38,030 nucleotides of DNA from an uncultured Lachnospiraceae bacterium. GTDB lineage: Bacteria > Bacillota > Clostridia > Lachnospirales > Lachnospiraceae. The stretch spans positions 1-38,030 of the forward strand of contig ONHG01000024.1 of assembly GCA_900317585.1 (NCBI GenBank). Direction: 5' to 3'. Positions 1 to 38,030 of this stretch are shown here, piece after piece. How positions within the stretch are numbered: the first letter of the stretch is position 1; the number at the start of each line of letters is the position of its first letter. The notes under the pieces were generated by a model. It had not been told where the DNA came from. It did no database searches and was given only the letters and a program-made list of their open reading frames with translations. The position numbers were made by a program, and so were the translations under genes.

Positions 1-104
1 GGGCTCTTTTCCAATGCTGTCAGGAAAACAAATGTGACTGGGGTTAAGAAAAATTTCTTGAAATTAACTCTTGACAAAAGTCACTTCATAACAGGAGAAG
101 AAAT

Positions 105-1607
105 TTGGAAGCCAGAGAGATTCTCAGAGGCTCCGGAATACTTCTTTCGATTTCAAGTCTGCCGTCGCCGTATGGCATAGGCACTCTGGGAAAAGAGGCG
201 TATAGCTTTGTTGATCTTCTCAGTGATCTGAAGCAGAAATACTGGCAGGTTCTTCCGGTTGGTCCCACTATATTTGGTGACAGCCCATATCAGCCACTAT
301 CCGGCTTCGCGGGCAATATCTACTTCATTGATTTAGATAAGCTGGCAGATGAGGGACTTTTAAAGAAGAAAGAGATCCTGGGGTACAACTGGGGTGCGGA
401 TGAATCGGAAATTGATTACGCAGCATTACATCAGAGCAGATACAAGATTTTACAAAAAGCGTTTGAGAGATTTGACACAAATGCACAAGATTTTCAGGAC
501 TTTGTGAAAAAGCAGTCGGGATGGATTGAGCAATATGCACTGTTTATGACATTAAAAACCGACAATTTAGACAAAAACTGGAGTGAATGGTCGAATGAGT
601 ACAGAGATTTGCAAACGGTTGCGCTTGAAAATTACCAAAAAAAGAATTATAATAAAATTACTTTTTGGGAGTTCTGCCAGTATAAATTCTTTGAGCAGTG
701 GAATGATTTAAAAGATTATGCCAACTCAAAAGGAATCTACATAATAGGAGATATCTCATTTTATGTAGGATATGACAGCGTAGATGTGTGGGCAGACAGA
801 CAGCTTTTTATGATGAGCGCAAACGATACACCGGAGTATGTTGCGGCTGCCGGTCCTGATAAATATTCAGAGAGCGGTCAGGTGTGGGGCAACCCGATGT
901 ATGACTGGGATGCGATGAAGGATGATGATTTTTCATGGTGGAGAAGAAGAATGCGTGTCAGCAGAGAGCTGTTTGACATAGTAAGGATTGATCATTTCGC
1001 AGGAATTGTAAAAGCATATGCGGTACCGTACGGACAGGACGGGAGCTTGTCAGGCAAATGGTTCAAGGGACCGGGGCGCAGGCTTGTCAATGCAATCAAC
1101 GAAGAGCTGGATGGAGTGAATGTCATAGCTGATGACTATACATCGGCCAGCCTTTTACCGGGAGTGAAAAAGCTTCTTGCCAAGTCCGGCTGGATGGGAA
1201 CTAAGGTCATGATGTTCGCCTTTGATGGTGATCCGACCAACGAATATCTGCCACATAATTACACAGATTCGCATGTGGTAGCTTACATTGGCACACATGA
1301 CAATGAGACAATAGTTGGTTCCTTCAGTGACAAGACGGATTATGAGCTTGCATATCTGTATGAGTATCTGAATATTGAAAATAAATCACAGGTTCCAAAC
1401 GCTCTTATCAGAGAGCTGTACCACAGCACTGCGGAGCTGGCAATAGTCCAGATGCAGGATATTTTAGAGCTGGGAAATGAGGCAAGGATGAATTATCCTT
1501 CGACAGTCGGACACAACTGGAGGTGGCGCATGACAAGCAAGCCACACAGACTGGACGATGAAAAGAGAGCCTGGTTCAGAAACATTGCGGTGGTTTACCG
1601 CAGATAA
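105..1607 (+). CDS. malQ: 4-alpha-glucanotransferase (amylomaltase, GH77), divergent
   Basis: Predicted cytoplasmic disproportionating enzyme that moves alpha-1,4-glucan segments between maltodextrins and releases glucose, feeding imported oligosaccharides into glycolysis. The 500-residue length is usual for GH77. Seen: the N-terminal GILLSISSLPSPYGIGTLG block, the SPYQPLSGFAGN block, GDISFYVGYDSVDVW, GQVWGNPMYDW, the nucleophile D296 in VRIDHFAG and D399 in GTHDNET. The usual acid/base Glu of the AEDLG motif is replaced by Asp: the sequence reads VIADDYTS with D343. The following PGMKVLQFAF block reads MGTKVMMFAF. It is therefore a divergent member and its activity is uncertain. The start is a TTG placed 7 bases after AGGAG (93-97); no ATG fits. 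It precedes the transporter genes in the same direction, with 75 bases to the next start. Bases 1-104 hold no gene I can support. Confidence 0.9.
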   Translation: MEAREILRGSGILLSISSLPSPYGIGTLGKEAYSFVDLLSDLKQKYWQVLPVGPTIFGDSPYQPLSGFAGNIYFIDLDKLADEGLLKKKEILGYNWGADESEIDYAALHQSRYKILQKAFERFDTNAQDFQDFVKKQSGWIEQYALFMTLKTDNLDKNWSEWSNEYRDLQTVALENYQKKNYNKITFWEFCQYKFFEQWNDLKDYANSKGIYIIGDISFYVGYDSVDVWADRQLFMMSANDTPEYVAAAGPDKYSESGQVWGNPMYDWDAMKDDDFSWWRRRMRVSRELFDIVRIDHFAGIVKAYAVPYGQDGSLSGKWFKGPGRRLVNAINEELDGVNVIADDYTSASLLPGVKKLLAKSGWMGTKVMMFAFDGDPTNEYLPHNYTDSHVVAYIGTHDNETIVGSFSDKTDYELAYLYEYLNIENKSQVPNALIRELYHSTAELAIVQMQDILELGNEARMNYPSTVGHNWRWRMTSKPHRLDDEKRAWFRNIAVVYRR

Positions 1608-1682
1608 TTAATTTGATATAAGTTGCACGGCAATTTATATATATACTTTTTTACATTTTATATTCAAAAAGGAGAGGAAGAT

Positions 1683-2945
1683 ATGAAGAAGAAAGTATTA
1701 GCATCTTTACTTTGCGCTTCTATGGTAGCAACAATGTTTGCAGGATGCGGAAGCAGCGACGGAAAAGGAACAGAGAAGGCCGACAGCAAGGACGGCAAGG
1801 TAACACTCACAGTAATGGGACCTTCAGAGGATTTAGATGATGCAAAGGGCGCTTGGCTCAAGACAGAGTGCGAGGCATTCGCTAAAGCAAATCCTGATTT
1901 TAACTTAACATTCAAGTATGTTACAACATCTGAGGGAGATGCCAAGGACGTTGTTACAAAGGATCCTAAGGCAGCAGCTGATGTTTACATGTTTGCAAAC
2001 GATCAGATTGAGGCATTAGTAAAGGCAAACGCTATCTCTAAGTTAGGTGGAGAGACAGCAGATTATGTTAAGACATCTAACTCAGAGGCTATGGCAGCAA
2101 CTGTTACATATGATGGAGACATCTACGCAGTTCCTTATACATCAAACACATGGTTCATGTACTATGACAAGAGAGTTTTCTCTGAGGATGATGTAAAGAG
2201 CCTTGATACAATGCTTACAAAGGGTAAGGTTTCATTCCCATTTGATAACGGCTGGTATCTCAATGCATTCTATGCAGCAAACGGATGTACAATCTTCGGA
2301 GACGGAACAGACAAGTCTGCCGGATATGATTTCAGCGGAGATAAGGCAGTAGCAGTTACAAACTACATTGTAGATTTATTTGCAAATCCAAACTTCGTAA
2401 TGGATAACAATGACGGATCTATGGGTCTTGCAGGACTTAAGGATGGTTCTATCAACGCTTACTTCAATGGTAACTGGAACTATGACGCAGTTAAAGAGGC
2501 ACTTGGTGAGGAGAATGTTGGTGTTGCAGCTCTTCCTACAATCAATATTGGTGGAAAAGACTGCCAGTTAAAGGCATTCTTAGGATCTAAGGCTATCGGT
2601 GTAAACCCTAACTGCAAGAACCAGGAAGCAGCAGTTAAGCTTGCAGCATTCCTTGGAAGCGAGGATTCACAGCTTGCTCACTTCAAGTTAAGAGGACAGG
2701 CTCCTGTAAACAAAGATCTTGTATCGAACGAGGAAATCGCAGCAGATCCAGTAGCATCAGCTATGGCTAAGGTAGCATCTGATTGTTCAGTAGCACAGCC
2801 TATCATTGATATGCAGGGTTACTGGGATGCAGCTACACCATTCGGTGATGCTTTCCAGAACGGTGCAGAAGGCCAGATTACAAAGGACAATGCAGCTCAG
2901 AAGACAGAGGACTTCAATACACAGCTTAATGATTCTCTTAAATAA
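1683..2945 (+). CDS. malE: Maltodextrin ABC transporter solute-binding lipoprotein (MalE type)
   Basis: Extracellular substrate-binding lipoprotein of a carbohydrate ABC importer (family 1 binding protein). Seen: a 22-residue lipoprotein signal ending in FAGC (lipidated Cys22), a Ser/Gly/Lys linker, then about 380 residues with the NTWFMYYDKRVF and NGCTIFGDG patterns of maltose/maltodextrin binders. The start is ATG 1683, 8 bases after GGAG (1671-1674). An in-frame TTG at 1623 would put 20 hydrophobic residues before the signal and lacks a ribosome site. Codon use is strongly biased towards a few codons (ACA, AAG, GCA), which suggests high expression. Permeases follow directly, but no ATPase gene is present; family practice would be a shared MsmK/MalK-type ATPase elsewhere in the genome. 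Substrate specificity is inferred from the neighbouring malQ and GH13 genes. Confidence 0.9.
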   Translation: MKKKVLASLLCASMVATMFAGCGSSDGKGTEKADSKDGKVTLTVMGPSEDLDDAKGAWLKTECEAFAKANPDFNLTFKYVTTSEGDAKDVVTKDPKAAADVYMFANDQIEALVKANAISKLGGETADYVKTSNSEAMAATVTYDGDIYAVPYTSNTWFMYYDKRVFSEDDVKSLDTMLTKGKVSFPFDNGWYLNAFYAANGCTIFGDGTDKSAGYDFSGDKAVAVTNYIVDLFANPNFVMDNNDGSMGLAGLKDGSINAYFNGNWNYDAVKEALGEENVGVAALPTINIGGKDCQLKAFLGSKAIGVNPNCKNQEAAVKLAAFLGSEDSQLAHFKLRGQAPVNKDLVSNEEIAADPVASAMAKVASDCSVAQPIIDMQGYWDAATPFGDAFQNGAEGQITKDNAAQKTEDFNTQLNDSLK

Positions 2946-2964
2946 TTAAGTATGTCAGATTATG

Positions 2965-2998
2965 ATTCCAAGGTTCCGGGCAACCGGAATCTTGGAAT
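2965..2998 (+). promoter_or_regulatory. Intercistronic hairpin between malE and malF
   Basis: A 15-bp stem (2965-2979 with 2984-2998) has one G-U pair and a GCAA tetraloop (2980-2983), which is of the GNRA class. It sits 20 bases after the malE stop and is not followed by a T run. By analogy with other binding-protein operons, such a hairpin protects the 3' end of the binding-protein message and lowers permease expression. That role is inferred. Confidence 0.75.
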
Positions 2999-3047
2999 AA
3001 ATTAGTTTAAAGGATTGGCATATATAAAGCATGCCAGGAGGAAAAGT

Positions 3048-4427
3048 ATGATAGGAGCAAACAAAAAGAAAAAAGTTTCGGACTTTGCTACTCCGTATAC
3101 TGTCGGTAATGCCCTCACAAAAGGCGGAGCTACAGTCAAGTTATCGGTACTTATAATGGGTCTTGCGAATATGGCTCATAAGCAGATTATAAAAGGTCTG
3201 ATTTTTCTTGCTATAGAGATTGCATATATAGCATATATGGTTAGCAGCGGTGCTTATTACATTTCCATGCTGCCTTCACTCGGCTGGAGAAAGCAGGAAG
3301 AGGTATTTAATGAGCAGAAGCAGATTTATGAATATGTTGCGGGCGACCAATCAGTATTATTACTGTTATATGGTGTCATAACAATTGCCATCACAGTATT
3401 ATTTATTTACATGTGGTGTGAGAACTTAAAGAGCGGTTATAAGGCAGAATGCCTTTCAAAAGCTGGAAAAGAAATCAATTCTTTTGGCAAAGATGTCAAG
3501 GATTTATTTGATAAAAACCTACATAAGACACTTATGTTTCTTCCACTTATGGGAATATTTGTTTTTACAGTTTTACCATTGCTGTTCATGATTCCAATGG
3601 CCTTTACAAACTATTCTGTAAAGGGTGACCATCTGGTACTGTTCGACTGGACAGGTTTTGCTGCATTCGGACAGGTGCTTGGACTTGGTGGTAAGCTTGG
3701 TAAGATATTCTGGAGAGTACTTGGATGGACATTGTGCTGGGCTGTATTTGCAACCTTCCTGTGTAACTTCCTTGGACTTATTCTTGCGATTGTTATCAAC
3801 CGTAAAGAGACACATTGTAAGGCCTTCTGGCGTACATGCTTTGTTGTTTCAATTGCTGTACCACAGTTCGTTTCACTCCTTGTTATGAGGCAGATGCTCC
3901 AGCCGCAGGGTGTTGTAAATAACCTGCTTTTGGAGTGGGGCTGGATAGACAATCCACTTCCGTTCTGGACCAATACGATGTGGGCACGAGTTTCAGTTAT
4001 CCTCATCAACTGCTGGGTAGGTATTCCATATACCATGCTTCAGGTTACCGGTGTATTACAGAATGTGCCTGCAGAGCTTTATGAGGCTGCAAAGATTGAT
4101 GGTGCTAATGCAGCACAGATCTTCTTTAAGATCACACTCCCATATATCATGTTTATCATGGGACCATACATCATCACACAGTTTACAGGAAATATCAACA
4201 ACTTCAACGTTATATACCTGTTATCAGCAGGAAAGCCAACACCTGTCGGAGACAGCGCAGGAAAGACGGACCTTCTGGTTACATGGCTGTACAAGCTGAC
4301 TATTGATAATCAGGAGTACAATATCGGTGCCGTTATCGGTATCCTCACATTCGTTGTACTTTCTATCGTAGCGCTTGTTACATACAGAAATACAAAATCA
4401 TACAAGGATGAGGAGGGATTCATGTAA
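3048..4427 (+). CDS. malF: Maltodextrin ABC transporter permease (MalF type)
   Basis: Membrane subunit of the sugar importer, partnered with the following MalG-type permease. Seen: about 459 residues with two extra N-terminal membrane segments before the core binding-protein-dependent transport domain, then six hydrophobic segments, and the EAA loop EAAKIDGANAAQIFFKITLP that docks on the ATPase. The start is ATG 3048, 6 bases after AGGAGG (3036-3041). A TTG at 3015 lies upstream in frame but has no ribosome site. The stop TAA overlaps the malG ATG by one base (TAATG), consistent with translational coupling. The N-terminal extension resembles the large MalF forms of Firmicutes. The maltodextrin assignment comes from context. 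Confidence 0.9.
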   Translation: MIGANKKKKVSDFATPYTVGNALTKGGATVKLSVLIMGLANMAHKQIIKGLIFLAIEIAYIAYMVSSGAYYISMLPSLGWRKQEEVFNEQKQIYEYVAGDQSVLLLLYGVITIAITVLFIYMWCENLKSGYKAECLSKAGKEINSFGKDVKDLFDKNLHKTLMFLPLMGIFVFTVLPLLFMIPMAFTNYSVKGDHLVLFDWTGFAAFGQVLGLGGKLGKIFWRVLGWTLCWAVFATFLCNFLGLILAIVINRKETHCKAFWRTCFVVSIAVPQFVSLLVMRQMLQPQGVVNNLLLEWGWIDNPLPFWTNTMWARVSVILINCWVGIPYTMLQVTGVLQNVPAELYEAAKIDGANAAQIFFKITLPYIMFIMGPYIITQFTGNINNFNVIYLLSAGKPTPVGDSAGKTDLLVTWLYKLTIDNQEYNIGAVIGILTFVVLSIVALVTYRNTKSYKDEEGFM

Positions 4428-5314
4428 TGAGTAGTGTAGCAAAAGCAAAAAGACCTGTGTCTGCCGGACGTGCTAAGAAAATAGCAAAGAATTCCCTTGT
4501 TCATATCATTCTTGGAATACTTGCTGTAGTATGGCTGTTCCCGATTTTCTGGATTGTTATGACAAGCTTTAGAGGTGAGAGTGGTGCTTATACAAAGTAC
4601 TTCTTCCCACATAGTCTTACATTTAGCAACTATACGAGGCTGTTCACAGAGACTACACTGTTGAACTTCCCGAGAGCATTTTTGAATACACTGTTCATTT
4701 CAGTGTTCTCATGTATTATTTCAACAGTATTTGTACTTTCTGTTGCGTATTGTATGTCACGACTGAGATTTAAGATGCGTAAGCCTTTCATGAATCTGGC
4801 TATGATTCTTGGATTGTTCCCAGCCTTCATGTCAATGGTTGCCGTATACTTTATCTTAAAGGCTATCGGACTTACAGAGGGCGGTATGCTTCGTCTTTCA
4901 TTGATTCTGATTTACTCAGCAGGATCAGGAACAGGCTTCTATATCGCAAAGGGATTCTTTGATACTGTGCCTAAGTCTCTTACAGAGGCGGCTATCCTTG
5001 ACGGATGTACACAGTTCCAGGCATTCTACAAGGTTATCCTGCCACTCAGTAAGCCAATCGTAGTATATACAATACTTACAGCATTCCTTGCGCCATGGCT
5101 TGATTTCGTATTTGTAAAGGTTATCGTTGGTCCAAACGACAAGTATTGGACAGTATCTCTTCTCCTTTACAACATGCTTGAGAAAGAGTTTGTAAACGGA
5201 TGGTTCACAAGATGGGCTGCTGCTGCAGTTATTGTATCAATACCTATCTCAATACTTTTCGTCATCATGCAGAGATTCTATGTGGATGGACTTACAGGAG
5301 CTGTCAAAGGCTAA
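4427..5314 (+). CDS. malG: Maltodextrin ABC transporter permease (MalG type)
   Basis: Second membrane subunit of the importer, 295 residues, the usual MalG length. Seen: an N-terminal basic stretch, a first membrane segment near residues 22-45, a periplasm-facing loop, a cluster of further membrane segments, and the EAA loop EAAILDGCTQFQAFYKVILP. The ATG overlaps the malF stop by one base; the ribosome site GAGGAGGGA lies inside the end of malF. It ends the transporter operon, since a strong intrinsic terminator follows 15 bases after the stop. Confidence 0.9.
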   Translation: MSSVAKAKRPVSAGRAKKIAKNSLVHIILGILAVVWLFPIFWIVMTSFRGESGAYTKYFFPHSLTFSNYTRLFTETTLLNFPRAFLNTLFISVFSCIISTVFVLSVAYCMSRLRFKMRKPFMNLAMILGLFPAFMSMVAVYFILKAIGLTEGGMLRLSLILIYSAGSGTGFYIAKGFFDTVPKSLTEAAILDGCTQFQAFYKVILPLSKPIVVYTILTAFLAPWLDFVFVKVIVGPNDKYWTVSLLLYNMLEKEFVNGWFTRWAAAAVIVSIPISILFVIMQRFYVDGLTGAVKG

Positions 5315-5329
5315 TTTGGTTTTATTTGG

Positions 5330-5360
5330 GCCGCTGCACTTTTGTGCGGCGGCTTTTGGT
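5330..5360 (+). terminator. Intrinsic terminator after malG
   Basis: A 10-bp GC-rich stem (5330-5339 with 5344-5353, one G-U pair) has a TTTT loop and is followed by TTTTGGTTT. It separates the transporter operon from the GH13 gene, which therefore probably has its own promoter. Confidence 0.85.
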
Positions 5361-5390
5361 TTATATTGATGGCAAATTTTGGGGTGTGTG

Positions 5391-5506
5391 GCAAACTTAG
5401 CACTTTCAGGCTGTGGGGTGCCGGCATGGCACACAGTGGCAGTTCATATTTTTCTTCGGAACACACTGTATACCCTCCGGCCGGAGGGTACCGTGTGCTA
5501 AGTTTG
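5391..5506. repeat. Foldback intergenic element, copy A (short form)
   Basis: A 116-bp element lies in the 416-base gap between malG and the GH13 gene. Its ends are the inverted pair CAAACTTAGCAC (5392-5403) and GTGCTAAGTTTG (5495-5506). Inside are a perfect 20-bp palindrome (5471-5490) and a GTGCC/GGCAC hairpin. Bases 5432-5480 match, in reverse complement, element B at 15222-15265: a 33-bp core with one mismatch, GTGGCAGTT..GGAACACACTG. Its left part, TTCAGGCTGTG, also matches the other arm of B, so A looks like B with about 100 internal bases deleted. No coding potential is seen. The rest of the gap (5507-5730) contains no gene I can support. Confidence 0.75.
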
Positions 5507-5730
5507 TTGCTACCTTGTGAAAGATGTGAGAATTGAGTTAACTACATACTTATGAGTAATGCTGGCTGCGTTGCAGCGTCGCAAAATATCCGGTGGACGA
5601 TTGTTCAGTGCTTATTGAAATGGAGTGTGGACAAAGCAAGAGAATCGTATGTTTTAGCGAATATGTGTAGTGATTTTGTAGATACAAGTTTGCTCAGAAT
5701 TGAGTTTAGAAAATAAGAAAAGGAGTGCGT

Positions 5731-7425
5731 ATGATTAATAATAAAATAGGCGGCCACAATATGGTCGGCAGGGCTGTGAATAGATTGGCGGGCAGGTCGA
5801 CTGCTGTGGCATTGACAACAGCTATAGCGGTGTCGATGCTTGCGGGATGTGCTGCGGGTGGAAAGAATACCGAGACGGCAGCAAAGAAGGAGTACAAGCC
5901 TTCTGCTATGGAGCAGATGAATGCGAAAAATGATCCTAATGTGATTCAGGACAATTACAGGACTTGCTATGAGGTGTTCGTATACAGCTTTTTTGACAGT
6001 GACGGTGACGGTATTGGGGATTTGAAGGGGCTTACAGAGAAGCTTGACTATATCGAGGGACTTGGCTGCAATGAAATCTGGATGATGCCTATTATGCCTT
6101 CTCCTTCATACCACAAGTATGATATTACGGATTATATGAATATTGACAAGCAGTATGGTACTCTGGATGATTTTGATGCGCTCATTACGGAGTGTCACAA
6201 GCGAAACATCAATGTGATTATTGACTTTGTAATAAATCACACATCTAACGAGCATCCATGGTTTAAGGCGGCTGCTGATTATATCAAGTCGCTTCCTGAT
6301 GGGGCGGAGCCGGATGCTTCGGAATGTCCTTATGTTGATTACTATAATTTTAGCAAAACCAATGCCGGAGGCTACAACCAGCTGCCTGGCACGAATTGGT
6401 ATTACGAGTCACAGTTTGTAGACAGCATGCCTGACCTTAATCTGCAGAGCGAAGCTGTAAGAGGGGAGATTGACAAGGTTACATCCTTCTGGCTTGACCG
6501 CGGCGTGGATGGCTTCAGATTGGATGCTGTGCTTTATTACAATAATAATAACCAGACTGAGACTATTGATGACCTCACATGGCTTGTGAACAATGTGAAG
6601 AGCAAAAAGGCCGATGCTTATATGGTTGGTGAGGGCTGGACTACATACAGAGAGTATGCGAAGTACTATAAGAGTGGAATTGACAGTATGTTCAACTTTG
6701 ATTTTTCACAGCAGGATGGATATATTGGAAAGGTGTTAAACGGTACAGCAAATCACGGTGCCAGCACATACGGCAATGCTTTGGTTGATGTGGAAAATGA
6801 GATAAAGAAGTATACAGACTCATACATTGATGCACCGTTCTATACAAATCATGATATGGGACGCAGCGCAGGATACTACAACGGAGATAATGCCGAGGAG
6901 AAAACCAAGATGGCGCAGGCCATGAATCTTCTTATGCCCGGAAATGCTTTTCTGTATTATGGAGAGGAAATCGGCATGAGAGGCACAGCCAATGATGAGA
7001 CGAAGCGTCTTGCCATGAGATGGAGCGGGGATTCAAAAGCTAAGGGAATGTGTGTGGGACCTCAGAATGCAGAAGAAACCGAGCAGACATATGATACCCT
7101 GGATAAACATCTGGAGGATCCATACTCTATTTACAACTTTGTGAAGCAGACAATATCAATAAGAAATGCTTTCCCGGAGATAGCACGAGGTACAAATACC
7201 TTTGAAAAGGATCTGTCAAATGATAATGTGTGTATATTCACAAGAGAGTACAATGGTGAGAAAGCAGTGCTTATATTTAATCTATCAAAGGATGAAGCAA
7301 GTGTGGATGTGTCATCGCTTGGAGTAAATAATGCTGTTGCAATGCTTCAGACTACAAAGAAAGCACCGTCGTATAAGGATGGGGCGGCAAAGCTGCCGGC
7401 GTATTCGGTGCTTGTTTTGAAGTAA
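5731..7425 (+). CDS. Cell-surface GH13 alpha-amylase/maltodextrin hydrolase lipoprotein
   Basis: Predicted to cleave starch-derived maltooligosaccharides at the outer face of the membrane, supplying the adjacent importer. Seen: a long lipoprotein signal ending in MLAGC (Cys40), then a GH13 barrel. The DSDGDGIGD calcium-type loop lies near residues 89-97. Conserved blocks are I DFVINHT, II GFRLDAV with nucleophile D265, III MVGEGW with acid/base E301, and IV TNHDMGR with D375. A C-terminal beta domain follows. The start is ATG 5731, 5 bases after AGGAG; an in-frame GTG at 5725 overlaps the ribosome site and is rejected. There is no carbohydrate-binding module or sortase signal. The gene order matches the transporter-linked surface GH13 enzyme (Amy13B) that I recall from E. 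rectale. Exact specificity (alpha-amylase versus oligosaccharide hydrolase) cannot be read from the sequence. Confidence 0.9.
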   Translation: MINNKIGGHNMVGRAVNRLAGRSTAVALTTAIAVSMLAGCAAGGKNTETAAKKEYKPSAMEQMNAKNDPNVIQDNYRTCYEVFVYSFFDSDGDGIGDLKGLTEKLDYIEGLGCNEIWMMPIMPSPSYHKYDITDYMNIDKQYGTLDDFDALITECHKRNINVIIDFVINHTSNEHPWFKAAADYIKSLPDGAEPDASECPYVDYYNFSKTNAGGYNQLPGTNWYYESQFVDSMPDLNLQSEAVRGEIDKVTSFWLDRGVDGFRLDAVLYYNNNNQTETIDDLTWLVNNVKSKKADAYMVGEGWTTYREYAKYYKSGIDSMFNFDFSQQDGYIGKVLNGTANHGASTYGNALVDVENEIKKYTDSYIDAPFYTNHDMGRSAGYYNGDNAEEKTKMAQAMNLLMPGNAFLYYGEEIGMRGTANDETKRLAMRWSGDSKAKGMCVGPQNAEETEQTYDTLDKHLEDPYSIYNFVKQTISIRNAFPEIARGTNTFEKDLSNDNVCIFTREYNGEKAVLIFNLSKDEASVDVSSLGVNNAVAMLQTTKKAPSYKDGAAKLPAYSVLVLK

Positions 7426-7483
7426 AAAATATTTGATGAGAATAAAAATGTAATAGTTTAAAGGAATTTGAAGAAGAAATATG

Positions 7484-7510
7484 AAAAACCGCCCGACTGG
7501 GCGGTTTTTT
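7484..7510. terminator. Bidirectional terminator between GH13 gene and plsC
   Basis: A perfect 11-bp stem (7484-7494 with 7499-7509) with loop GACT has an A run on the left and a T run on the right, so it works on both strands. It serves the convergent GH13 and plsC genes; the plsC stop lies only 4 bases beyond it. Confidence 0.9.
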
Positions 7511-7513
7511 CAG

Positions 7514-8245
7514 CTATACCATTTCATGAAGCATATCTACGATCACTTCTCTGCAATGAGCTCCGAGATGCTTTTGTTCCTCTTTACTGAGTGCCGCCGG
7601 ATCAATAGGAGTGCCATATCGGATAATCACATGATTCTTTTTGACCCATGGAAGGTGATCCTCGAATATTTCATTTGTTCCCATGATTGCCATTGGCACT
7701 ATCTTGCATTTGCTCTTTGTGGCAATCTTGAAAGTACCTTCTTTGAAAGATTGTACCTCTGTCAGGTCATCTTTGTTTTTGCAGCGTGTGCCCTCAGGAA
7801 ATACACATATGCTGATGCCGGATTTGACCTGATCTATGGCTGCAAGCACAACCTTTAGTCCCTGCTTGATGTCATCGCGGTCCAAAAACAGGCAGTGCAG
7901 GCGCTTCATCCAGAGACCAAGCACCGGTATTTTTGCGATACTCTGCTTTGAGATGTAGCCGGTCAGGCGTGGACATCTGGAGTAGGTGATTATGATGTCA
8001 AAGAAACTACGGTGATTTCCTATATATAGTACAGCCTCGTCCTTTGGCACATTTTCCTCCCCTATAAATTCAATGTCTGCTCCGCTTAGGAATATGATGA
8101 CACGGAAAGCCCACTGTACCAGGCGAAGCTGTGCCATATCGGCCCATGCCGGTGCAGATTTGTGTATTATCCACATGGCTCCAAGTACCGGAAGACCGAG
8201 CAGCAGATAGAAAAATACGAATATTACGATTAAAACTGAACGCAT
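7514..8245 (-). CDS. plsC: 1-acyl-sn-glycerol-3-phosphate acyltransferase (PlsC family)
   Basis: Predicted membrane enzyme that acylates lysophosphatidic acid at sn-2 to make phosphatidic acid in phospholipid synthesis. Seen: a 243-residue protein with an N-terminal membrane segment (residues 3-26), the catalytic NHRSFFD motif (H78, D83), the substrate-binding FPEGTR motif near residues 149-154, and a GLWMKRLHCLFLDRDD block between them. This is the normal PlsC layout and length. A ribosome site (AGAGAGG on the minus strand) precedes the ATG. It stands alone on the minus strand between two plus-strand units. Paralogues with other acyl acceptors exist in this family, so the exact substrate is inferred. 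Confidence 0.9.
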   Translation of the reverse strand: MRSVLIVIFVFFYLLLGLPVLGAMWIIHKSAPAWADMAQLRLVQWAFRVIIFLSGADIEFIGEENVPKDEAVLYIGNHRSFFDIIITYSRCPRLTGYISKQSIAKIPVLGLWMKRLHCLFLDRDDIKQGLKVVLAAIDQVKSGISICVFPEGTRCKNKDDLTEVQSFKEGTFKIATKSKCKIVPMAIMGTNEIFEDHLPWVKKNHVIIRYGTPIDPAALSKEEQKHLGAHCREVIVDMLHEMV

Positions 8246-8305
8246 ATTTGACCTCTCTTTTTCATAATATAAAATGTAATGTAACTATTCATAACCATTG
8301 AGAAT

Positions 8306-8350
8306 AAAAAAGCTGATGCGTCATGCTTGCATGTAAGCAGCAGCTTTTTT
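8306..8350. terminator. Terminator-like hairpin inside a divergent intergenic region
   Basis: The arms AAAAAAGCTG (8306-8315) and CAGCTTTTTT (8341-8350) form a 10-bp stem around a 25-base inner region and end in a T run on both strands. The flanking genes (plsC minus, lipoprotein plus) both point away from it, so it terminates neither. It may end a small RNA or an antisense transcript, or insulate the two promoters. Confidence 0.55.
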
Positions 8351-8374
8351 GCTCTCAAGGAAATTTTGAATAGC

Positions 8375-8425
8375 TATAATGTAGTTCAATATTTGATATT
8401 ATATCATATCATAAGCGATATGATA
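8375..8425 (+). promoter_or_regulatory. Probable promoter and inverted repeat before the PrcB-like lipoprotein
   Basis: A perfect -10 TATAAT lies at 8375-8380 with no convincing -35. Downstream, TATCATATC (8402-8410) and GATATGATA (8417-8425) form a 9-bp inverted repeat with a 6-base loop, 16 bases before the start codon. This could be an operator or a leader hairpin. Confidence 0.4.
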
Positions 8426-8441
8426 AGAAAGAGAGGAAAAA

Positions 8442-8870
8442 ATGTCAGAAAAATTGAGAAAATTTCTGGTGATGGCTGCAGGTGTGCTTGTGATATCGGC
8501 AGCGACAGTGATTTCGGGCTGCCGCGCAAATATTTCAGGCACGGAGAGTGACAGGATGGTTGAGTACACGGTGATCTGCGGGGATGCAATTCCGGAGGAG
8601 TTTAAAAAGCAGATAAATGAAAGCAAGGCAAAGGCGATGAAGCTGACGTACAAGGACGATGAATATTTATACATAGCGGAAGGCTTTGGTACAAAGGAAA
8701 CAGGTGGCTACAGCATTACGGTTAACCAGTTTTATGTGAAGGATAAGGCAATGTATTTTGATACAAAGCTTCTGGCACCAAAGGAGGGAGAGAAGGTCAG
8801 CAGCCAGCCGAGCTATCCTTATATTGTCATAAAGACCGAATTAAGTGAATTACCGGTGGTATTTGAGTAA
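8442..8870 (+). CDS. PrcB-C-domain lipoprotein
   Basis: Small predicted lipoprotein (142 residues). Seen: a signal peptide ending in VISGC (Cys27), then one domain with GGYSITVNQFYVKD, a following beta strand and a closing SYPYIVIKT. This pattern fits the PrcB C-terminal domain family, named for a subunit of a spirochaete protease complex. The biochemical role in Firmicutes is not established and I infer none. A ribosome site (AGAGAGG) precedes ATG 8442. It appears to be a single-gene unit: plsC diverges upstream, and no clear terminator is visible in the 336-base gap before veg. Confidence 0.75.
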   Translation: MSEKLRKFLVMAAGVLVISAATVISGCRANISGTESDRMVEYTVICGDAIPEEFKKQINESKAKAMKLTYKDDEYLYIAEGFGTKETGGYSITVNQFYVKDKAMYFDTKLLAPKEGEKVSSQPSYPYIVIKTELSELPVVFE

Positions 8871-8929
8871 AAAATGAGCAAATTATAGATAAATTCACAA
8901 AAAATCAGATAATTGGTACTTATCCCCTA

Positions 8930-8958
8930 TTGCTATCACTGTAATACTTTGCTATACT
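8930..8958 (+). promoter_or_regulatory. Promoter for veg (extended -10)
   Basis: The -35 TTGCTA (8930-8935), a 17-base spacer and TGCTATACT (-10 at 8953-8958, with the extended TG) form a good housekeeping-type promoter. Transcription would begin near 8965. Confidence 0.65.
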
Positions 8959-8964
8959 AAAGCT

Positions 8965-9206
8965 ACTAGATATTGTGGTGATATATTAATAGATTCAAAT
9001 ATATTGATTTGCGAAATGGTCATTTTTAAATATTTTGACTTATATTTATACAATGTTAACCGTTGAAGGCAGATTGGTTTCTATTTCAATATCGGTATAG
9101 CAATACTGGTCGAGGACCCCGTGGTTATGTTTAGGCTGTTAATCGTGCAAAGCTGTGTGTAGTGACAGATTTTGTGCGGTTATGCCATATATAGAGGAGG
9201 CTTTAA
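8965..9206 (+). other. Long untranslated leader of veg
   Basis: About 240 bases separate the predicted start of transcription from the veg ATG. The first half is AT rich and the second half is more GC rich, with short self-complementary pieces (for example GGTC/GACC near 9108-9118). No riboswitch family that I recognise is present, and no open frame has a ribosome site. The leader length suggests post-transcriptional control or a second, unseen promoter. Confidence 0.35.
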
Positions 9207-9449
9207 ATGGAACAGACAGAGATCAGAAAGGTCAGAGCATCGATTCACCAGCAGTGTGGCAACAGGGTAAAGATCCAGCAGGATCTCGGCCGCAACAAGG
9301 TTGACATTCAGGAGGGTGTTATTCAGCAGGCTTACCCAAGTGTGTTTACGGTTCTGATAGATGATGAGTTTAAGCAGAATCCGCCACAGCTCGTATCATT
9401 TACCTACACTGATGTTATTACAAAGGATATAAGGATGCAGCTTTGCTAG
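9207..9449 (+). CDS. veg: Veg family protein
   Basis: Small cytoplasmic protein (80 residues) of the Veg family. Seen: the VRASIHQQCGNRVKIQQDLG start, a central YPSVFTVLIDD strand and a terminal VSFTYTDVITKDIRMQL. The full length agrees with the family. In Bacillus subtilis Veg is abundantly expressed and promotes biofilm matrix gene expression; whether that holds in this anaerobe is unknown. A strong ribosome site, AGAGGAGG (9193-9200), lies 6 bases before the ATG. sipL follows 123 bases downstream, and the hairpin in that gap may end the veg message. Confidence 0.9.
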   Translation: MEQTEIRKVRASIHQQCGNRVKIQQDLGRNKVDIQEGVIQQAYPSVFTVLIDDEFKQNPPQLVSFTYTDVITKDIRMQLC

Positions 9450-9520
9450 CATCATGAAGTAAAGAGATTGCAGTTTCATCATTTTATCGTGAATTAAAAT
9501 GGCTGCAGCTGCATAAAGTT

Positions 9521-9572
9521 ACTCCATCTTGAATATGTATTTTATATACATATTTGAAGTGGGGTATTTTTT
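9521..9572 (+). promoter_or_regulatory. Hairpin plus T run abutting the sipL start codon
   Basis: A 20-bp imperfect stem (9521-9540 with 9546-9565; several G-U pairs and one mismatch) is followed by ATTTTTT, which ends at the sipL ATG (9573). The only purine-rich sequence that could act as the sipL ribosome site (AAGTGGGG, 9557-9564) lies inside the right arm. The structure can therefore act as the veg terminator, as a block on sipL translation, or as both. Confidence 0.6.
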
Positions 9573-11147
9573 ATGGAATTAATTACACAAAAAATCAGGC
9601 AATGCATAGAAAAGGTAAATGATATGTCGCAGGTTGGCTTCGACAGGGACTATGTCATAAAGGACAACAAGCCTGATGTTTCAAAGGTGGTATGTCAGAA
9701 CGGACAGGTAAAGATTGACGAGATAAAAGCGTCCGGAGAGAATATCTGGCTCAGTGGAAGCATTGAGTTTGAAGTGCTGTATACGAGAGAGGAGAACTTT
9801 GATGGTGATGCCATTGAGGGCGGTATCGCTGGAAATCGGGTGGAGCATATAAAGGATGCAATACCGTTTCAGGAGAAGCTTGTGCTTCAGGGAGTATGCG
9901 AGAAGGATACGGTTCGTGTGTATACCGGGCTTGATGAGCTTACGGTGGGAGTTATCAATTCGCGAAAGCTCTCGGTCAGAGGTCTTATAAGCGTGGAGCT
10001 TTATGGAGAGAGGGAGGAAAATCTTGAGATTGCACAAAGGATTGATGACAAGGATGTGGAGCAGCTTATGGGGCAGATGAAGGTGCTTAGGCTTGACAGT
10101 GCTGTCAGGGATATTGTCAGAATCAAAAATGTCGTCACCCTGCCAAAGACCAAGCCGAATATATGTAAGCTCATATCGAGTCTTGTTGATATGAGAAATC
10201 TGGAGTATACATACGAGCGTGACCATATTACACTGACAGGTGAGTGCCATGCGTGTATAGTGTATCTGAGCGAAGAACAGGAAATATGCTGCTTTGAGGT
10301 GCAGGAGGGCTTTTCAAATGAAATACGCTGCGAGGGTGATAATGCAGGAAATATCGCCTGGCTTCGAACACAGCCAGCCATGCAGCAGGTTGAAGCTGAA
10401 AATGATTATGACGGAGAGCTCAGGCAGCTTTCGATTGAGGCAGCGCTTGCGGTAGACGGAAAGGTCTGGAGTGAGGAAACTGTGGAGATACTCAATGATA
10501 TGTACAGCGTTTCCTGCCCGATTAGACCCGCCTTTAAAAATGTGAAGGTGTGCCGTCTTCTTATGAAAAATGATACAAAATGCCGTATTTTGGAGCAGCG
10601 ATACAGAGAGAACGGCAAAAAAAGGATTTTAAGAATCTGCGGTACAAAGACACAGGCCTCTATTGCACAGATAAGAAATGCAGACGCAGGCATTATTGTG
10701 TCAGGTGTATTGCAGGTGAATTGTGTGAATATTGTGGAGGATGATGGCTGTCCGATAGAGATGCATACGGACACTGTGCCGTTTGAACAGTTTGTTGAAA
10801 TACCGGGCATTGATGCCCACACCTGCTGCGAGGTAAATGTGCAGGTGGACCAGGTGCAGGTCAATCTACTCGACAACAGCGAATATGAAATCAAGGGTGT
10901 TGTCAGCATAAACGCCATTGCCCTGCAGCAGGATGAATTGTCAGTCATAACATCAGTAGAGCAGGAAAAGAACGCGCCTGATACTGATGCGGAAGTCGGA
11001 TTGGTTGGCTATATAGTGCAAAAGGATGATAAAATGTGGGACATTGCAAAGAAATATCGGACCACTGTTGAAAACATAATGGAAATAAATGATCTGACCT
11101 CCGACAGCATCAAAACAAATGACCGCCTTATAATAGCGCGGATGTGA
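9573..11147 (+). CDS. sipL: SipL-like spore envelope protein (DUF3794/SPOCS repeats plus LysM)
   Basis: Predicted partner of SpoIVA in clostridial spore coat assembly. Seen: 524 residues, close to the length I know for clostridial SipL. DUF3794/SPOCS-type beta-rich repeats occupy roughly residues 1-150, 170-300 and 310-460; strand patterns such as VSGVLQVNCVNIVEDDG recur. A C-terminal LysM follows at about 477-523, containing GYIVQKDDKMWDIAKKY and the closing NDRLIIA. In the family the LysM is the part that contacts SpoIVA. The start is ATG 9573 directly after a hairpin, so expression may be conditional. SPOCS-LysM proteins also occur in species regarded as asporogenous, so the gene does not by itself show spore formation. 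Confidence 0.8.
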   Translation: MELITQKIRQCIEKVNDMSQVGFDRDYVIKDNKPDVSKVVCQNGQVKIDEIKASGENIWLSGSIEFEVLYTREENFDGDAIEGGIAGNRVEHIKDAIPFQEKLVLQGVCEKDTVRVYTGLDELTVGVINSRKLSVRGLISVELYGEREENLEIAQRIDDKDVEQLMGQMKVLRLDSAVRDIVRIKNVVTLPKTKPNICKLISSLVDMRNLEYTYERDHITLTGECHACIVYLSEEQEICCFEVQEGFSNEIRCEGDNAGNIAWLRTQPAMQQVEAENDYDGELRQLSIEAALAVDGKVWSEETVEILNDMYSVSCPIRPAFKNVKVCRLLMKNDTKCRILEQRYRENGKKRILRICGTKTQASIAQIRNADAGIIVSGVLQVNCVNIVEDDGCPIEMHTDTVPFEQFVEIPGIDAHTCCEVNVQVDQVQVNLLDNSEYEIKGVVSINAIALQQDELSVITSVEQEKNAPDTDAEVGLVGYIVQKDDKMWDIAKKYRTTVENIMEINDLTSDSIKTNDRLIIARM

Positions 11148-11198
11148 ACCATATGTTATAAAAAAATGTGGAAAATTCTGTAAAATTACAAAAAGTTG

Positions 11199-11227
11199 TG
11201 GAAAAAAGGTTCATTTTGTGCGATAAT
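11199..11227 (+). promoter_or_regulatory. Possible promoter for the NlpC/P60 gene
   Basis: An extended -10, TGCGATAAT (hexamer 11222-11227), has a weak -35 TGGAAA at 11199-11204 and a 17-base spacer. Two copies of TGTGGAAAA (11167-11175 and 11197-11205) lie 30 bases apart around it and could be regulator sites. Confidence 0.4.
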
Positions 11228-11269
11228 ATATCCGAATGTTTAGGAAAAGTAAATTGTGGGAGGCATAAA

Positions 11270-12586
11270 ATGAATCAAAAATGGACGCGCGTTATATGTA
11301 CAGTATTGACATCAGCACTTGTTTTTACAGGACCGGCAATAGAAGGTACCTCATTTAGTGGATACATACACAGTGGACTTGAGAAGGTATATGCCAAGTC
11401 CCAGAAGCAGAAGGATGCCGAAGAGAAAATGAAAAAAGCTAAAGAGGACCTTAGCAATACAAACGGTCAGATCGATAGCTTAAAGGATAAGCAGACAGTT
11501 ACTGCAAATGATATTCAGGCCAATTCAAACAAGCTTGACGAGGTACTTGCAGCTCAGAAAGAGCTTCAGACAGATATCACAAATAAACAGGGTGAGATAG
11601 AGCAGAACCAGAAGGATCTTGCCGCCGCCCAGCAGAAGCAGCAGGAACAGTATGACGCAATGAAGAAACGTATACAGTTCATGTATGAAAACAGTACAGA
11701 GGATAATGTCTGGACAGCGATTATTGAGGCTGATGGAATTTCAGATATGCTCAACCGTATTGAGTATGTGTCTGATGTTTATGATTCGGACAGAGCGCTG
11801 ATGGATTCTTATCAGGCAGCGGTACAGCAGGTAAAGACCATTGGCGAGCAGCTTAATAAAGATATGGATGATCTGAACGCCATGCAGGACAGCTATGAGA
11901 AGCAGCAGTCAGAGATAGAGGCAGCAATACTTGCCCTCGAAAATCAGAAGGAGCAGTATGCAGCCCAGATTAGTGAGGCTCAGCAGCAGGCATCAAATTA
12001 CCAGAATATAATCAGTGCACAGGGAAAGATAATTCAGGAGGAGGAAGCCGCTGCAGCCGCTGCCGCACTTGCAGCACAGCAGAGAGCAGCACAGCAGGCA
12101 GCTGCATCATCCGGAAGCTCAGGTTCATCATCCGGAAGTTCATCAGGTTCCAGCTATGATGGTGGTGGAGCCGGCAAGGGCGGAAGTATTGCCGGTGACT
12201 ATGCAGCAGGCGGTGGAAAGAACCCGAGTGCTTCAACAGGAGTTTCAGGAAGCTCTGTAGTATCATACGCTATGCAGTTTAAGGGCAATCCATATGTATG
12301 GGGTGGAAACAGTCTTACAAACGGTGTAGACTGTTCAGGCTTTGTACATGAGGTATATGCACATTTTGGTATCAGCACACCGAGATATTCACAGGCATTT
12401 AAGTCTGTGGGACAGGCCGTATCATTCGATAATATACAGCCGGGAGACGTAGTGGTATATCCGGGACATGTAGCTATATATGCAGGTGGTGGTGTTATAG
12501 TGGAGGCGCAGTCTACAAAGGCAGGAATCACGGCAAACAGAAGCGTACAGTGTCATACAATACTTGCTATACGACGTCTTGTATAG
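11270..12586 (+). CDS. Secreted coiled-coil NlpC/P60 peptidoglycan endopeptidase
   Basis: Predicted exported cell-wall hydrolase cleaving peptidoglycan stem peptides, of the PcsB/CwlO-like type. Seen: an N-terminal signal (cleavage likely after VYA near residue 41), a long charged coiled coil at about 45-275, a low-complexity Ala/Gln then Ser/Gly linker at about 275-325, and a C-terminal NlpC/P60 domain with catalytic Cys355 in DCSGF and His400 in PGHVAIYAG. In PcsB and CwlO homologues the coiled coil docks on FtsEX, which activates hydrolysis. The chosen start is ATG 11270, 6 bases after GGGAGG (11258-11263). An upstream in-frame TTG at 11168 would add 34 non-signal residues with no ribosome site. 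The gene is monocistronic, with a terminator directly after it. Confidence 0.9.
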   Translation: MNQKWTRVICTVLTSALVFTGPAIEGTSFSGYIHSGLEKVYAKSQKQKDAEEKMKKAKEDLSNTNGQIDSLKDKQTVTANDIQANSNKLDEVLAAQKELQTDITNKQGEIEQNQKDLAAAQQKQQEQYDAMKKRIQFMYENSTEDNVWTAIIEADGISDMLNRIEYVSDVYDSDRALMDSYQAAVQQVKTIGEQLNKDMDDLNAMQDSYEKQQSEIEAAILALENQKEQYAAQISEAQQQASNYQNIISAQGKIIQEEEAAAAAAALAAQQRAAQQAAASSGSSGSSSGSSSGSSYDGGGAGKGGSIAGDYAAGGGKNPSASTGVSGSSVVSYAMQFKGNPYVWGGNSLTNGVDCSGFVHEVYAHFGISTPRYSQAFKSVGQAVSFDNIQPGDVVVYPGHVAIYAGGGVIVEAQSTKAGITANRSVQCHTILAIRRLV

Positions 12587-12595
12587 GATGGTTAG

Positions 12596-12641
12596 GAGCC
12601 GATAAGTATATTTATTATACTTACCGGCTCTTTTTATTTTT
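12596..12641 (+). terminator. Intrinsic terminator after the NlpC/P60 gene
   Basis: GAGCCG (12596-12601) pairs with CGGCTC (12625-12630), and AAGTATA pairs with TATACTT inside. A T-rich tract, TTTTTATTTTT, follows at 12631-12641. Confidence 0.9.
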
Positions 12642-12679
12642 ACCACAAAGTACTGAATTGTTACCAATAAAGTAAGGGC

Positions 12680-12944
12680 GTAAGACGCGGACATGCCACC
12701 AGCCGCAAGGGTCTCTCAATGCGCTAACGCTATGCTGTCAAGAGACTGTACGAATTATGCCTGTATGGTTTTCTATGCTCGACGAAACCGGCTTTTATGC
12801 GCCGTCCATGGCGCATAACACCTTGCCCTGCCGTCCATGGCAGGACATTTCTGGGTTCCATGTGCATAATTCTACAGACTCTAAACAGCTCCGCTAGTCG
12901 CTTATTGAGAGTCCCTTGCGGCTGGAGGCATGTCTGTGTCTTAC
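12680..12944. repeat. Large nested foldback element C upstream of yqeY
   Basis: A 265-bp element fills most of the 514-base gap between the NlpC/P60 gene and yqeY. The outer arms (12680-12722 and about 12902-12944) are inverted repeats of about 43 bp; each begins with GTAAGAC and contains AGCCGCAAGGG, and they differ mostly by changes that still pair as G-U. A second inner pair lies at 12741-12760 and 12864-12882 (AGAGACTGTACGAATTATGC against its partner). The tip carries two hairpins of the same design, 12797-12816 and 12827-12844, each with GTCCAT between its arms. No open frame of interest is present. It is either a MITE-like foldback element or a structured RNA. The remaining bases to 13100 are the yqeY leader. 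Confidence 0.7.
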
Positions 12945-13100
12945 ACCACGAACAGATGTTAGTAACCGGCAACAAACTCATTGTAATAAATAATAGCAAT
13001 TTCCATCCATAAGGTGTATTATAGAGATAGACGGCACCAATTCGCACAAAACGAACTAGCAAGCCTGTAAATAAAGTAAGAAAAGCAGGAGGAACAAGCC

Positions 13101-13541
13101 ATGCAGATGGAACAATTACAAAAAGACATGATTGCAGCAATGAAAGCAAGAGACAAGGTAAGAAAGGATGCTATATCCTCACTTGTATCGGCAGCCAAAA
13201 AGGCGGCAATAGATGAGGGCTGTAGAGACAATATACCGGAGGATCTTGTCAACAAGGTCATCCTTAAGGAAATGAAATCTGTGAAGGAGCAGATTGACAC
13301 ATGCCCTGCCACAAGAACAGATCTGCTTGATGAGTACAATACCAGATATGCAATCTTTGAGGAGTACGCTCCTGCAATGATGTCGGCAGAAGAGGTAGAA
13401 AAGGAGCTCACAGAGCAGTTCTCAGATGTAATCGCAACAGGAAACAAAGGACAGATAATGAAGGCAGTCATGCCGCATTTCAAGGGCAAGGCTGACGGAA
13501 AGGTCATAAATCAGGTGGTTGCAAAGCTTTGCGCAAAATAA
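13101..13541 (+). CDS. yqeY: GatB/YqeY domain protein
   Basis: Cytoplasmic protein of 146 residues consisting of one YqeY domain: helical LQKDMIAAMKARDKVRKDAI, the central VILKEMKS, and the C-terminal GKADGKVINQVVAKLCA. The domain resembles the tail of the GatB amidotransferase subunit that contacts tRNA; the function of free-standing YqeY is unproven. AGGAGG precedes the ATG by about 8 bases. The next gene overlaps its end by 13 bases, so it is the first gene of a likely yqeY/SurA_N-like/map operon. Confidence 0.9.
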   Translation: MQMEQLQKDMIAAMKARDKVRKDAISSLVSAAKKAAIDEGCRDNIPEDLVNKVILKEMKSVKEQIDTCPATRTDLLDEYNTRYAIFEEYAPAMMSAEEVEKELTEQFSDVIATGNKGQIMKAVMPHFKGKADGKVINQVVAKLCAK

Positions 13542-14188
13542 GAAAACACATCACAACAATTATACTTGCAGTGCTGGCTGTCATAGCCGGCATGTATGCA
13601 TATAATTATCATGATATGAAGCAGAATATTGTATATAATGAGCATCTGGAAGACGTGGCTGTTAACGTGAATGGGAAAGAGCTGACATTGCGCGATATGG
13701 CATTTTATGTGGCATATGAGGAGATGAATGTTGAGAAGCAGGCTCTTGTGTATGATTCTGATAATCCAAACAAGTATTGGAATATCCACACAAACGGTGA
13801 ATTTGTCCGTGTTACAGCGCGTAAAGCAGCTATGTCCATGGCCATTCACGATGAGATTTTTTATGAGATGGCCAAAAAAGAGAGCATTACACTTACTGAC
13901 GACGAGAAAGCAGCTTTGAAAAATTCCGAGAAGGACTTCTGGTATGATTTGTCTGATATAGATGGTGCAAAGAAGCTTGGAGTCGAAAAAAAGGATATTT
14001 ATTCGTCCATGGAAAAGTCTGCAATAGCCCGGAAATATCAGGAAATATATGCAGGGCTTGACAATGCCGATATAACGGATTATGATTTCTCGGGAGGCAG
14101 ATATAAGAAGCTGCTGGAGAAAAATAACTATATAAAAGAAAAAGTGTGGAAAAGAGTCGATATGGGAAACGTTACTCTTGATCACTAG
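13529..14188 (+). CDS. Membrane-anchored SurA_N-like protein without a PPIase domain
   Basis: A 219-residue protein with an N-terminal membrane anchor (about residues 7-25) and an exported helical region. The segment AVNVNGKELTLRDMAFYVAYEE resembles the start of SurA/PrsA N-terminal domains, followed by a conserved-looking TARKAAMSMAIHDEIFYEMAKKE. The parvulin domain that normally follows in PrsA is absent, so catalysis is not expected; a chaperone-like or scaffold role is inferred. The start is a TTG overlapping the yqeY end by 13 bases, with AGGTGG 10 bases upstream; no ATG precedes the anchor. The map start is 12 bases after its stop. Its function remains unknown. Confidence 0.7.
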   Translation: MRKIRKHITTIILAVLAVIAGMYAYNYHDMKQNIVYNEHLEDVAVNVNGKELTLRDMAFYVAYEEMNVEKQALVYDSDNPNKYWNIHTNGEFVRVTARKAAMSMAIHDEIFYEMAKKESITLTDDEKAALKNSEKDFWYDLSDIDGAKKLGVEKKDIYSSMEKSAIARKYQEIYAGLDNADITDYDFSGGRYKKLLEKNNYIKEKVWKRVDMGNVTLDH

Positions 14189-14200
14189 AAAGAAGATTTT

Positions 14201-15076
14201 ATGTCAACAAAAATTGGAAGAAATGACCCTTGCTGGTGTGGCAGCGGAAAGAAATATAAGACCTGTCATGCGGCATTTGATATGAAGCTTGAAAAGCTTG
14301 CTGAGGCACATCATAAGATACCGAGCCATTCAATCATCAAGACACCTGACCAGATAGCGGGAATCAAGGAGAGCGCCAAGATAAATGTCGCAGTGCTCGA
14401 CTACATAGGAGAGCATATCCACGAGGGTATGAACACAGCAGAGATTGATAAAATAGTCTATGATATGACAACCAGCATGGGCGGCATCCCTGCACCGCTC
14501 AACTATGAGGGTTATCCTTACAGCGTATGTACATCAGTAAATGAGCAGGTTTGTCACGGATTTCCTTCAAAGGATGTCATTTTAAAGGATGGTGACATCA
14601 TAAATGTAGACTGTTCTACAATTTTAAACGGATATTTTTCGGATTCATCAAGAATGTACTGTATCGGAAATGTAAGCCCTGAGAAGAAAAAGCTCGTTGA
14701 AGTCACAAAGGAGTGTGTGGAGCTTGGACTCAAAGAGGTAAAGCCGTGGGGCTTCCTCGGAGATATGGGACAGGCGGTGCACGACCATGCATTTGCAAAC
14801 GGTTACACAGTAGTGCGTGAAATCGGTGGACACGGAGTGGGACTTCAATTTCACGAGGATCCGTGGGTAGGCTACAATACCAAGCGCGGCACCGACATGG
14901 TCATGGTACCCGGCATGATATTTACCATCGAGCCAATGGTCAACATGGGCAAGGCCGATATCTACGTAGATGACAAGAACAACTGGGAAGTATACACCGA
15001 CGACGGACTTCCATCAGCCCAGTGGGAAATCATGGTACTTGTCACAGAGGATGGCCATGAGGTGCTGAGCTGGTAA
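14201..15076 (+). CDS. map: Methionine aminopeptidase type I with N-terminal SEC-C motif
   Basis: Removes the initiator methionine from nascent proteins. Seen: an N-terminal zinc-binding SEC-C motif (GRNDPCWCGSGKKYKTCH), then the aminopeptidase domain with the five metal ligands in order: D137 (NVDCST), D148 (YFSDSSR), H211 (GGHGVG), E244 (FTIEPM) and E276 (QWEIMVL). The 291-residue length matches the SEC-C-bearing form found in many Firmicutes; the motif probably helps ribosome or SecA contact. The start is ATG 14201 after AGAAAGAAG. It ends the yqeY operon and is followed by a bidirectional terminator. Confidence 0.95.
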   Translation: MSTKIGRNDPCWCGSGKKYKTCHAAFDMKLEKLAEAHHKIPSHSIIKTPDQIAGIKESAKINVAVLDYIGEHIHEGMNTAEIDKIVYDMTTSMGGIPAPLNYEGYPYSVCTSVNEQVCHGFPSKDVILKDGDIINVDCSTILNGYFSDSSRMYCIGNVSPEKKKLVEVTKECVELGLKEVKPWGFLGDMGQAVHDHAFANGYTVVREIGGHGVGLQFHEDPWVGYNTKRGTDMVMVPGMIFTIEPMVNMGKADIYVDDKNNWEVYTDDGLPSAQWEIMVLVTEDGHEVLSW

Positions 15077-15138
15077 ACCGGTAAGTATTACGAGAGTGCC
15101 TTTATAAAAGGATATTATTTCATAGGTGATAACATTAT

Positions 15139-15179
15139 AAAGGGCGTGTGAAAAACGAAGGTTTTTCACACGCCCTTTT
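15139..15179. terminator. Strong bidirectional terminator after map
   Basis: A perfect 18-bp stem (15139-15156 with 15161-15178) with loop GAAG is flanked by A and T runs. It ends the map message and could also stop minus-strand transcripts leaving the DUF4317 gene. Confidence 0.9.
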
Positions 15180-15195
15180 AAACTCAGCGTTGATT

Positions 15196-15406
15196 GCTTC
15201 GCATAAGTACCCTAAATTTACCGGAGAGCATGCAGTGTGTTCCGAAGAAAAATATAAACTGCCACGGCGTTCCATAAAATGTGGATGTGATAATTCATAG
15301 CAAACTATCAATAAACTATCCGCAAATGATGCCGTGGCTTATTTTATATTTTTCTGAGAAATATACTGCATGCTAGGCCGGTCCTCACAGCCTGAATATG
15401 CGAAGC
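15196..15406. repeat. Foldback intergenic element, copy B (long form)
   Basis: A 211-bp element lies between convergent map and the DUF4317 gene. The ends are GCTTCGCATA (15196-15205) and TATGCGAAGC (15397-15406). Inner arms at 15228-15267 and 15331-15373 are an imperfect inverted repeat of about 40 bp (GCATGCAGT..GAAAAATATAAA..GCCACGGC). It is a diverged, reverse-oriented, longer copy of element A (5391-5506). The terminal pair is CTTCGCAT/ATGCGAAG here and CTTAGCAC/GTGCTAAG in A, so substitutions occur on both sides and pairing is kept. No gene is seen in the 348-base gap 15077-15424 beyond this element and the terminator. Confidence 0.75.
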
Positions 15407-15424
15407 ACCATGATAGCGAAGCCC

Positions 15425-16753
15425 CTATAAACTTGTATTCACCCCATTTATGGTCGCATTCTCATTCTCCCTCATAGGAATGACGAGACACTTCTCCCCA
15501 TTGATGACCTGCGCATGAATCTGTGAAGCCTTCTCCGGCTTTACATGAAGCACCACATCATAAGTCTTAATTTGAGAAGTGTAATTATCAATCTCTTCCT
15601 GCTTCTCAAGAAGCTGTGAGGTGCGCTCCTCAATCTGATTATTTTTCTCCTGGATAACAGAATCCTTCTCCTCAAGCTGCGCATTTTTCTCATTGAGCTC
15701 GAGAGTTAAATCGCCGACCTGGCTCTCAAGAGCAAGCTTTTCCACGCGGATTTCATTAGCTGCAAGAGCCTTTGAATCAATGACATTGGCTGCGATAGGC
15801 GGCTTGTCACCGAAGGCCTCATTGACGGATTTTTCAATGCGTGAAATCTTTTCCTCAGAGATATGGCAGTCACTAAGCACCTTGTTCATAGCCTCGCTGT
15901 CGAGAATGAACGGATCATCGTCATCATCGTGAGTCTCAGCGTAGTCATCGGCCATCTCGGACAGATTCTGCTGGATATCAAGCAACTTGTCATCAGTGCT
16001 CTCGTCCTCGGCACCTAGCACGTTTCTGACGATTGAATGAAAAGCCATCTTCTGCTCAGTAGCTGTGCGCTCCACACCGCAGCCGAGGCCGTTTGTCATA
16101 AACTCAGAGTGCGGCTCCTTGGTGTTTTTCGTATAGAAAAGAGTGGAGTGTATGTCAGTGCTCCTATCATTGAAAGCAGGGAATAAAAAGCCTGTCTCAG
16201 GTGCACCGACCACCCAGTCCCTTATGCGGGCTCCGATACGCTGCTCCTTTTCCAGATAGCCAAGGCCCGGCTTTGAAAGTGTGACAGGGCAGATGGCGCA
16301 GAGCATGTATTTGTACACCTCCTCGGACTCATCCACGTTGATGTTGTCCTTTGTGCGTGTCATGACATCGTAGCTGTCGAGATACAAAAGAATCAGATAG
16401 TTCCCGGCCTCATCGTATGTGTCGATGACCAGATCATAGTATGTATCGAGCAGAGTCTCATCATTAAGCTCGCTGTCGCGAAGCGCCATGAGAATCTGCT
16501 GGCGACCTCCGACCTCTTCCTCCTCAAGCGGAAACTGCAGATTAAGCAGGTTGTTTCCGAGAGTGCCGGAAAGCACCTTGTTTGAAATCTCCAGATATTT
16601 GTAGTATTCATCCTCCTCCAGAGTGAGAAATTTGCCACCGAATTTGCAGACCTTTTCATGGTTGCAGTCCACATAGCAGCCGACCAGACGACTGAAGGTT
16701 GCCTGGTCTTTTTTTAATCTTCGTTTTAGTTCCAATACTTCTTTTTTGTTCAT
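15425..16753 (-). CDS. DUF4317 family protein
   Basis: Uncharacterised cytoplasmic protein of 442 residues, matching the DUF4317 family common in Lachnospiraceae. Seen: an N-terminal MNKKEVLELKRRLKKDQATFSRLVGCYVD block, a globular part to about residue 250, an acidic run (EDESTDDKL then DDDDD near 278), and a strongly predicted coiled coil with repeated Glu/Lys/Gln at about 335-400. It lacks a signal peptide or membrane segment. A GAGGATAAT ribosome site precedes the ATG. It starts 12 bases after the brnA stop on the same strand and may be read from the brnT promoter. No function is assigned. Confidence 0.8.
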   Translation of the reverse strand: MNKKEVLELKRRLKKDQATFSRLVGCYVDCNHEKVCKFGGKFLTLEEDEYYKYLEISNKVLSGTLGNNLLNLQFPLEEEEVGGRQQILMALRDSELNDETLLDTYYDLVIDTYDEAGNYLILLYLDSYDVMTRTKDNINVDESEEVYKYMLCAICPVTLSKPGLGYLEKEQRIGARIRDWVVGAPETGFLFPAFNDRSTDIHSTLFYTKNTKEPHSEFMTNGLGCGVERTATEQKMAFHSIVRNVLGAEDESTDDKLLDIQQNLSEMADDYAETHDDDDDPFILDSEAMNKVLSDCHISEEKISRIEKSVNEAFGDKPPIAANVIDSKALAANEIRVEKLALESQVGDLTLELNEKNAQLEEKDSVIQEKNNQIEERTSQLLEKQEEIDNYTSQIKTYDVVLHVKPEKASQIHAQVINGEKCLVIPMRENENATINGVNTSL

Positions 16754-16765
16754 ATTATCCTCGCA

Positions 16766-16975
16766 TTATTTCCATGAAAGCTGGAGTTCTCTTTTTTGTG
16801 TGACACAATCTGATAGATATAAATTAATAAGTGTCTGGTAAGGAATTCCCGAATTTTCAGCTTGCACTTTAAAATAATCTATTGTATTTTCATCAATATT
16901 AATTGTAATTTGTTTTTTTAGTTTTTTTGCGTAAGGATTGCGTTTTGCGTTGGAAAAGTCGTATTCATCTCTCAT
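16766..16975 (-). CDS. brnA: BrnA-type antitoxin
   Basis: A 69-residue antitoxin partner of BrnT. The N-terminal RDEYDFSNAKRNPYAKKLKK is the toxin-binding segment typical of BrnA, followed by a ribbon-helix-helix DNA-binding part (ITINIDENTIDYFKVQAENS and IPYQTLINLYL). In the family, BrnA neutralises the toxin and represses the shared promoter. AGGAGG overlapping the brnT stop gives it a strong ribosome site, in contrast to brnT. The 11-base gap indicates co-transcription. Confidence 0.9.
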   Translation of the reverse strand: MRDEYDFSNAKRNPYAKKLKKQITINIDENTIDYFKVQAENSGIPYQTLINLYLSDCVTQKRELQLSWK

Positions 16976-16986
16976 GATTGATCCTC

Positions 16987-17274
16987 CTAAAAATCAAAAT
17001 ACTGTTTACGCTCATTTGTAGTGGCTTTTCTTGCAGAGATTATCCTTATATTAGAGTCAGAGTTGCGATAACAATGACAAACGACCAATAGATTAGCATT
17101 ATTACTTAAACCTAAAATAATAAAGCGGTCCTCAGTCAATGAGTGGTCTGGATCATCCAAAACTAAAGCATTTTCATCGTAGAAAACACTTTTTGCCTCT
17201 TCAAATGAAATTTTGTGTTTTCGTTTATTAATTGTATTTTTATTTTCATCCCATTCAAAAATTATATTCTCCAT
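16987..17274 (-). CDS. brnT: BrnT-type ribonuclease toxin
   Basis: A 95-residue type II toxin of the BrnT family, which adopts a RelE-like fold and cleaves RNA to stop translation. Seen: FEWDENKNTINKRKHKISFEEA, the VFYDENALVLDDPDHS segment, RFIILGLSNNANLLVVCHCYR and IRIISARKATTNERKQYF, all in family order. It is upstream of brnA, the usual order for this pair. The start ATG at 17274 coincides with the predicted transcription start and has no Shine-Dalgarno sequence, so translation is probably leaderless. The ORF is intact, so the module looks functional. Confidence 0.9.
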   Translation of the reverse strand: MENIIFEWDENKNTINKRKHKISFEEAKSVFYDENALVLDDPDHSLTEDRFIILGLSNNANLLVVCHCYRNSDSNIRIISARKATTNERKQYFDF

Positions 17275-17280
17275 AATTAC

Positions 17281-17309
17281 ATTATAAGTACGAAATAATT
17301 ATTTGTCAA
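17281..17309 (-). promoter_or_regulatory. Consensus promoter and operator of brnTA
   Basis: Read on the minus strand, TTGACA (17309-17304), a 17-base spacer and TATAAT (17286-17281) form a perfect housekeeping promoter. The 12-bp perfect palindrome AAATAATTATTT (17293-17304) fills most of the spacer and is a likely BrnA operator. The -10 lies 6 bases before the brnT ATG. Confidence 0.85.
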
Positions 17310-17321
17310 TCAAGAAAAAAG

Positions 17322-17350
17322 ATGACAGAGCAACCACAAAATGCTATAAT
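17322..17350 (+). promoter_or_regulatory. Promoter of the GTPase-NYN gene
   Basis: ATGACA (17322-17327), a 17-base spacer and TATAAT (17345-17350) with an extended TG at 17342-17343. It is back to back with the brnT promoter, the two -35 boxes being 12 bases apart, so BrnA binding might affect both. Confidence 0.8.
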
Positions 17351-17386
17351 TTAGGAAATCAACGGATTATGATATAAAGTCTGACA

Positions 17387-17410
17387 CAGAGACATCCACA
17401 GGTGTCTCTG
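17387..17410 (+). promoter_or_regulatory. Leader hairpin of the GTPase-NYN gene
   Basis: CAGAGACA (17387-17394) pairs with TGTCTCTG (17403-17410), extendable by two more pairs to a 4-base loop, and is followed by TTCTTGG. It lies in the roughly 75-base leader. Ribosome-protection genes such as tetM are often attenuated in the leader, so this may be an attenuator; the T run is poor. Confidence 0.45.
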
Positions 17411-17429
17411 TTCTTGGATTGAGGTATAA

Positions 17430-20222
17430 ATGGAGCAGAAAATGACAAACAATCACATTACAATAGGCATTCTCGCACATGTAGATGCGGGAAAGACAAC
17501 CCTGTCTGAGGCCATGCTTTACAGCACCGGGCAGATTCGCTCACTCGGGCGTGTGGACCATCAGGACGCGTATCTGGACAACGATGCGCAGGAGAGAGAG
17601 CGTGGAATAACCATTTTTTCAAAGCAGGCAAGGCTTGATATTTCGCGTGGCACAAATGTGGCAGATACAGCACATACAGCAGATGTAGCACGTACGGCAG
17701 ATACAGCTCGTACATGGCATGTAGTCATGCTTGATACACCGGGGCATGTGGATTTTTCGGCAGAGATGGAGCGTACCCTTCAGGTGCTCGACTATGCAAT
17801 ACTTGTAATCAGCGCAACTGATGGAGTGCAGGGGCACACGCGCACACTGTGGAGACTTTTAAAGCACTATAACGTGCCGACATTTATTTTTGTAAACAAG
17901 ATGGATATGCAGGGCACGGATGCGGAGAAAGTGCAGGCAGAGCTAAGGAGCGAGCTGAGTGATGGCTGTGTGGATTTTTCTTCACAGGATTTATTTGATG
18001 AGCTTGCCATGTGCAGCGAGCCTCTTTTAGATGAATTTATGGAATCGGGAGAGCTTGCGGATGCACATATTGCGCAGGCGGTGGCTCAAAGGGAGGTGTT
18101 CCCCTGCTTTTACGGCTCGGCACTTAAGCTTGACAGAGTGGATACGCTGATTCAGGGGCTTTCGCGGTTTATGTGTGAAAGAAATTACCCTGACGAATTT
18201 TCTGCCCGCGTATATAAGATAGGCAGGGATGACAGAGGCAGCAGGCTGACATTTTTAAAGGTTACCGGAGGCTGTCTTAGAGTCAGGGACAAAATAGAGT
18301 ACAAAGCGCATGGCGGTGACGAGGCGAAAGGCCTTCTGATTGAGAAAATCGACCAGATAAGAAAGTATTCCGGCGAAAAATATGAGATAGCTGATGTGGC
18401 AGAGGCGGGCGAGATAGTTGCTGTCACAGGTCTTAGCTCGACATTTCCGGGGCAGGGGCTCGGGTTTGAGCAGCAGTCCAATATGCCAATCCTTGAACCG
18501 GTACTAAACTATAGGATGATTCTGCCTGATGATGTAAATCCGGCGGCATTTATGGAAAAGTTAAAGCAGCTTGAGGAGGAAGACCCACAGCTTTACATGG
18601 TGTGGGTGGAGGAGTTTAAGGAAATCCATGTGCAGCTCATGGGACAGGTGCAGATGGAGGTGCTTGTGCGTCTCATAAAGGACAGGTTTGGTGTTGTTGT
18701 CACGTTTGGACCGGGCAGCATTGTATATAAGGAAACGATAGCGAGGGCTGTCGAGGGAGTAGGACATTTCGAGCCGCTGCGCCACTATGCAGAGGTGCAT
18801 CTGCTTTTGTCGCCGGCGGAGCGTGGCAGCGGAATCACAGTCACATCCACCTGCAGTGAGGATGTGCTCGACAAAAACTGGCAGCGCCTCATAGCCACAC
18901 ACGTTGAGGAAAAGGAGCACAGGGGTGTGCTCACAGGCTCAGCGCTTACCGATGTGAAGGTCACTATTCTTACAGGAAGAGAACATGTAAAGCACACGGA
19001 GGGAGGCGATTTCCGCCAGGCTACATACAGAGCAATCCGCCAGGGGCTTAAATCCACAGAGAGCGTGCTGTTGGAGCCATACTACAGCTTTATCCTACAG
19101 GTGCCGATGGAGTATGTCGGCCGTGCAATGACAGATCTGGAGCAGAGATTTGCAAGAGCCGGGAGCCCGCAGTTTGCCACAACCGCTGCGAGGGAGATGG
19201 CAACAATTACAGGAAAGGCACCGGTTGCGACAATGCAGGATTATGTGAGTCTGGTGCATGCGTATACAAAGGGGCTCGGGCACCTGACACTGGAGCTGTG
19301 GGGTTATGATGAGTGTCACAATCCTGCGGAGGTGATTGCGCAGATGCACTATGACAGCGAGGAGGATTTCCGCAATCCGACAGGCTCGGTATTTTGTGCG
19401 CACGGCTCAGGCTACGTGGTGCCGTGGGATGAGGTCCCGGAGCATATGCACCTGCCGTATGTCTACCACGGAGATGAGTCTGAGGAGGCACTTGCAGCGA
19501 GTGCCCGCACGCAGAATGCATTTTCAGCGGAGGATGCGCAGGCACTTGCCGGAAACCGCCGCAGGACGAGCTTTGAGAAAGCTGTTTCAGGTATGTCATC
19601 AGTGGAGCTTGATGCGCAGCTTGCAGATGTTTATGCCAGGGAGTTTGGCATGGGCAAAAACGATATCGCAGAGGATCAGAGGCGCAAATGGTCAGGCAAA
19701 AAGAAAAATGAGTATGAAGGCCTAAGCGGTAAACCGCGCACCGTAAAGCATGATAAGCATGGCAATCCGATTTATCCGAAGAAATCCCCGGGGGAAGAGT
19801 ACCTGATAGTTGATGGATATAATATAATATTTGCATGGGAGGATTTAAAGGAGCTCTCGCGCATAAACATTGATTCGGCGAGAGATGCGCTGAAGGATGT
19901 TTTATCGGATTACCAGGGCTATAAGGGCTGTCATCTGCTGCTGGTGTTTGATGCGTACAAGGTGAAGGGCAATGCCGGAAAGAGAGAGACCTTCCACAAC
20001 ATAGAGGTTGTGTATACAAAGCAGGACGAGACAGCCGATGCATTTATCGAAAAGACTGTGTTTGGCATACGTGACAGGTACAAGGTAACAGTGGCAACCT
20101 CTGACGGACTGGAGCAGCAGACGGTCATGAGCCTGGGGGCACTGCGAATGTCAGCCCGCGAGCTTAAGGAGCATATTGAGATGACGAAGCGTGCCGGGAT
20201 GGAGGCATTCATATCACGATAA
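17430..20222 (+). CDS. TetM/EF-G-like translational GTPase fused to a YacP/Rae1-type NYN nuclease
   Basis: A 930-residue ribosome-directed protein. Residues 1 to about 650 follow the ribosomal-protection layout: G1 AHVDAGKTTL, G2 RGITIF, G3 DTPGHVDF, G4 NKMD, G5 GSAL, then domains II-V. The TetM domain IV tip YSPVS, which displaces tetracycline, is replaced by GREHVKHTEGGDF, so classical tetracycline resistance is doubtful. After a charged linker (about 690-790) comes an NYN domain like B. subtilis Rae1 (YacP), a ribosome-dependent A-site mRNA endonuclease. Its acidic residues are kept in LIVDGYN, LLVFDAY, DETADAFIE and VATSDG. The fusion suggests a factor that enters the ribosomal A site and cuts mRNA. 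An 18-bp tandem repeat lies between G2 and G3. The start is ATG 17430, 5 bases after GAGG. It has its own promoter and is probably monocistronic. Confidence 0.88.
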   Translation: MEQKMTNNHITIGILAHVDAGKTTLSEAMLYSTGQIRSLGRVDHQDAYLDNDAQERERGITIFSKQARLDISRGTNVADTAHTADVARTADTARTWHVVMLDTPGHVDFSAEMERTLQVLDYAILVISATDGVQGHTRTLWRLLKHYNVPTFIFVNKMDMQGTDAEKVQAELRSELSDGCVDFSSQDLFDELAMCSEPLLDEFMESGELADAHIAQAVAQREVFPCFYGSALKLDRVDTLIQGLSRFMCERNYPDEFSARVYKIGRDDRGSRLTFLKVTGGCLRVRDKIEYKAHGGDEAKGLLIEKIDQIRKYSGEKYEIADVAEAGEIVAVTGLSSTFPGQGLGFEQQSNMPILEPVLNYRMILPDDVNPAAFMEKLKQLEEEDPQLYMVWVEEFKEIHVQLMGQVQMEVLVRLIKDRFGVVVTFGPGSIVYKETIARAVEGVGHFEPLRHYAEVHLLLSPAERGSGITVTSTCSEDVLDKNWQRLIATHVEEKEHRGVLTGSALTDVKVTILTGREHVKHTEGGDFRQATYRAIRQGLKSTESVLLEPYYSFILQVPMEYVGRAMTDLEQRFARAGSPQFATTAAREMATITGKAPVATMQDYVSLVHAYTKGLGHLTLELWGYDECHNPAEVIAQMHYDSEEDFRNPTGSVFCAHGSGYVVPWDEVPEHMHLPYVYHGDESEEALAASARTQNAFSAEDAQALAGNRRRTSFEKAVSGMSSVELDAQLADVYAREFGMGKNDIAEDQRRKWSGKKKNEYEGLSGKPRTVKHDKHGNPIYPKKSPGEEYLIVDGYNIIFAWEDLKELSRINIDSARDALKDVLSDYQGYKGCHLLLVFDAYKVKGNAGKRETFHNIEVVYTKQDETADAFIEKTVFGIRDRYKVTVATSDGLEQQTVMSLGALRMSARELKEHIEMTKRAGMEAFISR
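17661..17714 (+). repeat. Three in-frame 18-bp tandem repeats in the GTPase gene
   Basis: Units at 17661-17678, 17679-17696 and 17697-17714 encode ADTAHT, ADVART and ADTART. They lie between switch I (RGIT) and the DTPGH motif, where TetM has only a few residues. Copy number could vary between strains without breaking the frame. Confidence 0.85.
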
Positions 20223-20273
20223 ACGGTCATAAATGGTAACAATATGTGTATAAAGAGATGTTTATAAAGACAT

Positions 20274-20302
20274 TTGTATGTCATAAGCAGAGATATTATA
20301 AT
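20274..20302 (+). promoter_or_regulatory. Probable promoter of the aminotransferase gene
   Basis: A perfect -10 TATAAT lies at 20297-20302, with a weak -35 TTGTAT at 20274-20279 and a 17-base spacer. The start codon follows 40 bases later. Confidence 0.5.
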
Positions 20303-20342
20303 AGTAAACATGCAAGAACATCAGAGATAAGGAGACAAGAAA

Positions 20343-21536
20343 ATGGTAGTAAACGAAAGCATGTACCAGCTCGGAAGCGTGCGCTCAGCAATCAGGGAGC
20401 TTTTCGAGTATGGTAAAAAAAGAGCAGCAATTGTAGGTAAGGAAAATGTATATGATTTCTCAATAGGAAACCCGAGCATACCGGCTCCGCAGATAGTAAA
20501 CGACACAATAAAGGAGCTTGTGACAGATTATGATTCTGTTGCGCTGCACGGCTACACCTCAGCACAGGGAGACGTGGAAACGAGAGCAGCGATAGCTGAG
20601 TTTTTGAACAACACACACGGCACACATTTTAATGCGGACAACCTTTACATGACAATGGGAGCAGCGGCATCGCTGTCAATCTGCTTTCGTGCGTTGACAA
20701 GCGACGCATATGATGAGTTTATTACCATAGCGCCATATTTCCCGGAGTACAAGGTATTTGTGAATGCAGCAGGCGCAAGGCTTGTAGAGGTGCCTGCAGA
20801 CACAGAGCATTTTCAGATAGATTTCGATGCGCTTGAGGAGAGAATCAGTGAGCACACCAGAGGTGTCATAATCAATTCACCAAACAACCCATCCGGCACA
20901 GTATATTCTGAGGAGACCATCAAAAAGCTCTCAGACCTCCTTGAGAAAAAGTCTAAGGAGATAGGAAGACCGATATTCATCATCGCAGATGAGCCGTACA
21001 GGGAGATAGTCTACGAAGGAATCAAGGTACCGTTTGTGACCCAATATTACGATAACACACTGGTATGCTACTCATACAGCAAGTCACTTTCGCTGCCGGG
21101 AGAGAGAATAGGATACGTCCTCGTGCCTGATGAGGTGTACGATAAGGCAGAGCTGTATGCAGCAGTCTGTGGTGCGGGAAGAGCACTCGGTTATGTATGC
21201 GCACCAAGCCTGTTCCAGAAGATGATAGTAAAATGCCAGGGGGCAACCGGTGATATCAATGCCTACAAAGAAAACAGAGACCTTCTGTACGAGGGACTCA
21301 CAAGGATAGGCTATCACTGCTTCAAGCCGGACGGAGCCTTTTATATGTTTGTAAAGGCACTCGAGGATGACAGCAATGCATTCTGTGAGAAGGCAAAGGA
21401 GGAGGATGTGCTCATAGTTGCAGCAGATGGCTTCGGCTGTCCGGGCTGGGTAAGAATATCATACTGTGTGGACAGGGAAATGATAAAGCGCTCTATGCCT
21501 GCGTTTGAAAAGATATACAACAAGTATAATAAATAA
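20343..21536 (+). CDS. PLP-dependent class I aminotransferase
   Basis: A 397-residue fold-type I aminotransferase of the aspartate/aromatic aminotransferase group, cytoplasmic. Seen: YDFSIGNPSIPAP near the N terminus, the NSPNNPSG motif, IADEPYREIVYEG with the PLP-ring Asp and Tyr, the Schiff-base Lys247 in SYSKSLSLPGERIGY, and the substrate-carboxylate Arg in GWVRISYC. Length and motifs are complete. The amino donor and acceptor cannot be decided from the sequence; the family members closest in appearance are annotated as pyridoxal-phosphate aminotransferases acting on aspartate or related acids. AAGGAG precedes the ATG. It has its own promoter and a hairpin directly after. Confidence 0.9.
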   Translation: MVVNESMYQLGSVRSAIRELFEYGKKRAAIVGKENVYDFSIGNPSIPAPQIVNDTIKELVTDYDSVALHGYTSAQGDVETRAAIAEFLNNTHGTHFNADNLYMTMGAAASLSICFRALTSDAYDEFITIAPYFPEYKVFVNAAGARLVEVPADTEHFQIDFDALEERISEHTRGVIINSPNNPSGTVYSEETIKKLSDLLEKKSKEIGRPIFIIADEPYREIVYEGIKVPFVTQYYDNTLVCYSYSKSLSLPGERIGYVLVPDEVYDKAELYAAVCGAGRALGYVCAPSLFQKMIVKCQGATGDINAYKENRDLLYEGLTRIGYHCFKPDGAFYMFVKALEDDSNAFCEKAKEEDVLIVAADGFGCPGWVRISYCVDREMIKRSMPAFEKIYNKYNK

Positions 21537-21559
21537 TAGTTATAAAAAAATAATTCGAA

Positions 21560-21604
21560 AAAGCGCCAAAAATTGTCTGAAAAATATGCAATTTTTGGCG
21601 CTTT
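21560..21604. terminator. Terminator hairpin after the aminotransferase gene
   Basis: A 16-bp perfect stem (21560-21575 with 21589-21604) has a 13-base loop. The T run on the plus strand is short (CTTTC), so termination may be partial. It lies 30 bases before the promoter of the type VII cluster. Confidence 0.65.
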
Positions 21605-21633
21605 CAATATGCAGTTTTCACAAAGTTGTCTCC

Positions 21634-21667
21634 GTGTGACCGTTGTGTGACCATTGTTTTGTATAAT
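21634..21667 (+). promoter_or_regulatory. Promoter of the type VII cluster with tandem 11-bp direct repeat
   Basis: A -10 TATAAT (21662-21667) lies 71 bases before the first gene. There is no good -35; instead two 11-bp direct repeats (GTGTGACCGTT 21634-21644 and GTGTGACCATT 21645-21655, one mismatch) cover that region. An activator binding on one helix face, one turn apart, would explain the missing -35. Confidence 0.55.
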
Positions 21668-21737
21668 GGCATGAAGAGTGGGAATATAAATAAAATCGTA
21701 ACGGAATAGTTACAAAAAATACTATAGAAAAGGAGAT

Positions 21738-24700
21738 ATGAGAGTGTTTAATAAAAAACTTAACAGGTTACTAGCAATCATGCTAGCTTCTGTAATGGGT
21801 GCGACATCGCTTCCGGCAACACCGGTAAGTGCTGATACACCCTCTTCAGAGTATGATATATCTAACGACGCAGCTTCGGATGATATATCTGACAGTAAAA
21901 TTCCAGATGAACGGGATTCGGATAATAATGCCACCGAGGAAAAACAGCCACAGAAGCTGACGGTAGAGTATACACCGGCGGATGATATTTATGTGGGGAA
22001 CAAAGTTGTTCCGGTGGTAAAATCCGACAGGGCGGATGCAGCCGTTGACAATTTAAAATACACTGTTGTAGAAGGCAAAAATCTGATTGAAAAGGATACA
22101 GACTTTGCATCAAACGGTATATGGACAGCAAAGGATACCGGAACTGTAAGGATAAAGGTGACAAAAGCAGAAGATGACAAATATAAGTCAGCAGAGGCAG
22201 AATATACTGTCACCATCAAAGAATGTGATTACAGCAGTATGAATAACAGCCTGACAGGGACAATGCTGCAGGGTACACAGTTTTATGTAGAAGCACCTAC
22301 ATTATCGCTGGCAAGTGACAATCAGGCGGTATATGTGGTTAGAAAAGGTGATGAATGGATTGAAGCTGATAAATATCAGCTTATGCCACAGCAGGGTGAT
22401 AACAGACAGACTCTTGTAATAGCACGTAAGGACAAGGAAAGCGGAGCTATCACAGATATTGGAAGTCTGCAGCTCGACTACAAATATGATACACAGCCGC
22501 CAAAGATAACATTGAATCCAAAGGAGGATGATAAACCTGCTTTTACAAAGGATGCTGTGGATTATTATGGAAATGTCAGAAAAGTAGACATGAATATCCA
22601 CGATGTCTCTTTGGATGATGGTTCCACACAGCTTTGGGTAAAGGTTGATGACCGGGAAGAATTCGATGTATTTGATGTCGATAATGCCCAGAAGCTGATT
22701 GATGCAGGAATAGAGTATAGTGACTGGATCGTGACAGGGGCTGATTATAGCAGCTGCATCACATTTGGTACAAAAGCTGATGAGGAACACAAATATCAGA
22801 TAATCAGAATGTATGCGAAGGATCAGGCGGAGCATGAGTGTAATGATACAAGCTCAATAGAGCAGCCGTTTTATGTGGATAGAAAAGCGCCTTCAGGTAC
22901 TATTGGATATGATGCTGATTTAATAGACGAGCAGAATATGGTCAGTCAGCAGGCATCAAATGTATATGGACAGCTGGAGGATATCAGCGGAATAAAGCAG
23001 GCATTCTACTATGTGAATAAATCAGATGAAAGTGGCAGTATTTTAAATGATGAGCAGGTAAAAGCGCTTGATGATTCAGCATGGAAGCCGTTAGAGCTTA
23101 TTGAGGATACATATGATGCCCGATATAAGTACAAGATTAATACATCTGATCTGAAGGATACTTCATATAACGTATATGTAAAGGCTCAGGACAATTGTAA
23201 TGGCGAGACAGCATTTTTCTCCACATCGAAGCTGGTTGTTGATACCCTGCCACCGGAGCTTACAGTGTCCCAGGATACCATGACAGCAGCCGATGAAAAA
23301 GGCTGGCATAAGGATGATATAAGCTATATCGTTAAGGCTGATGACAGCTTATCAGGAATTAAGAGTGTTGAATACACTGTATTTGATGGGAAAAGGAAAA
23401 TTGTATCAGGACAGACTGTTGAGCTTGACGAGAGCGGGGAAGGAAGGATAACCATTCCGGCAGCAGAGCAGTTTAACGGAATTGATCTGATGCTTTCAGT
23501 AAAGGCAACTGATTATGCCGGTCTTAAGACAGAGGTTAAAGGTGACAGCTTTAAGTTCAGCATGGACAGTCAGTCACCTGATGTCAGTATAGAGCCGGAA
23601 GCGGGCAAAAACAGAAAATATTTCAATGACGATGTCCGTATAAAAACAAATGTAGCTGACAGCCTTTCAGGTGTTGTATCAGCAAAATACCAGATAGTGA
23701 CAGATGATCAGTCCGTATCGGATGATGAAGGTGCATGGAATGAGCTTGATGAATCAGGAATCATAAATGTATCGGCTGAGGCTTATCTGGATAAAAAGGC
23801 AGATGTATATGTTAAAGCTGTTGATGAGGCAGGAAACGTGACTGTAGCGGATTTGACAGCAAGCGGCAGCCAGCCATTTTATATTCACAAGGCAGCGCCT
23901 GCAATAACAGTGACATATGGTACACCTGAGCAGCCGGATCCACAGTGCATCAGCAGTGTAAAAGGCACTGAGTATTACAGGGAAAACAGGATTGCAACCA
24001 TTTCGGTAAAAGAGAATGAGCTTTTCTTTGACCCCGATGAAACAAAAATCAATGTAAAGGTTGATGGAAATGAACAGACACAGTCAGATGCATGGTCTGA
24101 AAAGTCATACTGGGTAAAGACAGGCGAGGGAGCAGAAGCTGTTTACAGTAAGCAGCTCGTATTCAATGCAGGACACAAGTATGAGCTGAGTGTCAGTGCA
24201 AAAGATTTGTGTGGTAATTCAGATAATGGATTTGAGATAGAAGGAGACAAATCAGCAGAGTTTGTAATTGACGTACAGTCGCCGACAGGAAATATCAGGT
24301 TTGACGGACTTTCAACAGGCATGGATACCGTGTGGGATTTATTGCTGCCAAAAGACAAATATGAGATTTCAAGATTTGCTGCCAAGAAGGTCAATATTGC
24401 CGGACAGCTTGGAGATGAGCATAGCGGCATCAAGTCAGCAGAGTATTTCGTTTCAGCAGAGGATGCAATAATTGACGTAGACAGTATTCAGGAGGCTGAC
24501 TGGAAGACACTTGACAGCCTTAATGAGGATGGCACCTTCAGTGAACCGATAGAATGCGAGAACAAAAACTGCGTGGTATATGTCAGGGTTACAGATTTAA
24601 GCGGTAATGTTTCATATATCAGCACAAATGGATTGGTAGTTGATACATGCGCACCGGCAATATCAGTCATCACACCTGAGACAGCATCAGGAGTGTACAG

Positions 24701-26921
24701 TGCAGATGTGCCGGTAAGTATAGAGGTATCAGATGAGAATGCCACAGGAGTTGCATCAGGAATAAAGAACGTAAACTATACGGTAACAAATATGGGACAG
24801 CCGACACAGGATGGAACATTATATAGCTATGATAAGACAGCAGCGGGCTTAAAAGATCTGGAAAATCATGTAACAGAGCAATTTGACATAAGAGCGGATT
24901 CAAACAACAGTAATGAAGTGCGTATAGATGTTACCGCAACAGACAATGCAGGAACGGCATACACAGTAACAAAATACATAAAAATAGATACAACAGCACC
25001 AACAGTGCAGGTAAGCTATGACAATAACAGTGCAGATACATCATTTGGAGACACAGCATACTTCAAAGCACCGCGAACAGCAACCGTAAAAGTAACAGAG
25101 CGTAACTTTGATGCATCAAAGGTAGCAGCGGAAATAAAAGCCGCAGCAGGTAAGGCACCTGCTCTTTCAGACTGGAGCACAGAAGGTGGAAGCGGTAACG
25201 GTGATGATACAGTACATGTTGCCACAATATATTACGGACATGATGACGATTACACATTTGGAATCGGAGTAAAAGACATTGCGGGAAATGCCGCAGCAGG
25301 AGTGGATTATGCAAATTCGCTTGCACCGACAAAATTTACAATTGATACGACAGCACCTGTTATTTCGGTAGCATATGATAACAACAGTGCATCAAACGGA
25401 AACTATTATAATAAAAAGAGAATAGCAACTGTGACAATCACAGAGCACAATTTTGATACAAGCAGAATAGCACTGAGCATGACTGCGCAGGATGCAGGAA
25501 AATCAGTAGCAGCACCGGCATTTGGAAGCTGGTCAGATAATGGTGATATACATACGGCAACATTAAGCTTTGATGCGGATGCCACATATACATGGTCACT
25601 TGCATATACAGACAAAGCCGGCAATAAGGCAAAAGACCTTGCAAAGCAGGAGTTCTGCATAGATACGACAAAGCCTGTTGTAACAATCAACGGAGTAACC
25701 CCGGGCTCAGTAAACAATAATTCAGGAAACATGTCATTTGTAATAGAGTGCACAGATACTAATCTTGAATACTTTTCACCGGTGCTTACAGTTGAGGTAT
25801 ATGAAAATGGCAGATTCGTAAGAAAAACGATTACCGGAAATGTGATATCAATTACAAACGGACAACGTGTAGAGTTTAGAAATCTCAATGAGGATGGAGT
25901 GTATTCACTGACATGCCATGCACAGGATAAGGCCGAAAATTCTTATGAAACAGTCAATATTATAGATGCAGGCGGAAAGCAGGTGACAGAGACTGCAGGG
26001 CAGGGAGAAAAATTGATGGATTTCTCCATAAACAAAGGCGGTTCAATCTTCTCGCTGGATGACAATACGATGAAGCTTGTAAAGGATTACTATGTGCAGA
26101 AGGTATACCATGATGTGGTAGTCAGAGAGATAAATCCGGATGAAGTTACCAGCTGTACTGTCAAAGTAAATGGAAAAGCACTTAAGCAGGGAACAGACTT
26201 CAGTGTGAATAATGTAAGTGAAAGCGATGGCTGGCATAAGTACGAATATGTGATATCAAATGCGGTATTTGAAAAAGAGGGTCAGTACAATATCGTTGTG
26301 GAGACAAAGGACAAAGCAGATTCAGTTGCCTACAGTGATGTGAAGAGTGTAAATATTGAATTTATTGTGGACAAGACAGCACCTACATATACATTGACAG
26401 GTGTAGATGAAAACAATGAAAACTATATTGGCTCAAAGAATGCAGTATTGATGCCGAAGGATGATGGTGGAAAGCTTGGACGTGTAAAGATTACTGTAGT
26501 GGGCAAGGATGACAAAGAAAAAAAGGTTATCAAGGAAATGTCGGGAGACGATATGCTTGACTATCTGGACAAGCATGACGGAAAGATAGAGTTTGAAGTA
26601 CCTAAGGAGGTGCTCTCTGCAAAAGACGGTGATTCAAGGCTTATGGTAGAGTGTGCAGACTGTTCTGTTGACGAAGGTGGAAAGACCAATGAAGTGAAAA
26701 AAATATATGGTAAGGATACAGAAGCAGATACAGAGATTGCCGAAGATGATGTACCTATGGAATCAAATTCGTCAGATGTCAAATCAGTAGAAACAAACAA
26801 TGATAAGGCAGTATATATAATTGGAGCAATATTATTATTTGTACTTATAATTGCGATATTGATAATCGTTTATTATATGAGAAAAAAGATGAAAGAAAAG
26901 AAAGACAATGATGAGCAATAA
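21738..26921 (+). CDS. Giant Ig-repeat surface protein with C-terminal membrane anchor
   Basis: A 1727-residue exported protein, the first gene of the type VII cluster. Seen: a signal peptide with cleavage near VSA/D (residue 33), then about ten Ig-like modules, each opened by a (V/I)DxxxP linker, for example near residues 380, 501, 1083, 1202, 1308 and about 1540. Two neighbouring modules share SYDNNSADTS/AYDNNSASNG and TERNFDASKV/TEHNFDTSRI. One membrane segment (GAILLFVLIIAILIIVYY) lies near 1690-1713, followed by a basic cytoplasmic tail; there is no LPXTG signal. It overlaps the next gene by 14 bases. Its role is unknown: by position and topology it could replace the large EsaA/YueB subunit, or act as an adhesin. 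AGGAG is only 2 bases from ATG 21738 but 8 from the in-frame GTG at 21744, which may be the true start. Confidence 0.85.
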   Translation: MRVFNKKLNRLLAIMLASVMGATSLPATPVSADTPSSEYDISNDAASDDISDSKIPDERDSDNNATEEKQPQKLTVEYTPADDIYVGNKVVPVVKSDRADAAVDNLKYTVVEGKNLIEKDTDFASNGIWTAKDTGTVRIKVTKAEDDKYKSAEAEYTVTIKECDYSSMNNSLTGTMLQGTQFYVEAPTLSLASDNQAVYVVRKGDEWIEADKYQLMPQQGDNRQTLVIARKDKESGAITDIGSLQLDYKYDTQPPKITLNPKEDDKPAFTKDAVDYYGNVRKVDMNIHDVSLDDGSTQLWVKVDDREEFDVFDVDNAQKLIDAGIEYSDWIVTGADYSSCITFGTKADEEHKYQIIRMYAKDQAEHECNDTSSIEQPFYVDRKAPSGTIGYDADLIDEQNMVSQQASNVYGQLEDISGIKQAFYYVNKSDESGSILNDEQVKALDDSAWKPLELIEDTYDARYKYKINTSDLKDTSYNVYVKAQDNCNGETAFFSTSKLVVDTLPPELTVSQDTMTAADEKGWHKDDISYIVKADDSLSGIKSVEYTVFDGKRKIVSGQTVELDESGEGRITIPAAEQFNGIDLMLSVKATDYAGLKTEVKGDSFKFSMDSQSPDVSIEPEAGKNRKYFNDDVRIKTNVADSLSGVVSAKYQIVTDDQSVSDDEGAWNELDESGIINVSAEAYLDKKADVYVKAVDEAGNVTVADLTASGSQPFYIHKAAPAITVTYGTPEQPDPQCISSVKGTEYYRENRIATISVKENELFFDPDETKINVKVDGNEQTQSDAWSEKSYWVKTGEGAEAVYSKQLVFNAGHKYELSVSAKDLCGNSDNGFEIEGDKSAEFVIDVQSPTGNIRFDGLSTGMDTVWDLLLPKDKYEISRFAAKKVNIAGQLGDEHSGIKSAEYFVSAEDAIIDVDSIQEADWKTLDSLNEDGTFSEPIECENKNCVVYVRVTDLSGNVSYISTNGLVVDTCAPAISVITPETASGVYSADVPVSIEVSDENATGVASGIKNVNYTVTNMGQPTQDGTLYSYDKTAAGLKDLENHVTEQFDIRADSNNSNEVRIDVTATDNAGTAYTVTKYIKIDTTAPTVQVSYDNNSADTSFGDTAYFKAPRTATVKVTERNFDASKVAAEIKAAAGKAPALSDWSTEGGSGNGDDTVHVATIYYGHDDDYTFGIGVKDIAGNAAAGVDYANSLAPTKFTIDTTAPVISVAYDNNSASNGNYYNKKRIATVTITEHNFDTSRIALSMTAQDAGKSVAAPAFGSWSDNGDIHTATLSFDADATYTWSLAYTDKAGNKAKDLAKQEFCIDTTKPVVTINGVTPGSVNNNSGNMSFVIECTDTNLEYFSPVLTVEVYENGRFVRKTITGNVISITNGQRVEFRNLNEDGVYSLTCHAQDKAENSYETVNIIDAGGKQVTETAGQGEKLMDFSINKGGSIFSLDDNTMKLVKDYYVQKVYHDVVVREINPDEVTSCTVKVNGKALKQGTDFSVNNVSESDGWHKYEYVISNAVFEKEGQYNIVVETKDKADSVAYSDVKSVNIEFIVDKTAPTYTLTGVDENNENYIGSKNAVLMPKDDGGKLGRVKITVVGKDDKEKKVIKEMSGDDMLDYLDKHDGKIEFEVPKEVLSAKDGDSRLMVECADCSVDEGGKTNEVKKIYGKDTEADTEIAEDDVPMESNSSDVKSVETNNDKAVYIIGAILLFVLIIAILIIVYYMRKKMKEKKDNDEQ

Positions 26922-27888
26922 GATAATTACCTATGTATTTACATCACCATGTGGTGGTGTGGGAAAAACAACAATGTCTGTGGCATGCGCGAAAGCGCAT
27001 GCCCTTCAAGGCAGACGGATATTATATGTGAACTGTGATAATTTTGAAAAAGCACAGGATTATTTCAATGGAGAAAGCAATATTGAAACCACTGATGCAG
27101 GCGTTAAAATCTGGGAAACGATAGAATCGGAAAAAGATAAGACATATGATGAGATGATTGTAAATATGCCATTTCAGGGAAATGATACCGAGTTTAAAAT
27201 GATAAAAAATGCAGATGAGCTTATACTTATCAGCACGGCAACAAAGGAGGTAAATGACAGGCTGAAAAGATGTCTTGAGGTATTGCCGCCGGAGGAATAC
27301 GAAGACAGGCTATCCATATTATACAATAACTTTGATAACGAAAAATCAATAATGTTTGATGATTTCCCGGGGGTAGTACTGGGCGGAGCACCGCGGATTG
27401 AAGAAGCAGATATGCAGAGCGTTATAAATGTAATGACAGATATGAATTTCTTTAACATTCTGTCAAAAATAACAGCTGAGAAAGAACGCAAGCTGCATGA
27501 TGCACTTATGTATGGAGAGACTACTGTTCTGGAGGAAAGCCTTAATCCTGAGCTACAGCCGCAGATGGGAGAGACCACCGTACTTATGCATCCGTATCTG
27601 GTGAGAATGAAAAACGGTGAAAGAATTTCTATCAATAAAGCACATTTTCTGATAGGAAAAGAGCACAGCAGTGTGGACTATTTTGTGAGCGATAATGCAG
27701 CGGTCAGCAGAAGGCATGCGGAAATTGTGACAAAAAACTCAGATTTCTATATAGTGGACAAGCGTTCAACAAATCATACATATATCAATGGCATGATAAT
27801 TGCTGAGGAAACACCTGTCAGACTCAGAAACGGAGCACATATAAGACTGGGCAACGAAGATTTTGAATTCTGGGAGGAGTGTGTATGA
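26908..27888 (+). CDS. ParA/MinD-like ATPase fused to a C-terminal FHA domain
   Basis: A 326-residue cytoplasmic protein. The N-terminal part has a P-loop TSPCGGVGKTT (residues 12-22) and the MinD/CpaE-like order of strands (ILYVNCDNF, YDEMIVNMPF, ADELILISTAT). The signature Lys of the deviant Walker motif (KGGVGKT) is Cys15 here. Two copies of GETTVL follow at residues 203-208 and 221-226, then an FHA domain (about 243-320) with LIGK, the phosphothreonine-contacting SRRH and NHTYING. The family role would be membrane positioning plus recognition of a phosphorylated partner. The gene overlaps the Ig-repeat gene by 14 bases and the PP2C gene by 4 (ATGA), so translation is coupled. A second in-frame ATG follows at 26911. 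The localisation partner is unknown. Confidence 0.85.
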   Translation: MMSNKIITYVFTSPCGGVGKTTMSVACAKAHALQGRRILYVNCDNFEKAQDYFNGESNIETTDAGVKIWETIESEKDKTYDEMIVNMPFQGNDTEFKMIKNADELILISTATKEVNDRLKRCLEVLPPEEYEDRLSILYNNFDNEKSIMFDDFPGVVLGGAPRIEEADMQSVINVMTDMNFFNILSKITAEKERKLHDALMYGETTVLEESLNPELQPQMGETTVLMHPYLVRMKNGERISINKAHFLIGKEHSSVDYFVSDNAAVSRRHAEIVTKNSDFYIVDKRSTNHTYINGMIIAEETPVRLRNGAHIRLGNEDFEFWEECV

Positions 27889-28661
27889 GATTTGAAATAG
27901 CAGCTGACACGGACAGAGGAATCGTAAAAGAAACTAATCAGGATAGTCTGTTGGTAAAGTGCTTCTCAACATGCAAAGGAGACATGGCATTTGCAGTATT
28001 ATGTGACGGCATGGGCGGCTTATCGAAGGGTGAGCTGGCCAGTGCCACTGTAGTCAGAGCATTTGACAGATGGAGTGACGAGCAGCTGCCTGAGCTTTGC
28101 AAATCGTCGAACCCGGATATTGACAGTCTGATTCTGGAAAGACAGTGGGATGAAGTAATACAGCAGCAGAACGAAAAAATAAAAGCATATGGCAAAGCAC
28201 ATGCAGTAAACATGGGAACAACAGTGGTAGCGCTGCTTGTCACGCAAAAAGCCTACTACATTATAAACGTGGGTGATTCCAGAATATATAGCCTTTCAGA
28301 CCATATAGAAAGGCTTACGACAGACCAGACATATGTACAGCGGGAAATTATGAATGGAAATATGACACAGGAGCAGGCTATGAAAGACCCGCGAAGGAAT
28401 GTACTGCTGCAGTGTGTCGGGGCATCAGCAGAGGTAAAGCCGGAGTACAGGACCGGGGCAATGAAAAATGGAATGTCACTTCTGCTTTGTTCAGATGGCT
28501 TCAGGCATGAGGTATCAGAACCGGAAATCTATGAGATGCTGAAACCGGCAGCAGCTGTAGACGGGCAGAATATGCACGACAGACTGGAGCAGCTCATCAG
28601 ACTCAGCATGCAAAGAGGAGAGCGCGATAATATAACAGCAGCGCTCATAAAGGCACAGTAG
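27885..28661 (+). CDS. PP2C-type Ser/Thr protein phosphatase (PrpC/PstP-like)
   Basis: A 258-residue metal-dependent phosphatase expected to reverse phosphorylation by the next gene's kinase. All PP2C motifs are present: TDRGIVKETNQDSL, VLCDGMGGLSKGE, MGTTVVALLV, INVGDSRIYSL, MTQEQAMKDPRRNVLLQCVGA, LLLCSDGF and RDNITAALI, including the metal-binding aspartates. The start is ATG 27885, 7 bases after GGAGG and overlapping the previous stop as ATGA; a GTG at 27879 lies too close to the ribosome site. No membrane segment is present, so it acts in the cytoplasm. Phosphatase-kinase pairing is common in Firmicutes, but being placed inside a secretion cluster ties it to that system. Confidence 0.93.
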   Translation: MRFEIAADTDRGIVKETNQDSLLVKCFSTCKGDMAFAVLCDGMGGLSKGELASATVVRAFDRWSDEQLPELCKSSNPDIDSLILERQWDEVIQQQNEKIKAYGKAHAVNMGTTVVALLVTQKAYYIINVGDSRIYSLSDHIERLTTDQTYVQREIMNGNMTQEQAMKDPRRNVLLQCVGASAEVKPEYRTGAMKNGMSLLLCSDGFRHEVSEPEIYEMLKPAAAVDGQNMHDRLEQLIRLSMQRGERDNITAALIKAQ

Positions 28662-28670
28662 GAGGAACAG

Positions 28671-30368
28671 ATGCTTGAAATAGGCTCTTTAATTGACGGA
28701 AAATACAAGATACTAAACGAAGTTGGACACGGCGGAATGAGCGTTGTGTACCTGGCTATGAATGAAAGGGCAAACAAACAGTGGGCAATAAAAGAGGTCA
28801 GAAAGGATGGAGTAAAGGATTTTGAGGTGGTAAAGCAAAGTCTTGTTGCGGAGACCAATATGCTCAAAAAACTGAGTCATCCCAGTCTTCCTGATATTGT
28901 CGATGTCATAGATGAGGATGACAGATTCCTTATCGTAATGGATTATATAGAGGGAAATTCTCTCAAGACAGCATTGCAGGAGTATGGAGTCCAGTCGCAG
29001 AAAAATGTGATAAAGTGGGCCAAACAGCTATGCGATGTTCTTGGATATCTGCACTCACAGAACCCGCCAATCATATATCGTGATATGAAGCCGGCAAACA
29101 TAATGCTAAAGCCTGATGGAAATGTGGTGCTTATAGATTTTGGAACAGCAAGGGAATATAAGGAAAATAACATAGAGGATACAACATGTCTTGGCACGAT
29201 GGGATATGCTGCACCGGAACAGTTTGGTGGAATGGGGCAGACAGACGCGAGAACAGATATATATTGTCTGGGAGCCACAATGTATCATCTTGTTACGGGA
29301 ATGAATCCCTGTGAGCCACCTTACGAAATAAGGCCGATCAGAGAAATTGACCCAACATTGTCAGGTGGTCTTGAACGTATTATTACAAAGTGTACACAGC
29401 CGGATCCAAACAACAGATATCAGAGCGCAGCTGAGCTGATGTATGACCTTGAGCACTATACAGAGATTGATGACATGTATAGGAAGAATCTAAAGAGAAA
29501 GCTTGCGGTATTTATCACCACATCAGCTTTGACGATGCTGCTTGGAACAAGCACAGTATTAAGCTATTGTGCGGCAGAACACAAAAAAAATGAAAATTAT
29601 AATAGCATATTAAAAGAAGCGGATACCTATGACAATTATGACAATGGATATTACACGGCTATAGTCACCGACCCGACAAGGACGGAGGCATATCTTAAGC
29701 TGAATGACAAACTGACAGACGATTTTGTGCTGGACAGGGATGAGGCGCAGATATTGAACAGGCTGATGGTAGGTATAGATTGCAAGGACCACAATGGCCG
29801 GGTGCATACATATGATGTCATGGCAAAGCTGAAAGAAAAAAATCCAAAGGGATATGAGGATGTATGCTATAAGATTGGTGAAAGCTTTTTATTCTACTAC
29901 GAAATCAATGTGGAAAAAGACAGATACTCCAGTGCGGCGCAGTGGTTCAAGGAAGCGAAGGAGAATCATCCGGAGGCAGGAATATACTGTGAGATATCAG
30001 ATTGTCTGACATTGATTAGCCAGTATGATGGAGCAAAGATACAACAGACAGAAAAAACATATGAAGAATACGAAAAGCTATGGAAGCAAATAAATGAGCT
30101 ATATGCAAAATCAGAGGATTTTGACAGCATAGACGCAAAGATTCAGGTATGGAATGAGATAGATGATATAGTTGACACAAATATCACATCATTTATAGCA
30201 GTGACAGATAAGGATAAAGTTATGGATTTATTACATACGATAAAGGACAAAACAGAAAAGCTGGATAAATCCATAATGCGCGAGCAGATAACAGGATTGC
30301 AGGATAATATAGACAAAACAATTGAGAAGGCACAGAGCGTGAAGGAGGAAAACAAAGATGACTTATAA
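28671..30368 (+). CDS. Transmembrane Ser/Thr protein kinase with novel external domain
   Basis: A 565-residue Hanks-type kinase. The cytoplasmic domain (1 to about 270) is complete: Gly loop GHGGMSVVYLA, Lys40 in AIKEV, catalytic YRDMKPANIML (Asp near 137), IDFGTA, an activation segment rich in Thr (NNIEDTTCLGTMGYAAPEQ), and DIYCLGATMYHLVTG. One membrane segment (about 278-300) follows a basic KNLKRKL. The outer region of about 260 residues is helical and charged and has no PASTA repeats, unlike PrkC, so it senses something else, possibly the secretion apparatus or the Ig-repeat protein. AGGAGG is shared with the end of the PP2C gene (9-base gap). The next gene overlaps by 11 bases. Confidence 0.93.
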   Translation: MLEIGSLIDGKYKILNEVGHGGMSVVYLAMNERANKQWAIKEVRKDGVKDFEVVKQSLVAETNMLKKLSHPSLPDIVDVIDEDDRFLIVMDYIEGNSLKTALQEYGVQSQKNVIKWAKQLCDVLGYLHSQNPPIIYRDMKPANIMLKPDGNVVLIDFGTAREYKENNIEDTTCLGTMGYAAPEQFGGMGQTDARTDIYCLGATMYHLVTGMNPCEPPYEIRPIREIDPTLSGGLERIITKCTQPDPNNRYQSAAELMYDLEHYTEIDDMYRKNLKRKLAVFITTSALTMLLGTSTVLSYCAAEHKKNENYNSILKEADTYDNYDNGYYTAIVTDPTRTEAYLKLNDKLTDDFVLDRDEAQILNRLMVGIDCKDHNGRVHTYDVMAKLKEKNPKGYEDVCYKIGESFLFYYEINVEKDRYSSAAQWFKEAKENHPEAGIYCEISDCLTLISQYDGAKIQQTEKTYEEYEKLWKQINELYAKSEDFDSIDAKIQVWNEIDDIVDTNITSFIAVTDKDKVMDLLHTIKDKTEKLDKSIMREQITGLQDNIDKTIEKAQSVKEENKDDL

Positions 30369-30807
30369 TCTGTACAGGATGATATTTTACGTATCCTTCA
30401 CGGCATTTGCCATAATGCTTATAGCTTCAATAGTCATATTTATAGTGCTTGAAATACCGAAGGTCATAGGTGCACTTACAGGAAAATCTGCCCGGAAAGG
30501 AATTGCAGCAATTGTACAAAAGCAGACAGCGGGACATATTGACATAACATCGTCCGGTCCCATAGCACCGTCATATAACCTGGCAGGGGAGAATAAGAAA
30601 AAGCCGGGATATACACAAAAGATAGATGAAACTACTGTGCTGGCTGCACCGACAGAAGTATTGCAGGATGAAACCATAGTATTGGAAGATATAACCGAAA
30701 AGCTGCAGAAAACCAATATCAGGTTCGAAGTGACAAAGAAAATAGAATTTATACATACGACAGAATGTATCTCAGAAGGAATGGAAAATAGCGAATGTCC
30801 AAATTAA
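30358..30807 (+). CDS. Small bitopic membrane protein with repeated threonine motifs
   Basis: A 149-residue protein I do not recognise. Seen: one N-terminal membrane segment (about residues 8-32, rich in Ile and Phe) and a cytoplasmic tail. The tail holds DETTVLAAP (E91-L95) and DETIVLED (E105-L109). They match the GETTVL pair in the ATPase-FHA protein and resemble the ETT phosphorylation motifs of GarA/OdhI-type FHA partners. This makes it a candidate kinase substrate that recruits FHA proteins to the membrane. It overlaps the kinase gene by 11 bases and the next gene by 13. Its size and topology also recall EssA, but no sequence match is visible. Confidence 0.75.
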   Translation: MTYNLYRMIFYVSFTAFAIMLIASIVIFIVLEIPKVIGALTGKSARKGIAAIVQKQTAGHIDITSSGPIAPSYNLAGENKKKPGYTQKIDETTVLAAPTEVLQDETIVLEDITEKLQKTNIRFEVTKKIEFIHTTECISEGMENSECPN

Positions 30808-31790
30808 AAGTAAGCATAAAAAAATCGACCGTTACTGCCATGATGAAGGCAGGACGAAAGGAAAGAATAAATGAAACCGAACTAAGCCAGCTAGCCAGAA
30901 TAAAACCATGTGGAATCATGCATGTGACAAAAACAAAAAAAGACAGTGTCACATATACGTGCCCTGCAAATATAAATCTTACCGATAGATTGAAAAAAGC
31001 CGTAAGCAAATATGATTTCTTTTTTATGATGGAGCAGATAGTAATAATGGTTCAGGATGTATACAATAACGGACTGAACGTAAACAGTGTTCGTTTTAAT
31101 ATGGATGACGTATACATAAACGAGATGACAAAAGAGATGTATTTTATATATTTTCCGATAGTAGGAGGACAGGAAAGTGCAGATATTGTCGGATTTATAG
31201 AAAACATAATTTATACAATGACACCTGTTATCAATGAGGATACGAATTATATATCCAGATTTATGTATTATGTCAGGAGCTTTCACGGATTCAATGGTAA
31301 TGCGATAGAAAAATATATCTCACGCGAAGAGCGTGCAGTTGTGAACGTGCTGAAAAACACAGCAGTGACAATGCAGCAGACAATGCAGCAACAGATAATG
31401 CAGCAGGTAATGCAGGGCAGCATGGATGGAACTACAGTGTTGTCAGATGATGGCATATCCGTACAGCAGATACAGCAGATGCAACCGGTGAACTATCATT
31501 TTGCAAGTCTTACAAGGCAGGTAACAGATGAAAAGATAGAGCTTTGCAAACCGTCGTTTGTGCTGGGAAAGAATCCGGAAAAGTCAGATTATGCGGTAGC
31601 AGACAATACGAATATCAGCAGGGTGCATGCAGTGATAACCACGCGAAACGGGCGTTATTATGTAATGGACCAAAATTCTACCAATGGCACATTTATCAAT
31701 GGAAGGATAATAAAGGCGGGGCAGGAAACAGAGATATTACCGGGAGACTGTCTGATGTTAGCTAATGAGGAATTTATATTTAATGAATAG
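30795..31790 (+). CDS. DUF6382-like domain plus FHA protein, possible EssB counterpart
   Basis: A 331-residue protein without membrane segments. The first 190 residues look like the DUF6382 region that often precedes FHA domains; they contain FFFMMEQIVIMVQDVYNNGL, VRFNMDDVYINEMTKEMYFIYFPI and a helical tail. That layout also resembles the pseudokinase N-terminal domain of EssB/YukC, an inference from pattern only. A Gln/Met-rich linker follows, then GTTVLSDDG (residues 212-216 are GTTVL), then an FHA domain (about 250-331) with LGK, NISRVHAV and NSTNGTFINGR. The ATG lies inside the end of the previous gene (13-base overlap). The FHA should bind phosphothreonine, possibly the TTVL sites. Confidence 0.8.
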   Translation: MSKLKVSIKKSTVTAMMKAGRKERINETELSQLARIKPCGIMHVTKTKKDSVTYTCPANINLTDRLKKAVSKYDFFFMMEQIVIMVQDVYNNGLNVNSVRFNMDDVYINEMTKEMYFIYFPIVGGQESADIVGFIENIIYTMTPVINEDTNYISRFMYYVRSFHGFNGNAIEKYISREERAVVNVLKNTAVTMQQTMQQQIMQQVMQGSMDGTTVLSDDGISVQQIQQMQPVNYHFASLTRQVTDEKIELCKPSFVLGKNPEKSDYAVADNTNISRVHAVITTRNGRYYVMDQNSTNGTFINGRIIKAGQETEILPGDCLMLANEEFIFNE

Positions 31791-31810
31791 AAAAGTATTG
31801 GAGTGCGAAA

Positions 31811-32068
31811 ATGGATGAGAATGAAAAGAAAATAGTAAATTTTATAGACGAAATCAGGGGACAGACACACGAGTTGGAGATACCCCTAAATATATCTGCA
31901 AATACTTTAATAATAGCATTAAAAAGAGCATATGATTTAAATTTAGATGAGAATAATACTACAGAGTGTTATATGGCATGTGAATATCCAATAGCATTTT
32001 TAAAAGGGAACAGGACACTTGCAGATTTTGGAATCAGAAATGGTTCATCAATTATATTCAGGAGATAA
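31811..32068 (+). CDS. esaB: YukD/EsaB ubiquitin-like type VII secretion protein
   Basis: An 85-residue ubiquitin-fold protein. Seen: an N-terminal beta hairpin (IVNFIDEIRGQTHELEIPLN), the helix ANTLIIALKRAYDL, and the C-terminal TLADFGIRNGSSIIFRR typical of YukD/EsaB. In Staphylococcus aureus and B. subtilis it is a required cytoplasmic type VII component and usually lies next to essC, as here. GGAG precedes the ATG by about 9 bases. The stop shares one base with the essC ATG at 32068. Confidence 0.92.
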   Translation: MDENEKKIVNFIDEIRGQTHELEIPLNISANTLIIALKRAYDLNLDENNTTECYMACEYPIAFLKGNRTLADFGIRNGSSIIFRR

Positions 32069-35000
32069 TGAAAATGGATAATTTTGGATGGTCAATAGCT
32101 TTAGTTCCGGGAACACCTCTTATTATAGGAGATACGCCGGATGCTCATATACAGCTGCAGGGGGCTTATGGAAGGGCAGCAAGAATAGCATTGCAGATCG
32201 ATAAAAGCATGATGTATTCGATACTATCAAAGTATGGTGGTGATTACGATACATGTGTTAATGATAAAATAATACAGAAATCCGCTAAGATAAATAATCA
32301 TGACTTTATATCGATAGGTGATTTTATGGCATATTACAATAGAGGAAAGATTTATTTTGATTATGGAGTTATCAAAACTAATGGTGTAGATGTCAGACCG
32401 GAAAGTATGAGTATACAGACAACATACCCTGTTTTTATTCGTAATACCAGGATACAGGTGAAAATGGATGAGACTCCGATAGATATACTTGAACCCGGAA
32501 CTGTACCTAAAAAGCCAGAATTAAATCTGATTACAACATTGTTTCCACCAGTATTTATGATGGCAATGATGATGTTGCTTAAAGGTACAATGAGCGGATC
32601 AAGTAGTTCATTTATGATGTTTAGTGTATGTTCAATGGGAGTGGGTGTACTTACATCAATATTTGGTATTGTAAACAGAGAAAAGCAGTATAAGAAGACT
32701 TGTATTGAACGACAAGATACTTATAAATTATATATCGAAAAGAAACGTAAAGAAATTGAGAATATTCGAAGAGAGGAGCTGGATTGCCTAAATGATCAGT
32801 ATTACAGTACAGTACAGGATATAAGTCATATAGAAAATTTTGATACAACTTTGTTTGACCGTATTCCAACAGATCATGATTTTCTGGAAGTGTACTTAGG
32901 ACGTGGAAATGTAGAGTCATTACGTCAGATTAATTATAAGAAACAGGAGAAGCTGGAGGTTGGAGATGAATTAAGTTGTATTCCAAATCATGTTGCCGAT
33001 GAATACAGAGATATAGAAAAAGCCCCTCTTACATTGAGTCTCAGGGATGCTAATGCTGTTGGAATAGTGGGTAATGAAGAATCACTTTATTGCATGATGA
33101 AAAATATAATAGTGGATATAATAAGTAGGCAATATTATGGAGATATTAATCTTTATGCATTGATAGATAAGGATGAAAAAAAATACAAATGGTTAAAAAA
33201 CCTAAAATCAATACAGGGAACCGGAGGATGTCGAAATATAGTTTGTGATCAGGAAAGCAGAAACAGGGTGTTCGATAATCTCTATAAAGAGCTGACATTG
33301 AGACAGGATGAAAATACAAGTGGAAGATTTAATATTGTCGTTGTTATGGAAGACTATGGAATAAAAAGTCATCCAATTTCTAAGTTTATAGAGCATGCTT
33401 CAGAACTTGATACAGTATTTTTGTTTTTTGAGTCAAAGCTTTCACTGTTGCCACTTTACTGTAGTCATATCATAGATATATTTGATTATGAGAGTGCCAT
33501 GGTATATGATTCGCAGAATAAGATGCATAAGAAATACTTTGAGTATGAGAGTATAGATGATGAAAGTATGGAAAATATAGTCCGCATTCTGGCACCGGTA
33601 GAGTGTGAAGAAATCAGTCTTGCAGGAGCATTGAGAAAAAATATTTCATTGTTTGAACTTCTTGGAGTTAATTCAGTGGAAGGATTGAATCTTGATAGCA
33701 GATGGGAAAATTCAAAGATATATGAGACGATGGCTGTGCCACTTGGTGTAAATGTTAAGGATGAAATAGTGTATCTGAATCTTCATGAAAAATTTCATGG
33801 ACCGCACGGACTTGTGGCAGGAACAACGGGTTCTGGAAAAAGCGAGATTTTGCAGACATTTATACTTGGAGCAGCTACATTGTTTCATCCATATGAGATT
33901 GGATTTTTGATAATTGATTTCAAAGGAGGAGGAATGGTAAATCAGTTCAAGGATTTACCACATCTGATTGGAGCTATAACTAATATAGATGGAAATGAAG
34001 TACAGAGATCGTTAAAATCTATCAAAGCAGAGCTTATGAAGCGGCAAAATTATTTTGCGGAGGCCGGTGTAAATCACATAGATAAATATATTCAGTTATA
34101 TAAAGAGCATAAGGTATCTGAGCCATTGCCACATCTTGTGATAATAGTTGATGAATTTGCAGAACTTAAAGCAGAACAGCCTGAATTTATGAAGGAGCTT
34201 ATCAGTACAGCACGAATAGGTCGAAGTCTTGGGGTTCATCTTATACTGGCCACTCAAAAACCAAGTGGAGTTGTAGATGGACAAATATGGTCAAATTCAA
34301 AGTTTAAGCTGTGTTTGAAGGTGCAATCAAAAGAGGATAGTAATGAAGTATTAAAAACACCATTGGCGGCTGAAATAAAGGAACCAGGACGTGCTTATCT
34401 CCAAGTTGGAAATAATGAAATATTCGAGTTACTACAGTCAGCATACAGTGGGGCAGCGGCTGTATCAGAAGGGGAAGAAGATAAGGAATTTTCAATTTAT
34501 GAGTTGGATTTTTCTGGCAAAAGAAGTCTTGTTTATCAGAATAAGAAGAAAAAACAGAAAAGCAAAACACAGTTGGAAGCAGTTGTGGATTATATAAAAG
34601 ATTTTTGTGAGCAGACAGGTATAGAGAGGCTGCCAAGTATATGTATGCCACCGCTTCCGGAAACAATTGCTTATGAACAGTCAGAGAAAAAGTCAGGAAG
34701 TGAAATATGGGTAAACATAGGTATAGTTGATGAACCGGAGCGTCAGCTTCAGGAAAAACTGGAATTAAATCTTTCAACGCAGAATTATATGATTATAGGT
34801 TCAGCACAGAGTGGAAAGACTAATCTGTTACAGACAATCATAAGAGGAGTAGCTGAAAATTATACTCCTCAGGAGGTTAATTTATATATCATAGATTTTG
34901 GTTCCATGATATTGAGAAACTATGCAAATTTAAATCATTGTGGAGGAGTGGTATGTTCTGATGATGATGAAAAGCTGAAGAATCTGTTTAAATTATTGAA

Positions 35001-36252
35001 TAAAGAGATTAATTTAAGAAAGGAAAAACTTGCAGAGATAGGTGTAAGCTCATTTTTGGCATATAAGGAAGCCGGAAAAACAGACCTTCCACAGATAATT
35101 GTCCTGATAGATAATATGACAGCTTTAAAGGAGATGTATTTACAGGATATAGATTATTTATTGCCTTTATTCAGGGATGGAATTGCTGTTGGAATGACAT
35201 TTGTAGTAGCTAATTTACAGACATCCGGAATTGGACAGAGGTATCTAAGCAATTTTGAAGGAAGAATAACATTGTTTTGTAATGACTCTTCAGAATACAG
35301 TATGATGTTAAACGGAGTACGTTTGTCTATTCCTAATACACCGGGACGATGCATGGTGCAGTTGGATAAAGAAGTATTGGAGGCACAATTGTTTATATCA
35401 TTTGAGGGAGAAAAAGAATATGAACGTGTACAGAAGATAAAGAGTTTTGTCGATGAGCAAAACGATAAATATATAAATCAAAAAGCAAAAGTTATTCCAG
35501 AAATTCCAAAAGAACTGACATTGACATATATTCAGTCACAATTTACGGAAAGCATAAGTGATGACAAAGTGATAATAGGTCTGGATTATACAAATATATT
35601 ACCGGTGGCAGTTGAATTAAAGAGCGGAGATGTGCTCTCCCTGACAGGAAAGAATCAGACAGACAGGGAGACTTTTGCAAAATATTTCATGGATACAATT
35701 GTTCAAAAGGCATCCGGCAATACGGAGCTGTATGTATTGGATGATGCGACAAAGAAAATGGGAGAATGTGAATTTAATCCTAACACCGCAATGTATCTGA
35801 CCTCATATCATGATGTACCACCTATGATTGAGGAAATAAATCAGAGAATTGAGCAACGATATGAGATGTATTCGGCAGGAATGTTTGACGAGTTAGAGAT
35901 GGAACCATGGATTATTCTTGTGATAGATAGTGCAGATATCATGTTGAATATGAGTGGAGATAATAAAATAATGAAATATATGAAGGACTGGCTCGGTAAA
36001 TATAAGAACATGAAAATATTCGTATTTATGCCAGATATAGAAAATAATTCTATCAGCTTTAATTCTCCTGAGATGCTTAAGATAGTGAAAGATAACAGGC
36101 ATTACATGGTATTTGATGATGTATGTAATATTAAGATATGTGACATCTCAGTTAGTGCAAGTAAAAAATATTCAAAACCTATAGAGACAGGGGATGCTTA
36201 TTATATAAAGGACAATGAATTGGTAAAGATTAAAGTTGTCAGACAATCATGA
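32068..36252 (+). CDS. essC: EssC/YukB-type FtsK/SpoIIIE ATPase of type VII secretion
   Basis: A 1394-residue membrane ATPase that drives substrate export. Seen: N-terminal FHA-like region (about 1-120), two membrane segments (about 153-173 and 181-202), a linker domain, then three FtsK-type ATPase domains. D1 has Walker A GTTGSGKS (585-592) and Walker B HLVIIVDEFAEL. D2 has GSAQSGKT (911-918) and IIVLIDNMTAL. D3 is degenerate: its P-loop position reads LTGKNQTD near 1192 and lacks GK[ST], while WIILVIDSAD remains. This is the standard EssC layout. AGGAG is 3 bases from ATG 32068 and 9 from the in-frame ATG at 32074, which is probably the true start. The gene is AT richer than the genes before 31800. 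Confidence 0.95.
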   Translation: MKMDNFGWSIALVPGTPLIIGDTPDAHIQLQGAYGRAARIALQIDKSMMYSILSKYGGDYDTCVNDKIIQKSAKINNHDFISIGDFMAYYNRGKIYFDYGVIKTNGVDVRPESMSIQTTYPVFIRNTRIQVKMDETPIDILEPGTVPKKPELNLITTLFPPVFMMAMMMLLKGTMSGSSSSFMMFSVCSMGVGVLTSIFGIVNREKQYKKTCIERQDTYKLYIEKKRKEIENIRREELDCLNDQYYSTVQDISHIENFDTTLFDRIPTDHDFLEVYLGRGNVESLRQINYKKQEKLEVGDELSCIPNHVADEYRDIEKAPLTLSLRDANAVGIVGNEESLYCMMKNIIVDIISRQYYGDINLYALIDKDEKKYKWLKNLKSIQGTGGCRNIVCDQESRNRVFDNLYKELTLRQDENTSGRFNIVVVMEDYGIKSHPISKFIEHASELDTVFLFFESKLSLLPLYCSHIIDIFDYESAMVYDSQNKMHKKYFEYESIDDESMENIVRILAPVECEEISLAGALRKNISLFELLGVNSVEGLNLDSRWENSKIYETMAVPLGVNVKDEIVYLNLHEKFHGPHGLVAGTTGSGKSEILQTFILGAATLFHPYEIGFLIIDFKGGGMVNQFKDLPHLIGAITNIDGNEVQRSLKSIKAELMKRQNYFAEAGVNHIDKYIQLYKEHKVSEPLPHLVIIVDEFAELKAEQPEFMKELISTARIGRSLGVHLILATQKPSGVVDGQIWSNSKFKLCLKVQSKEDSNEVLKTPLAAEIKEPGRAYLQVGNNEIFELLQSAYSGAAAVSEGEEDKEFSIYELDFSGKRSLVYQNKKKKQKSKTQLEAVVDYIKDFCEQTGIERLPSICMPPLPETIAYEQSEKKSGSEIWVNIGIVDEPERQLQEKLELNLSTQNYMIIGSAQSGKTNLLQTIIRGVAENYTPQEVNLYIIDFGSMILRNYANLNHCGGVVCSDDDEKLKNLFKLLNKEINLRKEKLAEIGVSSFLAYKEAGKTDLPQIIVLIDNMTALKEMYLQDIDYLLPLFRDGIAVGMTFVVANLQTSGIGQRYLSNFEGRITLFCNDSSEYSMMLNGVRLSIPNTPGRCMVQLDKEVLEAQLFISFEGEKEYERVQKIKSFVDEQNDKYINQKAKVIPEIPKELTLTYIQSQFTESISDDKVIIGLDYTNILPVAVELKSGDVLSLTGKNQTDRETFAKYFMDTIVQKASGNTELYVLDDATKKMGECEFNPNTAMYLTSYHDVPPMIEEINQRIEQRYEMYSAGMFDELEMEPWIILVIDSADIMLNMSGDNKIMKYMKDWLGKYKNMKIFVFMPDIENNSISFNSPEMLKIVKDNRHYMVFDDVCNIKICDISVSASKKYSKPIETGDAYYIKDNELVKIKVVRQS

Positions 36253-36306
36253 TGGAATACTGCTTAGCAGTTTTACCATAAATAAATTTAAAGGAGGCCA
36301 ATGAAA

Positions 36307-36600
36307 ATGGCAATTAACAAAGTCGATTATGACGTATTAACAACAGGAGTATCAGTATACTCAAATCAGGCGGGAGCAATTGATGATGTCATCAAAACCC
36401 TCGTAAATATGAATGGACAGTTACAGGATGGATGGACAAACCAGACAGCCGATGCATTCATCGAGAGATTCGAAAGTGAATACAAGCCTGCCCTTTATAA
36501 GGTAGAAGAAGCTGTACAGAGTATTTCTGATTTCATCAACAGCTACATGCAGAACAGACAGGACGATGATGCAAGAGGAGCCGCAGCAGTAAGAGGCTAA
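36307..36600 (+). CDS. WXG100 family type VII secretion protein (EsxA-like)
   Basis: A small secreted helical-hairpin protein of 97 residues, the hallmark substrate and activator of EssC. Seen: helix 1 (VDYDVLTTGVSVYSNQAGAID), a turn with DGWTNQTADAF where W-x-G is changed to W-T-N, and helix 2 with SEYKPALYKVEEAVQSISDFI, then a polar tail. AGGAGG (36292-36297) is 9 bases from ATG 36307 and only 3 from an upstream ATG at 36301, so 36307 is preferred. The strong ribosome site, preferred codons and a following stable hairpin suggest higher expression than its neighbours. Only one WXG100 gene is visible, so a homodimer is likely. Confidence 0.92.
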   Translation: MAINKVDYDVLTTGVSVYSNQAGAIDDVIKTLVNMNGQLQDGWTNQTADAFIERFESEYKPALYKVEEAVQSISDFINSYMQNRQDDDARGAAAVRG

Positions 36601-36613
36601 TCAGAGTCATTTT

Positions 36614-36651
36614 TTGAAGGTAAATGCGGCATTTGCCGCATTTACCTTCAA
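36614..36651 (+). promoter_or_regulatory. Stable hairpin after the WXG100 gene
   Basis: A perfect 17-bp stem (36614-36630 with 36635-36651) with loop ATTT starts 14 bases after the stop and is followed by AATATCC, not a T run. It probably protects the 3' end of an abundant WXG100 message or gives partial termination, as proposed for the hairpin after malE. Confidence 0.7.
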
Positions 36652-36689
36652 TATCCTATATGAGAATGAATGATAAGGAGAATAATGCA

Positions 36690-37892
36690 ATGGTACGAGA
36701 CTTTTCAGGCGAGGCAAAACAGGAACTCCTGCAATATGTGGATAGTATAATATCAAAACAAAGATGGGAAGAAATAGCAAATACAATAGTATTTTATAAT
36801 GTCAGTATTCCCGTTATAGTTAGCCGATTGGGAATTAAGGAATGTATAGATAGTGTTGGAAATTATTATAGTAATTTGATCAATAAAAACAAGGCAACAA
36901 AACGGCAGATAGAAGAAATATTTGCAAATGTACAAAGCGTAGACACAAAATATATGGGAAAACTCTCACAGTATATAAATACAGGAAACCTGTGGGTTAA
37001 ATATATAGATGATCTTTCGGGGTTAATTGATCCGAATGGCGGAAATCTTGATATTAAAAAATATAAAGCAATTTTGGATGCGGATAAAGAGAAATTGAAT
37101 GCAGCAAATATGAGTGTGGTTAAAACACTTGTAAGTGATGGAAAAGTGGATGAAGCAACTGATTATGTGGATGTAGTTGATAATCTTGATTTGACATATG
37201 ATGAATTTATGGCGTTAAGCGATGAGGAGAAGATGGCATATTTAAGTGGAACTTCTAATTGGCTGACTACATTATATCCTAATGTTGAAATGGAAGAGGG
37301 AATATATGAGATAACGGTACCGCTCGGTGTGGATATGTCTGCTACTTATAATGTAACGGTATCGGGCTCAGTAGAGACTGATAGCAGTGAAACTATAAAT
37401 GTAACGATTGATCAGCAGCAGATAGTGCTTGCTAATGCACAGAAATTTGAGATTGAAAATTTATCAGCGGAAATGAATAGTGATGGAGTAAGTTTTTCAA
37501 ATGAATGGGATAATAAAAAGATAAAAGCAGGTATTGAAAAAGATGGAAAAATATTTTTAAATTCCGTAATAAAAAATGGAAAATCTGAAATGAAATATGG
37601 AGGTTCGTTAGATGTATCTTCAATATCAATACAATGCGAAGTTACAACACAATTAGAACAAAATTTAGCAGTAACTTCAAGTGTCAAACTTGAAAAATCA
37701 AATAATGTGGATATGAAAAATTGGAGTGCAGTGAGAGTAGAAGAGGAAAAAGAAAATTTAGATCAAGTATATTGGGAAATGGATCCATTATATAGAGACT
37801 CAAGTATGAGAAAAGCAGAAATATTTATGGCAGATGGAGTTTCTTTGACTCAGATACTAGAAACTTTAATGCGGTTGGCACAGTATATTTAA
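36690..37892 (+). CDS. Unrecognised protein downstream of WXG100, candidate type VII substrate
   Basis: A 400-residue protein that I do not recognise. The N-terminal half (to about residue 180) is helical and begins DFSGEAKQELLQYVDSIIS, containing VIVSRLGIKECIDSVGNYYSNLI. The second half is beta rich with many Val/Ser/Asn, for example ATYNVTVSGSVETDSSETIN. No signal peptide is seen, as expected for a type VII substrate, and there is no LXG motif I can identify. Its start is ATG 36690, 9 bases after AAGGAG; earlier in-frame ATGs lie in the hairpin. The gene is very AT rich, unlike the metabolic genes of the window, suggesting a variable cargo region. A structural role is also possible. Confidence 0.6.
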   Translation: MVRDFSGEAKQELLQYVDSIISKQRWEEIANTIVFYNVSIPVIVSRLGIKECIDSVGNYYSNLINKNKATKRQIEEIFANVQSVDTKYMGKLSQYINTGNLWVKYIDDLSGLIDPNGGNLDIKKYKAILDADKEKLNAANMSVVKTLVSDGKVDEATDYVDVVDNLDLTYDEFMALSDEEKMAYLSGTSNWLTTLYPNVEMEEGIYEITVPLGVDMSATYNVTVSGSVETDSSETINVTIDQQQIVLANAQKFEIENLSAEMNSDGVSFSNEWDNKKIKAGIEKDGKIFLNSVIKNGKSEMKYGGSLDVSSISIQCEVTTQLEQNLAVTSSVKLEKSNNVDMKNWSAVRVEEEKENLDQVYWEMDPLYRDSSMRKAEIFMADGVSLTQILETLMRLAQYI

Positions 37893-37916
37893 TGAGAATG
37901 AAGGGAGTAAATTATA

Positions 37917-38030
37917 GTGAAAAAATATGTCAGCACAATTATTTTTATATCTATTATAGTAATATCAGTATTAATGGGAGTTAGACAGTATAAAAATGAT
38001 GAGAGCTTAAAATCTAAAGAAAATGAACCT
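37917..38030 (+). CDS. Start of an exported or membrane protein (cut by window end)
   Basis: A GTG start 9 bases after AAGGGAG opens a frame of 38 codons that runs off the window. The product begins MKKYVSTIIFISIIVISVLM, a signal peptide or membrane anchor, followed by a charged stretch (RQYKNDESLKSKEN). It lies 24 bases after the previous stop in the same direction. It could be a small lipid-free exported partner or immunity-type membrane protein; nothing more can be said. Confidence 0.6.
   Translation, partial: MKKYVSTIIFISIIVISVLMGVRQYKNDESLKSKENEP

Follow-up and report, generated by a model that had tools for sequence, protein, structure and literature searches.

The systems closest to the locus described here come from the 2024 survey of Garrett, Higginson and Palmer, which describes the type VII secretion (T7SS) subtypes T7SSc to T7SSj (PMC11217815). 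In the sections of that survey drawn on here, T7SSe and T7SSj are both given a kinase (D), a PP2C phosphatase (F), an Ig-repeat anchor (I), a DUF6382-FHA protein (J) and a small membrane protein (K), EsaA, EssA and EssB are not listed among their components, and control by threonine phosphorylation is raised for such systems with no acceptor site named (PMC11217815). The same sections describe T7SSf as lacking a kinase, note Tad genes adjoining T7SSg and T7SSh, and present EssB as the partner of the FHA-like region of EssC. In the literature searched, DUF6382 and the term T7SSe were found in PMC11217815 only. Two phosphothreonine systems outside T7SS offer further likenesses. The threonine phosphorylation pathway of T6SS (PpkA/PppA/Fha) places a kinase and an FHA protein at a secretion locus, in the passages cited, and serves an unrelated machine (PMC11217815, PMC3953482). 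In the metabolic regulators GarA and OdhI, an extension lying beyond the FHA domain bears an ETTS-type site, which that domain binds once the site is phosphorylated (excerpted text of PMC5448819). FHA domains are described as binding phosphothreonine and not phosphoserine in the cited part of PMC3146460, whose reference list includes a structure of Rad53 FHA2 with pTXXL.

The window, that is, the whole 38,030-nucleotide stretch of DNA analysed, is an entire Lachnospiraceae contig (C37) from an 86.6%-complete assembly; as the contig ends at 38030, genes farther downstream are out of view. The bearer of the secretion system is a gut bacterium. An open reading frame check placed ten genes between 21738 and 37892, all on the + strand, in the order I, ParA-FHA, F, D, K, J, B, C, A, S, and from 21738 to 36252 (I through EssC) adjacent genes overlap or lie at most 20 bases apart. 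The first-pass annotation had described a co-directional, mostly overlapping run, and this arrangement is confirmed; the domains it named are supported by Pfam and NCBIfam matches. The genes and sites are the following.

21738..26921, + strand: I, 1727-aa Ig-repeat surface protein (Pfam Big_3_3, 39.7 bits)
26908..27888, + strand: ParA-FHA, ParA/MinD-type ATPase fused to an FHA domain (CbiA 31.9 bits, FHA 59.5 bits)
27520-27531 and 27574-27585, + strand: two ETTVL sites in the ParA-FHA linker
27879..28661, + strand: F, PP2C-type phosphatase, predicted eraser, GTG start (PP2C_2 52.2 bits)
28671..30368, + strand: D, membrane Ser/Thr kinase, predicted writer (Pkinase 164.6 bits)
29175-29198, + strand: activation loop of D, EDTTCLGT, with TxxL
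30358..30807, + strand: K, small membrane protein: hydrophobic N-terminal stretch (residues ~5-35) followed by a tail
30631-30642 (T92), 30652-30663 (T99), 30673-30684 (T106) and 30694-30705 (T113), + strand: TxxL sites of K
30795..31790, + strand: J, DUF6382 plus FHA (FHA 57.5 bits, DUF6382 26.0 bits)
31431-31442, + strand: GTTVL in the J linker (T213)
31811..32068, + strand: B, YukD/EsaB ubiquitin-like protein (PF08817, 24.5 bits)
32068..36252, + strand: C, EssC ATPase, 1394 aa (TIGR03928, 1139 bits; cut-off 778)
36301..36600, + strand: A, WXG100 protein (36.9 bits; cut-off 27.3)
36624..37892, + strand: S, 422-aa probable secreted substrate

An EssC/EccC ATPase and a WXG100 protein are both present, which makes this a type VII secretion locus in the broad sense. 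Some of the scores fall short of their model cut-offs: DUF6382 in J is slightly below 26.7, YukD in B is slightly below 27, and F scores 184 bits against NF033484, for which the NCBIfam cut-off is 230. For comparison with relatives, the best 80 of 192 contig stretches carrying EssC were taken, and profiles built on the proteins of the window served to annotate them; with these profiles, relatives of B were found in 75 of 81 loci and the I family in 31 of 81. The I protein, the counterpart of TsdI/TseI/TsjI, has a signal-like N-terminus (by eye) and a single C-terminal membrane helix at residues ~1687-1710 in a hydropathy scan. A is the sole WXG100 protein at E 0.001 in the 86.6%-complete assembly, and the contig ends 1.4 kb beyond it. 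Neither K nor S matches a family in Pfam or NCBIfam. The ~150 N-terminal residues of S are common to other proteins adjoining T7SS genes and the remainder is variable; its fold prediction (pLDDT 41) is too low for use. Promoter and terminator scans yielded little above shuffled sequence (70 versus 61.3; 12 versus 7.9) and were set aside.

Among the published subtypes T7SSj appears closest by gene list, since A, B, C, D, F, I, J and K, known at one locus in Clostridium, also lie together in the window. The T7SSj EssC, however, keeps the phosphothreonine motif in its FHA region, and in the single FHA-like domain of the window EssC no phosphothreonine-binding residues can be made out by eye. The window, from Lachnospiraceae, further differs from T7SSj in adding ParA-FHA. 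In the kinase C-terminus, where T7SSj has a TPR domain, the window gave no TPR match (E 0.1, Pfam and NCBIfam); T7SSj has no H component, and up to the contig end at 38030 the run shows a single small membrane protein. T7SSe shares the D, F, I, J and K set and the phosphorylation idea, but its second WXG100 protein (TseA2) and second small membrane protein (H) are not seen in the window, where the contig ends at 38030, and TseC retains a phosphothreonine site that the window EssC does not (12-sequence alignment, by eye). T7SSf resembles the window in F, in J and in an EssC with partly conserved phosphothreonine residues, whereas it was described without a kinase and the window has both D (28671-30368) and K. 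The T7SSf protein TsfV combines a TadZ-like receiver with an AAA ATPase; the window instead has ParA-FHA, with no receiver domain, although in relatives of the window the neighbours of B and C include a 350-aa protein, ending in an AAA_31 domain and similar to TsfV in place and size, to which the Pfam TadZ receiver model gives no match. In one such relative (G449) the order is F-D-K-I-J-J2-V-B-C-A-S, V being the 350-aa protein with AAA_31 at 126-283. With T7SSb the window shares EssC, YukD and WXG100, as well as the likeness of DUF6382 to the EssB pseudokinase by profile; unlike T7SSb it has no EsaA, EssA or EssB by profile, and it has a kinase and a phosphatase with catalytic residues present. 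The first-pass annotation had proposed a separate T7SS lineage under phosphorylation control. The gene set agrees with such a lineage, but T7SSe and T7SSj have already been published with kinase, phosphatase and FHA proteins, so this main claim is not new (PMC11217815, sections cited above). What is new here are the candidate acceptor arrays, the linkers of the readers, the occurrence of the cassette at Tad loci and a possible kinship of DUF6382 with EssB.

Placed side by side, K proteins share little beyond the membrane stretch and a repeated [DE]TxxL motif, whose spelling varies (TTVL, TELL, TDVL, TAPL, TVPL) while T and L are kept. FHA domains follow a pT+3 rule, which [DE]T-x-x-L fits. Acidic threonines (threonine preceded by Asp or Glu) with Leu at +3 were counted against composition shuffles. 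When the 1288 genes of 81 loci were ranked by enrichment, the first nine were K without exception, a pair of near copies included, and K has 81 [DE]TxxL sites where 8.5 were expected. In a set of 14 K proteins (17 less the near copies L014, L040 and L076 and the set-aside L011 and L073, plus L123 and L125), acidic Thr with Leu at +3 occurred 68 times against 6.4±2.4 expected (z 25, a value inflated, like those of the 1288-gene scan, because it was K sequences that had supplied the definition of the motif). Leu at +2 was found 21 times (6.3 expected) and Leu at +1 and at +4 to +7 at or below chance; with Ser in place of Thr, Leu at +3 occurred 3 times (4.0 expected) and Leu at +6 showed a mild excess (10 versus 3.8). 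Because the motif had been spotted on the first K set, a held-out set was used, chosen by position only as the open reading frame following kinase D in 19 neighbourhoods, of which 17 were kept (L163 and L175 being the same records as L014 and L073). In this set, which retains a near copy of the window (L159) and related species, Leu at +3 was counted 44 times and at +2 27 times, each against 5.3 expected (z 18 for +3); the serine version was absent (0 versus 4.6), as was any excess of Ser with Leu at +6. Across 32 K tails (L014, L076, L011, L073, L163 and L159 excluded), 31 have an acidic site, 25 have two or more and one has none; of the 180 acidic-Thr sites in these tails, 113 have Leu at +3, an 8.7-fold excess over tail composition. 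Since Leu or Val is frequent at +2 in these tails, TxLL accounts for some of the +2 signal; the +3 position is the strongest Leu spacing, not the sole one. At the nucleotide level, back-translated ETTV(L/F) occurs 7 times in any frame of the window genome, 3 of them inside the cluster, and a reversed control pattern 21 times. K is, on these counts, a predicted membrane-anchored tail of [DE]T-x-x-L repeats, which has not figured in earlier accounts of the subtype components cited above; we know of no multivalent TxxL tail in the T6SS threonine phosphorylation pathway.

The proteins expected to read such sites carry the motif as well. In 107 FHA domains, collected with the FHA domains of the window itself so that shared residues are favoured, the G of the phosphothreonine pocket is present in 107, the S in 101, the H in 106 and the N in 104. 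The residue following the G, usually Arg in FHA domains, is Lys in 79 of the 107. When 103 FHA proteins were reduced to 88 non-redundant ones, the motif was found 69 times before the FHA domain (14.2 expected, z 15.7), 17 times in the first 160 residues (16.6 expected) and 7 times within the FHA domain (6.6 expected); before the FHA domain, Leu at +2 was likewise frequent (51 versus 13.9) and the Ser version was at chance (16 versus 16.2). The region counted as linker runs from residue 161 to the FHA start and exceeds the true linker in big proteins; with this definition, 56 of 83 linkers of at least 10 residues contain TxxL, the site layout of GarA and OdhI. In contrast to those regulators, the window has several FHA proteins and a membrane tail with arrays. 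Kinase D retains its catalytic residues (K41, R137-D138 and D156-F157-G158, invariant columns with four relatives), and its C-terminal half is probably extracytoplasmic, judging from one membrane helix. The activation loop of D itself contains TxxL, and [DE](x)TxxL was present in 25 of 25 distinct loops, a count in which the loops were found by pattern and of the four "other kinases" two were themselves of the D type and the remaining two were related, with no unrelated kinase as control. The window EssC, for its part, lacks the ~105 N-terminal residues (the first FHA-like domain) of its ~1500-aa relatives, and the EssC FHA-like domains of the group show no canonical phosphothreonine residues in a 12-sequence N-terminal alignment read by eye, which makes J and ParA-FHA, rather than EssC, the likely readers.

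The first-pass annotation had also supposed that the roles of the absent core components are taken over by the unfamiliar genes, and for this there is one specific, if slight, support. Aligned by hhalign, 53 distinct DUF6382 sequences matched eight EssB sequences with E-values of 0.00062 to 0.00095 and probabilities of 22 to 28% over 129 columns spanning the EssB pseudokinase. The next-best match was the kinase domain of D (E 0.016, over the catalytic loop), and 25 decoys, reversed alignments included and families held to 40 sequences (25 for EssC), gave E 0.18 or worse. The pairing of EssB with D, two proteins expected to be kin, reached 0.0034 over 16 columns only, and with smaller alignments the DUF6382-EssB match fell to E 0.09, which is not significant. 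The AlphaFold model of J is confident (pLDDT 87, pTM 0.59); the best 50 of 1777 Foldseek matches listed are FHA and so carry no information on DUF6382, and a PDB sequence search with DUF6382 returned no EssB, so that the kinship remains a lead. A match to interferon beta in the same PDB search (8e-5) was taken as chance. Given the likeness of DUF6382 to the EssB pseudokinase, J may fill the place of EssB and partner the FHA-like region of EssC, a counterpoint being that J is found at Tad loci without EssC too. If the likeness holds, it links T7SSb to the newer subtypes.

The association of the kinase with EssC was assessed in related genomes. EssC (E 1e-50) is present in 9 of 60 genomes of the genus, that of the window included. 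Across the order (392 genomes), D-type kinases, counted at 464 bits or more (47 of 74 genomes with a match), occur in 47 and EssC in 82, and the two are found together in 29 genomes against 9.8 expected (p 6e-11, in genomes that are related and not independent). D is without EssC in 18 of its 47 genomes, and EssC is without D in 53 of 82. Out of 19 D neighbourhoods, 6 include all or part of EssC, 3 others have EssC elsewhere on the contig at a distance of up to 50 kb, Tad genes are found in 4, and the stretches taken around the other 6 show no EssC and no Tad genes; for two D loci the adjoining stretches (L182-L184) were covered by listing their open reading frames. At the second D copy of G411 and in G008, Tad genes precede a J-F-D-K-I cassette: TadZ, a T2SSE ATPase, T2SSF (one in G411 and two in G008, 23 bits each, slightly below the cut-off of 25.2), a TadE or TadE/G-like protein and a prepilin peptidase. 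A prepilin peptidase is found at L164, and a prepilin peptidase with TadE at L167. No EssC was detected at E 1e-60 in G008 or G765 (L164), while G411 and G099 (L167) have an EssC elsewhere. The K proteins of these Tad loci carry 4 (G411), 2 (G008), 5 (G765) and 1 (G099) acidic sites. As the cassette lies beside Tad genes, in some genomes with no EssC at all, it looks portable, and genes listed as T7SS core may instead form a general control cassette. A J-F-D-K-I cassette beside Tad genes is not described among the literature matches listed, in their titles and abstract starts.

Taken as a single proposition, it is probable that the window encodes type VII secretion of the T7SSf/j kind and that a closed phosphothreonine circuit controls it. 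The membrane kinase D would sense the envelope through its outer half, become active by phosphorylating its own activation loop (EDTTCLGT), and phosphorylate the [DE]T-x-x-L threonines of the K tail, the J linker and the ParA-FHA linker. The FHA domains of J and ParA-FHA would bind the phosphorylated sites; multivalent binding to K would collect both proteins at the membrane, and binding of either to its own linker site would shut it off, as in GarA and OdhI. J would then convey the state to the EssC machine, probably by docking of its EssB-pseudokinase-like DUF6382 on EssC, the PP2C phosphatase F would erase the phosphorylation, I would span the wall, and the WXG100 protein and S would be exported. 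The phosphorylation control suggested at first pass, already raised in the survey sections cited (PMC11217815), gains support from the TxxL arrays, although phosphorylation itself is something we infer. The arrays suggest sites to go with writer, eraser and readers, which makes a peptide test of the idea possible. Counting against the circuit are the frequency of EssC genomes without D and the G411 locus, 98% identical over I to J, which has lost most of ParA-FHA and has its EssC distant from D.

Three other readings were weighed against this circuit. The TxxL repeats might be structural or low-complexity, for instance a ladder for K-K or membrane binding, and not phosphosites; K tails are indeed repetitive and acidic, tandem duplication inflates the counts, and Leu is enriched at +2 as well. 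We regard this as improbable, because serine versions show no excess in either K set, T and L persist across differing spellings, and the motif recurs in FHA-protein linkers and in the kinase activation loop. Very improbable is an ordinary T7SSb-like system with EsaA, EssA and EssB elsewhere or in the missing part of an assembly that is 86.6% complete. Searches of this assembly at E 0.001 found no EssB or EssA and were positive in B. subtilis; the EsaA profile gave two matches on contig C29, of 60 and 50 bits, less than half of the cut-off of 122. At E 0.001 that profile is positive in four controls as well, and three of these genomes have no EssB match; the C29 pair are presumably YhgE/Pip-type proteins. 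The three proteins are, moreover, absent from the T7SSe, T7SSf and T7SSj component lists in the sections of PMC11217815 cited. Within the limits of an incomplete assembly, the searches uphold the first-pass statement that EsaA, EssA and EssB are not recognisable.

The reading with the most in its favour after the circuit, though still unlikely, takes the cassette as a general envelope-stress or surface-display phospho-relay that controls I or transcription and not secretion, its adjacency to EssC being incidental. It would accommodate the J-F-D-K-I cassettes beside Tad genes with no EssC in the stretch, the 18 D genomes that lack EssC, and the 6 neighbourhoods with neither machine in the stretch covered. 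It is opposed by the co-occurrence of D and EssC noted above and by the loci in which the genes are closely ordered together with B and C, namely the window, L006/L014, L123-L124 and L176, to which L177, with K immediately before EssC, can be added. In G411 EssC lies ~28 kb from D. The refuting case named at first pass, EssC occurring routinely without the kinase genes, is partly borne out by the EssC genomes without D, and the kinase cassette is found at Tad loci too. A broader proposal joining these strands with the phosphothreonine circuit is offered tentatively, as a genuine possibility and not as the expected outcome: kinase, phosphatase, K, J and I would form a portable multivalent phosphothreonine gate that Clostridia add to at least two unrelated envelope machines (T7SS and Tad), with K as membrane-anchored scaffold whose number of pTxxL sites sets a threshold, and J as a split-off EssB, FHA reader and pseudokinase adaptor in one, relaying the state to the machine.

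ParA-FHA stands apart from this cassette. Its deviant Walker A first lysine and its Walker B aspartate are replaced (CGGVGKTT, MIVNMP; by eye), and among 397 family genomes, with at most 5 candidates scored in each, the full-length protein was found in the window's own genome only, the other matches being to the FHA part save two partial ATPase matches. In G411 only 47 residues of it survive, the two ends of the gene being still legible, and the protein was accordingly rejected as a conserved extra core component; the loss of most of it there indicates that it is dispensable or lineage-specific. The same pair of genomes is informative on how the locus is assembled: identity to the window, 98% over I to J, is 74% over 2.6 kb from the start of B, and in G411 B and EssC follow ~25 kb after J. 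This one pair suggests that the locus has a control half and an EssC half, each exchanged independently of the other.

The identity between the window and the related genome G411 (stretches L159 and L122) falls at the junction between J, the DUF6382-FHA protein, and B, the YukD homolog (window 31790-31810), from 98% over the genes running from the Ig-repeat protein I to J to 74% over B and the initial portion of EssC. The drop suggests an exchange that involved the EssC block independently of the control block. The 98% identity is also found upstream of the type VII locus, over a stretch common to both that carries the following feature:

17430-20222 (window): 930-aa protein in which EF-G-like GTPase domains are fused to a YacP-type NYN domain

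Only 47 residues of ParA-FHA are left in G411 (L159:10684-10827; counterpart of window 26908-27888), in a region where this genome is 98% identical, and the shortening corresponds to about 830 bases missing from the interior of the gene.

The N-terminal domain of S, the probable secreted substrate (window 36624-37892), recurs in several variable proteins, where it lies at their N-terminus or close to it. In L023 it is internal, and in L025 and L044, both weak matches (E about 2e-4), it lies close to the C-terminus. The pattern is like that of forward and reversed type VII secretion substrates. A TadE-like protein was identified at a Tad locus of genome G099:

17728-19170 (L167, G099:C4), reverse strand: TadE-like protein with a C-terminal match to the Pfam TNT domain (65.3 bits)

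This match may represent a pilin-borne effector domain.

In many relatives of the small membrane protein K (e.g. L161, L164, L123), the TxxL array is followed by a C-terminal (I/V)HT(D/E/N)E(I/V/T)I-like stretch; the window protein has IHTTEC. Within the first 160 residues of the 88 non-redundant FHA proteins, threonine with leucine at +5 is enriched (121 versus 70), an excess unrelated to the acidic motif ([DE]T with leucine at +3).
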